From Nocardioides ferulae (GTDB taxonomy: Bacteria; Actinomycetota; Actinomycetes; Propionibacteriales; Nocardioidaceae): a DNA stretch of 64,000 nucleotides. Numbering within the stretch: position 1 is the stretch's first letter; every line of letters begins with the position of its first letter. Of this stretch, positions 1 through 64,000 are shown piece by piece. Where the stretch lies: NCBI RefSeq assembly GCF_003660455.1, contig NZ_QZVR01000018.1, positions 62,001 through 126,000 of the forward strand, read 5' to 3'. The notes beneath the pieces were generated by a model. It did no database searches. It saw nothing but the letters and a program-made list of their open reading frames with translations, and was not told where the DNA came from. A program made the translations under genes and the position numbers.

Positions 1-879
1 CGGCTCGCGCAAGGACAGCCGGGACCAGGTCTGCACCTGCGGCACCGGGGTGACGAACCGGGCGGTCAGCCACTCCAGGAACGGCAGGCTGCCGAACCGC
101 GGGTCCATCAGCTGCGTGGTGAGTTCGCGCCAGCGGACGGCCTCGGTGGCCAGCCACTCGTTCTCGTGGACCGTCGGGGTGGTGAGCCAGGCCAGCTCGG
201 CGAACGGCGCGAGGTGCCCCTCCTTGACCACCGCCGGCACGCCGGCGCGGAAGACGATGTCGGCGAAGAGCTCGCGCACCAGGGCCGACTGGTCGGCGGT
301 CAGCGCGTCCGGCGGGGTGGCGGTGAGCCCCAGCACCCGTGCCTCCTCGAGCGTGTGCAGCAGCTCGCCGAGCAGCCGGCCCCACACCTCGAGCAGGTGG
401 TGGCACTCGTCGAGCACGAGCAGCAGTCCGGGCTCGGCGTGCATCGCCTCGACCAGGGCCCGCCCGTTGGGGTGCAGCCGGTCGATCAGCCCGCCGGTGA
501 CCGGCCGCTGGTGGGCCGGGGTGAGCTCGGGGTCGTCGTCGACCTCGTCGTCGGGGTCGAAGACCGCGAGCGACTGGTAGGTCAGGCAGGTGACCGGCGC
601 CGCCAGGTCCCGGGTGGTGCCGGCCTCCAGGCCGTGGGCGCGGACCGTGGCCACCCACTGCGCCTGGATGGCGGTGTTGGGGGCGAACACGACCGCACGA
701 GCCGCCCTGCCGTCGGCGAAGGAGGAGAGGATCGTCTCGATGCCGACCCGGGTCTTGCCGGCGCCCGGAGGCAGCACCACCCAGGCGCGGCGACGCCCCT
801 TGGCCCACGCCCGGTCGAGGGCCTGCAGCGCAAGCTCCTGGTGCTTGCGCAGGGGCGGGGCGCTGCTCGGCTCGACCAT
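1..879 (-). CDS. DEAD/DEAH-type superfamily 2 helicase, C-terminal part outside window
   Basis: The first 293 residues of a nucleic-acid-dependent ATPase read leftward from an ATG at 879 and run off the window edge, so the helicase C-terminal lobe is not seen. Visible motifs are Walker A PPGAGKTR (residues 37-44), a Walker B variant DECHH (157-161) and motif III-like TATPP (186-190), in the order and spacing of superfamily 2 helicases. A GGGGAG stretch lies about 12 nt before the ATG. The frame is open without interruption. Whether it acts on DNA or RNA, and whether it carries extra domains, cannot be told from this half. The downstream neighbour on the same strand lies outside the window. 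Confidence 0.85.
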   Translation of the reverse strand, partial: MVEPSSAPPLRKHQELALQALDRAWAKGRRRAWVVLPPGAGKTRVGIETILSSFADGRAARAVVFAPNTAIQAQWVATVRAHGLEAGTTRDLAAPVTCLTYQSLAVFDPDDEVDDDPELTPAHQRPVTGGLIDRLHPNGRALVEAMHAEPGLLLVLDECHHLLEVWGRLLGELLHTLEEARVLGLTATPPDALTADQSALVRELFADIVFRAGVPAVVKEGHLAPFAELAWLTTPTVHENEWLATEAVRWRELTTQLMDPRFGSLPFLEWLTARFVTPVPQVQTWSRLSLREP

Positions 880-911
880 CGCGGGTCAGTCTCCCCGACC
901 GAGGCCGAGCC

Positions 912-965
912 GTCGATCGTTCCTCGACACGCCGAAGAGAGGCGGGAACCTGTGACGGGTCGGCG
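912..965. repeat. Dispersed intergenic inverted repeat, copy A
   Basis: This is a 54-bp element shared with copies at 8197-8250 and 12553-12624, all in the same orientation. The arms follow the pattern GTC-N4-GTTCC-N-CG, inverted around a short variable centre, with GACACGCCG and GGGTCGGCG inside and outside. It lies just 3' of the hydrolase-GNAT gene that ends at 986, between that gene and the helicase start. It resembles REP/BIME-type palindromic elements; a role as a terminator is possible, but there is no T-run. Confidence 0.7.
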
Positions 966-985
966 CGCCCGCCGTGGCACCGGGT

Positions 986-2509
986 TCAGAGATCCTCGAG
1001 GCGGCTGAGCTGCCGCCCGCCCGGCCCGAAGTTGTCGGGGCTCAGCCAGCGCTGGTGCCGCGCGCGGATCTGCGGCCACTCGCCGTCCAGCATCGAGAAC
1101 CAGTCGGTGTCGCGGTTGCGTCCCTTGACGACCATGTGCTGCCGGAAGCGGCCCTCGTGGCTGAAGCCCAGGCGTGCTGCCGCCCGCCGCGACGGCTCGT
1201 TGCGGCTGTCGCACTTCCACTCGACCCTCCGGTAGCCCCGGTCGTCGAAGGCGTGCCGCAGCAGCAGGTGGATCGCCTCGGTGGCCGCGGTGGTGCGCTG
1301 CAGCGCGCGGCCGAACAGCACCCCGGAGATCTCCACGGTGCCCGCCGCCGGAGAGCACGGGAAGAAGGTCGCCAGTCCCGCGGCGCGCCCGCCGCGCGGA
1401 CCGTCATGGGGGACGAAGACGTACGTCGCGCTGTCCGGGTGGTCCGCCAGCCGCCGGACGACCTCCTGCTGGAACTGCTCCCGGCCGGTCGGGAACGGCG
1501 CCGGACGGTAGGTCCACAGCGGCTCGTCGCCCGGCCCGCACACCGCGGCGTACAGCGGCTCGGTGTGCTCGTCGGCGATCGGCTCGGCCGTGACCCACCG
1601 GCCGCGCAGCACGGTGCCGCCGAGGCGCGGCCGGGCTGTCCAGCCGGCCACCGTGGCTCCGACCGGCTGACCGTGCTCGTTGCGCTCGCCGGCCGGCTCG
1701 TCGACGGGCACCGGACCGAGCGCGTGCTCCCGGAAGAGGCGGGCCACCTGCTCCGGCGCCTCGGCCGGGGGGAGGTGGGCGACGCCGTCGAGCACCACCA
1801 GCCGGCCGTCGCGGACGCCGTCGGCGAGTTCGCGCAGCAGGTCCGGCGGAGTGGCGACGTCGTGCGCCCCGGCCACCGCGAGCACCGGCGCGGCCACCTG
1901 GCCGAGGCGGTCGCGGACGTCATGACCCGCGATCGCGCCGCACACCGCGGCGTACCCCTCGTCGTCGACGCCGCGCAGGTGGTCGAGCAGAGCGGAGGCC
2001 GTCTCGGGCCGTCGGGTCACGAAGCCGGGCGCGAACCACCGCTGGGTCGACAGCTCGAGCAGCGCCGCGGTGCCGCCTGAGCGCACCAGGTCGATGCGCT
2101 CCTGCCAGCTCTCGGGGCTGCCGAGCCGCGCGCCCGTGCAGAGCAGCGTGGCGGTGGCGACCCGGTCGGGTGCGTCGAGCAGCAGGTGCAGCCCGACCGC
2201 GCCGCCCACCGAGTCGCCGGCGTAGTGGAACCGGGTCGGCCGCGCGCCGGGCATCACCGGAGCCATCTGGTCGACCAGGTCGACCACCGCCGCCGCGAGG
2301 GCGGCGACCGTGAGCGGCTCGCCGTCGGGGTCGAGCGGGATCCGGTTGGTGCCGTGGCCGGGCAGGTCCCACCCGATGACCTGGAACTCCTCGGCGAGCA
2401 GGCGAGCCGCCTCCGACCACAGTTCGGTGACCGACGTGCCCAGGGAGGGGCCCAGCACGAGCAGCGGCAGGTCGGGGCGGCCGCCGAGGCGGACTCCGGT
2501 GAGGTTCAC
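986..2509 (-). CDS. Alpha/beta hydrolase fused to GNAT acetyltransferase
   Basis: This 507-residue bifunctional protein has two parts. Residues 1-265 form an alpha/beta hydrolase of the 3-oxoadipate enol-lactonase type, with nucleophile elbow GDSVGG (about 98-103), acid region GAHDVATPP and catalytic His in VAHLPP. From about residue 275 the sequence becomes a GNAT N-acetyltransferase of the RimJ/RimL-like group, opening with NEHGQPVG, which looks like the natural N-terminus of stand-alone members. Its acetyl-CoA-binding region ends with SRRAAARLGFSHEG. The GTG at 2509 starts where hydrolase homology starts; an in-frame start at 2584 would add 25 unlike residues. The domains are joined in one uninterrupted frame, so this is either a real fusion or loss of a stop codon. 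The substrates of both halves are unknown. Confidence 0.85.
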   Translation of the reverse strand: MNLTGVRLGGRPDLPLLVLGPSLGTSVTELWSEAARLLAEEFQVIGWDLPGHGTNRIPLDPDGEPLTVAALAAAVVDLVDQMAPVMPGARPTRFHYAGDSVGGAVGLHLLLDAPDRVATATLLCTGARLGSPESWQERIDLVRSGGTAALLELSTQRWFAPGFVTRRPETASALLDHLRGVDDEGYAAVCGAIAGHDVRDRLGQVAAPVLAVAGAHDVATPPDLLRELADGVRDGRLVVLDGVAHLPPAEAPEQVARLFREHALGPVPVDEPAGERNEHGQPVGATVAGWTARPRLGGTVLRGRWVTAEPIADEHTEPLYAAVCGPGDEPLWTYRPAPFPTGREQFQQEVVRRLADHPDSATYVFVPHDGPRGGRAAGLATFFPCSPAAGTVEISGVLFGRALQRTTAATEAIHLLLRHAFDDRGYRRVEWKCDSRNEPSRRAAARLGFSHEGRFRQHMVVKGRNRDTDWFSMLDGEWPQIRARHQRWLSPDNFGPGGRQLSRLEDL

Positions 2510-2613
2510 CGGGCCAGTCTCTCGCGCCACCTCGATCCAGCCGCGGCAGCCTCGCGAGCGATCCCACGTCGACAGCCCGGCCATGGTTTGCCGGCGTGGC
2601 GGAGACTCGACTC

Positions 2614-2928
2614 ATGGCGATCCTGGGGCAGGTGCGGTTCTGGACCGAGGCTGAGGGTTGGGGAGTCCTCGACTCCGAGGAGACCCCGGGCGGCTGCTGG
2701 GTGCACTTCTCGTGCGTCAAGGTGCACGGCTACCAGGCGCTCGACGCCGGCACGCAGGTCGAGATGCTCGTGGAGGAGTTCCCCCAGGACGGGTACGACT
2801 ACCGCGCGACGGCGGTGTGGCCCGCCGGCCAGGAGCCGGTCGAGTCGGGAACGACGATCTCCGGCCCGTCGACGGCCTTCACCTCGGGCCTGCACCTGGT
2901 GACCGACCAGGACGGCGAGCCGGGCTGA
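2614..2928 (+). CDS. Small cold-shock-fold-like protein
   Basis: The product is 104 residues. The N-terminal 60 residues read like a divergent cold-shock (OB-fold) domain: a GQVRFWTEAEGWGVL strand pair, WVHFSCV in place of the RNP2-like VFVHxS, and EMLVEEFPQDGYDYRATAV closing the barrel. The RNP1 aromatics are partly replaced, so nucleic-acid binding is plausible but weaker than in CspA. The ATG at 2614 has a GGAG about 11 nt upstream; a GTG at 2596 in the same frame is the alternative. It is divergent from the hydrolase-GNAT gene, with about 100 bp between the starts. Confidence 0.65.
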   Translation: MAILGQVRFWTEAEGWGVLDSEETPGGCWVHFSCVKVHGYQALDAGTQVEMLVEEFPQDGYDYRATAVWPAGQEPVESGTTISGPSTAFTSGLHLVTDQDGEPG

Positions 2929-2990
2929 CCGAGCGTTCCCGGCCCGACGGTGGCGCCAGGGGCGTCCCTCCGGTCCGCTACGGTCGCGGC

Positions 2991-3590
2991 ATGCCGACGT
3001 CCTCACCCGTCGCACGTTGTCCGGCGGCGGCACGGCGCTGGCTGATCGCCGCCGGCCTCCTGCTGGTGGCGGCCATCGCCGCGTCCGGTGTGCTGGCCGT
3101 GCCGGGTGCCTTCGAGCATGACTGGCCCGACGATCGGGAGGTCGCCACCGACGGGCGCGCCCACGAGGTCTCGCTGGCCGACTCCGGCCCGGCCCTCATC
3201 TGGGCGTACGGGGCGTTCGCGACCGCCCCCGAGTGTGCGGTCACCGACGCCGACACCGGCCGCGCCGTCGCGGTGACACCGACCGACGGCTCCCGCACCC
3301 GGCCCGGCGGGAGCGCCGCCGACTGGGTTGCGACGCTGCGCTTCGACGCGCCGTCGGAGACCGTGAGCGTCACCTGCGGGCCCTCGGCCGCAGGCCCCGT
3401 GTTCGTCGAGCACGAGCCGGTGCTCCCCGAGCCGCTGGCCGCGTGGGGCACGTGGGTCGCGCTCCCGGCCGGACTGGTGCTCGCGTCGACCGGCTGCCTG
3501 GCGGTCGGCCTGCTCCGTCGCCGCGGCCGCGGCCTCAGCGACTATGGTGCTCAAGACGGCACTCGAACCGACGTTGGTGAACCCGCATGA
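2991..3590 (+). CDS. Membrane protein with extracytoplasmic beta domain, function unknown
   Basis: The product is 199 residues. There is one membrane helix near residues 14-35, an extracytoplasmic segment of about 110 residues with two or three cysteines, and a second helix (about 152-174) ending in RRRGRG on the cytoplasmic side. No catalytic motif is recognised. The ATG at 2991 is preceded by TACGGT and exactly six bases, which fits a leaderless transcript. The stop overlaps the next start as ATGA, so the two products are probably made together. Confidence 0.7.
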   Translation: MPTSSPVARCPAAARRWLIAAGLLLVAAIAASGVLAVPGAFEHDWPDDREVATDGRAHEVSLADSGPALIWAYGAFATAPECAVTDADTGRAVAVTPTDGSRTRPGGSAADWVATLRFDAPSETVSVTCGPSAAGPVFVEHEPVLPEPLAAWGTWVALPAGLVLASTGCLAVGLLRRRGRGLSDYGAQDGTRTDVGEPA

Positions 3591-4000
3591 CCGACATCTG
3601 GCGGCACGCCGCCTCGGCCCTCCTCGTGGGCATGGCCCTGACCGCGAGCGTCCCGGCCGCCACTTCGACGGCTTCTGCCCGTGAAGCACAGGCGCCAGCG
3701 CGCGCCGAGCTCCGGTGCAAGGGGCCCGGCGACCTGGTCCTGGTGGTCACCCACCCGAAGGAGAACCGTGTCCGCGGGGAGATCCGAGCCCGGGGGGTGC
3801 GGTCCGGCTCCTCCTGGGACTGGAGCATCTCGTTCGAGGGCGACGACGGCGGCAAGGGCGTGGGCAGCCAGGCCACCGCCGGCAAGCGCGGCCGCTGGTC
3901 GGCGTTCGCAGTGGCCCGCGATGAGGAGCCGCTCACGATCGAAGCCGTCGCCAGCAATGCCTCCGGGCGCCGCTGCGTGGGGAAGGTGACCGACGACTGA
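3587..4000 (+). CDS. Secreted small protein of unknown function
   Basis: The product is 137 residues, with a Sec signal peptide (about residues 1-32, ending near ASA). The mature domain of about 100 residues has two cysteines (RCKGPGD near the start and RRCVGK near the end) that could form one disulfide. No family was recognised. It is translationally coupled to the upstream two-helix membrane protein by a 4-nt overlap, suggesting a shared envelope role. It converges on the lipoprotein gene that ends at 4012. Confidence 0.7.
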   Translation: MTDIWRHAASALLVGMALTASVPAATSTASAREAQAPARAELRCKGPGDLVLVVTHPKENRVRGEIRARGVRSGSSWDWSISFEGDDGGKGVGSQATAGKRGRWSAFAVARDEEPLTIEAVASNASGRRCVGKVTDD

Positions 4001-4011
4001 TTGGCTGCCCG

Positions 4012-5556
4012 TCAGTCGCAGCCGGGCGCGTTCGGGTTCCGGCGGTAGGTGGCGAGCACCTCGCCGTCCTCGTCGGCGTACTCGAGGTGGTCGGCGTCGG
4101 TGAGCGTCGCGTAGCCGTAGAGCATGCCGTTGGCGTAGGGCCAGCCCTCGATCGCGCCGTCGCCGGCGCCGGTCTCGATGTCGGGGCCGCCATCGGTGCG
4201 CCGCCAGGTGGTGTCGCCGAACCAGAACCAGGTCATGCCGCAGTGCAGGTACATCGGAGCGTGGTAGCGCACGCCGACGTCGGGCTGCTCGCCCTCGGCG
4301 AGGGTGACCAGCTCGACGGTCTCGGGCTCGGCGGGGGTGTCGGCCTCGGGTGGCGCGGTCCCCGCGGGCAGCTCGTGGACGACGGGGCCGTCGCGGTCGG
4401 CACCGAGCACCAGCGTGCGGCCGTCGGCGGTGCCGGCGACCTGGTCCGGCTCGCCGGGCAGGTCGACCGCCGTCCAGGTCTCGGCGTCGTCGCTGACCAC
4501 CAGCTGCGGGCCGGGGCTCTTGCCGCATTGGTCGAGGTCGGCGTAGCAGACCTCGGGCTCGCTCCAGCTCGTGTCGTCGACGCCGGTGAGGGTCCAGAAC
4601 CTGGCGCCGTCCGACCACATCGGCGCCCAGGCGGTCTCACCTCGCTCGGGCAGTCCCTCGACGGGAGCCCACGAGTCGCCGCCGTCGGTGGAGACCAACG
4701 CGGGCAGCTTGCCCTCGCCGACACCGGCGACGACCTCGTCGCCGGCCACCGCCAGGGAGGTCACCTCGTAGACCTCCTCGAGCGCGGGGTCCGACACCCG
4801 CACCCAGCCGGCCCCGGCGTTGCCGGAGGCCCACACCGCGGCGGTGCGGTCGACCCGACCCGAGACCAGCAGTCGCTCGCCCACCTGCGCGACGTCACCG
4901 GCGTAGGACTCGCCGCGGAAGCCGCGCGGCTCCGGCACCTCGGGCAGATCGGCCTCGGTGAACGCCGCGGCGTCGGTGCTGGTCCACACCTGGGCCTGGA
5001 AGCCGCCCATCGAGGGGTTCTCGGCCAGCCGGTAGCCGCCGGCGACGACGACGGTGTCGCCGGCGACGGTCATGTCGTGGACGTCGACGGCGTGCGCGAA
5101 GCCGGACACCTCGACCTGCTCCCAGGCAAGGCCGTCGTCGCTGCGGAGGGCCACGGCCTCGAAGGTGAACTCGGTGTCGCCGTCGCTCTCGACGCTGCCG
5201 CCGGACCCGAGCGTGAACCAGTCGCCGTCGGCGAGCCGCACCAGGCCGCCGAGCTGGAGGTAGTCGATGCCGGTGGCCAACGGCTCACCCGTCTCGAACG
5301 CCGCACCGTCGTTCGAGTGGTGCGAGACGAGGGTGCCGCCCTCGGAGACGGTGAGCACGACCGCGTCGTCTCCAGAGGTGGCCAGGATCGGCGCCTGGTC
5401 GGCGCCGACCTCGGCGTCGAGGTGCTGGGTGCTCCACTCGCCCGGGCCGCCCGAGAGCGGCTCACCCGAACCCCCGTCGGGCTCGGTCTGCTCACCGCAG
5501 GCGGCGAGGAGGCACAGGGAGAGCGCGGCGAGGGCGAGTCCACGAGACGGGGGCAC
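4012..5556 (-). CDS. Lipoprotein with sialidase-like (BNR) beta-propeller
   Basis: This exported lipoprotein has 514 residues. The signal peptide ends in lipobox LLAAC, followed by an acidic Gly/Ser-rich linker. The body has repeated blades of about 50-60 residues with DDGLAWEQV, TDGGDSW and DDAETWTAV signatures, which are Asp-box (BNR) turns typical of sialidase or photosystem-stability-factor-like propellers. The sialidase catalytic arginine triad is not evident, so binding or scaffolding is more likely than hydrolysis. The C-terminus adds about 70 residues outside the propeller. The GTG at 5556 was chosen because it places the lipobox at the usual distance; the frame extends much further upstream without signal-like sequence. 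Confidence 0.75.
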   Translation of the reverse strand: MPPSRGLALAALSLCLLAACGEQTEPDGGSGEPLSGGPGEWSTQHLDAEVGADQAPILATSGDDAVVLTVSEGGTLVSHHSNDGAAFETGEPLATGIDYLQLGGLVRLADGDWFTLGSGGSVESDGDTEFTFEAVALRSDDGLAWEQVEVSGFAHAVDVHDMTVAGDTVVVAGGYRLAENPSMGGFQAQVWTSTDAAAFTEADLPEVPEPRGFRGESYAGDVAQVGERLLVSGRVDRTAAVWASGNAGAGWVRVSDPALEEVYEVTSLAVAGDEVVAGVGEGKLPALVSTDGGDSWAPVEGLPERGETAWAPMWSDGARFWTLTGVDDTSWSEPEVCYADLDQCGKSPGPQLVVSDDAETWTAVDLPGEPDQVAGTADGRTLVLGADRDGPVVHELPAGTAPPEADTPAEPETVELVTLAEGEQPDVGVRYHAPMYLHCGMTWFWFGDTTWRRTDGGPDIETGAGDGAIEGWPYANGMLYGYATLTDADHLEYADEDGEVLATYRRNPNAPGCD

Positions 5557-5609
5557 CCTGGTACGACGCGGCGTGGGGAGGGTCGGTTCCGCGCCGGCAG
5601 CGATCCGCC

Positions 5610-6047
5610 TCAGCCCCTCCTCAGGTCCTCGGCGAGCATCACCAGGATGCCGCTGGGCCCAGGGACGTAGGTGAGCTTGTAGATGTCCTCGTACGTCGCC
5701 ACCCCGCGCAGCGGGTGGCAGCCGTGCCGGGCGGCGATCGCGAGCGCCTCGTCGAGGTCGTCGACCGAGAACGCCACCCGGTGCATGCCGATCTCGTTGG
5801 GGCGGGTGGGCTCGGTCTCGATCGCCGCCGGATGGAGGTACTCGAAGAGCTCGAGGCGTCCCTCGCCGTCGGGCGTCTGCAGCATGGCGAGCTTGACGTG
5901 GTTGCCGTCGAGCCCGACCGCGGTGTCGGTCCACTCGCCGCGCACCGTGTCGCGGCCGAGGACGCCGAGCCCGAGGTCGGTGAAGAAGGCGACGGCCGCC
6001 TCGAGGTCGCGGACCGCGATCGCGACGTTCTCGAGCCTGACGGGCAT
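5610..6047 (-). CDS. VOC-superfamily protein (glyoxalase / methylmalonyl-CoA epimerase-like)
   Basis: The 145-residue vicinal-oxygen-chelate protein has two beta-alpha-beta-beta-beta units. RLENVAIAVRDLEAAVAFF opens the first, LELFEYLHP contributes the metal-ligand Glu, and MHRVAFSVDDLDEA opens the second with its His. Substrate class cannot be fixed: epimerase, glyoxalase and resistance-type members share this pattern. The ATG at 6047 lies seven bases after TAGCCT, so the mRNA is probably leaderless. It is divergent from the gene at 6165. Confidence 0.8.
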   Translation of the reverse strand: MPVRLENVAIAVRDLEAAVAFFTDLGLGVLGRDTVRGEWTDTAVGLDGNHVKLAMLQTPDGEGRLELFEYLHPAAIETEPTRPNEIGMHRVAFSVDDLDEALAIAARHGCHPLRGVATYEDIYKLTYVPGPSGILVMLAEDLRRG

Positions 6048-6164
6048 GGATCGCAGGCTACCCACCTGCCTGCCGGGCAGCCAGACCTCAGCGTCGCCCC
6101 TCCGGAGGTGGCGTGACCCGTCCGTGGTCGCCACCAGAGGCGGAGCAGGGGCTAGCCTCGGGCG

Positions 6165-6611
6165 ATGGTCGCCGTCGCCGCGGGCGAGTTCCGCCGCACC
6201 CTCGAGCAGCGCCGCGACCAGCGGACGTCGTGGGAGCGCACCGACGAGGCGTTCTTCGCCGCGGGCGCCTGCCACATCCTGGCCTGGGCCTGCCGCAGCG
6301 TTCATGTCGCGCAGCGACCGGAGATCGTGGCGCTGCGACTCCCGGGCGCCCGGTACGCCATGCACACCTATGCCGTGGTCGGTGACTGGGCGTTCGACTT
6401 CTCCGGCTGGAACCCCGAGCAGTCGCTCATCGAGGCCAACCGGCAGTTCGAGGGCGAGCACCGCTCCGAGAGGCTGGTGATCGGGTCGACGCTGGAGGAG
6501 TTCTGCGCCGAGCACCGCCACCGGGCCCCGCACCTGTTCGTGCACGACCCGTGGCCGCGCGCGGTGGCGTACGTCCGGCGGTTCGCACCGGTCTGGCGGA
6601 CCGGCCGCTGA
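6165..6611 (+). CDS. Hypothetical protein, about 148 residues
   Basis: This is a soluble protein of unrecognised family. It has an Arg-rich N-terminus (EFRRTLEQRRDQRTSWERTDEA is shown only as far as TDEA), then ACHILAW, LRLPGARYAMHTY and VGDWAFDFSGW. The His and Trp residues in ACHILAWAC and GDWAFDFSGWNP are candidates for active-site or binding residues; this pattern resembles small transglutaminase- or cupin-like folds only superficially. TAGCCT followed by six bases precedes the ATG at 6165, indicating leaderless transcription. It is divergent from the VOC gene. Confidence 0.6.
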   Translation: MVAVAAGEFRRTLEQRRDQRTSWERTDEAFFAAGACHILAWACRSVHVAQRPEIVALRLPGARYAMHTYAVVGDWAFDFSGWNPEQSLIEANRQFEGEHRSERLVIGSTLEEFCAEHRHRAPHLFVHDPWPRAVAYVRRFAPVWRTGR

Positions 6612-6628
6612 CCGCCCGCGGCCCCTGG

Positions 6629-6892
6629 TCAGGCGACGGACGTGGGGGGCATCGGCGGCGCGGGCGGACCCGCGAACACCTGCTCCTCCGACGGCATCAG
6701 GATCCACAGCACCGGATAGATCAGGAACTGGCTGCCCGGGATCACCATCAGCACGAGCACGAAGAGCAGCCGCGCCATCCACGGCGTCAGTCCGAACCGG
6801 CGGCCGAGCCCGGCGCACACCCCACCGAGGATCCGGCCGTCACGGGGGCGGATCAGACCCTGCTGGGCGAAGGTCTGGTGGATGTCGGTCAT
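6629..6892 (-). CDS. PspC-domain small membrane protein
   Basis: The product is 87 residues. Residues 17-75 carry a PspC domain (GLIRPRDGRILGGVCAGLGR, then two hydrophobic stretches around FVLVLMVIPG and LIYPVLWILMP), as in phage-shock-protein C envelope-stress proteins and actinobacterial PspC-like proteins. A Pro-rich tail follows. The ATG at 6892 has a good ribosome-binding site (GAGGGAG about 10 nt upstream). The role in envelope-stress sensing is inferred from family only; no PspA gene is nearby. Confidence 0.85.
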   Translation of the reverse strand: MTDIHQTFAQQGLIRPRDGRILGGVCAGLGRRFGLTPWMARLLFVLVLMVIPGSQFLIYPVLWILMPSEEQVFAGPPAPPMPPTSVA

Positions 6893-7102
6893 GGTCGATG
6901 CACTCCCTCGAAGCGGTGGTGGCGTGGTTGCGGGGGCTTCTCCCCACACCTCCAGCGTGCTCCGCGGGCGGCCCGCGCACCATCGGGTGGCGCCCTGAGC
7001 CGACCCCGAGCGACCCCCGGGTTCACCGGAACGGGCCAGTGCTCGGGTACTGGTCGCCATCGCCACCGCCAGCATCCGGGCGTCGCGGATGAAGGCGGAC
7101 GC

Positions 7103-7122
7103 CGGGCCCGCCGCTGGGCCCG
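7103..7122 (-). terminator. GC hairpin after GDPD gene
   Basis: A perfect 7-bp stem (CGGGCCC/GGGCCCG) with a 6-nt loop lies 23 bp beyond the stop codon of the GDPD gene. It has no T-run, as is common for actinobacterial terminators. Confidence 0.45.
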
Positions 7123-7144
7123 ACGTCGGTCTCGGAGCGTCCGG

Positions 7145-8017
7145 TCAGCGGCGGCGCAGGATGTCGCGCAGCACCTGGGGGTAGTTCGTGATGATGCCGT
7201 CGACCTCCCAGTCGAGGGCGCGGCGCATGTCCTGGCCGGCGTTCACCGTCCACACGTGCGCCTCGAGCCCGCTGGCGTGGATCGCATCGACCGTGGCCTC
7301 GTCGATGGCGCCGAGGGCCGGGTTGACCTCCTCGGCCCACGTCGCGGCGTCCTGGATCTGCGCGGTGGTCGGCCGGGTGCCGAAGAGCAGGCCGGTCGGC
7401 ACGTCGGGGGCGAGGTCGGCGTAGGTGCGCAGCCAGTCGTGGTTGAACGACTGCACCGTGACCCGGCCGGCGGCGAGGGCCCGGCGGAACTCCGGCAGCG
7501 CCCGCAGCTCCTTGTCGAGGTCGACCTCGATGCCGGGGTAGAGCTCGGGGGCCTTCGGCTCCAGCAGCATGCCGGTGCGCCGGCCGACCGCGCGCACCCA
7601 CTCGGCGAGGGTCGGCACCCGCTCGCCGGCGAACTCGGGGGCGAACCAGGAGCCGGCGTCGAGACGCCTGATCTCGGCCAGGGTGAAGTCGCGGACGTTC
7701 CAGGGCGCGCGGTCGGGGAAGACCTGCTCCACGTCGGTCGTGCGGGTCAGCGTGGTGTCGTGGACGATGACCAGCTCACCGTCCTTGGTGCGCTGGATGT
7801 CGTTCTCCACCACGTCCGACCGGTGCGCCAGCGCCAGCTCGACCGCCGCGAGGGTGTTCTCGGGCGCCGCCCCGGACGAGCCACGGTGGGCGACGACGTC
7901 GACCTCGCTGCGCGACGCGGGCGCCGCGTCGGCCGGGCCGGCGAGGGCCAGCAGGGGAAGCGCGGCGAGCAGGCCGGCGGCGTACCGGACGAGCGGGCGA
8001 GGGCGGGCAGCAGACAT
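7145..8017 (-). CDS. Secreted glycerophosphodiester phosphodiesterase
   Basis: The product is 290 residues, with a Sec signal peptide ending near ADA (residue 31). The mature enzyme has the GDPD signatures VAHRGSSGAAPENT (catalytic HR, then the Glu of PENT), ENDIQRTKDGELVIVHD (metal-binding E/D and second catalytic His) and a C-terminal VWTVN...DGIITNYP. It should hydrolyse glycerophosphodiesters outside the membrane to glycerol-3-phosphate and an alcohol. A close paralogue lacking the signal peptide lies at 23675-24565; the two share long blocks such as LDAGSWF and PELYPG. AAGGA sits just before the ATG, and a strong hairpin lies directly upstream of it. Confidence 0.92.
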   Translation of the reverse strand: MSAARPRPLVRYAAGLLAALPLLALAGPADAAPASRSEVDVVAHRGSSGAAPENTLAAVELALAHRSDVVENDIQRTKDGELVIVHDTTLTRTTDVEQVFPDRAPWNVRDFTLAEIRRLDAGSWFAPEFAGERVPTLAEWVRAVGRRTGMLLEPKAPELYPGIEVDLDKELRALPEFRRALAAGRVTVQSFNHDWLRTYADLAPDVPTGLLFGTRPTTAQIQDAATWAEEVNPALGAIDEATVDAIHASGLEAHVWTVNAGQDMRRALDWEVDGIITNYPQVLRDILRRR

Positions 8018-8033
8018 GGGGGTTCCTTCCCGA

Positions 8034-8070
8034 GAGGTGGCCGCCGGCCCGTTCGGCCGGCGGCGACCTC
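8034..8070 (-). promoter_or_regulatory. Hairpin in the leader of the GDPD gene
   Basis: A 16-bp stem with one mismatch (GAGGTGGCCGCCGGCC against GGCCGGCGGCGACCTC) ends about 3 nt from the ribosome-binding site of the GDPD gene. It may be an attenuator or mRNA stabiliser, or simply a second terminator for the upstream gene. Confidence 0.45.
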
Positions 8071-8125
8071 ACCCTCGCGGCGGCCGATGACGCCCAGGTG
8101 AACCGGCGCGAAGCGGCCGGGGAAG

Positions 8126-8158
8126 ACGGGCGGGCGCTCCCGGGACGCGCCCGCCCGT
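8126..8158 (-). terminator. Terminator hairpin after lytic transglycosylase gene
   Basis: A perfect 12-bp stem (ACGGGCGGGCGC with its complement) and a 9-nt loop lie about 95 bp beyond the transglycosylase stop, past repeat copy B. Confidence 0.55.
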
Positions 8159-8196
8159 GTGCTCCAGCGGGGAGCTGCCTGGAGGTGGTGCGAGGT

Positions 8197-8250
8197 GTCG
8201 ATCGTTCACCGACACGCCGCGAGAACGCGGGAATCAGTGACGGGTCGGCG
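8197..8250. repeat. Dispersed intergenic inverted repeat, copy B
   Basis: This is the second 54-bp copy of the element at 912-965. It abuts the stop codon of the lytic transglycosylase gene (8251) without a single spacer base. The centre contains a compact CCGCG/CGCGG hairpin. The orientation is the same as copies A and C. Confidence 0.7.
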
Positions 8251-9030
8251 TCAACCGGCGGTGCGGTCGGCGTAGGCGACCGCCGCGGAGCGGACCGCTT
8301 CGACGTAGGCGTCGTCGTGGTTGTAGGAGTGCACCGCCGCCGACCACCCGGCGCCGGTGGCGAGGTCGTGGCCGTCGGCACACAGATAGCGCGCGGCGGC
8401 GTACGCCGCGTCGTCGAGGTCGTGCGGGTCGGACCGGCCGTCGCCGTCACCGTCGGAGGCCCAGGTCTCCCACGTCGAGGGGATGAACTGCATCGGCCCC
8501 ATCGCGTGGTCCCAGTCGGGGTTGCCGTGCCACGCGGTGGACCCGGCGGTGGCGGGGATCGCGGCGACGGGACCGCGGCCGTCCAACGCGGGCCCGAGGA
8601 TCGGCGACGAGGGACGGCCGTCCTCGCCGAGCACCCGGCCGCCGATCGTGCCGTGAGCCGATTCGACCCAGCCGACGCCGGCCAGGGTGGTCCAGCCGAG
8701 ATCGCATCCCTCCGGAGCGCGCAGGGTGGCGCGTGCGTAGGCCCGCAGCGCCGGCACGCTCATCCCGGCCGCCTGCGCGGTCGCGGCCAGCCACGGTTCG
8801 TCGACGACCGGGACCGTCGGGGCTCGACGGTCGCCGCCGCGGCTCAGCGGCTCGGACGCGACGGCTGCCGGTGGTGCCGCCCGGTGCGGCGCCGGTGCGG
8901 CGAGCAACACCTCGCGGTCCGGGCGCTGCATCGACACCACCGCGGCGCCGGCGAGCAGCACGGCCGCGGCCACCAGTCCGGCCAGGATGGCCAGCGGCGC
9001 CGCGGGAAGCAGGTTGCGGGTCGCGTTCAC
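8251..9030 (-). CDS. Membrane-anchored lytic transglycosylase
   Basis: The product is 259 residues: one N-terminal membrane helix (about 8-32), a Pro/Ala-rich linker, then an SLT-like murein transglycosylase domain. The catalytic Glu is in VGWVESAHG. Further signatures are DHAMGPMQFIPSTW, the acidic DGDGDGRSDPHD loop and AAVHSYNHDDAYVEAV. It cleaves peptidoglycan glycan strands to anhydro-muropeptides at the outer face of the membrane. The GTG at 9030 has GGAGG eight bases upstream; an in-frame start at 9060 is the alternative. It is divergent from the TetR gene and followed by repeat copy B and a hairpin. Confidence 0.88.
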   Translation of the reverse strand: MNATRNLLPAAPLAILAGLVAAAVLLAGAAVVSMQRPDREVLLAAPAPHRAAPPAAVASEPLSRGGDRRAPTVPVVDEPWLAATAQAAGMSVPALRAYARATLRAPEGCDLGWTTLAGVGWVESAHGTIGGRVLGEDGRPSSPILGPALDGRGPVAAIPATAGSTAWHGNPDWDHAMGPMQFIPSTWETWASDGDGDGRSDPHDLDDAAYAAARYLCADGHDLATGAGWSAAVHSYNHDDAYVEAVRSAAVAYADRTAG

Positions 9031-9125
9031 GGTGGTCACCTCCGAGGCCGGCACGAGCATGGACGTCCGGAGCGGCCCCTGTCGAGGGCGCGTCCCAGGA
9101 GCGGCCGCTGTGAGACGCTGCCGCC

Positions 9126-9737
9126 GTGGACGAGCCGCGCCCCCAGCCCGGTGGCCGTCGCGGACGCCCCGGCCACGACCGCGACACGGTGCTGCGCCGG
9201 GCCGTGGAGCTGTTCAACGCCCGCGGCTACGCCGCCACGAGCGTCGGCGATCTCGCGGCCGAGCTGGGCGTCTCGAAGTCGGCGATCTACCACCACGTGC
9301 CCAGCAAGGAGCACCTGCTCGCCGAGGCGCTCGACGAGGCCCTCGACGCCCTCACCCGCGCCCTCGACCGGGTGAGCACCGGCCCCGGGTCCGCGGAGGA
9401 CCGCCTGCGCGCGGCGGTGCGCGCGGGGGTGGAGACGCTGGTGGCGCACCAGCCGGCAGTGACGCTGCTGCTGCGCGTGCACGGCAACGGAGCGGTCGAG
9501 CAGGCGGCGCTGGCGCGCCGCCGCGAGCTCGACGCCCGGTTGGCCGGTCTGGTCGCCGACGCGGCCGACGCCGGGGCCGTGCGCTCCGACCTGCCGCCGC
9601 AGCTGGTCAGCCGGCTGCTGTTCGGCACCGTGAACTCGCTGGTCGAGTGGTACCGCGCCGACGGCACCCTCCCGGCGTCCGCGCTGGCCGACGCGGTCGT
9701 CGCGGTGGCCTTCGAGGGGCTCGCGCCACGCTCGTAG
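9126..9737 (+). CDS. TetR-family regulator, candidate repressor of paa
   Basis: The product is 203 residues. The N-terminal TetR helix-turn-helix reads VLRRAVELFNARGYAATSVGDLAAELGVSKSAIYHHVPSKEHLL, quoted here only by its ends VLRRAVELF and YHHVPSKEHLL (about residues 20-62). The C-terminal ligand domain is of the TetR_C type. The gene converges on paaE, and an 18-bp palindrome of the kind bound by TetR-type PaaR repressors lies before paaA, so control of the paa operon by phenylacetyl-CoA is a reasonable inference. Without a binding test it could equally serve another target. The start is GTG. Confidence 0.85.
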   Translation: MDEPRPQPGGRRGRPGHDRDTVLRRAVELFNARGYAATSVGDLAAELGVSKSAIYHHVPSKEHLLAEALDEALDALTRALDRVSTGPGSAEDRLRAAVRAGVETLVAHQPAVTLLLRVHGNGAVEQAALARRRELDARLAGLVADAADAGAVRSDLPPQLVSRLLFGTVNSLVEWYRADGTLPASALADAVVAVAFEGLAPRS

Positions 9738-9759
9738 CCGGGGCCCCTGGCGGGGTGCC

Positions 9760-10842
9760 TCACGCGTCGTAGTCGACCACGACCTGCTCGTCGAGCGGCA
9801 CTGCCTGACAGGTCAGCGTGTAGCCGGCGGCGACCTCGTCCGGCTCCAGGGCATGGTTGCGGAGCATCTCGACCCGCCCGCCGGTCACCCGGGCCCGGCA
9901 GGTGCCGCAGACCCCACCCCGGCACGCATAGGGAAGGTCGGCCCGCGTGGGCCGCAGCCCGTCGAGCAGCGGCCGGTCGCGCGGCACCCGGACCGTGCTG
10001 CGCAGCCCGTCGAGCACCACCGTGACCGCGGTGCTGCCGCCGGCGGGGATCTCCTCGACGCGGAGAGGGGCGCGCGGCGGCGGCTCGTCGCCGGCGAAGA
10101 AGAGCTCGCGGTGCACGCGGGCGGGGGGCAGCCCCGCGTCGACCAGGGTCACCCGGAGCTGCTCGACCAGGTCGAGCGGGCCGCAGAGCCAGGCGTGGTC
10201 GTAGCGGGCGGCAGCCCCAGGCCGGGGATCGACGGCGGCGAGCACCCGCAGCAGCCGCTCGCCATCGAGCCGGCCGGAGAGCAGCTCGGCGTCGCGGGGC
10301 TCGCGGGAGAGCACGTGCACGAGCTCCAGCCGCGGGCCGTGCCGGTCCTTGAGGTCGGCCAGCTCGTCGAGGAACATCACGCTCGCCGATCCCCGGTTGG
10401 CGACCACCAGGGTGACCGAGGAGGCCGGGTGGCGCAGCACGCTCGCGGCGATCGAGAGCACCGGCGTGATGCCCGAACCGGCGGCGACGGCGAGATGCCG
10501 GCCCGGCACGGACGGGTCGGCCACGAAGCGACCCGACGGCGACTGGACCTCCACCCGGTCGCCGGGCCGGACCTCGCGGCCCAGCCACCTCGAGAACAGT
10601 CCGCCGGGCACCTCCCGCACCCCGATCCGCAGCGGCGCGCCGGCCGGCGCGCACACCGAGTAGCTGCGCCGATGCTCGGCGCCGTCGATCTCGCGGCGCA
10701 CCGTGACCGACTGGCCCGGCGCGAAGTCGTAGGCCGCCGCCAGCTCGGGCGGCACGTCGAAGGTCACCGCCACCGCGTCGGCGCACAGCCGGTCGACGGC
10801 GGCCACGCGCAACGCCTCGAAGCCCCGACGGGTGAGCGTCAC
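9760..10842 (-). CDS. paaE: Phenylacetyl-CoA epoxidase reductase subunit PaaE
   Basis: The product is 360 residues. The N-terminal ferredoxin-reductase module binds FAD and NAD(P)H (RRSYSVCAP for FAD, AAGSGITPVLS for the nucleotide). The C-terminal plant-type [2Fe-2S] ferredoxin has cluster ligands in YACRGGVCGTCRARV and a last Cys in TLTCQA. It passes electrons from NADPH to the PaaA di-iron centre. The GTG at 10842 has AAGGAGGT at ideal spacing and overlaps the paaD stop as GTGA. It is the last gene of the operon and converges on the TetR gene. Confidence 0.95.
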   Translation of the reverse strand: MTLTRRGFEALRVAAVDRLCADAVAVTFDVPPELAAAYDFAPGQSVTVRREIDGAEHRRSYSVCAPAGAPLRIGVREVPGGLFSRWLGREVRPGDRVEVQSPSGRFVADPSVPGRHLAVAAGSGITPVLSIAASVLRHPASSVTLVVANRGSASVMFLDELADLKDRHGPRLELVHVLSREPRDAELLSGRLDGERLLRVLAAVDPRPGAAARYDHAWLCGPLDLVEQLRVTLVDAGLPPARVHRELFFAGDEPPPRAPLRVEEIPAGGSTAVTVVLDGLRSTVRVPRDRPLLDGLRPTRADLPYACRGGVCGTCRARVTGGRVEMLRNHALEPDEVAAGYTLTCQAVPLDEQVVVDYDA

Positions 10843-11363
10843 CCGACCTCCTTGATGTGCTGGAACGGCTCGCCGCACTCCCCGCAGCGGTGCAGTGAGG
10901 TGCACGGTGTCGGGCCCCAGGCCGACAGCGTCTCGGCGGCCCCGTCGCAGCGCGGACACGACACCGCGCGGTGCCTGCCGAGGGACAGGGGGACGGGGCC
11001 GGTCCGGCGCGCACCGGGGCGCGGCGGGGAGACACCGTGCTCGGCCAGTGCCCGACGCCCCTGCGGCGAGATGTCGTCGCTCGACCACGCGGGCAGCAGC
11101 TCGACCAGCACCCGCACCGGACCGAGGCCCGCCTCGTCGACGCGGCGTACGACGTCGTCTCGCATCGTCGCGAGAGCCGGGCAGCCGCTCCAGGTCGGCG
11201 TCAGCACCACCTCGACGGCGCCGTCGGCGGCCACCTCGACCGCGCGCAGCACACCGAGGTCGGCCAGGGTGAGCATCGGCAGCTCGGGGTCGGGCACGGC
11301 GGCGGCCACGAGCCAGGCGGCCTGCCGCCGCTCGGCGTGCGTGGTCACGGCGGACACGCTCAC
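10839..11363 (-). CDS. paaD: PaaD, Fe-S assembly protein for the epoxidase
   Basis: The product is 174 residues. The N-terminal MIP18/DUF59-type domain (VPDPELPMLTLADLGVLRAV, then TPTWSGCPAL) is followed by a C-terminal zinc-finger-like tail with paired cysteines (CPRCDG and CGECGEPFQHIKEV). PaaD is required for phenylacetyl-CoA epoxidase activity and is thought to aid cluster insertion into PaaE. It starts with a GTG overlapping the paaC stop by 4 nt. Length and both cysteine pairs match the family. Confidence 0.94.
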   Translation of the reverse strand: MSVSAVTTHAERRQAAWLVAAAVPDPELPMLTLADLGVLRAVEVAADGAVEVVLTPTWSGCPALATMRDDVVRRVDEAGLGPVRVLVELLPAWSSDDISPQGRRALAEHGVSPPRPGARRTGPVPLSLGRHRAVSCPRCDGAAETLSAWGPTPCTSLHRCGECGEPFQHIKEVG

Positions 11364-12235
11364 CACCGCCCCATCGGGTGTGCCCGCGCCACCGACTGCA
11401 TCTCGTCGAGGAGCGGCGCGAACTCGGCGGTGTGCGCGCCGTCGCGTCCGGTCGCCGCCGGGCGGGCGCGGCCGCTCGGCGGCGGCACCACACCGGCAGT
11501 CTCGAGCAGCGGGCCCAGCACCGCCGCGACCTGTTCGCGGACGTCTGCGGGGTCGGCGCCGACGCCGGCTCTGGCCGCCGCGACCTCGACGGCGTGGGTC
11601 TCCAGCGCCTCGACGTGCAGCGGCCACAGCGCCGCCACCGCGGCGACGGTGCGCCGGCGGGACTCCTCGGTGCCCCCAGCCAGCACCAGGAACCACTGGG
11701 CGGCCAGGTCACGGTGGTAGGCCAGCTCGGGCACCCCCTTGGCCGCCACCCCGGCCAGCACCTGGTCACGGCTGTGCCGCAGCCGCTCGAAGACCGCCAA
11801 GCGGGTGGTCGAGAGCAGCAGCAGCCGGACCACGGCCTGCGCGAAGTCGGCGTCCGCACCCTCGACGAGCCGGTGGTTGCGGAACCCGGCGGGCTCGCGG
11901 AAGAAGGCCAGTGCGTCCTCGGCCGGGATGGGTGAGCCGGCCGGCAGCGCGGGCACCAGCGCCGGCTCGGCGGTCGCAGCGCGCACCAGCAGGGGCCGGG
12001 CCTGGCCGAGCAGGTCGAGCGCGACGTTGGCCCAGGCCAGGTCGAGCTCGAGCTCGGGCGCCCGGCTGCACCACCACGTCATCCGCTGAGCGGCCACCAG
12101 CGCGTCGTCGGCCAGCCCGAGGGCGTACGCCGCGAGCAGCGCGCCGTCGACGCCGTCGGGGATCGAGGTGTCGAGGCTGGCCAGCGGGTCGGCGAACTCG
12201 GCACCGAACGCCCATCCGTCGTCGAGGAGGCTCAC
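11360..12235 (-). CDS. paaC: Phenylacetyl-CoA epoxidase structural subunit PaaC
   Basis: This 291-residue helical ferritin-like protein is the non-catalytic partner of PaaA, with which it forms the heterodimeric core of the epoxidase. Family signatures include DDALVAAQRMTWWCSRAPELE and AYHRDLAAQWFLVLAGGTEES. It lacks a full di-iron ligand set, as expected for PaaC. The GTG start overlaps the paaB stop by 4 nt. Confidence 0.94.
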   Translation of the reverse strand: MSLLDDGWAFGAEFADPLASLDTSIPDGVDGALLAAYALGLADDALVAAQRMTWWCSRAPELELDLAWANVALDLLGQARPLLVRAATAEPALVPALPAGSPIPAEDALAFFREPAGFRNHRLVEGADADFAQAVVRLLLLSTTRLAVFERLRHSRDQVLAGVAAKGVPELAYHRDLAAQWFLVLAGGTEESRRRTVAAVAALWPLHVEALETHAVEVAAARAGVGADPADVREQVAAVLGPLLETAGVVPPPSGRARPAATGRDGAHTAEFAPLLDEMQSVARAHPMGRW

Positions 12236-12531
12236 AGGTGGGACACCCCCTCGGGGACCTGGTAGGCGGTGGGGTGGCGGAAGACCTTGTCGGCGCTCGG
12301 CTCGAAGAGCGCCTCCTTCTCGCCCGGGTCGGAGGCGGTGATCGCCGCCGCCGGCACCACCCACAGGCTGACGCCCTCGTTGCGGCGGGTGTAGACGTCG
12401 CGAGCGTGGCGCAGCGCCAGCGCGGGGTCGGGGGCGTGCACCGACCCGACGTGCACGTGGTTGAGGCCGCGGCGGCTGCGCACGAACACCTCGTAGACCG
12501 CCCACTCGTCGGTGTGTGGCTGGTCGTTCAT
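12232..12531 (-). CDS. paaB: Phenylacetyl-CoA epoxidase subunit PaaB
   Basis: This 99-residue small bridging subunit of the epoxidase complex has family signatures [41 protein letters not shown] and the end of the domain at [15 protein letters not shown]. It begins with ATG overlapping the paaA stop (ATGA). The ribosome-binding site (GGAGAAG) lies in the repeat-derived tail of paaA. Confidence 0.95.
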
Positions 12532-13550
12532 CTCTTCTCCTCCGACCGAGTCGTCAACCGTTCCGCGACACGCCGGGTCTCGACAGGCTCGACCACCGAA
12601 GCGGGAATCGTTGACGTGTCGGCGTGGACCCGGGACGACTTCTCGGCGTAGGCGCGGGCGGCCTCCCGCACCCAGGCGCCGTCGTCGTGGGCGCGCTGTC
12701 GGTGCGCCAGCCGCTCGGTGCTGCACGGCCCGCGGCCGGCGAGCACCTCGCGGAACTCCGCCCAGTCCGGCTCGCCGAAGTCGTGGCTGCCTCGCTCGGG
12801 GTTCCAGCGCAGGTCCGGGTCGGGGAGCGTCACGCCGAGCGCCTCGGCCTGCGGCACCGTCATGTCGACGAACCGCTGCCGCAGCTCGTCGTTGCCGTGC
12901 CGCTTGATGCCCCAGGCCATCGACTGCGCGCTGTGCGCCGAGTCGGCATCGGGCGGGCCGAACATCATCAGCGCCGGCCACCAGAACCGGTCGACCGACT
13001 CCTGCACCAGTGCCCGCTGCACGTCGGTGCCCTGCATCATCGTCCAGAGCAGCTCGAAGCCCTGCCGCTGGTGGAACGACTCCTCCTTGCAGACCCGCAC
13101 CATGGCCCGGGCGTAGGGACCGAACGAGGTGCGGCACAAGGGCACCTGGTTGACGATCGCCGCGCCGTCGACCAGCCAGCCGATCGTGCCGACGTCGGCG
13201 TAGCTCGGGGTGGGGTAGGCGAAGATCGAGGAGTACTTCTGGGCCCCGGCCAGCAGCAGCCTGGTGAGTTCCGCGCGCTGCGCGCCGAGGGTCTCGCAGG
13301 CGGCGTACAGGTAGAGGCCGTGGCCGGCTTCGTCCTGCACCTTGGCCAGCAGCACCGCCTTGCGGCGCAAGCTCGGGGCACGTCCGATCCACGCGCCCTC
13401 CGGCTGCATGCCGATCACCTCGGAGTGGGCGTGCTGGGCCATCTGCCGCACCAGGGCACTGCGGTAGGCCTCGGGCATCGGGTCGCCGGGCTCGATCCGC
13501 TCGCCGCGGGCGAGCAGCCCCTCGAAGGTGTCCACCGTCTGTTGCGCCAC
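12528..13550 (-). CDS. paaA: Phenylacetyl-CoA epoxidase catalytic subunit PaaA, with repeat-derived tail
   Basis: The product is 340 residues. It is the di-iron oxygenase that epoxidises phenylacetyl-CoA to the 1,2-epoxide. Iron ligands are visible in [11 protein letters not shown] (ExxH) and [12 protein letters not shown] (second ExxH). Homology ends near residue 306; the last 34 residues, from RVHADTS to SEEKR, are encoded by dispersed repeat copy C. The family is usually about 310-320 residues, so the tail is an extension created by repeat insertion. The GTG at 13550 has GGGAGG upstream. It leads the operon paaABCDE, whose genes are all linked by 4-nt overlaps. Confidence 0.95.
12553..12624. 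repeat. Dispersed inverted repeat, copy C, inside paaA
   Basis: This 72-bp copy has nearly perfect outer arms: GTCAAC..TTCC and its inverted partner GGAA..GTTGAC. Its centre is longer than in copies A and B because it carries GGTCTCGACAGGCTCGACCA, itself a near-palindrome. It lies within the last 30 codons of paaA and is translated as the paaA C-terminal tail. Confidence 0.75.
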
Positions 13551-13565
13551 CGCGCCTCCCGATTA

Positions 13566-13583
13566 ACTGACCGATCGGTCAGT
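13566..13583. promoter_or_regulatory. 18-bp palindrome before paaA, candidate PaaR operator
   Basis: The perfect palindrome ACTGACCGATCGGTCAGT lies 16 bp upstream of the paaA start. It has the ACTNACCG...CGGTNAGT pattern described for TetR-type PaaR sites in Corynebacterium. The likely binder is the TetR protein at 9126-9737. Confidence 0.65.
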
Positions 13584-13588
13584 CTCAG

Positions 13589-13604
13589 TGTGTCACGGGT
13601 CACA
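13589..13604. promoter_or_regulatory. Crp/GlxR-like site before paaA
   Basis: TGTGTCACGGGTCACA matches the TGTGANNTNNNTCACA consensus except at one arm base and lies just upstream of the PaaR-like palindrome. The paired arrangement recalls the corynebacterial paa promoter, where GlxR and PaaR sites coexist. Confidence 0.4.
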
Positions 13605-13669
13605 TAGAGTGACAAACGTCGGCGGGTGGGGACCAGCACGGCCCCAATCACACGACTCGAGGAGCAGAC

Positions 13670-14149
13670 ATGGCCAAAGCCAAGGGATCCGGCAGCAGCA
13701 AGCTGCTCGCCACCATCGTCGGACTGATCGGAGCGCTGATGATCGTGGCCGGCGCGGTCACCTGGTTCATGGTCCAAGACCAGCTGTCCGACGCGCGGAT
13801 CACGGTCGCCGACGACGCCGACTTCCTCGCCGGAGACGACGTTGACGGACCGTTCTCCGCCTACGCCCAAGCGCAGATCATCGACAAGCACGCCCTGGAG
13901 GCCACCGGCGGCAAGGCCTATGCCGAGCTGGACCGCGAGGACCCGCTGCGCGAGACCGCAATGTCGGCCTCGTTCCTGCGCGCCTCGCTGTTCACCTCCG
14001 TGGTCGCGTTCGGCGTCGCGGCGATGGCGATGGGTCTGGGACTCACGCTCATCCTGGTCGCGCTCGCGCTGATGTCGGCCGCCAAGGCCGCCAACCACGC
14101 TGCCGGCACCGGCCCGGTGACCCGCACCGACGGACCGGCGACCGCCTGA
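13670..14149 (+). CDS. Two-to-three-helix membrane protein of unknown function
   Basis: The product is 159 residues: membrane helix at about 12-36, an extracytoplasmic segment of about 65 residues (from DQLSDARITVADDADFLAG onward, containing FSAYAQAQIIDKHALE), then a helical hairpin at about 103-135. Relatives in actinobacterial genomes are often labelled aromatic ring-opening dioxygenase LigA, but nothing here resembles a dioxygenase. It is divergent from paaA; the promoter between them may serve both. A strong hairpin follows the stop. Confidence 0.65.
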   Translation: MAKAKGSGSSKLLATIVGLIGALMIVAGAVTWFMVQDQLSDARITVADDADFLAGDDVDGPFSAYAQAQIIDKHALEATGGKAYAELDREDPLRETAMSASFLRASLFTSVVAFGVAAMAMGLGLTLILVALALMSAAKAANHAAGTGPVTRTDGPATA

Positions 14150-14178
14150 CCGACCGCTCGACCCGAGCGTCAGACCGG

Positions 14179-14213
14179 CCGGCGCCGGCGGGCTTGTCGC
14201 CCGTCGGCGCCGG
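14179..14213 (+). terminator. Terminator hairpin before the amylase gene
   Basis: A 15-bp stem with one mismatch (CCGGCGCCGGCGGGC) closes on a 5-nt loop, 30 bp after the stop of the membrane-protein gene. Confidence 0.6.
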
Positions 14214-14227
14214 GGTCTACGGTCGAC

Positions 14228-14245
14228 GCGCCACAGCTGTGGCGC
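14228..14245. promoter_or_regulatory. Perfect 18-bp palindrome before amylase, candidate operator
   Basis: GCGCCACAGCTGTGGCGC is an uninterrupted palindrome 19 bp upstream of the amylase ATG and overlaps where transcription should start. LacI-type sugar regulators bind sites of this size and symmetry; the regulator is not in the window. Confidence 0.5.
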
Positions 14246-14264
14246 AGATCACTCGGGAGGGCTT

Positions 14265-17048
14265 ATGCGTCGAACCATCCGTGCCGCACTCGTCACCGCG
14301 GGCCTGACCGCGGCCCTGGGCGCGAGCGCGCTCCCGGCCCAGGCCGTCGGCCCGGACGACGACGAGCGAGCCATCGCCCGGCACTCACTGCGCGGGCCGC
14401 TCACCGACCAGAGCTTCTACTTCGTGATGGCCGACCGGTTCGCCAACGGCGACACCGGCAACGACACCGGCGGACTCACCGGCGGGCCGAACGAGACCGG
14501 CTTCGACCCCACGGCGCGCGGGTTCTACCAGGGCGGCGACCTCGCCGGCCTGACCGGACAGCTCGACTACATCGAGGGTCTCGGCACCGACGCGATCTGG
14601 TTGACCCCGGTGTTCAAGAACAAGGCGGTCCAGCTCGAAGACGGCCCCTCGGCCGGCTACCACGGCTACTGGATCACCGACTTCACGCAGATCGACCCCC
14701 ACCTCGGCTCCAACGACGAGCTGACCGCGTTGGTCGACGCTGCCCACGAGCGGGGCATGAAGGTCTTCTTCGACATCATCACCAACCACACCGCCGACGT
14801 GATCGGCTACGAGCAGGGCTCCCGCACCGCCTACGTCCCCAAGGACGTCGAGCCCTACCGCGACGCCGACGGCGAGCCGTTCGACGACCGCGACTTCGCC
14901 GGCGGCCCGCTCTCCGACCAGGCGTTCCCCGAGCTCGACCCGGCCACCTCGTTCCCGTACGTCCCGGTGCTCGATGACGGCGAGGAGGACCTCAAGGTCC
15001 CCGCCTGGCTCAACGATCTCTCGCTCTACCACAACCGCGGCAACACCACCTTCACCGGCGAGGACAGCCAGTACGGCGACTTCTTCGGCCTCGACGACCT
15101 GTTCACCGAGCACCCGACGGTCCGCGACGGCATGATCGACATCTACCGCACCTGGGTCGAGGACTTCGGCATCGACGGCTTCCGCATCGACACGATGAAG
15201 CACGTCGACGACGCGTTCTGGGAGTCGTTCGGCCCGGCCCTGCTCGAGACCGCCCACGAGCAGGGCAACGACGACTTCCTGATGTTCGGCGAGGTCGCCC
15301 TCGACGGCAGCGGCGCCGCGGCGAAGGCGTTCACCTCGCACTACACGACCTCGGCGCAGATGCAGGCGATCCTCGACTTCCCGTTCCAGTGGGCGGCCGA
15401 GGACTTCGCTGCGAAGTCCCAGGGCAACAGCCGGCTCGGCCGGTTCTTCCGCAACGACGACTGGTACACCGACGCCGACTCGAACGTGTACTCGCTGCCG
15501 ACCTTCCTCGGCAACCACGACATGGGCCGGTTCGGCTTCTTCGTCGGTGCCGAGAACCCCGACGCCGACGCCGACGAGCTGCTGGCGCGAGACCGGCTCG
15601 GCCACGAGCTGATGTTCCTCTCCCGCGGGCAGCCGGTCGTCTACTACGGCGACGAGCAGGGCTTCACCGGCGGTGGCCCCGGCAACGACCAGTACGCCCG
15701 GCAGACGATGTTCGCCAGCCAGGTTCCCGACTATGCCGACGACGTCCAGCTCGGCACCGACGGCAAGACCCCGGCCACCGACAGCTTCGACCCCGAGCAC
15801 CCGCTCTACCGCACGATCGCCGACCTCGACGCGCTCACCGAGCGACACCCGGCCCTGCGCGACGGCGCCCACCAGATGCGCTTCGCCTCCGCCGGCGGTC
15901 CGGGCCTGGTGGCCTTCTCCCGGATCGACGCCCGTGAGCAGCGCGAGTACGTCGTGGCGCTGAACAACGGGGAGAGCCAGGCAACCGCACGGGTCCGCAC
16001 CTACGTGCCGCGAGCCACCTTCCGCAAGATCTACGGCGAGGGGCCGAAGCGGCTGCGCACCAACGGGTCGCGCGCCCTGAAGGTCAGCCTGCCGGCACTG
16101 TCCACCGGCGTCTACGCGCTGGTGGGCCGGGTTCCCGAGTCCCGCCGGGCGCCCCAGGTGAAGATCGGCCGGGTCTCGCCGGCCGCGGTCGCGCGCAGCC
16201 GGATGCAGGTGCCGGCCCGTGTCGGCGGCACCTCCTTCAACGAGGTCACCTTCTCCGCCCGCGTCGCCGGCGGCCGCTGGCACAGCATCGGCACCGACGA
16301 CACCCGCCCCTACCGCGTCTTCCACGACGTCTCCGACCTTGCTCCGGGCGTGCGGCTGCGCTACCGCGCGGCCGTGCTCGACAACGCCGGCCACAGCCGG
16401 ACCAGCCGGCCGGTCGGGTCGCGCGTCCCGTCACCGTCGATCACGGTGAACGCCCCCGGGGCCGGCACGGTCTCGGCGATCGACCCACTCACCGTGGCCG
16501 CGACCGTCGACCCCGAGCGGCCCACCCAGAGCGTCCGGTTCGAGCGCGCCGTCGGCGACGGCGACTGGCAGACGATCGGCACCGACACCTCGTCCCCGGC
16601 CTACCAGGTCACCGACGACGTCTCCGACCTGCCGCTGGGCACCGAGCTGCGCTACCGGGCGATCCTGCTCGAGCCGGGCGCCCCCGAGGTGACCAGCGCC
16701 GAAGTGGTGGTCACCACCGCACCGCCCACGCCCGCGCGCGACACGGTGACGCTGGTCGGTGACCTGCAGAGCGAGGTCGGCTGCCCCGAGGACTGGAGCC
16801 CCGCCTGCGAGCAGTCGCGGCTGGCGTTCGACGAGACCGACGGCAAGTGGCACGGCACGTTCGACCTGCCCGCCGGCACCTGGAGCTGGAAGGTCGCCAT
16901 CGACGGCTCGTGGGACGAGAACTACGGCGCCGGAGGCGCGGCCGGCGGCGACAACCTCAGCCTGGAGGTCCCCGAGGGCGGCGGCAGCTACGTCTTCACC
17001 TGGGACCAGTCCAGCCACGTCCCCTCGGTGGAGCCGGCTACGCCGTAG
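14265..17048 (+). CDS. Secreted alpha-amylase (GH13) with C-terminal starch-type modules
   Basis: The product is 927 residues, with a Sec signal peptide ending at about ALPAQA. The GH13 barrel spans about residues 45-540: DAIWLTPVF, nucleophile Asp in GFRIDTMKHVD (about 309), acid/base Glu in MFGEVALD (about 342) and transition-state Asp in LGNHDMGRF (about 419). The barrel's own beta domain follows, then two Ig-like modules (about 625-820; both carry a TIGTD or SIGTDD turn and a DVSDL...LRYRA motif) and a final domain with CPEDWSPACEQSRL and VAIDGSWDENYG, like the X25 module of pullulanases. It probably degrades starch or glycogen outside the cell. RBS is GGAGGG; a perfect hairpin follows. 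Confidence 0.92.
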   Translation: MRRTIRAALVTAGLTAALGASALPAQAVGPDDDERAIARHSLRGPLTDQSFYFVMADRFANGDTGNDTGGLTGGPNETGFDPTARGFYQGGDLAGLTGQLDYIEGLGTDAIWLTPVFKNKAVQLEDGPSAGYHGYWITDFTQIDPHLGSNDELTALVDAAHERGMKVFFDIITNHTADVIGYEQGSRTAYVPKDVEPYRDADGEPFDDRDFAGGPLSDQAFPELDPATSFPYVPVLDDGEEDLKVPAWLNDLSLYHNRGNTTFTGEDSQYGDFFGLDDLFTEHPTVRDGMIDIYRTWVEDFGIDGFRIDTMKHVDDAFWESFGPALLETAHEQGNDDFLMFGEVALDGSGAAAKAFTSHYTTSAQMQAILDFPFQWAAEDFAAKSQGNSRLGRFFRNDDWYTDADSNVYSLPTFLGNHDMGRFGFFVGAENPDADADELLARDRLGHELMFLSRGQPVVYYGDEQGFTGGGPGNDQYARQTMFASQVPDYADDVQLGTDGKTPATDSFDPEHPLYRTIADLDALTERHPALRDGAHQMRFASAGGPGLVAFSRIDAREQREYVVALNNGESQATARVRTYVPRATFRKIYGEGPKRLRTNGSRALKVSLPALSTGVYALVGRVPESRRAPQVKIGRVSPAAVARSRMQVPARVGGTSFNEVTFSARVAGGRWHSIGTDDTRPYRVFHDVSDLAPGVRLRYRAAVLDNAGHSRTSRPVGSRVPSPSITVNAPGAGTVSAIDPLTVAATVDPERPTQSVRFERAVGDGDWQTIGTDTSSPAYQVTDDVSDLPLGTELRYRAILLEPGAPEVTSAEVVVTTAPPTPARDTVTLVGDLQSEVGCPEDWSPACEQSRLAFDETDGKWHGTFDLPAGTWSWKVAIDGSWDENYGAGGAAGGDNLSLEVPEGGGSYVFTWDQSSHVPSVEPATP

Positions 17049-17069
17049 GAGCCCGACCGACCCGGCTGC

Positions 17070-17101
17070 GGGGCCGGCGACGCGATGGCGTCGCCGGCCC
17101 C
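17070..17101 (+). terminator. Terminator hairpin after amylase
   Basis: A perfect 14-bp stem (GGGGCCGGCGACGC) with GATG tetraloop lies 22 bp after the stop. Confidence 0.75.
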
Positions 17102-17130
17102 GACGCATGTCCGCCGGCGGCGCGGGGAAC

Positions 17131-17179
17131 ATCCCCCTGGGGGGAATGGTTAGGCTAAGGACCAACCCCCCAGGGGGAT
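17131..17179. promoter_or_regulatory. Twin CsoR/CstR-like operators flanking a -10 element
   Basis: ATCCCCCTGGGGGG (17131-17144) and its exact reverse complement CCCCCCAGGGGGAT (17166-17179) each form a near-palindromic C-run/G-run box. Between them lies TAGGCT, a plausible -10. CsoR-family regulators, including the persulfide sensor CstR, bind boxes of this kind, so the downstream persulfide genes are probably derepressed by sulfide. No CsoR/CstR gene lies in the window. Confidence 0.7.
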
Positions 17180-17227
17180 ACCGCCAGCGAGTACCCGCGC
17201 GGCCGTCGGCCGCAGGAAGGCAACCGC

Positions 17228-17566
17228 ATGCACCCGACCAACCAGACCCTGCCCCGCGAGGTGGACGTCGCGAGCGCCGCGTCGGTGCTCGAGAGCGACA
17301 CGGCCACCGTCCTCGACGTGCGCGAGCCGATGGAGTACGTCGAGGCGCACGTGCCCGGCGTCCAGTTCATCCCGATGAGCCAGCTCGCCGCCCGTCTCGA
17401 CGAGCTCGACCGCGGGCGCCCGGTCTACGTGATCTGCGCCAGCGGCAACCGCAGCCTCGCCGTGGCGGACTTCCTCGGCGCGCAGGGCTTCTCCGCCACC
17501 TCGGTCGCCGGAGGCACCACCGCCTGGATCCGGTCCGGTCGCCCGGTCGAGAGCGGGCGCGCATGA
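17228..17566 (+). CDS. Single-domain rhodanese
   Basis: This 112-residue sulfurtransferase has the rhodanese fold with VLDVREPMEYVEAHVPG and the active-site loop CASGNRS (Cys70), which carries the persulfide. It probably moves sulfane sulfur between low-molecular-weight thiols and the CstB-like enzyme encoded next. AGGAAGG precedes the ATG. Its stop overlaps the next start (ATGA). It is the first gene after the twin operators. Confidence 0.92.
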   Translation: MHPTNQTLPREVDVASAASVLESDTATVLDVREPMEYVEAHVPGVQFIPMSQLAARLDELDRGRPVYVICASGNRSLAVADFLGAQGFSATSVAGGTTAWIRSGRPVESGRA

Positions 17567-18966
17567 ACGCCCCGACGCAGCGGGTCGACGGCCTGACCGT
17601 CGTGCCGCTCGAGACCCCGTCGCTCGGCGACCGCAGCTACCTCGTCCACGACGGCACCGTCGCGTTCGTCGTCGACCCACAGCGCGACATCGACCGGGTG
17701 CTCGCCCTGCTCGAGGAGCACGACGTCCGGCTGACCCACGTCTTCGAGACCCACATCCACAACGACTACGTCACCGGCGGACTGGCCCTGGCCCGGGCCA
17801 CCGGCGCCGCCTACCTCGTCAACGCCGAGGACGACGTGGCCTTCGACCGCACCCCGGTGCGCGACGGTGACACCGTCGCCGTCGGCGTCCGGATGCAGGT
17901 GACGGCGGTCGCGACCCCCGGGCACACGTTCACCCACCTGTCCTACACGCTCACCGATCGCGCGCAGGCGGACGAGGAGGGCACCATCGGGGTCTTCTCG
18001 GGCGGCTCGCTGCTCTACGGCTCGACGGGCCGGCCCGACCTGCTCGGGCCCGACCACACCGATGCTCTGGTGCGCCACCAGCACGCCTCCGCGCACCGGC
18101 TGGCCGACCTGCTCCCCGACGACGCCGAGGTCTTCCCCACCCACGGCTTCGGCTCCTTCTGCTCGGCCACGCAGTCCGAGGCGACCTCCTCGACGATCGG
18201 TGAGGAGCGGCGGGCGAACCCGGCACTGACCCAGGACGAGGAGACCTACGTCCGGGAGCTGCTCGACGGCCTGGGCGCCTGGCCCGCCTACTACGCCCAC
18301 ATGGCCCCGGCCAACGCAGCGGGGCCGGGCGCACCCGACCTCAGCCCCCCGCAGCGCGCCGACGCCGCCGAGTTGCGGCAGCGGATCGAGGCCGGCGAGT
18401 GGGTGGTCGACCTGCGCAACCGCACGGCCTTCGCCGCCGGCCACGCCGCCGGCACCCTCAACTTCGGGCTCGACGGCTCGTTCTCCACCTATCTGGGCTG
18501 GCTGATCCCGTGGGGCACTCCTGTCACGCTCCTCGGCGCCACCGCCGAGGACGTCGCCGAGGCCCAGCGCGAGCTGGTGCGAATCGGCATCGACCGCCCC
18601 GCCGCGCACGCCACCGGCGGCCCCGAGGACTGGTCCGACCAGGCGCCGACCTCGTTCCCGACCGCCACGTTCACCGAGCTGGCGCAGGTGCGCCATCACC
18701 GCCCGGTGACCGTGCTCGACGTGCGCCGCGCCGAGGAGTACGACGACACGCACATCGACGACGCCCTCCACATCGCCCTGCACGAGCTGCTCGACCGCCT
18801 CGACGAGGTGCCGCAGGGCGAGGTGTGGGTGCACTGCGCCTCCGGCTACCGGGCCTCGATCGCCGCCTCGCTGCTCGACGCGGCCGGCCACCGGGTCGTC
18901 GCCATCGACGACGAGTTCGAGGACGCCGAGAAGTCCGGGCTCGACATGGTGCGGCAGGCGGCCTGA
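17563..18966 (+). CDS. CstB-like persulfide dioxygenase with tandem rhodanese domains
   Basis: The product is 467 residues. The N-terminal metallo-beta-lactamase domain has the persulfide-dioxygenase iron-site motif HIHND (64-68), GHTFTHLSY and HGFGS. The first rhodanese-like domain (about 270-355) lacks a cysteine, while the second (about 370-467) has the active loop CASGYRAS with Cys425. This order, a dioxygenase plus an inactive and an active rhodanese, is that of Staphylococcus CstB, which converts persulfides to thiosulfate. The long upstream open frame is not coding; the ATG at 17563 fits homology and couples to the rhodanese gene. Confidence 0.9.
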   Translation: MNAPTQRVDGLTVVPLETPSLGDRSYLVHDGTVAFVVDPQRDIDRVLALLEEHDVRLTHVFETHIHNDYVTGGLALARATGAAYLVNAEDDVAFDRTPVRDGDTVAVGVRMQVTAVATPGHTFTHLSYTLTDRAQADEEGTIGVFSGGSLLYGSTGRPDLLGPDHTDALVRHQHASAHRLADLLPDDAEVFPTHGFGSFCSATQSEATSSTIGEERRANPALTQDEETYVRELLDGLGAWPAYYAHMAPANAAGPGAPDLSPPQRADAAELRQRIEAGEWVVDLRNRTAFAAGHAAGTLNFGLDGSFSTYLGWLIPWGTPVTLLGATAEDVAEAQRELVRIGIDRPAAHATGGPEDWSDQAPTSFPTATFTELAQVRHHRPVTVLDVRRAEEYDDTHIDDALHIALHELLDRLDEVPQGEVWVHCASGYRASIAASLLDAAGHRVVAIDDEFEDAEKSGLDMVRQAA

Positions 18967-18970
18967 CTCC

Positions 18971-19792
18971 GTGTCCGTCATCCTGGCCGTCGCGGCCGGG
19001 CTCCTGATCGGGCTCAGCCTCGGCGCGCTCGGTGGCGGCGGCTCGATCCTGGCCGTTCCCGTCCTGGTCTACCTGCTCGACCAGTCCCCCTCGCAGGCCA
19101 CCACGGGCTCGCTCGTCGTGGTGGGCGTGACCTCGCTGATCGGCGCGGTCTCAGCCCACCGCCGCGGCCGCGTGCTCGTCGGCCGGGGGCTGGTCTTCGG
19201 CGGGGTCGGCGTCGCTGGGGCCGCCGCCGGCGCCAGAGCCGCCGCCCGGGTCGGCGACGACGTGCTATTGGGTGCGTTCGCGGTCCTGATGCTCGTGGTC
19301 GGCCTGGTGATGGCGGTGCGCCAGCTGCGCGGGCGCAACCGTCCCGGAGGTGACCAACCACCACCTCAGTTCGACGATCCGATCATCACGTTCCGGCCCA
19401 CCTTCGCCTGTCAGTGCCCCCGCGCCCTCAAGGTGCTGGTGACCGCCACCGCAGTCGGCCTGCTGACCGGGTTCCTCGGCGTGGGCGGCGGGTTCCTGGT
19501 GGTGCCGGCCCTCGTGGTGGCTCTCTCGCTGCCGATGGCGTACGCCGCGGGCACCTCGCTGGTGGCGATCTCGCTGACCAGCGCGGCCGCCCTCACCGTC
19601 CGCGCCGGCTCGGGCGTGGCCCCCGACTGGCCGCTCGTGCTGCTGCTCACCGCGGCCTCCGCGGCAGCGGCGGTGCTCGGCACCCGGCTGGCGGCACGCA
19701 CCGACAGCCGACGGCTCGCCGCCGCGTTCACGGCCCTGGTGCTGGGGGTGGCCGCCTACACCGCCAGCCAGGCGCTGCCGGCGCTGGTCTGA
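18971..19792 (+). CDS. TauE/SafE-family sulfite or sulfur-anion exporter
   Basis: This 273-residue membrane protein has about eight helices arranged as two halves, each opening with a Gly-rich repeat (GLSLGALGGGGSILAVPVLV and GLLTGFLGVGGGFLVVPALV), the TauE/SafE signature. The loop between halves contains FACQCPRALK, a CxC pair seen in homologues encoded beside sulfur genes, possibly a metal or persulfide contact. Following a rhodanese and a persulfide dioxygenase, it is likely to export sulfite or thiosulfate. It begins with GTG 5 bp after the upstream stop. Confidence 0.88.
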   Translation: MSVILAVAAGLLIGLSLGALGGGGSILAVPVLVYLLDQSPSQATTGSLVVVGVTSLIGAVSAHRRGRVLVGRGLVFGGVGVAGAAAGARAAARVGDDVLLGAFAVLMLVVGLVMAVRQLRGRNRPGGDQPPPQFDDPIITFRPTFACQCPRALKVLVTATAVGLLTGFLGVGGGFLVVPALVVALSLPMAYAAGTSLVAISLTSAAALTVRAGSGVAPDWPLVLLLTAASAAAAVLGTRLAARTDSRRLAAAFTALVLGVAAYTASQALPALV

Positions 19793-19877
19793 TTCGGTTG
19801 AGCGGTAAAGTCGCACGCCTCCACCAGCGGCATCGCGCTGCCGCGACGGATCCCCCCGACTGATAGCGTCGCCGTCC

Positions 19878-21977
19878 ATGAGCACCACGACGTCGCTCGC
19901 GGTGCAGCGACGTCACTTCCACACCGCACTGATCGCCTACGGGCTCGGTTGTGTGGTCTTGGCGCTGCTCTACTTCCCCGCCTGGTCCGCCGGCATCGCG
20001 GAGGCCGCGAGTCTCGCCGGACTCCTCGCCGTCCCAGCGGCCGGCATCGTGGGCTGCCTGCTGCGCGCCCGGGTGACCAGCGGACGCCGTCGACGCGCCT
20101 GGCTGCTGATCGTCGTGGCCGGCGCGGTGGCCATGCTCTCCAACGTCTGGACCGCAGCCGCGGGGTCGGACCCGGTCGACCACCCCAGCCTGGTGTCCGA
20201 CCTGCTGATCATCTCCGCGCAGCTGCTCGCCATCGCCTCACTGATCCAGTTCCCGACCGCGCGGCGGCGCCGGTTCGACCTGATGCTCATCGGGCTCGAC
20301 GCGCTCGTCATGGGCATGGCCGTGCTCTCCTCCACGATCGTGCTCGTCTATGGCGAGGTGCTCGACTCCGTCAGCGACTTCGACGGCCCCACCCGCTACA
20401 CGTCACTGCTCTTCCCGCCCCTCGACGTCGTGCTCGCCACGGTGGCGCTCCTGCTGGTCCTGCGCAGCTCGGGAACGGACCGACCACCGTTGGTTCTGGT
20501 CGCTAGCGGGTTCGTGATGTACGCCGTGACCGACCTCGCGTTCGCGGTTCAGGTGGCGCAGGCGAGTTTCGAGTTCGGCACGGTCGTCGACCTCGGCTGG
20601 ATGGCCGGCTACCTGCTGATCGGCCTCGCCTCCTGGTACCCCAGCGTCCCCCAGCGCCAGCCCGTAGCCACCGACGTCACCTCACGCACGGTCGACACCG
20701 CACTGGTCTACAGCGTCCTGCTGTTCGCCGCGTCCGTCCAGCTGGTCGCCAGCCGCAGCTTCACCCTCACCCAAGGCGGGCTGTGGCTGGTGCTGGTGCT
20801 CGCGGTCGCCACCCGGCAGATCCTGCTCAGCTACGACAACGCCACGCTGCGCCGCGGGTTGGAGCGCCAGGTGCGCGCCCAGACCGACGACCTGAGGCGG
20901 CTGGCCCGGCAGAACGAGGTGCTGCTCGCGTCGGTCGGCGACGGCATCTACGGCGTCGACGCCGACGGTCGGATCACCTTCGTCAACCCCTCCGGAGCAG
21001 CGGCCCTGGGCTACCGCGCCGACGAGCTGCTCGGTCGTCACGCGCACGAGGAGTTCCACGCCCCCGCACCCGACGGCACGGCGTACCCGTTCGAGGGTTG
21101 CTACATCGCCGAGGCCATCACCCAGGGGCTGTCTGCCAACGCCGAGGAGGACACCTACCTGCGTCGTGATCGGCAGCCGTTCCCGGTCGAGATCACCGCC
21201 AGCCCCCTGCTCGACGACCACCAGGTCCGTGGCGCGGTCGTGGTCTTCCGCGACGTCACCCAGCGCCGTGAGATCGACCGGATGAAGAACGAGTTCCTCT
21301 CGGTCGTCAGCCATGAGCTGCGGACCCCGCTGACCTCGATTCGAGGATCGCTCGGGCTCATTGCCAGCGGTCGGTTCGGCGCCCTCAACGAACGTGGCGA
21401 GTCGCTGGTGTCGATCGCGCTCGAGAGCAGCGAGCGTCTCACCCGGCTGATCAACGACCTGCTGGACCTCGAACGGATCGAGGGCGGCAACCGCCCCCTC
21501 GACCTGCACCAGCACGAGGCAGCCGACCTGGTGACCGGCTCGGTCACCGAGATGCAGGGCTTCGCCCGCGACCGTGGGGTGCGGCTGGTGGCCGCCCCGA
21601 GCTCCGGGCGCGTCGTCGCCGACCGGGACCGCATCGTGCAGACGCTCACCAACCTGCTCAACAATGCGATCAAGTACTCGGACGAGGGCGGCGAGGTGAC
21701 GGTCGAGGCCCGCCTGCACGAGACGGAGGTCACCTTCCGCGTGTGCGACCAGGGCCGTGGCATCCCGTCGGACAAACTGGAGTCGGTCTTCGAGCGGTTC
21801 CAGCAGGTCGACTCCTCCGACGCCCGTCAGAAGGGGGGCACCGGTCTCGGTCTCGCGATCAGCCGTGAGATCGTCCAACGGCACGGCGGCCGGATCTGGG
21901 CCGAGAGCGAGCTCGGCAGCGGCACGACCGTCACCTTCACTCTGCCCGCCAGCGGGCACGGCCCGGCCCCGCACTGA
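19878..21977 (+). CDS. Sensor histidine kinase with ten-helix membrane domain and PAS
   Basis: The product is 699 residues. The first 320 hold about ten membrane helices with no large extracellular domain, suggesting sensing in or near the membrane. A short coiled segment leads to a PAS domain (about 345-455), then the kinase: H box SHELRTPL with His479, N box NLLNNAIKY, G1 DQGRGIP, F box ERFQQVD and G2 GTGLGLAI. It lies upstream of a decarboxylase, a GNAT-like protein and a stand-alone receiver domain on the same strand. TAGCGT eight bases before the ATG suggests leaderless transcription. Confidence 0.9.
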   Translation: MSTTTSLAVQRRHFHTALIAYGLGCVVLALLYFPAWSAGIAEAASLAGLLAVPAAGIVGCLLRARVTSGRRRRAWLLIVVAGAVAMLSNVWTAAAGSDPVDHPSLVSDLLIISAQLLAIASLIQFPTARRRRFDLMLIGLDALVMGMAVLSSTIVLVYGEVLDSVSDFDGPTRYTSLLFPPLDVVLATVALLLVLRSSGTDRPPLVLVASGFVMYAVTDLAFAVQVAQASFEFGTVVDLGWMAGYLLIGLASWYPSVPQRQPVATDVTSRTVDTALVYSVLLFAASVQLVASRSFTLTQGGLWLVLVLAVATRQILLSYDNATLRRGLERQVRAQTDDLRRLARQNEVLLASVGDGIYGVDADGRITFVNPSGAAALGYRADELLGRHAHEEFHAPAPDGTAYPFEGCYIAEAITQGLSANAEEDTYLRRDRQPFPVEITASPLLDDHQVRGAVVVFRDVTQRREIDRMKNEFLSVVSHELRTPLTSIRGSLGLIASGRFGALNERGESLVSIALESSERLTRLINDLLDLERIEGGNRPLDLHQHEAADLVTGSVTEMQGFARDRGVRLVAAPSSGRVVADRDRIVQTLTNLLNNAIKYSDEGGEVTVEARLHETEVTFRVCDQGRGIPSDKLESVFERFQQVDSSDARQKGGTGLGLAISREIVQRHGGRIWAESELGSGTTVTFTLPASGHGPAPH

Positions 21978-22012
21978 ACCGACATCCCCGAACGAAGGAG
22001 CACCGCCCCGCC

Positions 22013-22543
22013 ATGCCCGCCCCCGGCCACCATCTCGACCTGCCCCGAGGTGTCGACATCACGGTGCGCGCAGCCACCGGCAGCGGCACCACGCCCCTGT
22101 CGGCGTTCGACACCGCACTCCTCGCGGCGGGAGTCGCGAACTTCAACCTGATCCCCCTGTCCTCGGTGATCCCCCCGCACAGCACGGTGCGGCTCACGAC
22201 CGAGCCGCTGGCCGGCACCCACGGCGACCGGCTCTACTGCGTGATGTCGTCCGCCCAGGCCGCTGTCCCCGGTGACGAGGTCTGGGCCGGGATCGGCTGG
22301 GTCGTGGACGCCGAGAACGGCAAGGGCCTGTTCGTGGAGCACCACGCCGCGACCGAGGAGGTCCTGCGTGACCTGATCGAGTCCAGCCTCGCCGACATGT
22401 GCCGCAACCGAGGCGGCGGCTACGGCGAGGTGCAGACGGCGGTGTCCCACGCCCGCTGCGAGGAGCAGCCGGTGTGCGCGCTGGTGCTGGCTGCGTACGA
22501 GGTGGAAGGCTGGAACGTCGACAGGGGGGAGAGCGATGTCTGA
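22013..22543 (+). CDS. Pyruvoyl-dependent arginine decarboxylase-like proenzyme
   Basis: The product is 176 residues. The strongest match is to the PvlArgDC family: TPLSAFDTALLAAGVANFNL, then the self-cleavage site PLSSVIPP (Ser50-Ser51, giving an N-terminal pyruvoyl group on the beta chain) and GLFVEHHA with Glu109, the proton donor position in the archaeal enzyme. It should release CO2 from arginine or a related amino acid to give agmatine or a similar amine. Substrate is not proven: the family also includes members with other preferences. The next gene begins inside this one (8-nt overlap), so the amine is probably used by that product. Confidence 0.85.
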   Translation: MPAPGHHLDLPRGVDITVRAATGSGTTPLSAFDTALLAAGVANFNLIPLSSVIPPHSTVRLTTEPLAGTHGDRLYCVMSSAQAAVPGDEVWAGIGWVVDAENGKGLFVEHHAATEEVLRDLIESSLADMCRNRGGGYGEVQTAVSHARCEEQPVCALVLAAYEVEGWNVDRGESDV

Positions 22544-23090
22544 GCAGTCGATCCGGGTCACCGTCGAGTCCGACCTCGACGAGGTGACCGCCGAGCGCTA
22601 CTACGACCTCTACTACGACACCTTCAAGGACCTGGAGACCCGGGCGGTCGCCCGCCAGCTGCTGCACCGCCACGAGTTCCTCGAGGAGATCCACGACCCC
22701 CGGGTGATGAAGTACGTCGCCTGGGACGGCGACCGGCCGATCGGGCTGACCACGCTCACCAAGGACCTCGCGACGGTGCCGTGGATCAGCCCGGCCTACT
22801 TCGCCCACCACTACCCCGAGCACACCGCGCGCGGCATCGTCTACTACCTCGGGTTCACGCTGGTCGAGCGCGAGCACCAGCAGAGCAGCGTCTTCACCGC
22901 GATGATCGACGCGGTCATCGACGAGGTCCACACGGTCCGCGGCGTCTGCGCGTGGGACATGTGCCACTACAACAACGAGATCCTGGGGCTGGGCCCGATC
23001 GTGGCGAAGATGCTGGGCGACCTGCCCGGTCTCGAGGTCGGCGTGGTCGACACCCAGACCTACTTCGCCGGCGTCCACGAGCTCGGCTAG
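22536..23090 (+). CDS. GNAT-like acyltransferase-fold protein
   Basis: The product is 184 residues. The pattern of a central strand after GDRPIGLTTLTKDL, the helix at QQSSVFTAMIDAVIDEV and the strand GVCAWDMCHYNNE resembles the N-acyltransferase (GNAT) fold, but the classical acetyl-CoA loop is not clear, so the assignment is tentative. Its overlap with the decarboxylase gene suggests it acylates or binds the decarboxylation product. No signal or membrane segment is seen. Confidence 0.5.
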   Translation: MSEQSIRVTVESDLDEVTAERYYDLYYDTFKDLETRAVARQLLHRHEFLEEIHDPRVMKYVAWDGDRPIGLTTLTKDLATVPWISPAYFAHHYPEHTARGIVYYLGFTLVEREHQQSSVFTAMIDAVIDEVHTVRGVCAWDMCHYNNEILGLGPIVAKMLGDLPGLEVGVVDTQTYFAGVHELG

Positions 23091-23197
23091 GCCCGCCGGG
23101 GGCCGACGGGTGGCCGCCGATCAGCGAGCGCGGCCGGCCGACCCCTAGCATGCAGGTCCGGCGTCAGGGAGGGCGCCGGGAAGGGAAGTGCTCGGTG

Positions 23198-23569
23198 GTG
23201 CCCAGCGTGCTGGTGGTCGACGACGACGACGACGTCCGTGAGATCACCCAGATCGCACTCGAGGCGATCGGCGGCTGGAACGTGCTCGCGGCCAGCGGCG
23301 GGCAGGAGGGGTTCGAGCTGGCGCTCGAGCACCTGCCGGACGCCGTGCTGCTCGACGTGATGATGCCCGGCCTCGACGGGCCCGCGACCTTCCGGCTGCT
23401 GCGCGCCGACGAGCGCACCCGAGAGATTCCCGTGGTGCTGCTGACCGCGAAGGTGCAGGTCGGGGACCGTCAGGTGTGGGACGACCTCGACGTGGCGGGC
23501 GTGATCTCCAAGCCGTTCGACCCGATGACGCTCGCGACCGAGGTGAGCCGGATCCTCGGCTGGCCCTAG
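23198..23569 (+). CDS. Single-domain response regulator (receiver only)
   Basis: The product is 123 residues: acidic pocket VDDDDD, phosphoacceptor Asp53 in LLDVMMPGLDG, signalling Thr in LLTAK, and the conserved Lys in ISKPFDP. There is no output domain, so it must act by protein contact, as CheY- or Spo0F-like receivers do. GTGs at 23195 and 23198 are both possible starts; AAGGGAAG lies upstream. It is the fourth gene after the histidine kinase, which lacks its own receiver, and is probably its partner. Confidence 0.88.
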   Translation: MPSVLVVDDDDDVREITQIALEAIGGWNVLAASGGQEGFELALEHLPDAVLLDVMMPGLDGPATFRLLRADERTREIPVVLLTAKVQVGDRQVWDDLDVAGVISKPFDPMTLATEVSRILGWP

Positions 23570-23674
23570 CACCCGGGCCGGATCGACCGCCACCCGACAC
23601 CTGTGGGTGGCGTCCCGGTCACCCGCCGTTGACGTCGCCCGCCCACCGTCGGAGGTGCCCGGCCACCCACCGGG

Positions 23675-24565
23675 GTGGCTCCGACGCATCGGACGGTCGC
23701 CTTGCCCATCTCACCGGCTCTCGCACCCGCCCTCCCACCGACTCCCTCGCCCCTCACCTCCCCGCACACCCGCCGAACGGCCACCGGCACGCTGTCGGCC
23801 GTCACGACCCGGCTCGCCGTCGTCGCGCACCGCGGGGCCTCCGGCGAGGCCCCCGAGAACACCGTGGCCGCGGTGCGACTGGCCCTCGCCCAGGGTGCGG
23901 ACCTGATCGAGAACGACCTGCACCGCACCCGCGACGGCGCCATCGTCGTTCACCACGACGCCACCCTCGCCCGGACCACCGACGCCGCCCGGGTGCTGCC
24001 GGGCCGCGCCCCCTGGGCCATCGCCGACCTCACCCTCGCCGAGGTGCGGCGGGTCGACGCCGGATCGTGGTTCGGCCCCGCCCACTCGCGCGAGCCGGTC
24101 CCGACCCTGACGGAGTGGGCCGCGGCCGTGGGCGGGCGAGCCGGCATGCTGCTGGAGGCCAAGCGGCCCGAGCTCTACCCCGGGCTCGCAGCTGACCTCG
24201 CGGCGGAGTTGCGCACCGTGCCCGCGCTCCGCTCCGCCGTCGCCCGCGGCCGAACGGTGGTGCAGTGCTTCTCGCACCGCTGGCTGCGGCGGTTCGCCGA
24301 GGCCGTGCCGGAGGTCCCGGTCGGGGCGCTGGTGGCCCTGCCCCCGACGCCGGCGCTGGTGCGCGAGACCGCCAGTTGGGCGGCCTATCTCAACCCCGCC
24401 GCGACCGTCGTCGACCGCGCCGCGGTGACCCGCATCCACGACCACGGGCTGCGCACCTTCGTCTGGACCGTGGACCGACCGCTGGCGATGCGGCGCGCCG
24501 CCCGGCACGGCGTCGACGGCATCATCACCAACCACCCGGCCCGTTGCCGCCGGGTGCTCGCCTGA
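23675..24565 (+). CDS. Cytoplasmic glycerophosphodiester phosphodiesterase
   Basis: This is a paralogue of the secreted enzyme at 7145-8017. The catalytic core begins near residue 43: VVAHRGASGEAPENT, ENDLHRTRDGAIVVHHD and the C-terminal VDGIITNHP. The first 42 residues are Pro/Thr-rich and show no signal peptide, and no convincing ribosome-binding site precedes the GTG at 23675, so the true start may be nearer the core. It probably hydrolyses glycerophosphodiesters inside the cell. Confidence 0.85.
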   Translation: MAPTHRTVALPISPALAPALPPTPSPLTSPHTRRTATGTLSAVTTRLAVVAHRGASGEAPENTVAAVRLALAQGADLIENDLHRTRDGAIVVHHDATLARTTDAARVLPGRAPWAIADLTLAEVRRVDAGSWFGPAHSREPVPTLTEWAAAVGGRAGMLLEAKRPELYPGLAADLAAELRTVPALRSAVARGRTVVQCFSHRWLRRFAEAVPEVPVGALVALPPTPALVRETASWAAYLNPAATVVDRAAVTRIHDHGLRTFVWTVDRPLAMRRAARHGVDGIITNHPARCRRVLA

Positions 24566-24676
24566 GCCTCGCTGAGCCCTGCCCTCCGGCCCACCCGGGC
24601 CTCTGCCCTCACCAGGGCTGGAGGATGATCGAGGAGACCGGCCACCGCCGGCCCACTCTCGACCGGAAGGACCCCC

Positions 24677-25681
24677 ATGGAGCACCGCACGCTGATCACG
24701 CCGTCGCGAGGGCGCGTCAGCCACGACGCCTCGGTGGTCGGGCTCGGCACCTGGCAGCTGGGTGCCGACTGGGGCGAGGTCACCGAGTCCGACGCCACCG
24801 CGGTGCTGGCCGCGAGCGTCGAGGCGGGGGTGAGCTTCTTCGACACCGCCGACGTCTACGGCGACGGCCGCAGCGAGCGCGTCATCGGCGCCTTCCTGAA
24901 GGAGCACGACGGCATCACCGTCGCCACCAAGATGGGTCGCCGAGCCGAGCAGGTGCCCGCCAACTACGTGATGGACAACTTCCGCGCCTGGACCGACCGG
25001 TCGCGCCGCAACCTCGGCGTCGACACCCTCGACCTGGTGCAGCTGCACTGCCCGCCGAGCGCCACGATCGACGCCGACGCCACCTACGACGCCCTCGACG
25101 CGCTCGTCGAGGAGGGCGTCATCGCCGCCTACGGCGTGAGTGTCGAGACCGCCGACCAGGCGCTCAGCGCGATCTCGCGGCCCCACGTCGCCAGCATTCA
25201 GATCATCTTGAACGCCTTCCGCCTCAAGCCCCTCGACGCCGTGCTGCCGGCGGCCGCCGAGGCCGGCGTCGGCATCATCGCCCGGGTGCCGCTCGCCTCG
25301 GGGCTGCTCAGCGGCAGGTACGACGAGCACACGACGTTCGCGGCCGACGACCACCGCACCTACAACCGCGACGGCAGCGCCTTCGACGTCGGCGAGACGT
25401 TCTCGGGGGTCGACTACCGGTCCGGCGTCGAGGCCGCCCGCGAGTTCTCCCGTCTGGTCGCCGAGCACGGCCCCGAGGGGGCGACGCCCGCCCAGGTGGC
25501 CCTGGCCTGGGTGGTCCAGCAGCCGGGCGTGACCACGGTGATCCCCGGTGCCCGCAACGTCGACCAGGCCCGGGCCAACGCCGCTGCCGGTGAGCTGCCG
25601 GCACTCGCCCCCGAGCTGCTCGACGGCGTCCGGGCGGTCTACGACCGCTACTTCCGCGAGGCCATCCACGGCCGCTGGTGA
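24677..25681 (+). CDS. Aldo/keto reductase
   Basis: This 334-residue NADPH-dependent oxidoreductase has a TIM barrel. The catalytic tetrad is visible: Asp and Tyr in FFDTADVYGDG, Lys in VATKMGR, His in LVQLHCPPS. The C-terminal cofactor-binding segment is VTTVIPGARNVDQA. It resembles the YajO/Tas-type group acting on small carbonyls. GGAAGGA precedes the ATG. Its stop lies 4 bp before the amylosucrase start, so the two may be co-transcribed. Confidence 0.92.
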   Translation: MEHRTLITPSRGRVSHDASVVGLGTWQLGADWGEVTESDATAVLAASVEAGVSFFDTADVYGDGRSERVIGAFLKEHDGITVATKMGRRAEQVPANYVMDNFRAWTDRSRRNLGVDTLDLVQLHCPPSATIDADATYDALDALVEEGVIAAYGVSVETADQALSAISRPHVASIQIILNAFRLKPLDAVLPAAAEAGVGIIARVPLASGLLSGRYDEHTTFAADDHRTYNRDGSAFDVGETFSGVDYRSGVEAAREFSRLVAEHGPEGATPAQVALAWVVQQPGVTTVIPGARNVDQARANAAAGELPALAPELLDGVRAVYDRYFREAIHGRW

Positions 25682-25685
25682 GCCG

Positions 25686-27587
25686 GTGACCGCACCTCGG
25701 GCAGTCCACGACACCGCCGCGCGCCACCTCGCGGCGCTCAGCCGCGACCGCCGCGCCGACTTCGCCCTGCGGCTCGACCGGTGGTGGCCCGACCTGCAGG
25801 CGGCCGCCGGCGAGCTCTACCCCGACCCCGAGGTCCTCGTGGGCCGGCTGGTCGAGCTCGCGGCGGCGGCGTACGCCGCGCGCCCCGAGGACCTGCAGCT
25901 GCTCGACCGGCGGCGGCTCCTCACACCGGACTGGCTGCAACAGCCCGACATGGCCGGCTACGCCTGCTACACCGAGCGGTTCGCCGGCGACCTCGACGGC
26001 GTCGGCGAACGGATCGACTACCTGCAGGAGCTCGGCGTCACCTACCTGCACCTGATGCCGCTCGCACTGCCTCGTCCCGGCGACAACGACGGCGGATACG
26101 CCGTCGCCGACTATCGCCGGGTCCGACCCGACCTCGGCTCGCTGCGCGACCTGCGCCGCCTCGCCGGCACCCTGCGCCAGCACGGCATCAGCCTCGTCCT
26201 CGACCTGGTGCTCAACCACGTGGCCCGGGAGCACGACTGGGCCGTGCGCGCCCGCGCCGGCGACCCGACGTACCGCGACTACTTCCTGGTCTTCGACGAC
26301 CGCGAGCAGCCCGACTCCTACGAGCGCACGCTGCCGGAGGTGTTCCCCGACTTCGCACCGGGCAACTTCACCTGGGACGACGACCTGGCCGGCTGGGTGT
26401 GGACCACGTTCAACTCCTGGCAGTGGGACCTCAACTGGGCCAACCCCCAGGTGCTGCTGGAGTTCGCGAGCCTGGTGCTCGACATGGCCAACCTGGGTGT
26501 GGAGGTGCTGCGGCTCGACGCGATCGCGTTCGTCTGGAAGCGGATGGGCACCGACTGCCAGAACCAGCCGGAGGTGCACGCGGTGACCCAACTGCTGCGC
26601 ACCGTGGCCCGCATCGCCGCCCCCGCCCTGGCGTTCAAGGCGGAGGCGATCGTCGGGCCGCGCGACCTGGTGGCCTACCTGGGCACCGGCCGGCACGCGG
26701 GCCGGGTCAGCGACCTGGCCTACCACAACAGCCTGATGGTGCAGGTGTGGTCGATGCTGGCGGCCCGCAACACCGTGCTGGCCCGGCACGCCCTGGCGGC
26801 GCTGCCCCCGGTGCCGGCGTCCAGCACCTGGATCACCTACGTGCGCTGCCACGACGACATCGGCTGGGCCATCGACGACGGCGATGCCGCCGCGGTCGGC
26901 CTCAGCGGCGACGGGCACCGCCGGTTCCTCTCCGACTGGTACGCCGGCTCGTTCCCCGGCACCTGGGCCGACGGGTTGGTCTTCCAGCACAACCCGGCGA
27001 CCGGCGACCGGCGGATCAGCGGCACCGCGGCCTCGCTGGTCGGCCTGCCCCACGATCCGGAACTGGGGCTGGCCCGGCTGGTCCTCGCCCACGCGATCGT
27101 GGCCGGCTGGGGCGGCATCCCGGTGCTGTGGAGCGGCGACGAGCTGGGGCTGCCGAACGATGCACACTGGGCCGACGAGCCCGGACATGCCGGCGACAAC
27201 CGGTGGGCGGGACGGCCGCGCCTGGACGCCGCCCTGGTCGCGCAGCGCCACGACCCGAGCACGGTGCCCGGCCAGGTGTTCGGCGCGCTCGCGCACCTGA
27301 TCCGGGTCCGGGCGGGGCTCCCCCAACTGCACGCCGGAGCCCCGGTCGAGGTGCTTCCCGACACCGACGACGGCGTGCTGGCCGTGGTGCGCCGGCATCC
27401 CAGCGGTCCGCTGGTCGGGCTCTACAACGTCACCGAGGAGCCGCGGCCGTTCCCCGCCGCCCGGCTGGAGGCCGCCGGTCTGGTCGACCCGTGGAACGCG
27501 TTGGCCGGGCACCGGGTCGACCCCGACCCGGACGGCACGGTGTGGCTGCCGCCGTACGCCGCGTGGTGGGTGGTCGACCACCCGTAA
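25686..27587 (+). CDS. Amylosucrase (GH13 subfamily 4)-like glucosyltransferase
   Basis: The 633-residue length is typical for amylosucrase. An N-terminal helical domain (1-95) precedes the barrel: LGVTYLHLMPL, DLVLNHVAREHDWA, nucleophile Asp in LRLDAIAFVWK, acid/base Glu in FKAEAIVG and YVRCHDDIGWAI at the third catalytic Asp. The extra B' loop DGHRRFLSDWYAGSFPGT is characteristic of this group. The family builds alpha-1,4-glucan from sucrose, releasing fructose; related sucrose hydrolases cannot be excluded. It starts with GTG. No phosphorylase or debranching genes are adjacent. Confidence 0.88.
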   Translation: MTAPRAVHDTAARHLAALSRDRRADFALRLDRWWPDLQAAAGELYPDPEVLVGRLVELAAAAYAARPEDLQLLDRRRLLTPDWLQQPDMAGYACYTERFAGDLDGVGERIDYLQELGVTYLHLMPLALPRPGDNDGGYAVADYRRVRPDLGSLRDLRRLAGTLRQHGISLVLDLVLNHVAREHDWAVRARAGDPTYRDYFLVFDDREQPDSYERTLPEVFPDFAPGNFTWDDDLAGWVWTTFNSWQWDLNWANPQVLLEFASLVLDMANLGVEVLRLDAIAFVWKRMGTDCQNQPEVHAVTQLLRTVARIAAPALAFKAEAIVGPRDLVAYLGTGRHAGRVSDLAYHNSLMVQVWSMLAARNTVLARHALAALPPVPASSTWITYVRCHDDIGWAIDDGDAAAVGLSGDGHRRFLSDWYAGSFPGTWADGLVFQHNPATGDRRISGTAASLVGLPHDPELGLARLVLAHAIVAGWGGIPVLWSGDELGLPNDAHWADEPGHAGDNRWAGRPRLDAALVAQRHDPSTVPGQVFGALAHLIRVRAGLPQLHAGAPVEVLPDTDDGVLAVVRRHPSGPLVGLYNVTEEPRPFPAARLEAAGLVDPWNALAGHRVDPDPDGTVWLPPYAAWWVVDHP

Positions 27588-27698
27588 GGGCGCGGTTGTG
27601 CCGGAGCGACTGCGGGTAGGCCCGGGATGTGAAACGCTTCTGCCGACGGGCGTGCGGTCTGCGGCGCAGCGGGACTCGCCCGTTTCGTCGGGAGCGCC

Positions 27699-30206
27699 GT
27701 GGAGGACGCCGTGAGCAACCAGGGGCGCCAACCAGCGGTCGACTCCGCGGAGGGTCGTGTCTCGAGCCCCCCATCGGGGATCACCGTGGTGCCGCTTCCG
27801 GAGAACCACGTCGCGCAGCGCGGCGTGCGACTCGCGGCCGAGGTGACCGGCGCCGACGAGGCCCGAGTGTGGCTGGTCACCGATGACCGCTCGGCGGCGC
27901 TCGACCCGGACGCCGCTCCCGAGATCCGGGCCCTCGCCTCCGCGGCGGCAGAGTCGGTGCTCGCCGACGAGCCCGTGGTCCTCGGGACGCAGACCGGCGG
28001 CGCGGTCGCCGCGGTGCCGCTGCGTCACGGCGGCCGCGTCCCCGGTGCCCTCGCGGCCACCGCCGCGTCTCCGGGGCATTGGGAGCCGCGACGGCTCCGC
28101 TTCCTGGAGCAGGTCGCCGAGTTGGTCTCGGCCGATCTGCGGCTCGCCTCGGCAGCGGCCGACCTGGAGGGCGAGCGGCTGCGGTGGCAGCTGGCGGTCG
28201 ACGCCGCCGAGGTCGGGGCCTTCGACTGGGACCTGACCACCGGGTCCCTGCTCTGGGACGACCGGCTGCTGGAGATCTTCGGCACCGACCGGTCCCGGTT
28301 CAGCGGGAACATCGAGGCGTTCTACGAGCTGGTCCACCCCGAGGACCTGCCCCGGGTCATCGCGGCCGCGCAGCAGGCCGTGTCGACCTGCGGCGACTAC
28401 ACCGCGGAGTACCGAGTGCTGCGGCCGGACGGAAGCATGCGCTGGGTGGCCGCCCGCGGGCGCGGCCTGCCCGGGCCGGACGGGAAGGCCGTCCGGCTGC
28501 TCGGTGCGGCGTACGACACCACCGCCGTCCAGGAGGGAGAGGCCCGGGTCGCCCGGGTCCTGGAGTCGATGCCGACGGCGTTCTATCAGCTGACCCCCGA
28601 CTGGCGGTTCAGCTACGTCAACGCCGAGGCGGAGCGGCTGCTGGGAGCCACCCGCGGCGACCTGGTCGGTGGGTCGGTGTGGGAGCTGTTCCCCGCAGCT
28701 GTCGGCAGCGACTTCGAGCGCTCCTTCCGCCGCGCCGCCGAGACCGGCGAGCCCTTGACCTTCGACGCCTACTACCCGGCGCCGCTCGACGGCTGGTTCG
28801 AGCTGCGTGCCTGGCCCTCCCCCGACGGCCTGGCGGTCTACTTCGTCGACATCACCCAACGCCGACTGGTCCAGGAGTCACTGGACCGCACGTCGCGACG
28901 CAACCAGCTGCTCGCCGAGGTGAGCACGGCGCTGTCCGGCACTCTCGAGGTCGAGGAGGCGGTGGGCCAGCTGGCCGAGCTCGTGGTCCCGGCGCTCGCG
29001 GACTGGGCGCTGGTGACCGTGGCCGGGGAGGACCGGGGCGGCGACTGGCGCCGGCGGCTGCACGACGTCGGGTGGCATCACGCCGACCCGCGGCTGCGGC
29101 CGCTCGTCGAGCGCTATGCCGCGCTGCGCCTGGACGCGCTGACCGAGCAGTCCTTCCTCGCCCGCGGGATGCGCCAGACCGAACCCGTCCTGGTCACCAG
29201 CGGCGCCGCCACGGCGATCGCCGAGGTGCTGTTGCCCGGCGAGGCCCGCGACCTGTGCCTGCGGCTGGCCCCCGAGTCGCTCGCGGTCGTGCAGCTGCGC
29301 GCTCGGGGGCGGACGGTCGGCCTGCTCAGCGCGTTCCGGGACGGCAGCCGGGCACCCTTCTCCGCCGGCGACGTCGACACCCTGCGCGAGGTGGCCCGAC
29401 GCGCCGCTCTCTCGCTCGACAACTCCCGGCTGTACGCCGAGCAGCGCGACCTCGCGGAGGGGCTGCAGCGCAGCATGCTCACCGCGCCGCCCGAGAGCGA
29501 GCGGTTGCAGATCGCGGTGCGATACGAGCCGGCCGCCCAGGCGGCCCAGGTGGGTGGCGACTGGTACGACGCGTTCCACCAGGGCCGCGGCGCCACGATG
29601 CTGGTGATCGGCGACGTCGTCGGCCACGACACGGCGGCCGCCGCGGCGATGGGCCAGGTGCGGGGACTGCTGCGTGGGATCGCGGCGCACACCGGCGAGG
29701 GACCGGCCGCGGTGCTGCGCGGCGTCGACCAGGTGATGGCCACGTTGCAGGTCGACACGACGGCGACAGCGATCGTGGCCCGAGTCGAGTTCGACGGTCC
29801 GCTGCTCCCCGACCAGCCGCCCGGCGAGACGTCGGAGCCGGTGCGGCTGCGGTGGGCGAACGCCGGCCACCCGCCACCGTTCGCGATCCACCCCTCCGGC
29901 GAGGTGACTTCGCTGGCGCTCCCCCAGGCCGACCTGCTGCTCGGGCTGGACCCGGCTACGCCCCGGGCGGAGACCGCACTCGACCTGCCGCCAGGCACCG
30001 CCGTACTGCTCTACACCGACGGGCTGGTCGAGCGCCGCGGTCAGCCGGTCGACGAGGGGATGGCCCGACTCGGCCAGCTGCTGCGCGAGTTGGGTCCGCT
30101 CGGCCTCGGCCTGGAGGAGCTGTGCGACCGGGTCCTCGCACACATGCTCCCGGGGCCGTCGGAGGACGACGTGGCGTTGCTGGCGGTGCGAGCCGGTGCC
30201 GGCTGA
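27699..30206 (+). CDS. GAF-PAS-PAS-GAF-SpoIIE serine phosphatase
   Basis: The product is 835 residues. In order: a divergent GAF (about 20-145), a PAS with PAC motif (about 160-285; YRVLRPDGSMRWV), a second PAS (about 290-400), a GAF domain (about 410-580) and a C-terminal PP2C-type SpoIIE phosphatase. The latter has metal ligands in GGDWYDAF and VIGDVVGHD, NAGHPPP, and LLYTDGLVERR. Such proteins dephosphorylate anti-anti-sigma factors and so control stress sigma factors; no anti-sigma gene is adjacent. GTG codons at 27699 and 27711 are both possible starts, each with a GGAG or GGGAG upstream. Confidence 0.9.
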   Translation: MEDAVSNQGRQPAVDSAEGRVSSPPSGITVVPLPENHVAQRGVRLAAEVTGADEARVWLVTDDRSAALDPDAAPEIRALASAAAESVLADEPVVLGTQTGGAVAAVPLRHGGRVPGALAATAASPGHWEPRRLRFLEQVAELVSADLRLASAAADLEGERLRWQLAVDAAEVGAFDWDLTTGSLLWDDRLLEIFGTDRSRFSGNIEAFYELVHPEDLPRVIAAAQQAVSTCGDYTAEYRVLRPDGSMRWVAARGRGLPGPDGKAVRLLGAAYDTTAVQEGEARVARVLESMPTAFYQLTPDWRFSYVNAEAERLLGATRGDLVGGSVWELFPAAVGSDFERSFRRAAETGEPLTFDAYYPAPLDGWFELRAWPSPDGLAVYFVDITQRRLVQESLDRTSRRNQLLAEVSTALSGTLEVEEAVGQLAELVVPALADWALVTVAGEDRGGDWRRRLHDVGWHHADPRLRPLVERYAALRLDALTEQSFLARGMRQTEPVLVTSGAATAIAEVLLPGEARDLCLRLAPESLAVVQLRARGRTVGLLSAFRDGSRAPFSAGDVDTLREVARRAALSLDNSRLYAEQRDLAEGLQRSMLTAPPESERLQIAVRYEPAAQAAQVGGDWYDAFHQGRGATMLVIGDVVGHDTAAAAAMGQVRGLLRGIAAHTGEGPAAVLRGVDQVMATLQVDTTATAIVARVEFDGPLLPDQPPGETSEPVRLRWANAGHPPPFAIHPSGEVTSLALPQADLLLGLDPATPRAETALDLPPGTAVLLYTDGLVERRGQPVDEGMARLGQLLRELGPLGLGLEELCDRVLAHMLPGPSEDDVALLAVRAGAG

Positions 30207-30223
30207 CCCCCGGCCCCGCCCAG

Positions 30224-31831
30224 TCAGAGCCGGAAGCGACTGACCATCTCCTCCAGCTGGGTGCCCATCCGGGCCAGCTCTGCGGCGGCCTGCTGGGCCT
30301 CCTGCACGCTGCCGGAGGTCCGGGTGGCCGCGCCGGCGATGCCGGCGACGCTGCCGGCGATGCCCTCGGAGCCACCGGCCGCCTCCACGACGTTGCGGTT
30401 CATCTCGTTGGTGGTCGCGGTCTGCTCCTCGACCGCGGAGGCGATCGTGGTCTGGAAGTGGTTGATCTCGTCGATCACGCCGCGGATCCGGTCGATCGCC
30501 TCGACGGCGCCGGCGGTGTCCTCCTGGATGGTGGTGACCCGCCGGGAGATGTCCTCGGTGGCCCGGGCGGTCTCCTGAGCCAGGTCCTTGACCTCGCCGG
30601 CGACCACGGCGAAGCCCTTGCCGGCCTCGCCGGCCCGGGCGGCCTCGATGGTGGCGTTGAGGGCCAGCAGGTTGGTCTGCTCGGCGATCGCGGTGATCAC
30701 CTTGACGACCGAGGCGATCTCGCGCGAGGAGTCGCCGAGCCGACCGACGGTCCGGGTCGTCTCCTCGGCGACGCTCACCGCGTTGTCCGCGACCCGGGCC
30801 GCCTCGTTGGCGCTGTGCGCGATCTCGCCGATCGCCGACTGCATCTGCTCCGATCCGCTCGCCAGGGTCGCCACGTTGCGCGAGACCTCGCCGGCGGCGA
30901 CGCTGACCTGGTCGGACTCGCCGGCGACTTCCTGTACGCCGGCCGCGAGCGCGTCGGCGGTGCCGCTGAGCGCCGTGGACGAACCGGCCAGCCGGCCGGC
31001 GAACTCGCGCACCATCGTCATCACACCGGCCAGAGAGTCCAGCGTCGTGTTCAGGGAGCGCCGCAGCTGCTCGATCTCCTTGGCGCCGGAGCGCTCCAGG
31101 CGGCTGGTCAGGTCGCCGTCGGCGACGCGCGCCAGCAGGTCCCGGGTCGCGCCGATGGGTCCGGCGACGCTGCGAGCGCTGACCACACCCAGCCCGACGG
31201 AGACCAGGACCGCCAGGGCGCTGACCGCGATCGTCCAGGTGCGGGTGTCCTCGTACGCCGCGTCGGCCGCCGCCGCCTTCTCCGCGGACTCGGCCTGCTC
31301 ACCCTCGATCGCGACGGCGATGCTCTCCTCGGCCTGCACGGCGTACCCGTCCATCTCGGCCAGCGCGGCACCCATCTCGGCCGGCAGGAGCTCGCCGCTC
31401 TTGATCTGGTCGAGGATCGCGAAGTTGCCCTCGACCGCGGCCGCGAACTCGTCCATCGCCGCCTTCGCCGTCGGGTCGAGCGGCAGCGCCTGCACGTCGT
31501 CGACCCGGGCGACCAGCCCCTCCGCGGCCTCGGCCGCCGCTGCCGACTCGACCTCGAGGACCTCCGGCGGCAGGCTCTCGATGGCGGTGCGGGCGTCGTG
31601 AGCGGCGTACTCCCACCACAGCACCTGCAGGTCGCGGACGGCGTTGAGGTGCCCCGAGTCGGTCTGCACCGACTGCGAACGCTCGCTCTGCGCGCTCATC
31701 CGCTCCAGCGAGAAGCCGGCCACGAGCAGGGTCAGCAGCGACACGACGAGGAAGGAGGCCAGCAGCCGGGTGCGCAGGGAGGCACCACGCAGGGCGGCGA
31801 CGAGGCCGGTGGAGCGCACGGTGGAGGACAC
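30224..31831 (-). CDS. Methyl-accepting chemotaxis protein
   Basis: The product is 535 residues. Two membrane helices (about 20-42 and 198-220) bracket a 155-residue helical extracytoplasmic sensor domain of four-helix-bundle type. A HAMP domain (about 221-275) leads to the signalling hairpin whose tip reads [20 protein letters not shown]. Chemoreceptors of this kind control CheA, but no che or flagellar genes lie in the window. It converges on the phosphatase gene with 17 bp between stops. Confidence 0.93.
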
Positions 31832-31938
31832 GGGTTGCCTTTCGGACGACGGGTCACCAAGTCACCAGGGGAGGGCGGCGCTCTCCCCATCGGCTCTCGG
31901 ACCGGCGAACTGAGCCGCGCCGGGAGCATGATGAGACC

Positions 31939-32775
31939 GTGAGCAGATCCGACTCCCCCGCCGGCCAGCCCGTCTCCTCGCCCCAGCTGGGCGTGGTGTT
32001 CCGTCCGCAGTCCCCGCCCGAGGACCTGCGTGCCGTCATGGCGGCGGTGGACGCCGCCGGCGTGGACGAGCTCTGGCTCTGGGAGGACTGCTTCCTGCAG
32101 GGTGGGCTGACCACCGCGGCCGCCGCACTCGCCCTCTCCGAGCGGGTCCACGTCGGCGTCGGGCTGCTGCCGGTGCCGCTGCGCAACCCGGCGCTGGCGG
32201 CGATGGAGATCGCGAACCTGGCCCGCCTCTGGCCGGGCCGGCTGACGGTGACCCTGGGCCACGGGGTGCAGGAGTGGATGGCGCAGGTGGGCGCCGCGGT
32301 CGAGTCGCCGCTCACCTTGCTGCGCGAGCACACCACGGCGGTCCGCGACCTGCTGTCGGGCCAGGAGGTCACCATGGAGGGGCGGTACGTCCGGCTCGAC
32401 CGGGTGCGCCTGGACTGGCCGCCACAGACGCCGCCCCGACTGCTGATCGGTGCCCGTGGTCCCCGGTCGGTGGGCCTCGCCGGCGAGCTGACCGATGGCG
32501 TGCTGCTCGACTCGGTCGCCGACGCCGACGCCGTACGCCGGGCGCACGCGGAGCTCGCGCTGGGCCGGGACCGCGGCGGCCGGGCCCTCGACCCGCGGTC
32601 GGCGGTCTGCGTCTACACCGAGGTCGACCCGATGCGCACCGCCGCCGAGCTGAACGCGGCGGTGGCCGAGCGGGTGCGTGAGCTGGGGGGCGCTGGCGCC
32701 GACTCGGTGATCTTCCAGGCGACCGGCCAGCACCCGAGCCCGGTGCCGCTGCTCGAGGCGCTCGCGACGACCTGA
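31939..32775 (+). CDS. LLM-class (luciferase-like) flavin or F420 oxidoreductase
   Basis: This 278-residue TIM-barrel protein has the luciferase-like monooxygenase pattern: GVDELWLWEDCF at strand 2, VHVGVGLLPVPLRNP at strand 3, LTVTLGHGVQEWM and TPPRLLIGARGPRSVGLAGELTDG for phosphate binding. In actinobacteria these mostly use F420. No substrate can be assigned. The start is GTG at 31939. It is divergent from the MCP gene and converges on the PfkB-type kinase. Confidence 0.85.
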   Translation: MSRSDSPAGQPVSSPQLGVVFRPQSPPEDLRAVMAAVDAAGVDELWLWEDCFLQGGLTTAAAALALSERVHVGVGLLPVPLRNPALAAMEIANLARLWPGRLTVTLGHGVQEWMAQVGAAVESPLTLLREHTTAVRDLLSGQEVTMEGRYVRLDRVRLDWPPQTPPRLLIGARGPRSVGLAGELTDGVLLDSVADADAVRRAHAELALGRDRGGRALDPRSAVCVYTEVDPMRTAAELNAAVAERVRELGGAGADSVIFQATGQHPSPVPLLEALATT

Positions 32776-32792
32776 CCGCAAGGCTCGGTCGG

Positions 32793-33671
32793 TCAGCGGT
32801 GCTGCCGGCCGAACCAGCCGTGCGCTCCGGCGCTGCGGCACGACTCCGAGGCCACCGCGGCCGCCCGGGCCAACGCCGCGGCGGGGTCGGAGAGGCCGCC
32901 ACCGGCGACCAGGTGTGCGAGCGCGCCGTGCAGCACGTCGCCGGCGCCGACGGTGTCGACCACGTCGGGGACCGCCGGCACCGCGATCTGGCGGCGTCGC
33001 CCCTCGACGAGCAGCTCGACCGGGTCGGCGCCGGCGGACCGGGCGGCGACCGGGCAGCCGGCCGCGGCCAGCAGGTGCAGCACATCGCCGCCGTCGGGGT
33101 GGGCGAAGTCGGCCGAGACGAGGGCGACGTCGACGAGCGGCAACAGCTCCTCGGTGCCGCTCTTCCAGCTGCCCCCGTCGAGGAGCACCGGCACCCCCGC
33201 CGCCCTGGCCCGGCGGGCCAGCTCGGTGGCGGCGGCCATGTGGTGGCCGTCGAGCAGCAGCACGCCGACGCCGTCGAGCGGCACCCCGTCCACCGGCGGG
33301 GTGCGAGCGACGCCGGCCGCGTTGTGGGAGATCACCGCACGCTCCCCGGTGGGCTCGGTGACGATGACCGACGAGACCGCCGGGGCGCCGGGCTCGCCGG
33401 CGAGGAGGTCCACCGCCTCCACGCCGGCCGCGCCGACCAGTCCGAGCGCCAGTTCGGTCAGCGGGCCGGACCCCACGGCGGTGACCAGCCGCGCCGGGCT
33501 GCCGAGGACGGCCGCGGTGGCGGCGGCGTTGGCCGCCGGTCCACCGAAGTCGAGCTCCGCCGAGCGGGCGACCACCTTCTCGTTGGGCCCTGGCCACCGG
33601 GTGACGACCTGCAGGTGGTCGAGGGTGAGCAGCCCGAAGCAGAGCACCGTGCCGCGGCCGTCGTGGTCCAT
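32793..33671 (-). CDS. PfkB-family carbohydrate kinase
   Basis: This 292-residue ribokinase-fold enzyme has the N-terminal substrate pocket FGGPAANAAATAAVLG and the C-terminal catalytic motif DTVGAGDVLHGAL, containing the anion hole and the base Asp. It probably phosphorylates a sugar or nucleoside; substrate is unknown. The start codon directly follows AGGAGG, which leaves no spacing, so an internal GTG (residue 9) may be the true start. It is divergent from the hydrolase at 33689, with only 17 bp between start codons. Confidence 0.88.
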   Translation of the reverse strand: MDHDGRGTVLCFGLLTLDHLQVVTRWPGPNEKVVARSAELDFGGPAANAAATAAVLGSPARLVTAVGSGPLTELALGLVGAAGVEAVDLLAGEPGAPAVSSVIVTEPTGERAVISHNAAGVARTPPVDGVPLDGVGVLLLDGHHMAAATELARRARAAGVPVLLDGGSWKSGTEELLPLVDVALVSADFAHPDGGDVLHLLAAAGCPVAARSAGADPVELLVEGRRRQIAVPAVPDVVDTVGAGDVLHGALAHLVAGGGLSDPAAALARAAAVASESCRSAGAHGWFGRQHR

Positions 33672-33688
33672 CCTCCTAGTCTGGCCCG

Positions 33689-34483
33689 GTGACCACCGAC
33701 GCGGAGAGCGACCTGCACACGACCGAGGTGGGCGACGCCGGCGAACCGGTCGTCTTCCTGCACGGCCTGTTCGGACAGGGCAAGAACTTCACCACGATCG
33801 CCAAGGCCCTGCAGCCGGAGCTGCGCTCGCTGCTGGTCGACCTGCCCAACCACGGCCGGTCCTCGTGGACCGACCACTTCAGCTACCAGGAGACCGCCGA
33901 CCTGGTCGCCGACGAGCTGCGCGCCGGCTTCGCGGCGTCCGGTCCGGTCCACCTGGTCGGCCACTCGATGGGCGGCAAGGTCGCGATGGTGCTGGCGCTG
34001 CGCCACCCCGAGCTGGTCGACCGCCTCGTCGTCGTCGACATCTCACCGTCCGGCGGCCGCGGCACCGACGAGTTCGAGCACCTCCTCGACAGCCTCTCCG
34101 CGCTCGACCTGTCCGTGGTGGCCAGGCGCTCCGACGCCGACGAGGCGTTGGCCGGCCCGATCCCCGACGAGCGGGTGCGCGGCTTCCTGCTGCAGAACCT
34201 GCGCTCGGGTCGCGAGGGCTTCCACTGGCGGGCCAACCTCGAGCTGCTGCGCCGCGAGCTGCCGGCCATCGGCGGCTTCCCCGAGCTCGACGGCTGCTTC
34301 GACCGGCCGACCCTGTGGCTGGCCGGCGAGCGCTCCCCCTACGTGCGGCCCGAGAACGAGCCGGAGATGCGCCGGCTCTTCCCGCGCACGACGCTGGTCA
34401 CGGTGAAGGGTGCCGGCCACTGGGTGCACTCCGAGCAGCCCGAGACCGTCGTCACCGCACTGCGCACGTTCCTGCTCGCCTGA
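33689..34483 (+). CDS. Alpha/beta-fold hydrolase
   Basis: This 264-residue soluble hydrolase has oxyanion region FLHGLFGQGKNF, nucleophile elbow GHSMGGK, an acid Asp or Glu near LWLAGERSPY and catalytic His in GAGHWVHSEQP. It resembles YbfF-type esterases. TAGTCT six bases before the GTG indicates a leaderless mRNA. Substrate is unknown. Confidence 0.88.
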   Translation: MTTDAESDLHTTEVGDAGEPVVFLHGLFGQGKNFTTIAKALQPELRSLLVDLPNHGRSSWTDHFSYQETADLVADELRAGFAASGPVHLVGHSMGGKVAMVLALRHPELVDRLVVVDISPSGGRGTDEFEHLLDSLSALDLSVVARRSDADEALAGPIPDERVRGFLLQNLRSGREGFHWRANLELLRRELPAIGGFPELDGCFDRPTLWLAGERSPYVRPENEPEMRRLFPRTTLVTVKGAGHWVHSEQPETVVTALRTFLLA

Positions 34484-34531
34484 ACCGATCGGCGTACGCA
34501 GCGACGGCGCGAGGGGCACCGCACGAACCGG

Positions 34532-34732
34532 TCACTCCCGGAACGGGTCCCGGGCCGAGCCGGCCTCCGGCTCGCGGCGGCGGTTGACCAGCATCACCGC
34601 GAAGCAGGCGACGACGAGCGCGACGAGCTGCAGGCCGGTCCGCAGGTGGCCGTCGCTGAGCTGGAGGAAGGCCGCGCCACCGAGCGTGGCGGCGAGCACG
34701 GTCGCGACCTGGTGCAGGTGGTTCGGGTTCAT
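34532..34732 (-). CDS. Small one- or two-helix membrane protein, hypothetical
   Basis: The product is 66 residues: a hydrophobic stretch at about 9-25, a helix at about 33-49 ending in NRRREPE (positive-inside), and a polar tail. No family was recognised. It lies between the hydrolase and a membrane-anchored coiled-coil gene of the same strand, about 60 bp apart. Confidence 0.5.
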   Translation of the reverse strand: MNPNHLHQVATVLAATLGGAAFLQLSDGHLRTGLQLVALVVACFAVMLVNRRREPEAGSARDPFRE

Positions 34733-34791
34733 GTCGGACCTATCGGCAGCCAGGGGCGGGGCTGGAGGAGGTTCGCGGACTCGCGGGCGGA

Positions 34792-35448
34792 TCAGCCGCC
34801 CACGATGGGCAGCGACAGCTTGCGGTCCAGGTTCGCGACGTGGCGGGCCACCCGGATCAGCACCCGCTGCAGGCGGTCGAACCGCTCGGGCAGCTCCTCC
34901 AGCGTGGCCGCGCTGGCGTTGAGCCGGTCCAGGCTGTCGGGCAACGGTCCGGCGTGCGAGGCGAGGTCCCTCAACGGCCGGCGCATCGACGTGAGCGCCC
35001 CCTCCATCTCCTCCACGCCGGCCAGCCGTCGATCGACTCGCCGCAGCGCGGCGCGCAGCTCGGTGAGCTCCGCGGCGAGCGCCTCCAGCTCCGGCGCCGC
35101 CTCCGCCAGCGGGGCGGCCGAGGAGTCCAGCGCCGCCAGCTGCGCGAGCAGGTCGTCGGCGCTGTCGGCCAGTGTGCCGATGTCGGAGCCGGCGCCGTCC
35201 AGCTCGTCGAGCGCCTTCATCGCCGGCGGCGTCAGGTCGTCGACGTTGCGGTCGATCCGCTCGACCTGGTCGAGGGTGTCGGGGGCCCGGTCCAGCATCT
35301 CGACCGCCTCCGGGAGGTCCGACGCCGCCCGCACCAGCGTCGGCACGTGCGGGACCAGCCGCACCAGGACGACGGTGGCCGCCAGCAGGAACAGCGCCGT
35401 CGCGGCCGCCAGCACGCGCAGCCCCCAGACGGGCAGGGCACGGGTCAT
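34792..35448 (-). CDS. Membrane-anchored helical coiled-coil protein, hypothetical
   Basis: The product is 218 residues: one N-terminal membrane helix (about 8-32) followed by roughly 180 residues of alternating Leu/Ala/Glu/Arg heptad-like sequence (LDSSAAPLAEAAPELEALAAEL and similar; quoted in part), predicted as long helices outside the membrane. The pattern resembles the helical part of MCE-type and chemoreceptor-like proteins without their domains. Function is unknown. Confidence 0.6.
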   Translation of the reverse strand: MTRALPVWGLRVLAAATALFLLAATVVLVRLVPHVPTLVRAASDLPEAVEMLDRAPDTLDQVERIDRNVDDLTPPAMKALDELDGAGSDIGTLADSADDLLAQLAALDSSAAPLAEAAPELEALAAELTELRAALRRVDRRLAGVEEMEGALTSMRRPLRDLASHAGPLPDSLDRLNASAATLEELPERFDRLQRVLIRVARHVANLDRKLSLPIVGG

Positions 35449-35561
35449 CGGTTCGTCCTCTCGGTCAGCGGGCCCCCCGACGCCCGAGCAACGAGCGGCG
35501 GCCCACCTGGTTAGGTGTGAGGTGAGCCGCCCGGCAGGCCGGCAGCGAGGAGAGGAGAACC

Positions 35562-36731
35562 GTGGGAGACCCGGTGGAGATCGACACGGCCCGGATCCAG
35601 GAGGATCAGCGCTCGGCCTACGACGCGATGCGCGACCGGGCCTCCGTGACCCGTCTCGGAGACGCGTGGGTGGTGTTGGGGCACGCCGAGGTGGTCGAGG
35701 CGGCCACCGATCCCGGCACCTTCTCCAGCAACGTGACCGCCCGCCGCGCGATCCCGAACAGCCTCGACGGCGGCGAGCACGCGGCGTACCGGGCGGTGGT
35801 GGACGCGTTCCTCACCCCGGGGCGGGTGGCCGAGCTGGAGGCGGGGTGCCGGGCGCACGCGGTGGCGATCGTCGACGCGTTGCCGCGCGAGGTCACGGTG
35901 AAGACGATCGCCGGGATCGGCGTCCCCTACGCGGTGCGATCCCAGTCGTCGTGGCTGGGCTGGCCGGCGCACCTGGAGGAGGGGCTGGTCGACTGGATGG
36001 CCGAGAACCACGCGGCGACCCGGTCCGGTGACCGGGCGCGGACGGCGGAGGTGGCCGAGCGCTTCGACCGGCTGATCCACGGCCTGCTGGCGGAGCGGCG
36101 CGGGTGCCCCGTCGCCGATGTCACCGGCGAGCTGATGCACGCCAAGGTCGACGGCCGGCCCCTCACTGACGAGGAGGTGGTCTCGATCCTGCGCAACTGG
36201 ACCGCCGGCGACCTCGGGTCGCTGGCCACCTCGGTCGGGGTGATCGTGCACTTCCTGGCCGCCGACCACACGGTCCAGCAGGAGCTCCGGGACCTCGTCG
36301 CCGCCGGCGCGGCAGGCGCGATCGAGGACGCCCTGCACGAGATCCTCCGGATCGACGACCCGTTCGTCTCCAACCGGCGGGTGACCACCCGGGAGGTCGA
36401 GCTCGGCGGGCAGCGCCTCGCCGCGGGCGAACGGGTGCTGCTGAACTGGACCGCCGCCAACCGCGACCCGCACGCGTTCGCCGAGCCGGACCGCTACCAG
36501 CCCGCCGCCAACGCCGCTGCCAACCTCGTGTTCGGCATCGGCCCGCATGTGTGCCCCGGCAAGGACCTCACACTGATGGAGCTGCGGGTGGTGATCGAGG
36601 AGCTGCTGCGGCGCACCGGATGGATCGAGCTGGCCACCGACCGCCGGGCCGTGCGCGAGACCCCGCCGGTGGGTGGCTGGTCGCGGGTGCCCGTCGTGCT
36701 GCGCGGCGAGGCACCGACCGTGCACGGCTGA
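35562..36731 (+). CDS. Cytochrome P450
   Basis: This 389-residue soluble P450 has heme-binding loop FGIGPHVCPGKDL (Cys near residue 330), an ExxR-type segment in EILRIDDP, and NRRVTTREVELGG before the meander. The I-helix reads NWTAGDLGSLATS, so the usual acid-alcohol pair (E/D followed by T) is replaced by Leu-Gly-Ser. Related P450s with NWT-G-L-S/G helices exist. Substrate is unknown and no ferredoxin gene is adjacent. The GTG start has GGAGAGGAG just upstream. Confidence 0.92.
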   Translation: MGDPVEIDTARIQEDQRSAYDAMRDRASVTRLGDAWVVLGHAEVVEAATDPGTFSSNVTARRAIPNSLDGGEHAAYRAVVDAFLTPGRVAELEAGCRAHAVAIVDALPREVTVKTIAGIGVPYAVRSQSSWLGWPAHLEEGLVDWMAENHAATRSGDRARTAEVAERFDRLIHGLLAERRGCPVADVTGELMHAKVDGRPLTDEEVVSILRNWTAGDLGSLATSVGVIVHFLAADHTVQQELRDLVAAGAAGAIEDALHEILRIDDPFVSNRRVTTREVELGGQRLAAGERVLLNWTAANRDPHAFAEPDRYQPAANAAANLVFGIGPHVCPGKDLTLMELRVVIEELLRRTGWIELATDRRAVRETPPVGGWSRVPVVLRGEAPTVHG

Positions 36732-36747
36732 GCCGGACGGCCGCGCC

Positions 36748-37695
36748 CTACCGTGCGGTGACTCCGGTCAACACGCACTGGGCATCGGAGCCGGTCGGGA
36801 CGGTGGTGCGCAGCCGGGAACGACCGGACACGAACGTCAGGACGGTCGCCCCCGGATAGACCGGGTGCGGTTCGCGCTCGACGCGGTCGAGCGCGTGGGT
36901 CAGCAGCACGGCTCGGGAGAGCGAGTACTCCGCCATCCGGCCGCGCACCGGCTCGTGGCGTCGCCCGAACAGCTCGAGCGTGTCACCGTCGGCGGCCACG
37001 ATGCCCGCGTGCAGCACGGCCGGCTTGAGGGCATGGGAGAGCCTGCTCCGCGCCCCCGCGAGGCCGCCGAGTCCGGGCTTGAGGGCGTGCCGGCGGTGGC
37101 AGGCGAGGATCGTGAGCTCGGGGCGCTGCTCCGCCACGACGCGATGGGCGTTCACGACGCCGATGTCGTCGTCGCCGAGGGCCGACTGCGCGAGCAGCCG
37201 GTCGCCGCTCGCCGCCGGGGCGAAGCGCGGCGATCGCCGTACGCCGCCCCTGGCCGCGACCGCGAGCCGGCGCAGCTCCTCGGCGAGCCGGCGCGGCTGG
37301 GCGTTGGCCGCTCCGTTGTAGCTGATCGCCACGACCTCGCCGCCGCTGGTGTGCACCCGCAGGTGACCCTCGAGCATGTTCACCTCGTCGAGGACGGCGA
37401 CCACGTCGGCGTACGCGCTGTGCCGGACCTCGTAGTCCCGCGACCCTCGGGCGTCCGGACCGCTCGGCCGGCTCAGCACGGTGAGCCGATCGGACTCCAG
37501 GGCCAGCAGGTGGTCGTAGAGGTGCATGCTCGGAGTGGCGTCGCGACGGGCGATGTTGCGCGGCACCTTCAGCACCAGGCGGGCCGCACCGAGGTCGAGG
37601 GGGTGGACACGGAACAGCCGCGGGACCTCCCGTTCGGTGGTGACCTCCTCGACCCACGGCCCGAACCGGTCGTACTCGCTGGTCTCGACTGTCAC
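36748..37695 (-). CDS. Conserved-looking hypothetical protein, 315 residues
   Basis: This is a soluble protein with no recognised domain. The N-terminal half has VEEVTTEREVPRLFRVHPLDL and DYEVRHSAYADVVAVLDEVNMLEGHLRVHTSGGEVVAIS (quoted by its start and end). The C-terminal half has short conserved-looking His/Arg stretches such as ACHRRHALKP and ELFGRRHEP. Codon bias and a clear leaderless promoter (TAACGT, six bases, GTG) support it as a gene. It converges on the P450 gene and diverges from the reductase at 37818. Confidence 0.6.
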   Translation of the reverse strand: MTVETSEYDRFGPWVEEVTTEREVPRLFRVHPLDLGAARLVLKVPRNIARRDATPSMHLYDHLLALESDRLTVLSRPSGPDARGSRDYEVRHSAYADVVAVLDEVNMLEGHLRVHTSGGEVVAISYNGAANAQPRRLAEELRRLAVAARGGVRRSPRFAPAASGDRLLAQSALGDDDIGVVNAHRVVAEQRPELTILACHRRHALKPGLGGLAGARSRLSHALKPAVLHAGIVAADGDTLELFGRRHEPVRGRMAEYSLSRAVLLTHALDRVEREPHPVYPGATVLTFVSGRSRLRTTVPTGSDAQCVLTGVTAR

Positions 37696-37817
37696 GACCT
37701 GACGTTACCGACGGACGGCGTCTGAAGGTGCGGCTACCGGTGGACACGTGGTGCGATCCCGGACACCTGCGGTGGTCTCGTGGGGAAGAAATCGTCGCGT
37801 GCCCGCGCTCCTCTGCC

Positions 37818-38447
37818 ATGACCATCATCGGCCTCATCGGCAGCGGCAACATCGGCACGGCGATCGCGAAGCAGGCGGTCGCGCACGGGCACCAGGTGGT
37901 GCTCAGCAACTCCCGGGGGCCGGAGACGCTCACCGACCTGGTCGATCAGCTCGGCGAGCGCGCCCGCGCCGCGACCGCTCAGGAGGCCGCGGCCGCCGGC
38001 GAGATCGTCGTGGTGACCATCCCGTTCGGCGCCTACGACACCGTGCCGGTCGAGCCGCTGGCCGGCAAGGTCGTGATCGACACCAACAACTACTACTTCG
38101 AGCGCGACGGGCACTACGCCGCGATCGACGCCGGCGAGACCTCTCCCAGCGAGCTGCTCGCCGCACACCTGCCGAAGTCGAAGGTCGTCAAGGCGTTCAA
38201 CGCGATCCAGGCGGCGCACATCGTGGACGAGGCGAAGCCCGCCGGTGACCCTGAGCGTCGCGCGGTGCCGATCGCCGGCGACGACGCGGAGGCCAAGCGC
38301 GTGGTCGCATCGCTGGTGGACGCGTTCGGGTTCGACGCCGTCGACGCCGGCGCGCTCATCGAGGGACGCCGCTTCGACCGCGACAAGCCGGCGTACGGCG
38401 CCGAGGTCGACGCCGAGACGATGCGCACGCTGTTGCAGCAGGGCTGA
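37818..38447 (+). CDS. NADPH-dependent F420 reductase-like oxidoreductase
   Basis: The product is 209 residues: N-terminal Rossmann motif IGLIGSGNIGTAIAKQAVAHGH, VVLSNSRGPETL at the phosphate-binding position, VVIDTNNYYF and VVKAFNAIQAAHI. It resembles the coenzyme F420-dependent NADP oxidoreductase superfamily, which contains many NAD(P)-binding members of unknown substrate. The ATG at 37818 starts exactly at the Rossmann strand; the 30 upstream codons are not like the family. Confidence 0.85.
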   Translation: MTIIGLIGSGNIGTAIAKQAVAHGHQVVLSNSRGPETLTDLVDQLGERARAATAQEAAAAGEIVVVTIPFGAYDTVPVEPLAGKVVIDTNNYYFERDGHYAAIDAGETSPSELLAAHLPKSKVVKAFNAIQAAHIVDEAKPAGDPERRAVPIAGDDAEAKRVVASLVDAFGFDAVDAGALIEGRRFDRDKPAYGAEVDAETMRTLLQQG

Positions 38448-38489
38448 GGTGACACCCTCGCCACACGTCGTTCGTGGTGCGGCGTCGGG

Positions 38490-39887
38490 TCACTCCCTCG
38501 CCGGGGGAGGCAAGGCCGGTGGTGCTTGGGAGCGGTAGGTGTGGCCGGTGGGGGTGGTGGTCTCGGTGGTGTGGCGGCCGGGGCGGGGGTCGGTGACCTG
38601 GGTGCTCCAGCCGGGGGTCTCTTTGACCAGGTTGTGGGGCTTGCAGACCCCTTGCGCGTTCTCGCGGGTGGTGGGGCCGCCGTCGGCGAACCGTTCGGCG
38701 TGGTCGCCCTCGTCGATCCGGCCGTCGCAGAGCGGGCTGCGGCAGTGCTGGTCGCGCCACTTGATGAAGTCGCGGTCGACTCGGTCGTAGAACCGCCTCG
38801 TGGGGTCGGTGTGGGTGACGACCCCGGTGGCGGGGTCGGTGAAGATCCGCCGTAGCCAGACCGGCGCGGTGGTGGTGTGGATGAGGTCGCGGACGGTCTG
38901 GGCGGGGATGACGGTGCCGTCGGCGGTCCGGGCCGGCCGGTCCGGGGCGAGGCCGGCGCCGAGGAGGGTGTCGGGGGTCATCACCAGCCCCACCTCGAGA
39001 GGCACCGCGTCTGCGTCTGTCTGACCGGTGAGGCGTTGGACGAACAGGTCGGCCTCGATCTGCGCCTGGGTCCGCTCATCCCCCTGGGCCTTGATCGCCT
39101 TCGCCGCGGCGATCAGGCTGGCCTTGCACGCCACTCCTTGGACCACCGGCACGGTGGCGGTGACGTGGACCATCGTGTCCGGCGTGGCGCGGGTGGTCAC
39201 CCGCCGGTCTTTGGCGGCCTTCGCCGCCCGGCGGACCACGGCTTCGGCGTCGAGCTCGACCGCCAACGCCCGCGCCGCGGCCTCCACCCGCCGCGGGGTC
39301 AGACCCAGGACGAACGCCTCGGTGACCTCGCCGGTCTCGGTGTCGATGGTGGTCGCGGCCAGCTTCGCGTCGACGATCTGGCGGTCCTCGCGGGTCAGGC
39401 AGGCGGTCTCACGGACCAGCAGGGTCGCGGTCCACTCACTGATCAGGCCACCGGCGAGCAGGGAGTCGGTGTGGGGCATCTCGACCATCGCGTGCGCGAA
39501 CCCCAGGTGTCGGGCGCCCTCGCGGGTGGGGCAGCCCCGGGCCAGGGCCACCTGGTCCCCGATCCCGCGGCCCAGCCGCCGGGCGGGGACCCCGGCGGCC
39601 TCCTGCTGGGCCAGCTGGGAGGCCTCGAACCCCCGGGTGATCCGCGCCTGCAACCCCGCGGCGGCGCCCTTGATCCGCTCCAACAACGCCAACTGGTCGA
39701 CCCGGGTCGCGTCCGCGGCCGGGGTCTGCTCGGGCACGTCGGCCATGTTGGCCAGCTGCTCCAGCATCGCCTCCAACTCGACCCGCGCCGGATCACCCGC
39801 AGCCCACCACTCCTCATCGACCCACGCCTGGTCGGCGGGGTCGAGCAGCACCCGATCGGGCGGCTGCGGAGTGGTGGTCTCGGTCAT
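38490..39887 (-). CDS. HNH endonuclease of the 13E12 repeat family (DUF222)
   Basis: The product is 465 residues. The N-terminal two-thirds is DUF222-like (EASQLAQQEAAGVPARRLGRG, TREGARHLGFAHAM). The C-terminus is an HNH nuclease: CRSPLCDGRIDEGDHAERFADGG, quoted in part as CRSPLCDG and DHAERFADGG, then NAQGVCKPHN. This family is multicopy in actinobacterial genomes and is regarded as a mobile or selfish element. No inverted repeats or duplicated target were seen at its ends, and no convincing ribosome-binding site precedes the ATG at 39887. It lies next to the tRNA-Arg fragment. Confidence 0.9.
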   Translation of the reverse strand: MTETTTPQPPDRVLLDPADQAWVDEEWWAAGDPARVELEAMLEQLANMADVPEQTPAADATRVDQLALLERIKGAAAGLQARITRGFEASQLAQQEAAGVPARRLGRGIGDQVALARGCPTREGARHLGFAHAMVEMPHTDSLLAGGLISEWTATLLVRETACLTREDRQIVDAKLAATTIDTETGEVTEAFVLGLTPRRVEAAARALAVELDAEAVVRRAAKAAKDRRVTTRATPDTMVHVTATVPVVQGVACKASLIAAAKAIKAQGDERTQAQIEADLFVQRLTGQTDADAVPLEVGLVMTPDTLLGAGLAPDRPARTADGTVIPAQTVRDLIHTTTAPVWLRRIFTDPATGVVTHTDPTRRFYDRVDRDFIKWRDQHCRSPLCDGRIDEGDHAERFADGGPTTRENAQGVCKPHNLVKETPGWSTQVTDPRPGRHTTETTTPTGHTYRSQAPPALPPPARE

Positions 39888-40250
39888 AGGACCAGTGAAA
39901 CAGAGCCCACCGACAGTCACTCCAAAGGACTTACGTACGTCTGTGACAAACACCTGTTCGATCTCGACTCCGTGCGTCGCCGGCGCCTGATCGGTCGTGC
40001 ACGCGTCGAGCAACTGCGACCCACCGATGACCGCTGGACCCAGTCGCCGATAGGCGTGCCGTCCCGCCAGCGCATCGCCAGGGATCTCAGACCGGGCAAC
40101 TGGTGCTCGCTGAACGGCTGCGCACCTTCGATTCGACGGCGTTGCGGTTTCAATTTGAGCCCATTTCTTGGGCCCACGCGTCCCCGACCCCGCCAAAGCG
40201 AAAGGCCCCCACCATCGCGTCTCCGCAGGTGAGGGCCACTTCTGAATCTG
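39888..40250. other. Non-coding stretch between HNH gene and tRNA fragment
   Basis: These 363 bp hold no supported gene. The HNH promoter must lie at the left side. The right end holds the terminator at 40204-40237. The base composition is less extreme than in the genes around it. Confidence 0.5.
40204..40237 (-). terminator. Terminator of the former tRNA-Arg gene
   Basis: Read on the minus strand, GGCCCTCACC and GGTGGGGGCC form a 10-bp stem with one mismatch, followed by TTTCGCTTT. It lies 14 bp beyond the tRNA 3' end, as expected for a tRNA gene's own terminator. Confidence 0.7.
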
Positions 40251-40292
40251 CGCGCCCGTAGGGATTCGAACCCCAAACCTTCTGATCCGTAG
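40251..40292 (-). pseudogene. 3' fragment of tRNA-Arg(ACG), candidate attachment site
   Basis: On the minus strand, the sequence from the anticodon loop CTACGGA through stem TCAGA, T-arm GGGGTTCGAATCCC and acceptor end CGGGCGC-G matches the 3' half of an actinobacterial tRNA-Arg(ACG). The 5' half (D-arm and 5' acceptor strand, expected to begin GCGCCCGTAG) is absent. Instead CCTTCTGATCC precedes the fragment, forming an 11-bp inverted repeat with GGATCAGAAGG across a 7-base centre. This is what a displaced tRNA 3' end at an integration boundary looks like. Confidence 0.7.
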
Positions 40293-40617
40293 CCAGGATC
40301 AGAAGGACCTCGAGGCCCCTGGTGACGACCCGACGCGCCTCTGACCGACACCGCTCTCACGGAGAAAATAGCAGGTCAGCGGGATATCCGCCGGGCTGTC
40401 GTGCCCAGACGCCGGTCGTCGCAGCAGGACGCTGCCAGGAGTAGCCGGCGAGGTTTTTGAGCCGATATTGAGCCTGTCCACTGACCGGACTGACGGAAGG
40501 CTCGGCCAGCAGGGCTCACGCCGGCGCCTGCTCCTGTCCGTTGCTGAACGGTCTCCCTCGTACTAATCACTAGCTGCTGCGACCTCGCTGCGGCCTATGT
40601 GTACCTGCCCTTCGACG
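40293..40617. other. Non-coding stretch beyond the tRNA fragment
   Basis: These 325 bp separate the tRNA fragment from the Crp-family gene. No open frame shows coding bias. I see no integrase remnant here. Confidence 0.5.
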
Positions 40618-41313
40618 TCAACGGGAAAATGCCTCGAGCTCCTGGGGCTTGAGGATGGTGACCCCCTTGGGACGCAGCTCGATGTATCCCGACGCGGTGA
40701 GGCTGGCCAGCGCCTTGTTGACCGACTCTCGAGCGGCACCCACGAGCTGCGCCAGTTCGACCTGCGTCAACTGATGGTCGACGTGCACGGAGCCATTCCC
40801 CAGAACGACGCCGAAGCGCTCGCCGAGCCGCACGAGGACCTTCGCGACCCGACTCGTCACGTCAGCGAAGACGAGATCCGAGATCACCTCGCTCGAGGAG
40901 CGAAGACGACGTGCCAGGTGACGCAGGAGGACGCCTGCCATCCATGGCCGTTCTTCCAACCACTCATCGAACCGAGGCTGCGGGAGCTCCAGCACCGTCG
41001 ACGGCGTCACAGCGACGACCGTGCCGCTGCGTCGGCCGCCACCGAGCAAGGACATCTCGCCGAACACGTCGCCAGCGCCGAAGAGCGCCTGGATGCCGGC
41101 CGCAGCCTGTCCACCTCGTCGCGACAGCTTCAGCATGCCCGTCTGCACGACGTACAGGCTGGCGCCTTCCTCATCCTGGTGGAAGAGGGCCTGGTTGCGC
41201 CGCAGGTCGACGGGAACCATGACTGCCAGCACCTCCGCCGTGGCGGTCTCGTCGATGCCGAGGAAGGCGAGGGAAGTCAGAAGCGACTCCGGGACCGGTT
41301 GCTGCACACTCAT
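40618..41313 (-). CDS. Crp/Fnr-family transcription regulator
   Basis: The product is 231 residues. The N-terminal cyclic-nucleotide-binding domain (residues 20-135) has FHQDEEGASLYVVQTG and GAGDVFGEMSLLGGGRRSGTV at the phosphate-binding cassette. The C-terminal Crp helix-turn-helix reads TQVELAQLVGAARESVNKAL. The Arg of the phosphate cassette in RRSGTV fits cAMP-type ligand binding, though ligand identity is not proven. The frame continues upstream for 83 codons without homology, so the ATG at 41313 was chosen. The target genes are unknown. Confidence 0.9.
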   Translation of the reverse strand: MSVQQPVPESLLTSLAFLGIDETATAEVLAVMVPVDLRRNQALFHQDEEGASLYVVQTGMLKLSRRGGQAAAGIQALFGAGDVFGEMSLLGGGRRSGTVVAVTPSTVLELPQPRFDEWLEERPWMAGVLLRHLARRLRSSSEVISDLVFADVTSRVAKVLVRLGERFGVVLGNGSVHVDHQLTQVELAQLVGAARESVNKALASLTASGYIELRPKGVTILKPQELEAFSR

Positions 41314-41652
41314 CCCGCCATGGTGGCCGACGCATGTTTCAGGCAGGTTCCTCCGCGTGCCGGGCCGCCCTCGGAGCGACGTGTGGGCGGGCGGTGGCCC
41401 TTGCTCGCGCTGGCACCCTCCGTCCCTACGGCGCCCGTGCGACTCACCCGCGCCGCTGGGTGCGCGGCGCCAGGAAACGTGGCGGGTCCGCGCCGTCGTC
41501 CATGACGGATGACTTGGGCGATTACTCTCACAGGACACAGACGCACGTGCTCCCAGCAACAATCCACCGAGTCCCCGCTAAGCGTGCAGAAGCGCCGACG
41601 GGCGAAGCCCGAGGACGCCGTTCGTCCTCTTGAGGTCAGGCAGTTGGGGCAA
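41314..41652. other. Non-coding stretch between Crp gene and IS110 relic
   Basis: These 339 bp hold no supported gene; they should include the Crp-gene promoter. Codon bias is absent in all frames. Confidence 0.5.
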
Positions 41653-41995
41653 TCACCACGGTGTGTCCCACCCTCTACAGCTGCGCCACCAGTCTGCGGT
41701 GTGCGCCTCCACGTTGCGCTTCTCCAACGACTCCGGTCCGAGGTCGCGGTAGGGCACCGCGCTTTTAACAAGTAGGCCGTGCCCAGGATCGAGTGCTCCA
41801 TCGCGACCTGAGCGCGGCACATTCTACGCCGACGCGTCAGCCGAGCCGTGCTGGGCGGCGAGCTAGTTCTTGCCCTTCATCCGACCGACCGGCCCAGCGG
41901 CCTGAACCAGCATCGACCTCAACCACTTGTTGCCCCGGCGACGCCCGGCCGGGAGTCCGCTTTCCCCGCCGGGAACGTTCCCGGCCGACGCCGTC
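41653..41995 (-). pseudogene. Decayed IS110-family transposase, C-terminal part
   Basis: Two pieces in different frames or separated by stops match the transposase_20 end of IS110 elements: RGNKWLRSMLVQAA..GRMKGKN, a stop, LAAQHG, then EHSILGTAYLL, PYRDLGPESLEKRNVEAHT and GWDTP before the last stop. The catalytic N-terminal DEDD half is missing. This is a dead remnant, not an active transposon. Confidence 0.7.
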
Positions 41996-42527
41996 GTTCG
42001 AGAGCCTTGGGCAAGAGTGGCGCTGACCTGCACTAACAGTGCTAGCGAGTCGCCGTACGTGGTCAGTATGTTGTCGTCGCTTCGACTCCCGGCGAGGGGC
42101 AGGTTGAGGGCAGGACAGTCGTCGAAGGTCTTATCCCATGTCACCGACCCGGTGCCGTTTCGCAACACTCCCGCTCCAGCGAACGAGTCCGCCGTCGCGA
42201 CCCCAGCTTTAGGACGTCGTCCTTTCGACTTGCGCTGCCGGACCGTCTCAAGGCGGTCGACCCAGATCCAACCCACGGATCAAGTGCCCCTGCCGGGGGT
42301 GTACGACCGGCGATGCCGCAACTCACGTATGGCAGAGCCGGGCATACACGGGGGTGACCGGGGTACGCGCCGTTGGGTCCTTCCGGGAGGTATCGGGTTT
42401 GGCCGCCGCGCCCCAGCGCCGGCGCTCTGCTGAGCGCGCGACGGCTAATAGACACGGGCCCTGGATGTGTTGCCGCTCGCGTGAGATTTCGCCCGGTCGC
42501 GTGTCAGCAACCTGGCTGGACATACGA
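41996..42527. other. Degenerate non-coding stretch upstream of the IS110 relic
   Basis: These 532 bp have no supported gene and an irregular base pattern unlike the flanking genes. They may include further decayed mobile DNA, but I could not place any second element by sequence. Confidence 0.5.
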
Positions 42528-43355
42528 CTACGAGGCGGCGACCAGCGTGACAGCCCCGGCACAGAGCGAAAGGCCGAGCAGCTGAGCGAGGTGGATCTTC
42601 TCGCGCAGGAGGACGGCGGCGAGAAGCACGGTCACTGCGGGGTAGAGGGCAGTGATCACGCCGGTCACCGACAGGTACCCGAAGCGGGTCGCGACCATGA
42701 AGAGGCCCGTGCCTAGTGCTCCGACCAATCCGCACGGAACAAGGACAAGGACGAGTGGCTCCCAGGCGAGGACCGGCTCGCGCACGAGGAGTGCAAGGAG
42801 GCCGACGACCACCGCAGCGACGAAGTTGGTGAGAGCGACCGGCAGGAGTCCGGCGCTCTCAGGCATCTGGCCGAGTCCGGCGAACAGGACCCCGAATCCC
42901 ACGCCTGCCAGGATGCCGTCAACGATGCCGGTGCTGCTCGCGGAGGAAGACGCCGGCGGTCGGGCGACCAGCCAGATCGCGGGAAGGGCTAGCAGCATGC
43001 CCAGCCACGCAAGCGGGTCCGGTCGCTCGCCGACGAGGATGCCGACGAGGACGGGGACGAGGGCCGCACCGACGCCCGAGATGGGGGCGACCACTCCCAT
43101 CCGCCCGGTGGCGAGTCCTCGGTAGAGCACGAGTGAACCCAGTCCGAGACCAACGCCGGCGACGACGATCCAGGTGAGGTCGGTGGCACCGACGGTGCCC
43201 CCGCTGAACGCCCATCCGACGGAAGCGGCGAAAGCGCCGCTGAGAACCACCATGAAAGTGCTGATCCACGGCCGAACTCGGTTGGTCGCGATGCCGGCGA
43301 CGAAGTCGGCGGTGCCGTAGAAGAGGGCGGCGAGCAGGGCAAGCGTGACGGCCAT
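42528..43355 (-). CDS. EamA/DMT-superfamily transporter
   Basis: This 275-residue integral membrane protein has ten predicted helices in two EamA halves. VVAPISGVGAALVPVLVGILVGER ends the first (quoted in part), and ALYPAVTVLLAAVLLREK ends the second, which is the typical LxPVxxxLxxxLxxxE pattern. It probably exports a small polar metabolite. The ATG shares one base with the MBL hydrolase stop (TGATG), so it is co-translated with the formaldehyde genes upstream. Confidence 0.9.
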   Translation of the reverse strand: MAVTLALLAALFYGTADFVAGIATNRVRPWISTFMVVLSGAFAASVGWAFSGGTVGATDLTWIVVAGVGLGLGSLVLYRGLATGRMGVVAPISGVGAALVPVLVGILVGERPDPLAWLGMLLALPAIWLVARPPASSSASSTGIVDGILAGVGFGVLFAGLGQMPESAGLLPVALTNFVAAVVVGLLALLVREPVLAWEPLVLVLVPCGLVGALGTGLFMVATRFGYLSVTGVITALYPAVTVLLAAVLLREKIHLAQLLGLSLCAGAVTLVAAS

Positions 43356-44080
43356 CAGGACAGGACCTCGCGAGCACCGGGTCGCGAGGCCGACAGGCCC
43401 TCGGCCTCTTCCTCGTCCTCGGTGGGGGTCCCGTCGAGAGAGGCGACACTCGTCGCCGGGGGTCCGAGGGCAGCCCGCTCGGCGCCGATGGTGGTGTCGT
43501 CGCCGTGGCCGGTGTGCACCACGGTCTCCTCGGGCAGCGCGAAGAGCTTGGCCCGGATCGAGGCCTCGATCGTCGGTCGGTCGCTGAAGCTGCGGCCGGT
43601 CGCGCCGGGACCGCCCTGGAAGAGGGTGTCCCCGGTGAAGACGACGCCCAGCGAGGGCGCGTGGAAGCAGACCGCACCGGGCGCGTGGCCCGGCGTGTGC
43701 AGCGCGCGCAGCAGGGTGCCGCCGACCACGATCTCAAAGCCCTCGCCGAGGTCGACGTCCCAGAGGTGGCCGTGCTCGTCCTGGGGGTGGGTGAGCTCCC
43801 ACAGCGGACGGTCGTCGGGGTGCAGCATGATCGGCGCGACCACCCGCTCCCGCAGCGCCGGGGCCATCCGGCTGTGGTCGTCGTGGGCGTGGGTGAGCAG
43901 GATCGCGCGCACGACCCGGTCGCCGACGACCTCCATGATCGCGTCGACGTCGTGGGGCGCGTCGATGACCACGCACTCCGCGTCGTCGCCCACCACCCAG
44001 ATGTTGTTGTCGACCTCGTGGGTCTCGCCGTCGAGGCTGAACGTGCCGCTGACCAGCGCGTGGCCGACCCGGGCGGTCAC
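43355..44080 (-). CDS. MBL-fold hydrolase paired with mscR
   Basis: The product is 241 residues. The metallo-beta-lactamase metal site is [11 protein letters not shown] with downstream HTPGHAPG and FTGDTLF and a last His in VHTGHGDDT. It is of the glyoxalase II type. The same MBL-mscR pair occurs in mycobacteria, where the MBL protein is suspected to hydrolyse S-formylmycothiol to formate. Its GTG overlaps the mscR stop by 4 nt. The role is inferred from this pairing. Confidence 0.85.
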
Positions 44081-45189
44081 ACGATCACCACCGAGCGGAG
44101 GACGTCGCCGTGGTGCATCTTGTCGAAGGCGGCCTCGACGTCGCCGATGCCGATCTCCTCGGTGACGAACGCGTCGAGGTCGAGCCGGCCCTGCTGGTAG
44201 AGGTCGACCAGCATCGGGAAGTCGCGCGAGGGCAGGCAGTCGCCGTACCAGCTGGACTTGAGCGCCCCGCCGCGGCCGAACACGTCGATCAGCGGCAGGT
44301 CGGGCACCTTCATGTCGGGGGTGGGCACGCCGACGAGGACGACGGTGCCGGCGAGGTCGCGGGCGTAGAACGCCTGCTTCCACGTCTCCGGTCGGCCGAC
44401 CGCCTCGATGACGACGTCGGCGCCGTCCGCGCCGTCGTAGGTCTCGGCGCAGATGCGCTTGATCTCCTCCACCGGGTCGACCTGGGAGGAGTCGACGGTG
44501 TGGGTCGCGCCCATCTCGGTGGCCCTCGCGAGCTTCTTGGGGTCGATGTCGACGGCGATGACCGGAGACGCCCCGGCGAGCGCGGAGCCGGCGATCGCGG
44601 CGACGCCGACGCCGCCGCACCCGATGACCGCGACCGAGCGGCCGCGGGTGACGGCGCCGGTGTTGATGGCCGCGCCGATGCCGGCCATCACGCCGCAGCC
44701 GAGCAGGCCGACCGCCGCCGCCCGGGCGGAGGGGTCGACCTTGGTGCACTGGCCGGCCGCGACCAGGGTCTTCTCGGCGAAGGCGCCGATGCCGAGCGCG
44801 GGGCTGAGCTCGGTGCCGGCCCCCTCACCGTCGGCGAGCGTCATCTTCTGGGTCGCGTTGTGGGTGTTGAAGCAGTAGTGCAGGTCGCCGCGCTTGCAGG
44901 CCCGGCACTCGCCGCACACCGCGCGCCAGTTGAGGACGACGAAGTCGCCGGGCGCCACGCCGGTCACGTCCGGCCCGACGGCCTCGACGACGCCGGCGGC
45001 CTCGTGGCCGAGCAGGAACGGGAACTCGTCGTTGATCCCGCCCTCGCGGTAGTGCAGGTCGGTGTGGCAGACGCCGCAGGCCTGCACCTGCACCACGGCC
45101 TCGCCCGGACCCGGGTCGGGGACGTTGATCGTCACCACCTCGACCGGGGCACCCTTCGCCCGCGCGACCGCCGCCTTCACCTGCTGCAT
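44077..45189 (-). CDS. mscR: S-(hydroxymethyl)mycothiol dehydrogenase
   Basis: This 370-residue zinc alcohol dehydrogenase has catalytic zinc ligands in [10 protein letters not shown] and [11 protein letters not shown], and structural zinc cysteines in [15 protein letters not shown]. The NAD-binding motif is [14 protein letters not shown]. Length and the family pattern NATQKMTL fit the mycothiol-dependent formaldehyde dehydrogenase, also a nitrosomycothiol reductase. It would oxidise formaldehyde-mycothiol adduct to S-formylmycothiol. The ATG has GAGGAG about 7 nt upstream. It lies directly next to a Rieske N-demethylase that would release formaldehyde. Confidence 0.9.
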
Positions 45190-45355
45190 GTGCACTCCTC
45201 TTCTCGTGGGATCTGGGTCGCCGCGCAAACCCAGGCGCTGCTGGGTCGCGCGGCCGCACCTTGCTGGCGGGAGAGGCCTCTGCCGCTCTGCCGCTCCGCC
45301 TCTCGACCGCGCTTGGCGACCGGAAGCGAGCCGACCGGCGGGCCGTGCGACGTCG

Positions 45356-46333
45356 TCATAGATCGAGCACCAGCCGCGGTGAACGGGCCCTGCTGACACA
45401 GAGCATCATCGTGTTCCCGGTCTCGCGCTCCTCGTCGCTGAGGAGACTGTCACGGTGATCGGCCAGGCCGCCGAGGACCTCGGTCTCGCAGGTCCCACAG
45501 ATGCCTTCCCGGCAGGACGTGAGGACGTCGACACCGATGTCCTCCAGCACGTCGATGATCGAGCGATCGGCCGGTACCTGCATGCTGACGCCGGTCCGGA
45601 CGAGCTCGACCTCGAAAGGTGTCGACGAGGCGTCGTCGGCTGCGGACGCCGGGGCGAATCGCTCGATGTGCAGCTGCATGCTCGTCCTGGCCGACCGTTC
45701 ACCCAGCACGTCCAAGAGCGGCTCGGGTCCGCATGCGTAGACGAGGACGCCCGGTCCGACTCCAGCGAGCGCCCGATCGAGGTCGATCAGGCCGCACTCG
45801 TCCTGGGGATATATGGTCACCCGGTCGTCATGCTCGGCCAACCGGTCGCGGAACGGCATCGACAAGCGGTGACGACCGCCGTAGTGCAGCTCCCAGGCGG
45901 ACCCGGCCGCCTCGGCCGCCGCGATCATCGGCAAGATCGGCGTGATGCCGATGCCACCGGCGATGAACACGTACCTCTCGGCCGGCAGCAACGGGAACAG
46001 GTTGTGGAAGCCCGTGACGTCGAGCTCGTCGCCCGCGGCTACGTGGTCGTGGAGGTAGGCGGAGCCGCCGCGGCTGGGGTTGGCCCGAAGCACGCCGATC
46101 GACCACTCCGCGGGGTCGGACAGGGACCCGCACAACGAGTATTGGCGCCGGATCTCTCCGGGCAGCAGCAGCTCGAGGTGCGCGCCCGGTTCCCAGGCCG
46201 GCAGGTCAGCGCCACCCGCGTCGGCCAGACGCAGGACTCGCACGTCCTCGGCGGCTTCCTCGATCCCCGTCACTCGAAGGCGCGCAGGGAGCCGTGCAGC
46301 GGCACGTTCCCCTGCGCCGGCCGGTCGCTTCAC
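45356..46333 (-). CDS. Ferredoxin reductase component of a Rieske oxygenase
   Basis: The product is 325 residues. The N-terminal FNR-like part has [10 protein letters not shown] (flavin) and [14 protein letters not shown] (nucleotide). The C-terminal [2Fe-2S] ferredoxin has [14 protein letters not shown] and a last ligand in MLCVSRA. It supplies electrons from NAD(P)H to the Rieske oxygenase; this layout is that of VanB, CntB and GbcB. It starts with ATG overlapping the oxygenase stop (ATGA). Confidence 0.92.
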
Positions 46334-47439
46334 CGACCCGCGCGAGCGACCGCGTCGCGCACCAGCTTCTGGAACGCCACGACCTGGCCCTCATCAGGGA
46401 CGAGGACGCCCGTGGGGACGGCATTGCCGACGACCCCGCGCTGGACCGACTCGATCAGGCGGACGTCCTCCCACCCGACCTCGTCGACGAATTCGGTCAG
46501 CTTCTCGGCCGCGTCGTCGGTCATGGCCGGATCCAGGAAGTAGTCGAAGTGGGCCACGGTCTCCCCAGGCGAGACCGGCGTGAACGAGTAGACGAGGAGG
46601 TTGCCCTCGCCAGGGAACGTCCAGGTGGCGAAGTTCGGCCAGAGATAGTCGTTCTGGTTGACCTCCACAGGACCGACCATGTTGTACGGCGCCTTGTCCG
46701 GCTCCTGCTTGAACACGTCCCGCGGAAGGGTGCGCGCGGTCATCCAGTCCTGGTTCACCTCGAACGGGTAGCCCTCCGACGTGGCGACGTCGAACGCCTT
46801 CGTGTAGCTCGGGTGCGCCGGCGCACAGTGGTAGCACTCCAGGAAGTTCTCCGCGACGACCTTCCAGTTCCCCTTGATCGTCATCTCGGTGCGCTTGCGG
46901 TGCACCAGCTTGGTGACATCGACACCGACGTCGATCAGCACGTCCTGCAGCCGCCCAATCCAGTCCTGCAGCGGTGCGACGTCCTGGTCCAGGCACACGA
47001 ACACCATCTGACCCCACACGGCGACAGGCAGCTTGACGAGCGGGAACTGCGACTTGTCGAAGTTCTCGAAGCGAGTCTCCCGGGGGGCGTTGCACAAGTT
47101 GCCCTCGAGGTCGTAGCTCCAGGCGTGGTAAGGACACGCCAGGCGGCGAGCATTTCCGCTCCCCTGTGCCACTTCGTGGAAGCGGTGCCGGCACACGTTC
47201 ACCAGCGCATTGATGCCCTCGGCCGACCGGGTCACCACCACCGGGACGTCCCCCACCGTGACGGTGAGGTAGTCGCCGGTCCTGGTCAAGGACTCGGTGG
47301 TGCCGAGGTATTGCCAGGTCTTGGCGAAGATCTCTCGGCGCTCGATCTCGAGGATCTCGGGATCGGTGTACCAGCTCACGGGAAAGCTGGGAACGAGCTC
47401 GCCTCGACGTGCCTCATCGGCGACGTTCAGAAGAGTCAT
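46330..47439 (-). CDS. Rieske non-heme iron oxygenase, CntA/GbcA type
   Basis: The product is 369 residues. The Rieske cluster ligands are CRHRFHE and CPYHAW. The mononuclear iron site reads ENFLECYHCAPAHP, in which Glu takes the place of the usual bridging Asp. This Glu occurs in N-demethylating enzymes acting on carnitine, glycine betaine and proline betaine. The expected reaction is oxidative removal of a methyl or larger group from a quaternary amine. It is divergent from an Lrp-type regulator and co-transcribed with its reductase. The exact substrate is not clear. Confidence 0.9.
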   Translation of the reverse strand: MTLLNVADEARRGELVPSFPVSWYTDPEILEIERREIFAKTWQYLGTTESLTRTGDYLTVTVGDVPVVVTRSAEGINALVNVCRHRFHEVAQGSGNARRLACPYHAWSYDLEGNLCNAPRETRFENFDKSQFPLVKLPVAVWGQMVFVCLDQDVAPLQDWIGRLQDVLIDVGVDVTKLVHRKRTEMTIKGNWKVVAENFLECYHCAPAHPSYTKAFDVATSEGYPFEVNQDWMTARTLPRDVFKQEPDKAPYNMVGPVEVNQNDYLWPNFATWTFPGEGNLLVYSFTPVSPGETVAHFDYFLDPAMTDDAAEKLTEFVDEVGWEDVRLIESVQRGVVGNAVPTGVLVPDEGQVVAFQKLVRDAVARAGR

Positions 47440-47485
47440 GGTCGATCTCCATTTCTATTGATTGCGCACGATTCTCGCGCTTCTT

Positions 47486-47500
47486 TTGCGCATTGCGCAA
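47486..47500. promoter_or_regulatory. 15-bp palindrome in the Rieske/Lrp intergenic region
   Basis: TTGCGCATTGCGCAA is a perfect palindrome around one base. A further TTGCGCA half-site lies at 47462-47468. It is placed between the divergent oxygenase and Lrp genes and is a candidate Lrp binding site. Confidence 0.55.
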
Positions 47501-47562
47501 CGGGGAGACATGTTAAGTCTGTGTTGCGATGCCAGGCGTTACGTGTGTGGAAGGATCGCGAC

Positions 47563-48069
47563 GTGGACAACGACGCAACGGCGGCGCTCGCAGACCGCGA
47601 CGGGGCGCAGGCCGAGATCTCGCTCGACGATCTCGATCGCAAGATCCTGCAGGAGCTCCAGGACGACGGGCGTCGCGCGTTCAGGGACATCGCGCGGACG
47701 CTCCAGGTGTCCGAGGCGACGGTCCGGGGCCGCGTCAAGCGACTTCGAGACACAGGGGTGCTGCAGATCCTCGGCTATGTGGACCCGGCTGCCTACGGCT
47801 ACGGGACCATGGTCGTCCTCCTGGTCAAGGCATCACCAGCCGCGCACTCACGAGCGGTCGCGGAGTTCACCGCGTGGCCGGAAACCACCTGGGTGTCCAC
47901 CACGATCGGGCGCAGCAACATCTACGTCCAGATGCTGTGCAAGGACAGCGACAGCCTGTACGCGCTGCTGACCAGCCGCCTGGGTGACGTCGACGGCATC
48001 GTCGACGTCGACGTCATCCAGGAGGTCAAGGTCCACAAGGCGGAGTACCACTACTCCCGCCTCAGCTGA
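47563..48069 (+). CDS. Lrp/AsnC-family regulator
   Basis: The product is 168 residues. The N-terminal helix-turn-helix (DDLDRKILQELQDDGRRAFRDI, then LQVSEATVRGRVKRL) is followed by a RAM ligand-binding domain (VVLLVKASPAAHSRAVAEF, TIGRSNIYVQMLCKD). It is divergent from the Rieske oxygenase and converges on the NCS1 gene. It probably senses the amine substrate or an amino-acid product. GTG start with AAGGA upstream; the extremely long upstream frame is spurious. Confidence 0.9.
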   Translation: MDNDATAALADRDGAQAEISLDDLDRKILQELQDDGRRAFRDIARTLQVSEATVRGRVKRLRDTGVLQILGYVDPAAYGYGTMVVLLVKASPAAHSRAVAEFTAWPETTWVSTTIGRSNIYVQMLCKDSDSLYALLTSRLGDVDGIVDVDVIQEVKVHKAEYHYSRLS

Positions 48070-48087
48070 GGCGACGGGACCCTCGGC

Positions 48088-49554
48088 TCACCGCTGCAGA
48101 CGTTCGGCCATCTGCGCCGGATCGCGCGTCGCGGCCTCGCGATAGCCGCCCTTGCCCATCCTGCGGACCACGAGTGATGCCAGCCAGTAGGCGGCTCCGG
48201 CCGCCAGCATCGAGGGCAGGCTCGCAGTCGTGTACGTGAAGAATGTTCGGGGTGTGTACGTGAGCGGGTCGAGCAGCATCAAGAACGTCGCCACACCCAC
48301 CCCGAACCCCACGACGGCGGCCGGATTGACGCCGGCCCAGAATCGGTAGGTGTTCGTCGGGCCGTCGGTGTACAGCGCGCGGACGTCGAGGGTCTGTCGG
48401 CGCAGGAGGAAGTAGTCCACCGCCTGGATGCCGCACATTGGCGCGAGGAAGAGCCCGCAGACCGCAAGGAAGACTTGCAGGTTGGCGACGAACGCATCAG
48501 CGAAGAAGACGGCGACCACGGCGCTGGGGATGAGCGCCAGGGCACATGCCGTGCTCCACGACGTTCGTCTCGAGATGGCCGGGACCTGGCGGATGCCGAC
48601 CGCCGCTGAGTACGCGCCGACCATGGTCGATCCGACGTTGGCCAGCACGATGAAGGCCAGTGCTATGACGCCGAAGACCACGCCGCCGACCTGGGTCAGG
48701 AAGGCTGTCGGGTCGCCGCCGGAGTCAGGTACCACCAAACCTGCGAGAAGCCCGATGATCGACACCGCCGCGAGCGGCACGGCCAGACCGAAGATGCTCG
48801 GCCACAGCGCCGTCCGAGCACTCGGCACCAGGCGAACCATGCCGCCTACGTAGGGCCACCAGGCGATTGCCGTGGCGATGAAGGCTTCCACGCTGATCGT
48901 CACGTTGGTGGCCTTGTTGTCGAACGGCGCGAGCGGTGCCGCGTCGAGAAGTCCGCTCACACCCACCTCCTTGATGAGCAGGCCAAGGACGCACGTGGCT
49001 AGGACCAGCACACCCAGGGCGATCCATTTGGACGAGCTTGCCAACGCCGACGAGCCGCGGCGGATGACCAACCACACGACGCCGAGGCCGGCGAGCATCG
49101 CGATCACCTCGGTAGCGGAGCGTGCCTGCTCACCGATCAATCCCATCGTCACCAGAATCTCCGCGACCGCACGGCCGAGGATGACGACGATCACGGTGTT
49201 CCACCCGGCGAGGATGACGAACAGCAGTGCTACGGCGAGGTACCAGCCACGGCTGCCCATGAACGTCTTCGAGGAGAGTGCTGAGTCGACCCCGTACTTG
49301 GTCGCCACCGGGACGATGGAGATCAGGATCACGCCGATGCCGATGAGGATCCCCGCCATCATGGCAATGGCGCCGGTCACGGCATCGAGGTAGTAGGCGA
49401 CGGTGCCGCCGAGCACGAAGCACCAGGTCGCCACCGCGGTCGAGGTGGACGAGGCGAGCAGCGTGCCACCGCGCCACGTGCGCTCGCTCTTGAGGAGCGG
49501 TGCGTTGTCCAGTCCGGCGAAGCTGGAGCTCGATGCCGGCTTACCGGCGTTCAT
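48088..49554 (-). CDS. NCS1-family transporter (purine/hydantoin/cytosine permease type)
   Basis: This 488-residue membrane protein has twelve predicted helices. The N-terminal NCS1 signature is at RTWRGGTLLASSTSTAVATW, with later GIQAVDYFLLRRQ and VNPAAVVGFGVG. NCS1 proteins import nucleobases, hydantoins, allantoin and related nitrogen compounds. Downstream on the same strand lies no enzyme, but nearby genes encode a Rieske N-demethylase and an M20 amidohydrolase, so an amine- or carbamoyl-type substrate is plausible. The ATG overlaps the stop of a 90-residue membrane protein gene. Confidence 0.88.
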   Translation of the reverse strand: MNAGKPASSSSFAGLDNAPLLKSERTWRGGTLLASSTSTAVATWCFVLGGTVAYYLDAVTGAIAMMAGILIGIGVILISIVPVATKYGVDSALSSKTFMGSRGWYLAVALLFVILAGWNTVIVVILGRAVAEILVTMGLIGEQARSATEVIAMLAGLGVVWLVIRRGSSALASSSKWIALGVLVLATCVLGLLIKEVGVSGLLDAAPLAPFDNKATNVTISVEAFIATAIAWWPYVGGMVRLVPSARTALWPSIFGLAVPLAAVSIIGLLAGLVVPDSGGDPTAFLTQVGGVVFGVIALAFIVLANVGSTMVGAYSAAVGIRQVPAISRRTSWSTACALALIPSAVVAVFFADAFVANLQVFLAVCGLFLAPMCGIQAVDYFLLRRQTLDVRALYTDGPTNTYRFWAGVNPAAVVGFGVGVATFLMLLDPLTYTPRTFFTYTTASLPSMLAAGAAYWLASLVVRRMGKGGYREAATRDPAQMAERLQR

Positions 49555-49823
49555 GCGAGCAGCAGGGCGACGACAAACATGACCAGCGGGACCAACACGG
49601 TGGCGAGCGCGACGGCGTAGTAGTCGACGACGGCATAGCTGTCGCCGTCGTTGCTGGCCTCCGATGCGAGTTCCACGCGATGGGCGAAGTCGTCGACCGC
49701 GCCGGTGGGCAGGTGGTGGACGAGGGCGGGGCCGGCTACTCCGGCCAGAGGGGTGAGTTCATGAGCGGTCATCAGGTCTGGCTCCAAGTACGGGGCGTGC
49801 CCGCCGCCGTTCGATGCCTTCAT
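49551..49823 (-). CDS. 90-residue membrane protein coupled to NCS1 transporter
   Basis: This protein has a long soluble N-terminus (LTPLAGVAGPALVHHLPTGAVDDFAHRV) and one C-terminal hydrophobic helix (AVALATVLVPLVMFVVALLLA, 21 residues, quoted without its last Ala below). The helix core is VALATVLVPLVMFVVALLL. It overlaps the NCS1 start by 4 nt (ATGA). Such small partners are not described for NCS1 carriers to my knowledge; it could stabilise or regulate the transporter. A GTCCACTG half-site lies upstream of its start. Confidence 0.6.
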   Translation of the reverse strand: MKASNGGGHAPYLEPDLMTAHELTPLAGVAGPALVHHLPTGAVDDFAHRVELASEASNDGDSYAVVDYYAVALATVLVPLVMFVVALLLA

Positions 49824-50147
49824 CGTCCGGCCGCGCGCTCTTACGGTAGACAATGTCCACTGCCCGTAGATGTGCCCTCGTGCCGGATACGTAAATCGTG
49901 GGTAACGAGTGCGAGTCCCACGCTTTGCGTATCTGTCAGGGCCTGATTTCGCGCATCGCGGTGGCGACTGACCCCTCCCGGCGGGGACTATGTGTGACCA
50001 GCTTGACCGCAGTGGGGCCGGCGACAGTCGGAACCCGCTGCGTCGACGTCCACGAGGCGCTGCCCCTGGTCGGCCAGGGCACGTCACGCGGCTTGGGAGG
50101 CGGGTGGCGCCGGGGGGCTGGGGCGCGGAAGTGTTGCACCACCCCCG
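49824..50147. other. Intergenic stretch between NCS1 unit and XRE-cupin gene
   Basis: These 324 bp should hold the promoter of the NCS1 unit. GTAGACAATGTCCAC at 49848-49862 (approximate left end) is a near-palindrome with the GTCCAC half that also flanks the gmaS promoter. I saw no riboswitch-like fold or small gene. Confidence 0.5.
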
Positions 50148-50792
50148 TCAGAGCGTCGAGTCCGGGAAGGCGATGACCGACAGGAAGACGATAGGCACCT
50201 GGACCAGCTCAAGCGGCCCGTGGGCGCCCTCGCCGTCGAACTGCAGGGAGTCTCCCTTCGCCAGGTGGTAGCGCTGGCGGCCGTGCCCGTAGACCATCTC
50301 GCCCTCGAGCATGTAGATGAACTCGGTGCCCGGGTGCTGGAAGAGCGGGTTGACCTCGCTCGTCTCGCTGAGGGTGACGAGGAGCGACTCGAGACGTTTG
50401 TGCTCACCGGGCAGCGAGCCGAGGAGCTGGTACGCGTGCCCTCGTTGCGTGCCGCGCCGCACGATGGGGGCCGCGTGGCCATCGGCCACGAAGGACGCCG
50501 GACGATCACTCTCGGCGCCTCGGAGGAGCGTGGTCGCCGGCACGTCCAGGCCGCGTGCGAGCGAAGCGAGGGTGGAGAGGCTGCACGAGGTCTGGGCGTT
50601 CTCGATCTTCGACAGCATCGCCTTGGAGATACCGATCCTGGCCGCCATGTCCGCGACCGAGAGTCCGTGCTGGGCACGCAGCCGGCGCACGTTCTCGGCG
50701 ATCGCCGCTTCCAGCTCCAGGATCTCACCGTCGTCCTCACGATGCCGTTCCCGCGCTGTGCCGGCGTTGCGGAGGAGCGCCTCGTCGTCCAT
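50148..50792 (-). CDS. XRE-cupin transcription regulator
   Basis: The product is 214 residues. The N-terminal XRE helix-turn-helix reads LRAQHGLSVADMAARIGISK, then AMLSKIENAQTSCSLSTLAS. The C-terminal cupin_2 sensor domain contains NPLFQHPGTEFIYMLEGEMV and GDSLQFDGEGAHGP. Such regulators commonly control amine or polyamine catabolism. It lies at the downstream end of the amine operon, 104 bp beyond the M20 hydrolase, and is the best candidate to read the GTCCACTG repeat near gmaS and in front of the NCS1 unit. The start is ATG. Confidence 0.9.
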   Translation of the reverse strand: MDDEALLRNAGTARERHREDDGEILELEAAIAENVRRLRAQHGLSVADMAARIGISKAMLSKIENAQTSCSLSTLASLARGLDVPATTLLRGAESDRPASFVADGHAAPIVRRGTQRGHAYQLLGSLPGEHKRLESLLVTLSETSEVNPLFQHPGTEFIYMLEGEMVYGHGRQRYHLAKGDSLQFDGEGAHGPLELVQVPIVFLSVIAFPDSTL

Positions 50793-50895
50793 GGGACCAC
50801 CGTAGTGGGGCGTCGTCTCCTCCCAGTGGCCGTCTATAGATCCACCACTCACGACCGATCGCCGCAGTTCCTCGACCGTCGCTGGACCAACGAGG

Positions 50896-52101
50896 TCATG
50901 CGGTCGCCAACATCTCCAGGCAGGCCGCGAGAGCAAGCGCTCCCGCCTCCGCGTCCGCGTCCTCCACCTGCTCGGACGGGGCGTGGGAGACACCGGTGGG
51001 GTTGCGGACGAAGAGCATGCCGGTGGGCACGTGCTGCTTGAGCACACCGGCATCGTGCCCGGCGCCGGTACTCAGCCGCGGCGCCTGGGGAAGCACCGCG
51101 CAGAGCTGGTCCTGCAGGCGGGCGTCGAAGTCGACCGTCGGGCTGTACGACTCCTCGGTGACCTCGACCGTGCACCCCTCCTCCGCGGCGACAGCAGCCG
51201 CCCGCGAGGCGATCTCGTCGACGAGGTACCGGGTGAGCGCGTCCTCGGGGTGCCGGAGGTCCAACCAGAGGTCGACGCGGGACGCGATGACGTTCGTCCC
51301 CCCGGGGACCGGGACGAGGCGTCCCACGGTCGCGCGGGCGTCCGGGATGCTGCGCGCCACGGTCTTGACCAGGACGATCGTCTGCGCGGCGGCGACCATC
51401 GGGTCCCGGCGGTCGCCCATGAGGGTCGTGCCGGCGTGGTTCCCCTCGCCGCTAATCGAGAACCTCCAGCGTCCGTGGCCCAGGATGCTGGAGCCGACCG
51501 CGACCGGCTCGCCGAGGTCGACCAGCCCGCGTCCCTGCTCGACGTGCAACTCCAGGAAGGTGCCGATCCGACCGAGCGTCTCGGGGTCGGGGCCCAGGTG
51601 CCTCGGATCGAGTCCGTTGCGGCTTGCAACCTCCGCGAGGGTCGTACCTTCGGAGTCGACGAGCGACCGCGCCCGGTCCGGGTCGAGGGCTCCGGTGAGG
51701 AGCCGCGACCCGAGACAGGCGACCCCGAACCGAGAGCCCTCCTCCTCCGGGAAGACGGCGATCGCCCGCGGACGCCCACCCACCCCCCGGGCGACGAGCT
51801 GGTCGAAGGCCACCAACGCCGAGGCGATGCCGAGCGGACCGTCGTACGCGCCTCCGCCGGGGACCGAGTCCAGGTGGCTGCCCGTGACGACGGCGTCCGG
51901 CCCGACGCCGCCGGCCCAGGCCCAGATGATGCCGTTGCGGTCGCGCTCCACGTCCAGGCCCCGCGCGGTCGCGTGGCCGACGAACCACTCGCGGAGGATG
52001 TGCTCGGCGTCGGAGTGGACGGGCCGCGTGTAGCCGCCCCGGGCAGGGTCGCGGCCGATGTCGGCGATCTCGGCGAGGAGGGAGGAGACGGTGTCGGTCA
52101 T
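50896..52101 (-). CDS. M20-family N-carbamoyl-amino-acid / allantoate amidohydrolase
   Basis: This 401-residue zinc peptidase-fold enzyme has metal ligands in TGSHLDSVPGGGAYDG, FPEEEGSRFG and LELHVEQGRG, with dimer-domain GNHAGTTLMGDRRD and the last His in VSHAPSEQV. It is close to the hydantoinase/carbamoylase group, which removes a carbamoyl or ureido group. It is last in the unit headed by gmaS. Its substrate in this context is unclear: an N-carbamoyl or ureido compound could release an amine that joins the pathway. Confidence 0.88.
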   Translation of the reverse strand: MTDTVSSLLAEIADIGRDPARGGYTRPVHSDAEHILREWFVGHATARGLDVERDRNGIIWAWAGGVGPDAVVTGSHLDSVPGGGAYDGPLGIASALVAFDQLVARGVGGRPRAIAVFPEEEGSRFGVACLGSRLLTGALDPDRARSLVDSEGTTLAEVASRNGLDPRHLGPDPETLGRIGTFLELHVEQGRGLVDLGEPVAVGSSILGHGRWRFSISGEGNHAGTTLMGDRRDPMVAAAQTIVLVKTVARSIPDARATVGRLVPVPGGTNVIASRVDLWLDLRHPEDALTRYLVDEIASRAAAVAAEEGCTVEVTEESYSPTVDFDARLQDQLCAVLPQAPRLSTGAGHDAGVLKQHVPTGMLFVRNPTGVSHAPSEQVEDADAEAGALALAACLEMLATA

Positions 52102-52108
52102 GGGAGTC

Positions 52109-52558
52109 CTAGGTCGGCGAGGCGAAGGTCACGTCGGCGAGGAGGTCACCGAGCAGGACCGTGACGTGGGGAGCGGCGGAGAAGGCAGGCGGCAAGCCGT
52201 GGGCTGACCGGCGGAGGACGACCCCGGCTACGCAGGACCCTCGCCGGGTCATCACGTTGAGGGCCCGGGTGGGTCGGTCGAGGCTGACGGCGACGGCGGC
52301 CTCGCCGGGGAATCGGACCTGCTCACCGGTCGTCAGGTCGACCGGGGTCCCGTCGATGGTCAGCCGGAGCGGGCCCAGGGCGGTGAGGAGCCGGTCCATG
52401 CCCGGGAAGCCGGAGAACGGCGCGTCCCGGACGAGGTCGGCGAGACTGATCCGCCACCGGGTCTCCCCCGTGTCCTCGCGCGCCACGGACAGCTCACGGG
52501 TGGACCCTGCGCCGTTGCGCCAGGGCGTCGGGTCCACCCGTGCGGGGTCGAGCAGCAC
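52109..52558 (-). CDS. HutD/Ves-family protein
   Basis: This 149-residue protein has the HutD/Ves cupin-type pattern: PTPWRNGAGSTRELSVA, ISLADLVRDAPFSGFPGMDRLLTAL (quoted by parts) and FPGEAAV. Members often lie in histidine or amino-acid utilisation operons; biochemical role is unknown. It begins with a GTG 5 bp after the stop of the FAD oxidase gene and ends 8 bp before the M20 gene. Confidence 0.8.
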   Translation of the reverse strand: MLLDPARVDPTPWRNGAGSTRELSVAREDTGETRWRISLADLVRDAPFSGFPGMDRLLTALGPLRLTIDGTPVDLTTGEQVRFPGEAAVAVSLDRPTRALNVMTRRGSCVAGVVLRRSAHGLPPAFSAAPHVTVLLGDLLADVTFASPT

Positions 52559-52562
52559 CTCG

Positions 52563-53744
52563 TCAGCGCATCTCGCCGGCACCGACGTAGGGGTGCAGAC
52601 TGGAGAGCGGCCGGCCCTCAGCGAACCGCTCGAGGCGGAAGTCCGAGGCAGGGACGTCCGGATCGGTGCTGTCGCCCTCGAGGACGAGGTCGGCGACCAG
52701 GTCACCGACGGCCGGGCTGATCTTGAAGCCGTGGCCGGCGAACCCGGCGCATAGGACCAGTCCGTCGATCGCCCCGACGGGGCCGATCACCGGGTTCCAG
52801 TCCGGCGGCACGTCGTAGACGCCGGCGTAGGTGTGCGTGACCGCCGGCTCGGGGAAGCCGGGGAAGCGGTGCATCACCTTCTCGGCGTACCGCATGATGC
52901 TCGCCTCGCCGGCGACGTTGGAGTACCTGTCGGGGTCGACGAACTTCGCTTGGAAATCGGCGTGGTCGCTGTTCCCGACCAGGAACTGGCCGGCGCCCTC
53001 GAGCCGGCAGTACTGCAGGCTGACGAGATCCGAGACGACTGGTAGATCCGGCAGCGGCTCGCCAGCATCGACGATGATGAGCTCGGACCGGTAGGCCTCG
53101 ATCGGGAGCTCGATGCCGAGGTCGGCCATGAGCTTCGCGGACCACCATCCCGACGCCACGACCACGACGTCTGCCTCCACGACCTCCCCACCCTCGAGCT
53201 CCACGCCGCTCACGCGGTCACCTTGGGTGAGCACCCGGGCCACCGGGGCGTGCTGGCGGATCCTCGCTCCGTCGGCGCGGGCCTGCTGCCCGTAGTGCAG
53301 CGCCAGCTGGGTCGCGTCGGCGAACCCTCCGCGCGGCTCGTAGGAAACCAGAGCGACGTCCTCGACGTTCATCATCGGCCACATCGACTGCAACTTCCCG
53401 ACGTCGATGAGGTCGACGTCGATGCCCAGGCCCTGGTGCATGGCGGTGTTCGCCGCCAGCGCCTCGGCGTTCTCCTCGCCGACGATCACCGTGTAACCGA
53501 CCTGCCGGAACCCCACGGCGTCGCCGAGCTCCTCGAAGACCGGGACGCTGCGCCACGCCATCGCCGCCAGCGAAGGCACGCCGTAGTGCGCACGGACGAT
53601 GCCCGACGACTTCCCCGTGCCGCCGGAGGCGAGGCTGTGCCTCTCGAGCACGAGCACCTCGGCGACGCCCCGACCGGCCAGCGCTCGCGCGATCGAGAGA
53701 CCGATCAGCCCGCCTCCGACGACCACCACCTTCTGCCCCGACAT
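52563..53744 (-). CDS. FAD-dependent amine oxidoreductase (sarcosine oxidase beta-like)
   Basis: The product is 393 residues. The FAD Rossmann motif is VVVVGGGLIGLSIARAL; DVVVVASGWWSAKLMADLGI and AGVYDVPPDWNPVIGP mark the DAO/sarcosine-oxidase family. It overlaps the MgsC-like gene by one base (TGATG). In methylotrophs N-methylglutamate is oxidised by a four-subunit sarcosine-oxidase-like enzyme (MgdABCD); here only this beta-like protein is present, so it may act alone on N-methylglutamate or sarcosine, releasing formaldehyde. Function is inferred from its place. Confidence 0.82.
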   Translation of the reverse strand: MSGQKVVVVGGGLIGLSIARALAGRGVAEVLVLERHSLASGGTGKSSGIVRAHYGVPSLAAMAWRSVPVFEELGDAVGFRQVGYTVIVGEENAEALAANTAMHQGLGIDVDLIDVGKLQSMWPMMNVEDVALVSYEPRGGFADATQLALHYGQQARADGARIRQHAPVARVLTQGDRVSGVELEGGEVVEADVVVVASGWWSAKLMADLGIELPIEAYRSELIIVDAGEPLPDLPVVSDLVSLQYCRLEGAGQFLVGNSDHADFQAKFVDPDRYSNVAGEASIMRYAEKVMHRFPGFPEPAVTHTYAGVYDVPPDWNPVIGPVGAIDGLVLCAGFAGHGFKISPAVGDLVADLVLEGDSTDPDVPASDFRLERFAEGRPLSSLHPYVGAGEMR

Positions 53745-55099
53745 CAGAAGGCCCCTCCGGTGTTCCAACCGGGAACCCAGGAGGTGCCGGCGAGCGGGAT
53801 CCGCGCCATCGCAGCGGCCTCGATCGAGATCGCCACCATGTCCTCGGGCTCGAGGTGGGTGACGTGTGCCTTGCCGCAGGCGCGCGCGATGGTCTGGGCC
53901 TCCATGGTGAGCACCCGCAGGAAGTTGGCGACCCGCCGCCCGCCCTCGGCCGGATCGAGCCGCTTCTGCAGCTCGGGATCCTGGGTGGTGATCCCGGCCG
54001 GGTCGAGACCGGCCTGGAAGTCGTCGTAGAACCCCGCGGCGCTGCCGAGCGCCTCGTACTCCGCGGCGTACTTCGGGTCGTTGTCCCCGAGCGCGATGAG
54101 CGCCGCCGAGCCGATGGCGACGGCGTCGGCGCCGAGCGCCAGGCACTTGGCCACGTCCGCGCCGTTGCGGATGCCACCGGAGACGATCAGCTGGACGCCG
54201 TCGGGCTTGCGGTGCACGCCGAGCTCCTGGAGCGCTTGGACCGCCTGGGGGATGGCCGCCAGCGTCGGGATGCCGACGTTCTCGATGAACACCTCCTGGG
54301 TGGCGGCGGTGCCACCCTGCATGCCGTCGACGACGACCACGTCGGCGCCGGCGTGCACGGCGAGCTTGACGTCGTAGTAGGTGCGCGAGGCGCCGACCTT
54401 CACGTAGATCGGCTTCTCCCAGTCGGTGATCTCCCGGATCTCGTTGATCTTGATGGTCAGGTCGTCCGGGCCGGTCCAGTCGGGGTGCCGCGAGGCCGAT
54501 CGCTGGTCGATGCCCTGCGGCAGGTCACGCATGCCGGCGACCCGCTCGGAGACCTTCTGACCCAGCAGCATCCCTCCGCCGCCCGGCTTGGCGCCCTGCC
54601 CGAGCACGATCTCGATCGCGTCGGCTCGCCGCAGGTCGTCGGGGTTCATGCCGTACCGGTTCGGGAGGTACTGGTAGACGAGGTGCTTGGAGTGGCCGCG
54701 CTCCTCGGGCGTCATGCCTCCGTCGCCGGTCGTGGTCGAGGTCCCGGTCTCGGATGCCCCGCGACCCAACGCCTCCTTGGCGTTGGCCCCCAACGCCCCG
54801 AACGACATGCCGGCGATGGTGACCGGGATGTCGAGGTGGAGTGGGTATCGCGCGTTGCGGGCGCCGAGGACCACGTCGGTCCCGCACTTCTCGCGGTAGC
54901 CCTCCAGCGGATAGCGACTGACCGAGGCACCCAGGAAGAGCAGGTCGTCGAAGTGCGGGAGCGGCTTCTTCGCGCCCCAGCCGCGGATGTCGTAGATGCC
55001 GGTCTGTGCGGCGCGCTGGATGGCGGCGATCGTCGCGCGGTCGAAGGTGGCGGACTCGCGCAGGCCCAGCCGGGCGCGGTCCTCAGGTGTGGAAGTCAT
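53744..55099 (-). CDS. mgsC: N-methylglutamate synthase FMN subunit (MgsC-like)
   Basis: This 451-residue protein is the FMN-binding barrel domain of glutamate synthase encoded alone. Signatures are ITIKINEIREITDWEKPIYV, GADVVVVDGMQGGTAATQEVF, VSGGIRNGADVAKCLALGADAVAIG (quoted by parts) and a trailing FeS-like region with TMEAQTIARACGKAHV. With the amidotransferase (MgsA) and GXGXG (MgsB) proteins it reconstitutes the three parts of GltB, as in N-methylglutamate synthase. It would transfer methylamine to 2-oxoglutarate. Start at ATG 55099. Confidence 0.82.
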   Translation of the reverse strand: MTSTPEDRARLGLRESATFDRATIAAIQRAAQTGIYDIRGWGAKKPLPHFDDLLFLGASVSRYPLEGYREKCGTDVVLGARNARYPLHLDIPVTIAGMSFGALGANAKEALGRGASETGTSTTTGDGGMTPEERGHSKHLVYQYLPNRYGMNPDDLRRADAIEIVLGQGAKPGGGGMLLGQKVSERVAGMRDLPQGIDQRSASRHPDWTGPDDLTIKINEIREITDWEKPIYVKVGASRTYYDVKLAVHAGADVVVVDGMQGGTAATQEVFIENVGIPTLAAIPQAVQALQELGVHRKPDGVQLIVSGGIRNGADVAKCLALGADAVAIGSAALIALGDNDPKYAAEYEALGSAAGFYDDFQAGLDPAGITTQDPELQKRLDPAEGGRRVANFLRVLTMEAQTIARACGKAHVTHLEPEDMVAISIEAAAMARIPLAGTSWVPGWNTGGAF

Positions 55100-55109
55100 C
55101 GTCGGAACC

Positions 55110-55784
55110 TCAGTAGGTGTTGTCGGCGTGGAAGTGGTAGAGCGTCCGGGCCGAGCCGTAGCGCCGGTACGTCGCCGGGTCGTCGTCGGCGAACCCCGCG
55201 GCCTTGAGCAGGCCCGCCAGCTCCTGCACGTGCTCGGGACCCATCTCTTTCTCGACGCAGTCGGCGCCGAGCGACCTGACCTCGCCGCGCACGTAGAGCC
55301 GTGCCTCGTAGAGGGAGTCGCCGAGCGCGTCGCCGGCGTCACCGCGGACGACCAGGGTCCCCCGCTGCGCCATGAAGGCGCTCATGTGGCCGACCGAGCC
55401 GCCCACGACGATGTCGAGGCCCTTGAGCGAGATCCCGCACCGGGCACCTGCGTCGCCGTCGATGACGAGCAGACCCCCGCGACCGGTCGCGCCGGCCGAC
55501 TGGGAGGCCGACCCGGTCACGTGGACCACGCCGCTCATCATGTTCTCCGCGACACCCTGGCCGGCGTTGCCGTTGATCGTCACCTCGGCCTGCTGGTTCA
55601 TGCCGGCGGCGAAGTAACCCAGGTGGCCGTTGACCGTCACCTTGATGGGGGCATTGACACCGACGGCGACGTTGTGGGCGCCGAGCGGGTTCTCGATGAG
55701 GAACTCGTCGTCGAGGTCCGGGGCGTGCAGCGCCTGGTTGACCTCGCGGAGGCCCACCGCGCTCAGGTCGAAGGTGGTGGTCAC
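55110..55784 (-). CDS. mgsB: N-methylglutamate synthase GXGXG subunit (MgsB-like)
   Basis: The product is 224 residues. A right-handed beta-helix of repeats such as VTVNGHLGYFAAGMNQQAEV and GLDIVVGGSVGHMSAFMAQ matches the GXGXG domain of glutamate synthase; it lacks the catalytic Cys and FMN site. It overlaps the mgsA stop by 4 nt and lies 10 bp before mgsC. Confidence 0.82.
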   Translation of the reverse strand: MTTTFDLSAVGLREVNQALHAPDLDDEFLIENPLGAHNVAVGVNAPIKVTVNGHLGYFAAGMNQQAEVTINGNAGQGVAENMMSGVVHVTGSASQSAGATGRGGLLVIDGDAGARCGISLKGLDIVVGGSVGHMSAFMAQRGTLVVRGDAGDALGDSLYEARLYVRGEVRSLGADCVEKEMGPEHVQELAGLLKAAGFADDDPATYRRYGSARTLYHFHADNTY

Positions 55785-56692
55785 GCCGGGACCCCCTCAC
55801 GGCTCCAGTGGTAGATGACCTCGGGTTCGGGCTCCCAGATCCGGGCGTTGGCTACGCCGGGCAGGTGGGCCAGGGCGCGGTACTCCGACGCCATCGCCAC
55901 CCAGTCGTCGGTCTCGGCGATCACGGCCGGCTTGCACGCGATCGCGTCGCGGACCACGGCGAAGGAGTCGCGGTTGGACACCAGCAGCGTGTAGAAGCCG
56001 TCGAAGGTCTGCGTCAGCTCACCGAGCGCGTCGTCGACCCCCTTGCCCTGCGCGAGCGCGTGCGCCACGAAGCGGGCGCCCACCTCGGTGTCGTTCTCGG
56101 AGTCGAACTCGACACCGGCGGCCCGCAGCTCCCTGCGGATCGAGGCGTGGTTGGAGAACGAGCCGTTGTGGACCAGGCACTCGCCCGGCCCGACGGCGTA
56201 CGGGTGTGCCCCTGCGGCGGTGACCGCGGACTCGGTGGCCATGCGCGTATGGCCGACACCCTGCCAACCCTGAGCCTTCTCGAGGCCCCACGCGGCAGCC
56301 AGGTCGGCCGGCGCACCGACGCCCTTGAGCACCGCGAGGTCCTCCCCGAACCCTCCGACCAGCGCGTGCGGGTAGAGCCCCCGCGCCGCAGCCAGCAGCA
56401 CCTCCGAGGCGACCGGCGCGTGGACGAGCAGCACGTTCTCGACCACGCGCACCTCCACCTCCGTGCCGAGGTTGGCGCCGAGCTCCGCGGCCACCTCGGG
56501 GGCGGGCGCCGCGAGGTCGATCAACGAGATCGTGCCGTGGCCGGCGGGCGACCACTCCTCGTGTCCGTAGACGGCGATGCCCGCGGAGTCCGCGCCGCGG
56601 TCCTCCATCTCGCACAGCATCCCGGTCAGCAGCTCACCCAGCTGCGGGTAGAGCTCGGGGTTGCGCAGGTGCAACCCGACGATTCCACACAT
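55781..56692 (-). CDS. mgsA: N-methylglutamate synthase amidotransferase subunit (MgsA-like)
   Basis: This 303-residue class II glutamine amidotransferase-type protein begins MCGIVGLH, so Cys2 is the N-terminal nucleophile. Other motifs are EDRGADSAGIAVYG, GVGHTRMATES and LVHNGSFSNH. In ordinary glutamate synthase this domain takes NH3 from glutamine; here it would use gamma-glutamylmethylamide, the GmaS product, to release methylamine. It lies 30 bp downstream of the gmaS-like gene. Confidence 0.85.
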   Translation of the reverse strand: MCGIVGLHLRNPELYPQLGELLTGMLCEMEDRGADSAGIAVYGHEEWSPAGHGTISLIDLAAPAPEVAAELGANLGTEVEVRVVENVLLVHAPVASEVLLAAARGLYPHALVGGFGEDLAVLKGVGAPADLAAAWGLEKAQGWQGVGHTRMATESAVTAAGAHPYAVGPGECLVHNGSFSNHASIRRELRAAGVEFDSENDTEVGARFVAHALAQGKGVDDALGELTQTFDGFYTLLVSNRDSFAVVRDAIACKPAVIAETDDWVAMASEYRALAHLPGVANARIWEPEPEVIYHWSREGVPA

Positions 56693-56722
56693 TCCTGTCT
56701 CTCCTTCGGTCGGGGCGACGGC

Positions 56723-58048
56723 TCAGAAGGCCGTGAGGTAGCGGTCGTGCTCCCAGTCGGAGACGTCGGCGTGGTAGGCGAAGAACTCGTCCTTCTTGAG
56801 CTTCGCGAAGTAGTCGGCGACGCCCGGTCCGGCGATGTCGAGCGCTCCCTTGACCGCCTTGTCGTCCTCGAGGGCGTCGACGGCGTGGAGCAGGGTGAGC
56901 GGGAACGGGGTTTCCGGGCCGGTGCCGACCGCCCCGAGGAGCAGCCCCTGCTCGATGCCGTCCAGGCCAGCGGCGACGGCGGTCGCGATGGCGAGGTAGG
57001 GATTGGCCGCGCCGTCGCCGCCCCGGAGCTCGATGCGCTGGTCGTCGGGGACCCGGACGTAGTGGGTGCGGTCGTTGCCGCCGTACGTCGGCAGCCGCGG
57101 CGCCCACGTCGCGCCGCTGGCGCTCGAGGCGACCGCGCCGGTGCGCTTGTAGGAGTTGACCGTCGGCGCGATCACCGCCTGGAGGGCCGGGGCGTGCTCG
57201 AGGATGCCGGCAACGAAGGAGTACGCCGTCGCGGACAGACCTAGCCCGACAGGGTCGTCGGCACCGTTGGCCGGGAAGGCGGGCGAGCCGGTGGCCACGT
57301 CACGCAGCGAGAGGTGGAAGTGCAGCCCGTTGCCGGTGCGGTTCGCGAACGGCTTGGGCATGAAGGTGGCGATCATGCCGCGTTCGTGCGCCAGGACGCT
57401 GAGCAGGTAGCGCAGGGTGACCACGCGGTCGGCGGTCGTGAGCGCGTCGGCGTACTGGAAGTTCTGCTCGAACTGCCCGTTGCCGTCCTCGTGGTCGTTG
57501 GCGTAGTTGCCCCAGCCGAGCTGGTTCATCGCGGTGCTGATCGAGGTGAGGTGGTCGTACATGCGGGTGACGCCGCGCGCGTCGTAGCACGGCTGCGCCG
57601 CGGAGTCGTCGGAGTCGGCCGGCACCAGCCGGCCCTCCCCGTCCCGCTTGAGCAGGAAGTACTCGACCTCCGCTCCGGCGTACGGCGCGAAGCCCGCGGC
57701 GGCCGCCTTGGCGACGACCTCCTTCAAGATCACCCGAGGCGCGAACGGCCACGGGCGGCCCTCCACGTGGGGATCGCAGTGGACCAGCGCGAGGCCCTCG
57801 CGCACGAAGGGGATCGGGGTGAAGGACGCGAGATCCGGGATGGCGACGAGGTCGGGGTCCTTCGGCTCCTGGCCGATCGCGCCGACGGCGTACCCGGCGA
57901 AGCCGACACCGTCGTTGGCGAGCTCGTCGACCGCCTCGACCGGCACGAGCTTGGCGCACGGCTTGCCGTTGAGGTCGACGAAGAGGGCCAGGATGAACTT
58001 CGTGCCGGACGCGGCACACAGGTCGGCGAGGGTGGACGTTGCTGTCAT
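56723..58048 (-). CDS. gmaS: Gamma-glutamylmethylamide synthetase-like (glutamine synthetase homologue)
   Basis: The product is 441 residues. Glutamine-synthetase motifs are YAGAEVEYFLLK, NGQFEQNF, NGLHFHLSL and VNSYKRTGAVASSASGATWAP (quoted in part). Size and clustering with mgsABC fit GmaS, which ligates methylamine to glutamate with ATP. A plain type III glutamine synthetase cannot be excluded by sequence alone. The ATG at 58048 has GAGGAG nine bases upstream. An inverted repeat with promoter elements lies just before it. Confidence 0.8.
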   Translation of the reverse strand: MTATSTLADLCAASGTKFILALFVDLNGKPCAKLVPVEAVDELANDGVGFAGYAVGAIGQEPKDPDLVAIPDLASFTPIPFVREGLALVHCDPHVEGRPWPFAPRVILKEVVAKAAAAGFAPYAGAEVEYFLLKRDGEGRLVPADSDDSAAQPCYDARGVTRMYDHLTSISTAMNQLGWGNYANDHEDGNGQFEQNFQYADALTTADRVVTLRYLLSVLAHERGMIATFMPKPFANRTGNGLHFHLSLRDVATGSPAFPANGADDPVGLGLSATAYSFVAGILEHAPALQAVIAPTVNSYKRTGAVASSASGATWAPRLPTYGGNDRTHYVRVPDDQRIELRGGDGAANPYLAIATAVAAGLDGIEQGLLLGAVGTGPETPFPLTLLHAVDALEDDKAVKGALDIAGPGVADYFAKLKKDEFFAYHADVSDWEHDRYLTAF

Positions 58049-58066
58049 GGCACTGCTCCTCGGGTT

Positions 58067-58103
58067 GTCCACTGAGATGACTCTATGATTCATGCCAGTG
58101 GAC
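58067..58103. promoter_or_regulatory. Inverted repeat around the gmaS promoter
   Basis: GTCCACTG (58067-58074) and its exact inverse CAGTGGAC (58096-58103) flank 21 bases that contain, on the minus strand, ATAGAGT, a likely -10. It is a candidate operator for the XRE-cupin regulator. Confidence 0.6.
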
Positions 58104-58172
58104 GCCGATGGGTTTCCGCCGTGTTTCGCTCCCGTGAAGTCCGGCGGGTTCGCCGCTGGCGCCGGAAATGAC

Positions 58173-58208
58173 AGGTGGCGGGTGGGCGTCGCCGCCCACC
58201 CGCCACCT
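58173..58208 (-). terminator. Terminator after glnK
   Basis: A perfect 16-bp stem (AGGTGGCGGGTGGGCG) with a 4-nt loop starts 15 bp past the glnK stop. It separates the oxygenase-amtB-glnK unit from the gmaS unit. Confidence 0.8.
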
Positions 58209-58222
58209 CGTGACGCCTCGCC

Positions 58223-58554
58223 TCAGAGCGCTGCTGCGCCTCGGTCACCCGTCCGCACGCGGACGACGTCACTCACGTCGGTGACCCAGACCTTCCCGTC
58301 GCCGACCTTCCCGGTCGACGCGGTCGCCGTGATCACGCCGACCGCTGCCTCCACCTCCTCGGCCGGCAGCAGGACCTCCAGGCGGGTCTTCGGCACGAGC
58401 GCCTCGTAGGTCGCGCCGCGGTACGACTCGCTGCGCCCTTTCTGCTGGCCGAACCCCTGGACCTCGGTGGTGGTGCCACCCGAGATCCCGACCCCCTGCA
58501 GCCGCTCGATGACGTCGTCGACCGCGTGGGGCCGCAGCACCGCGGTGACCAGCT

Positions 58555-58558
<4 letters not shown>
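58223..58558 (-). CDS. glnK: P-II signal protein GlnK
   Basis: The product is 111 residues. It starts MKLVTAVLRPHAVDDVI, carries a T-loop GRSESYRGATYEALVPK (modified Tyr in GATY), and ends with DGKVWVTDV at the second signature. It binds 2-oxoglutarate and ATP and gates AmtB. It starts with ATG overlapping the amtB stop (ATGA). Confidence 0.93.
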
Positions 58559-59928
<1,370 letters not shown>

Positions 59929-59972
59929 GGGACCTCCTTCTGCTGGATCGACCAGCGCTGGTGTGGGTGTGC

Positions 59973-61040
59973 TCAGCCGCGGAGGAAGGCGACCATGTCG
60001 GGGATCAGGTCGATGAAGCCCTTGTAGGTCCCGAGGTCCTCAGGAAGCTCCTCGAGGATCGTGGCGAGCTGTGCGGCGTACGTCGGGTACTCGCGGACCT
60101 CGGCGAGGGAGGCCATGAAGGTGCGGATGTTGAAGGTGACGGCGCCGGTCATGGGCAGGCGGATGAAGTGCTCCAGCTCGATCCGGAACTGGCAGTTCTC
60201 GATGGCATCTCCGCGTTGGACCGCCTCGGCCATGTCGCGGCCCCACGCGGGCAGCGATTCCAAGGCGATGTCGTACTTGCGGGTCGGGGAGGCCGCGACG
60301 TTCCAGTTGACCCGCCGGAAGACCTGGTCCGCGGGCACGCGCCGGAGGAACTGCTCGGCACGGGCCGTCATCCCGGAGCCGTTCATGCGCGGCACCGGGC
60401 CGTGGATCTCGTACATGTCCATGCCCACGTCGAAGCTCACCGACCAGGCCGCGGCGAAGGTGACCGCGCCGGCGTCGAAGTGCAGCCGCCCGTCGCGCTC
60501 GCGGACGAGGAGGAGGTCGTCGGGCACCTCGCGGGCGAGGAACTCGAGCGGACCGCAGGGGAGGGTCGATCCGTTCCCCAGCACGAACGCCTGGTCGGTC
60601 CCCAGGAGGTCGTTGCGCCAGTGGAACGCATCCGGGTCACCGCCCACGCCCTCATCGAGGTGCAGGACATCGGGGTAGGACAGCGCCAGGTCGCGCAGGT
60701 AGTACAGGAGCAGGTCCCAGCAGGCCAGCTCCATGCCTGGCAGGACCTTGACCCGCGACGGGTCGGCGTCGAGGACGGCACGGCGCTCGGCCATGATCGT
60801 GGGGTACTCGGCGCCGCCCAGGTCGCAGACGTGGCGCCCCCACTCGCCGGCGAGGGTCCTGCGAGGAACGCGGGCCTGGTCGACGTTGACGCTGTAGCGG
60901 AAGGCCTCGTGACCCTCCGCGAACGGCCAGGGCAGTCGTGCCATGTGATCGACCGGCTGGCTCAAGAACTCCTCGACGGCCGGAGTGCCGCGGGGTGTGA
61001 TGGAGCGGTGGTCGGTGGTGGGCTCACGGGTGATCGTCAT
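59973..61040 (-). CDS. Heme-dependent oxidative N-demethylase subunit (DUF3445), copy 1
   Basis: This 355-residue protein belongs to DUF3445, which includes the heme subunit of bacterial dimethylamine monooxygenase. Characteristic stretches are FRYSVNVDQARVP, HWRNDLLGTDQAF, FDVGMDMYEIHGPVPRMN and FRIELEHFIRLPMTGAVTFN. It would bind heme and demethylate dimethylamine to methylamine and formaldehyde. A second, clearly different member is encoded at 62654-63676. It starts with ATG 25 bp past the reductase stop. Confidence 0.85.
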   Translation of the reverse strand: MTITREPTTDHRSITPRGTPAVEEFLSQPVDHMARLPWPFAEGHEAFRYSVNVDQARVPRRTLAGEWGRHVCDLGGAEYPTIMAERRAVLDADPSRVKVLPGMELACWDLLLYYLRDLALSYPDVLHLDEGVGGDPDAFHWRNDLLGTDQAFVLGNGSTLPCGPLEFLAREVPDDLLLVRERDGRLHFDAGAVTFAAAWSVSFDVGMDMYEIHGPVPRMNGSGMTARAEQFLRRVPADQVFRRVNWNVAASPTRKYDIALESLPAWGRDMAEAVQRGDAIENCQFRIELEHFIRLPMTGAVTFNIRTFMASLAEVREYPTYAAQLATILEELPEDLGTYKGFIDLIPDMVAFLRG

Positions 61041-61065
61041 CGTGCTGCGCTCCTCAGGAGTGACG

Positions 61066-62106
61066 TCAGAGGTCCAGGTGGATGTCGCGGCCGCGCGAGA
61101 CGCAGGCCATGACGTGGCTTGCCGCCTCCCTCTCCTCGGCAGTGAGGACGAAGTCGCGGTGCTCGAGCGCCTCGGCGCTCCGGACCGGGATCCGGCACTC
61201 CCCGCACACGCCCTGGCGGCACAGGTAGCTGACCGGTACGCCGGCGCCGACCAGCGCATCGAGCAGGCTGACGCCGCTCGGCACCTCGATCTCGCGGCCG
61301 GTCGAGGCGACCGTGGCCGTGAACGGGCTGCCGGGGTCGAGCTCCGGGGCGACGAACCGCTCGAGGTGCACGCGCCCGGCGGGCCAACCGGCCGCGAGCG
61401 CGGCCTCCTCGTAGGCGTCGAGCATGGCGACCGGTCCACAGGCGTAGGCATGGGTGCCGAACGGCTGCTCGGCGAGGAGCGCATGGAGAGCAGCTCCGGT
61501 CTCCTCGACCGTGGTGGCCTCGACCAGCCGGATCCGGTCTCCGGCGAGCTCGCGGAGGTCCTGCAGGTGCGCCTCGTGGCCAGGACGGTAGGAGTAGAGC
61601 ACCGTGGCGCCCGCTCCCGCTCTCGCGAGCGCCCGGACGTGGGAGAGGACCGGCGTCACCCCGATGCCGCCGGCGACCAGCAGCGCGTGCCGCTGCTCGT
61701 GGGCCGCCGGGAACATCGACCGCGGACCCTCGACCTCCAGGAGGTCGCCGACGGCGAGGTTGTCGTGCAACCACGCGGAACCACCCTGGCCGGAGTCGAG
61801 GCGGAGCACGGAGATCTCGTACCGGCGCGGGTTGAAGCCGTCACCGGTCAGCGAATAGGCGTTCCGGCGTCCCTCTCCCGCCCTGACGACCAGGTGGCTG
61901 CCCGGCTCGTACGGGGCGAGCGGCGAGCCCGCCGGGTCCGCGAGCTCCACGTGCAGGATTTCCCGGGTCAGGGACGTCAGGCCGACGACCTGGAGGTGTC
62001 GCACACCGAAGGCGTATCCCCGGTGCTGGTGACCCACGTACTGCTCGTCCCGTTGCTGCGGGACGCTCGCGACTTCCGGGACGACCGGAGCGATCGTGGC
62101 GCTCAC
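61066..62106 (-). CDS. Ferredoxin reductase subunit, demethylase complex, copy 1
   Basis: The product is 346 residues. Flavin and nucleotide motifs are RRNAYSLTGDGF and LLVAGGIGVTPVLSH, and the C-terminal [2Fe-2S] domain is YLCRQGVCGECRIPV with last Cys in MACVSRGRD. It delivers electrons to a DUF3445 subunit. It starts with GTG overlapping the zinc-ribbon gene by 4 nt. Confidence 0.9.
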   Translation of the reverse strand: MSATIAPVVPEVASVPQQRDEQYVGHQHRGYAFGVRHLQVVGLTSLTREILHVELADPAGSPLAPYEPGSHLVVRAGEGRRNAYSLTGDGFNPRRYEISVLRLDSGQGGSAWLHDNLAVGDLLEVEGPRSMFPAAHEQRHALLVAGGIGVTPVLSHVRALARAGAGATVLYSYRPGHEAHLQDLRELAGDRIRLVEATTVEETGAALHALLAEQPFGTHAYACGPVAMLDAYEEAALAAGWPAGRVHLERFVAPELDPGSPFTATVASTGREIEVPSGVSLLDALVGAGVPVSYLCRQGVCGECRIPVRSAEALEHRDFVLTAEEREAASHVMACVSRGRDIHLDL

Positions 62107-62657
62107 AGTGACGTCGCCTCCGCGTCGGAGGCCAGGAAGGAGCCGCGCAGTGCAGCCAGGTGCTCGTGGACCTCGAGCGTGCGCCGACAGCTCGGGCACG
62201 GCGTCAGCCCGCCGGGTCCGGTGGACGCGCGGAAGGTCGTCTGGCAGTGAGCGCAGAAGACGGGGATCTCGGTGCGGTCGGTGACGAACGAGCGCACCTC
62301 GTTCTCGAGCGCTCCGGCGCGGCGCAGCAGCGAGAGGACCTGGAGGACGTCGTACTGCCCTCCCACGACCATCACCCGGACCCCCGTACACGTCCGGGCC
62401 AGCACCGTTTCGAAGGAAGCCCGATCGGCCTTGTCGTCGATGGTCTCCAGGACGACCAGCGTGGTCGGTCCGACGCCTTCCGCCTGGTCGGTCCAGGCCC
62501 GCGCCACGTCCCCCGCCGCCGGGCCGCCGCCCACGGCGACGACGAGGAAGCTCGTGCCGTCGCTGTCGACCGGCTCCGGTGCCTCCGGCCAGCGCGGCAG
62601 CGACGGCACCTGCGGCGGCACGACCTCGCGCGTCACGGACGCCGCGACGGCGCTCAC
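62103..62657 (-). CDS. Small zinc-ribbon subunit of the demethylase complex
   Basis: This 184-residue protein has a flavodoxin-like N-terminal half (FLVVAVGGGPAAGDVARAW, VRVMVVGGQYDVLQVLSLLRRAGA, quoted in part) and a C-terminal CxxC pair set, CAHCQTT and CPSCRRTLEV, typical of a zinc ribbon or rubredoxin-like site. Bacterial dimethylamine monooxygenases are three-component with heme, reductase and a small third subunit; this gene fits the third. It overlaps both neighbours (GTGA). Confidence 0.75.
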   Translation of the reverse strand: MSAVAASVTREVVPPQVPSLPRWPEAPEPVDSDGTSFLVVAVGGGPAAGDVARAWTDQAEGVGPTTLVVLETIDDKADRASFETVLARTCTGVRVMVVGGQYDVLQVLSLLRRAGALENEVRSFVTDRTEIPVFCAHCQTTFRASTGPGGLTPCPSCRRTLEVHEHLAALRGSFLASDAEATSL

Positions 62658-63676
62658 CGGGCACCTCCCGGACTGAGGAGCGCACCGGAACCTGCGGACC
62701 GCAGCCAGGAGGCCGCTCGCGCCTGGTACTTGTCGATGCCCTTGTAGGCGGCCATGTCGTCAGGGAGCTCGGCAAGCACCTCCGCGGCGCGTTCCCGCCA
62801 GGGCTCGATGGTCGCGAGCACCTCCAGCGGCATGAGGTAGGTGCGGATGAGGAACATCACCGCACCTGAGTCGGGCAGCCGGACGAGGTGCTGCACCTCG
62901 ACGCGCAGGTGCACCAGGCGCCCGAAGGTCTGGTCGTCGACGACCTTGACCAGCTCACGGTCCGGTCCCCACTCAGGGTACGTCTCGGTCGAGACGTCCA
63001 TTCGGCGGCCGATGGTCAGCGTCCAGTTGGTACGCCGGTACGGCTCGTGGGGCTGCAGCCGCATCAGGAACTCGTGCGCCCGGGTGATGACCCCCTCCTG
63101 CCGGATCCGTGGCACCGGCCCGTGGATCTCCAAGAAGCTCATGCCCACGTCGAAACCGAAGCTCCAGTCCGCGGCGAAGGTGACCACGCCCGCGTCCCCG
63201 TAGAGCTGGTCACGCTGGTCGAGGAGGACGATGTCCTCCTGCACCTGACCGGACACCCACCGCAGCGGCTCGTCGGGGAGCGTGGCGTCGTCGCCATAGG
63301 TGAAGACCAGATCGGTGCCGCGTCGCCGGTTCCGCCAGTGCCAGCGCCCATCGGTAAGCCGTTCGAGCACGCAGTCATCGGGGTAGGCGGCCGCGAGCTC
63401 GCGCAGGAGCGTCAGGCAGGCGTCCCAAGCGGCCGGGCGCATGTGCGGGAGGACGGCGTGGCGGCTCGGGTCGGCCGCCAGGATGGCGGCCCTCTCGTCG
63501 AGCTCCGCGTCGTACTCACCGTCGATCGCGACGATCGAGTCGCCCCACTGCCCCACTGGCGTCGCGACCGGCCGGTTGGCCGGCTCCACGTTGGTGGAGT
63601 ACCGGTAGACGTCGGTGGGGAACGGGAACGGGAAGCCGGCGTAGCGCGCGGTCGCCGGGATCTGCGAGGTGGTCAC
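62654..63676 (-). CDS. Heme-dependent oxidative N-demethylase subunit (DUF3445), copy 2
   Basis: The product is 340 residues and a paralogue of the gene at 59973. Shared blocks are FPFPTDVYRYSTNVEPANRP, WHWRNRRRGTDLVF, FDVGMSFLEIHGPVPRIR and LRVEVQHLVRLPDSGAVMF, but the rest differs widely. The two may form a heterodimer or handle different amines. The GTG at 63676 has a strong GGAGGTC ribosome-binding site and overlaps the stop of the second reductase gene. Confidence 0.85.
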   Translation of the reverse strand: MTTSQIPATARYAGFPFPFPTDVYRYSTNVEPANRPVATPVGQWGDSIVAIDGEYDAELDERAAILAADPSRHAVLPHMRPAAWDACLTLLRELAAAYPDDCVLERLTDGRWHWRNRRRGTDLVFTYGDDATLPDEPLRWVSGQVQEDIVLLDQRDQLYGDAGVVTFAADWSFGFDVGMSFLEIHGPVPRIRQEGVITRAHEFLMRLQPHEPYRRTNWTLTIGRRMDVSTETYPEWGPDRELVKVVDDQTFGRLVHLRVEVQHLVRLPDSGAVMFLIRTYLMPLEVLATIEPWRERAAEVLAELPDDMAAYKGIDKYQARAASWLRSAGSGALLSPGGAR

Positions 63677-64000
63677 AGCAAGACCTCCAAAGTCGGTCCC
63701 TCGGAGCGGGAGACACAGGCCATGAGCGTTGATCCGCTCGCCTTCTCCTCGTCGGACAGGAACAGGTCGCGGTGCAGCGGTGTCCCGGCGCCGACCTGGA
63801 TGCGGCACTCCCCGCAGACGCCCTGCCGGCACAGGTTCGGCACGGTGACGCCGGCCCCTTCGAGCGCCTCGAGCAGGCTCGTGCCGCTCGGCACGTCCAC
63901 GGTGATGCCGCTCTTCGCGAGCCTGACGGTGAACGGGTCCCCGGGGGCGAGGGCGTCGGTCCCGAAGCGCTCCAGATGGACCCGCGAGGCCGGCCATCCG
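63673..64000 (-). CDS. Second ferredoxin reductase subunit, C-terminal end only
   Basis: The last 109 residues are visible; the N-terminal flavin part lies beyond the window. The [2Fe-2S] domain reads NLCRQGVCGECRIQV with last Cys in LMACVSRSEGP, paralogous to 61066-62106. It is the first visible gene of the operon and overlaps copy 2 of the DUF3445 gene by 4 nt. Confidence 0.88.
   Translation of the reverse strand, partial: GWPASRVHLERFGTDALAPGDPFTVRLAKSGITVDVPSGTSLLEALEGAGVTVPNLCRQGVCGECRIQVGAGTPLHRDLFLSDEEKASGSTLMACVSRSEGPTLEVLL

Follow-up and report, generated by a model that had tools for sequence, protein, structure and literature searches.

How does the 3' half of a tRNA gene come to lie, with its 5' half missing, beside a set of metabolic genes in Nocardioides ferulae? 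The question is raised by a stretch of 64,000 nucleotides (hereafter the window), which corresponds to C18:62001-126000 in a draft genome of 68 contigs. An earlier note on this DNA had read the fragment as the edge of an island integrated into a tRNA gene, and our analysis supports that reading. We hold with high confidence that a tyrosine-integrase element occupies the 3' half of tRNA-Arg(ACG), and that the ends found on contigs C19 and C18 are those of one island with amine genes among its cargo.

The displaced tRNA half and its hairpin

The features around the junction, in window coordinates, are as follows.

40196..40245, minus strand: hairpin of 50 nt, 3' of the tRNA fragment
40246..40292, minus strand: displaced 3' part of tRNA-Arg(ACG), 47 bp, 100% identical to the intact C19 gene
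40293..40472, minus strand: end of the element (left arm of its attachment site), with homology to the corresponding ends of elements in G114, G091 and G152
40293..64000, no strand assigned: part of the island in the window, continuing to the end of C18

Read from 40292 to 40246 on the minus strand, the fragment begins with the first anticodon-loop base and comprises the 43 nt from that loop to the acceptor end plus 4 bp (AGAT). An alignment with the intact tRNA-Arg(ACG) that extends to 51 bp is 98% identical (E 9.5e-19), and the displaced half has a single copy within the window. The 5' half is absent, and ARAGORN detected no tRNA either in the whole window or in a piece made up of the fragment and about 300 bp on each side. 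No Rfam family reached the gathering threshold. The exact 47-bp copy, together with the ARAGORN result, confirms the proposal of a tRNA-Arg(ACG) 3' half without a 5' half; the shared segment of 42 bp given by the earlier note is likewise real, but slightly short. Chance similarity was rejected, as the 40-nt 3'-half pattern, when reversed, gave 0 matches in each of 147 genomes.

The hairpin behind the fragment is strong (-28.9 kcal/mol, z -5.18 against 200 shuffles), whereas a scan of 40196..40245 for a consensus terminator gave no match and the tail of the hairpin is poor in T. The terminator once suggested at this place stands as a terminator-like hairpin. By eye, hairpin-like sequence also lies directly behind the tRNA at several single-copy tRNA loci that were read. 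We take the terminator-like hairpin to be that of the original tRNA gene, which would have stayed with the displaced half, and 40246..40292 to be the putative junction of element and chromosome, holding the attachment core.

Two contigs carrying the ends of one element

The genome has one intact tRNA-Arg(ACG), at C19:113794-113867, only 4.1 kb short of the end of C19, so that the 3' half occurs genome-wide in two copies (one intact, one displaced) on separate contigs. An excisionase-type protein of 78 aa (TIGR01764, E 2.4e-11) starts about 0.24 kb after the intact tRNA and a tyrosine integrase of 414 aa (PF00589, E 3e-19; phrog_1) about 0.46 kb after it. The reading frame of the integrase gene is open, and its product is probably functional. 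Beyond the integrase there is a 265-aa protein without a Pfam match, and C19 then breaks off within an IS256 transposase gene (NF033543); pieces of this terminal region recur on other contigs. Over 845 bp the IS256 region is 88% identical to an IS256 region that lies within the Nocardioides sp. TF02-7 element (L010:17074-17914, L085:6082-6919). The earlier note had proposed looking for an integrase gene, and one does adjoin the intact tRNA, with an excisionase gene. It had also expected an intact tRNA-Arg to the right, beyond 64 kb; a tRNA sharing the 3' end exists, but on another contig, and its position to the right therefore follows from homology and synteny rather than from continuous sequence.

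One link between the contigs comes from a relative, G114, in which a complete element of 20.1 kb lies in the same tRNA on one contig (C1:111577-131739). The tRNA side of this element aligns with 1,900 bp of C19 at 85%, and on the fragment side 228 bp align with the window at 77% (a span that includes the fragment). Its integrase is 91% identical to that on C19. The fragment side of the window is also matched by G091 (75% over 144 bp, fragment included; integrase 89%) and G152 (76% over 138 bp, fragment included), while the match in G158 and G014 is limited to the tRNA half itself. C18 ends 3.2 kb past the window (window coordinate 67211), and near this end a gene for a 215-aa protein (C18:128128-128775) has a 53% homologue within the G114 element, which places the amine genes between an element end and a gene that another element of this family also has. 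In G032, G117, G060, G072 and G114, the C18 genes left of about window position 17,000 run after the tRNA in reversed order, and the orientation thus fits a succession of tRNA, element, and then C18 backwards to the fragment. Given this contig order, inferred from relatives and from the G114 element, the fragment is on the same strand as the tRNA and downstream of it. Direct observations comprise the two ends and their homology to one complete element, the integrase gene, and the two tRNA halves, intact and displaced.

When the flanks were joined in silico (5' side from C19, 3' side of the fragment), ARAGORN recognised a complete tRNA-Arg(acg), followed by the displaced hairpin; the reverse joint, i.e., the element junction, gave no tRNA. 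The last 512 bp of C18 have no other match in the genome at E<=1e-5, and 13.6 kb of internal DNA of the G114 element finds matches on scattered contigs of this genome, none of them bridging C18 and C19. We infer that the two contigs would be physically joined across this gap. As the gap is unread, the island measures at least 26.9 + 4.1 kb and is possibly larger.

In so fragmented a draft, the fragment might be a piece of misjoined contig, but we give this hardly any credence: it lies inside a 129-kb contig, 27 kb from the contig end, and the same architecture is found in G114, G091 and G088 with tRNA and fragment on one chromosome-sized contig. Such an artefact was rejected.

In the integration that we favour, a mobile element with a tyrosine integrase would have entered the tRNA-Arg(ACG) gene within its 3' half, bringing along in its attachment site a tRNA copy that reaches from the anticodon loop to the 3' end. 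Recombination there would have linked the 5' half of the host gene with the element's 3' half, restoring a working tRNA on C19, and the host's own 3' half with its terminator would have been displaced to the far end of the element, at window 40246-40292; the half on C19 is probably the one that came with the element. The element would run from behind the C19 tRNA (excisionase, integrase, IS256) through the assembly gap and backwards along C18 to the fragment, over at least 31 kb.

This arrangement resembles that of the islands catalogued by Islander, which are borne by tRNA or tmRNA genes and are described as having a regenerated tDNA at one end and a displaced 3' fragment at the other, with an attachment subsite centred on the anticodon as one of the types (PMC4383910). 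The present case shares with them the orientation of the fragment, a tyrosine integrase inside and the anticodon-centred subsite, and differs in that its ends sit on two contigs (PMC4383910). The words 'arg...' and 'actinobacteria' do not occur in the main text of the Islander paper, so a tRNA-Arg target is not described in that text (PMC4383910). A close parallel is the G114 element, with both ends homologous, the same left arm including an inverted repeat, and the closely similar integrase; it differs in having many transposase-like genes (by eye) and in that it shares a single gene, C18:128128-128775, with the C18 part of the island. The element of Nocardioides sp. TF02-7 (NZ_CP092535.1; L080, G158) lies in the same tRNA, with an 84% identical integrase and a displaced half 14.1 kb downstream of the tRNA, but no counterpart of the amine island was listed for it and the inverted repeat at its junction is at most 3 bp. 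Our literature search, which left most subscription journals outside its reach, found no paper linking Nocardioides, tRNA-Arg and integrase.

Cargo genes and the host side of the junction

Genes of the island within the window, with the basis of each assignment, are the following.

40618..41562, minus strand: Crp-type regulator (cNMP-binding + HTH_Crp_2; domain search)
42528..43355, minus strand: EamA-type transporter (domain search)
43355..44020, minus strand: metallo-beta-lactamase-fold protein (domain search)
44077..45207, minus strand: S-(hydroxymethyl)mycothiol dehydrogenase, formaldehyde oxidation (TIGR03451, 640 bits, cut-off 513)
45356..46333, minus strand: flavin/2Fe-2S reductase of an oxygenase (no NCBIfam model reached its cut-off)
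46330..47439, minus strand: Rieske oxygenase (nearest NCBIfam model glycine-betaine monooxygenase GbcA, 155 bits, far below the cut-off of 670)
47530..48069, plus strand: AsnC/Lrp-type regulator (domain search)
48088..49554, minus strand: NCS1-type permease (PF02133)
50896..52101, minus strand: allantoate amidohydrolase-like hydrolase (NF006770, 585 bits, cut-off 372)
53744..55342, minus strand: glutamate-synthase-domain protein, probably of the N-methylglutamate synthase type (domain search)
55781..56692, minus strand: glutamine amidotransferase domain, probably of the N-methylglutamate synthase type (domain search)
56723..58093, minus strand: type III glutamate-ammonia ligase family, probably of the gamma-glutamylmethylamide synthetase type (TIGR03105, 589 bits, cut-off 470)
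58555..59928, minus strand: ammonium transporter (domain search)
62103..62657, minus strand: DmmA-like (dimethylamine monooxygenase) subunit (PF22289, E 2.9e-7, above the gathering score)

These genes are consistent with the use of methylated amines via a predicted N-methylglutamate route. The known gene sets for dimethylamine monooxygenase and the N-methylglutamate pathway likewise include a DmmA-like subunit, a type III glutamine synthetase (GS), and glutamate-synthase and GATase domains (PMC5520151, PMC8235418). Compared with those sets, the present one differs in lying between tRNA-Arg attachment ends and in an actinobacterium, and its function is predicted (PMC5520151, PMC8235418). By eye, two tandem gene sets that appear to be of the dimethylamine-monooxygenase type extend from window position 59973 to L009:2107, followed by an EutQ/cupin-type protein; the two sets may serve two substrates. 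A type III GS is found at E<=1e-170 in 11 other genomes of the genus, in none of which was it shown to lie between tRNA-Arg and its fragment; it is on the contig of the tRNA but outside or far away in 3 (G052, G059 and G106) and on another contig in 8. Among the island proteins scanned with Pfam, which cover part of the genes and exclude the assembly gap, there were no conjugation or replication genes, nor did the scanned part include phage structural genes. A search of viral contigs with the integrase returned one distant match (29%).

The GC content of the island (69.4%) differs weakly from that of C18:2001-79000 (71.8%), and window 17155-40196 is native-like at 73.3%. The earlier note had placed chromosome to the left of the fragment and island to the right; conserved backbone is indeed to the left, but only left of about window position 17,000, as for the 23 kb beside the fragment (window 17,155-40,196) the relatives compared offer no good match close to the tRNA. 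In a search of the 147 genus genomes in which the best 2 candidates per genome were scored, homologues of the immediate left flank were scattered and, among the matches listed, none adjoins the tRNA; a further comparison gave only weak hits, e.g., a 49% match of gene 37728-38447 inside the element of G087. C18 genes were also compared with relatives at E<=1e-15, hits being listed from 45% identity or from 200 bits upwards; for G032, G117, G060 and G072 this listing has no C18 island gene within about 55 kb behind the tRNA. As to the empty site proposed as a check, relatives with a single copy do carry the genes from the left of C18 after their tRNA, but a copy of the tRNA site with this genome's immediate left flank and no element was not found among the relatives compared.

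Just beyond the island end there is an HNH-type gene (38490-39887, minus strand) without a Pfam hit at 1e-3. From its appearance we presume that it resembles the 13E12/DUF222 group. A stretch of it is 90% identical at C4:367778-369208 of the same genome.

tRNA-Arg(ACG) as an insertion site in the genus

We surveyed 147 genus genomes, this one included, for the 40-nt 3'-half pattern with at most 2 mismatches, and found no copy in 7, one copy in 111 and two or more in 29. Twenty extra copies were fetched from 18 genomes; all 20 lack the 5' half, and ARAGORN reported a tRNA in none. In 20 genomes the intact tRNA shares its contig with another copy, and in 18 of these that copy follows it downstream with unchanged strand (a count that includes the G052 copy, which was placed but not read), the exceptions being G062 (opposite strand) and G126 (two matches as long as the tRNA, 231 bp apart). 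Distances from tRNA to displaced half range from about 8 kb (G087) to 137 kb (G088), and G046 has two 3'-half copies on its contig C13, separated by 4.7 kb. The halves in G062 (C1:2502700 and 2963198) are about 460 kb apart, possibly through a chromosomal rearrangement after integration. G139 has four same-strand 3'-half copies within 56 kb (C1:5206973-5263371), apparently three tandem elements. A 75% homologue of the dehydrogenase at 44077-45207 occurs in G051 (C5:104066-104998), 10.8 kb past the displaced half and beyond what appears to be the arm of a second element.

The G126 pair suggests that tRNA duplication can happen, and the fragment in the window could on that account be a partial duplicate or a decayed second tRNA gene, with no integration involved. 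We regard this as extremely improbable, since the 47 bp are undecayed and start sharply at the anticodon loop, the extra copy elsewhere shows the consistent downstream placement given above, and the left flank of the fragment is homologous to element ends in relatives, which contradicts a decayed duplicate and led to its rejection.

A second alternative, improbable as well but somewhat less so, accepts integration and holds that the fragment was left by an older element of a tandem array, which would include the amine genes, and that the integrase on C19 came with a second element that arrived later. Arrays of this kind seem to exist at tRNA-Arg(ACG), as the four G139 copies on one strand of one contig indicate, and behind the displaced half of G051 comes the apparent second arm. 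However, an array of two elements needs three copies of the 3' half and this genome has two, and the C19 end finds its match in the very element, that of G114, which also matches the element end beside the window fragment.

The integrase points to the same site. Close relatives (E<=1e-120) occur in 8 of the 147 genomes, this one included, and in all seven others the gene lies 0.43-0.54 kb after a match of the same tRNA; four of them have a displaced half too (G114, G091, G014 and G121), and G107, G133 and G144 have a single copy. Of 21 integrase loci from named genomes, which belong to Nocardioides and other actinobacteria, 18 have a tRNA-Arg(ACG) ahead of the match and in the same orientation. 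The other three comprise L071, which has a displaced half instead, L074, whose sequence begins 155 bp before the match, and L081, a partial match with tRNA-Pro.

Identity with the tRNA begins at the first anticodon-loop base in this genome, G114, G014, G158 and G152, and one base earlier in G091. We place the crossover, by inference, inside the anticodon loop, and this onset fits the anticodon-centred attachment subsite in the Islander paper (PMC4383910). Among elements whose left arm is different, some show mismatches within the first three bases of the half, so that the exact crossover may vary between families.

Across this junction lies an exact inverted repeat (40278..40306; 11-bp arms around a 7-base centre), one arm of which derives from the tRNA (3' stem side of the anticodon) and the other is borne by the element. 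It is the only perfect inverted repeat in the window with arms of at least 11 bp and a 7-base spacer; allowing spacers of 3-20, there were 15 reports from 5 places. The repeat at the G114 junction has 14 bp with the same 7-base centre, and that of G091 has 12 bp with an 11-base centre. Repeats of at least 9 bp were found in 3 of the 9 elements measured (this genome, G114 and G091), and the remaining 6 have at most 5 bp, including G014 despite its 88% identical integrase; L138 in G139, outside the nine, has 8 bp around a 4-base centre by eye. The repeat may be a candidate for paired integrase core sites in this branch of elements. The repeat put forward previously as like a recombinase core is thus exact at this locus, but it is not a general mark of elements at tRNA-Arg(ACG).

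The acceptor-stem base (A or G) agrees between the displaced and the element-supplied halves in the same-contig pairs listed. About 20 genomes, as read off the listing, are of the G type and most of the A type. Both halves in this genome carry G, and A is the base in the 7 genomes of the genus with a relative of its integrase.

The mechanism, an island in a tRNA gene with a displaced 3' half, is textbook and of the ordinary mobile-element kind. What is particular is the place: tRNA-Arg(ACG) is, judging from the genomes compared, a recurrent and busy insertion point in the genus. More speculatively, and with rather less than even likelihood, there might be an undescribed family of integrative elements dedicated to tRNA-Arg(ACG) of Nocardioides and related actinobacteria, which would move catabolic cargo such as methylated-amine use, each arrival swapping the 3' half, with an acceptor-stem base that must match the host 5' half. 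If so, tRNA compatibility or later gene conversion would limit or reshape the host range. For this genome, one exact end is now fixed for an island with a likely methylated-amine catabolic route. Annotators may take tRNA-Arg(ACG) as a place to look for acquired gene sets in the genus, and the matched integrase and attachment site, with several natural variants, offer a system to study the harmless swap of a tRNA half.
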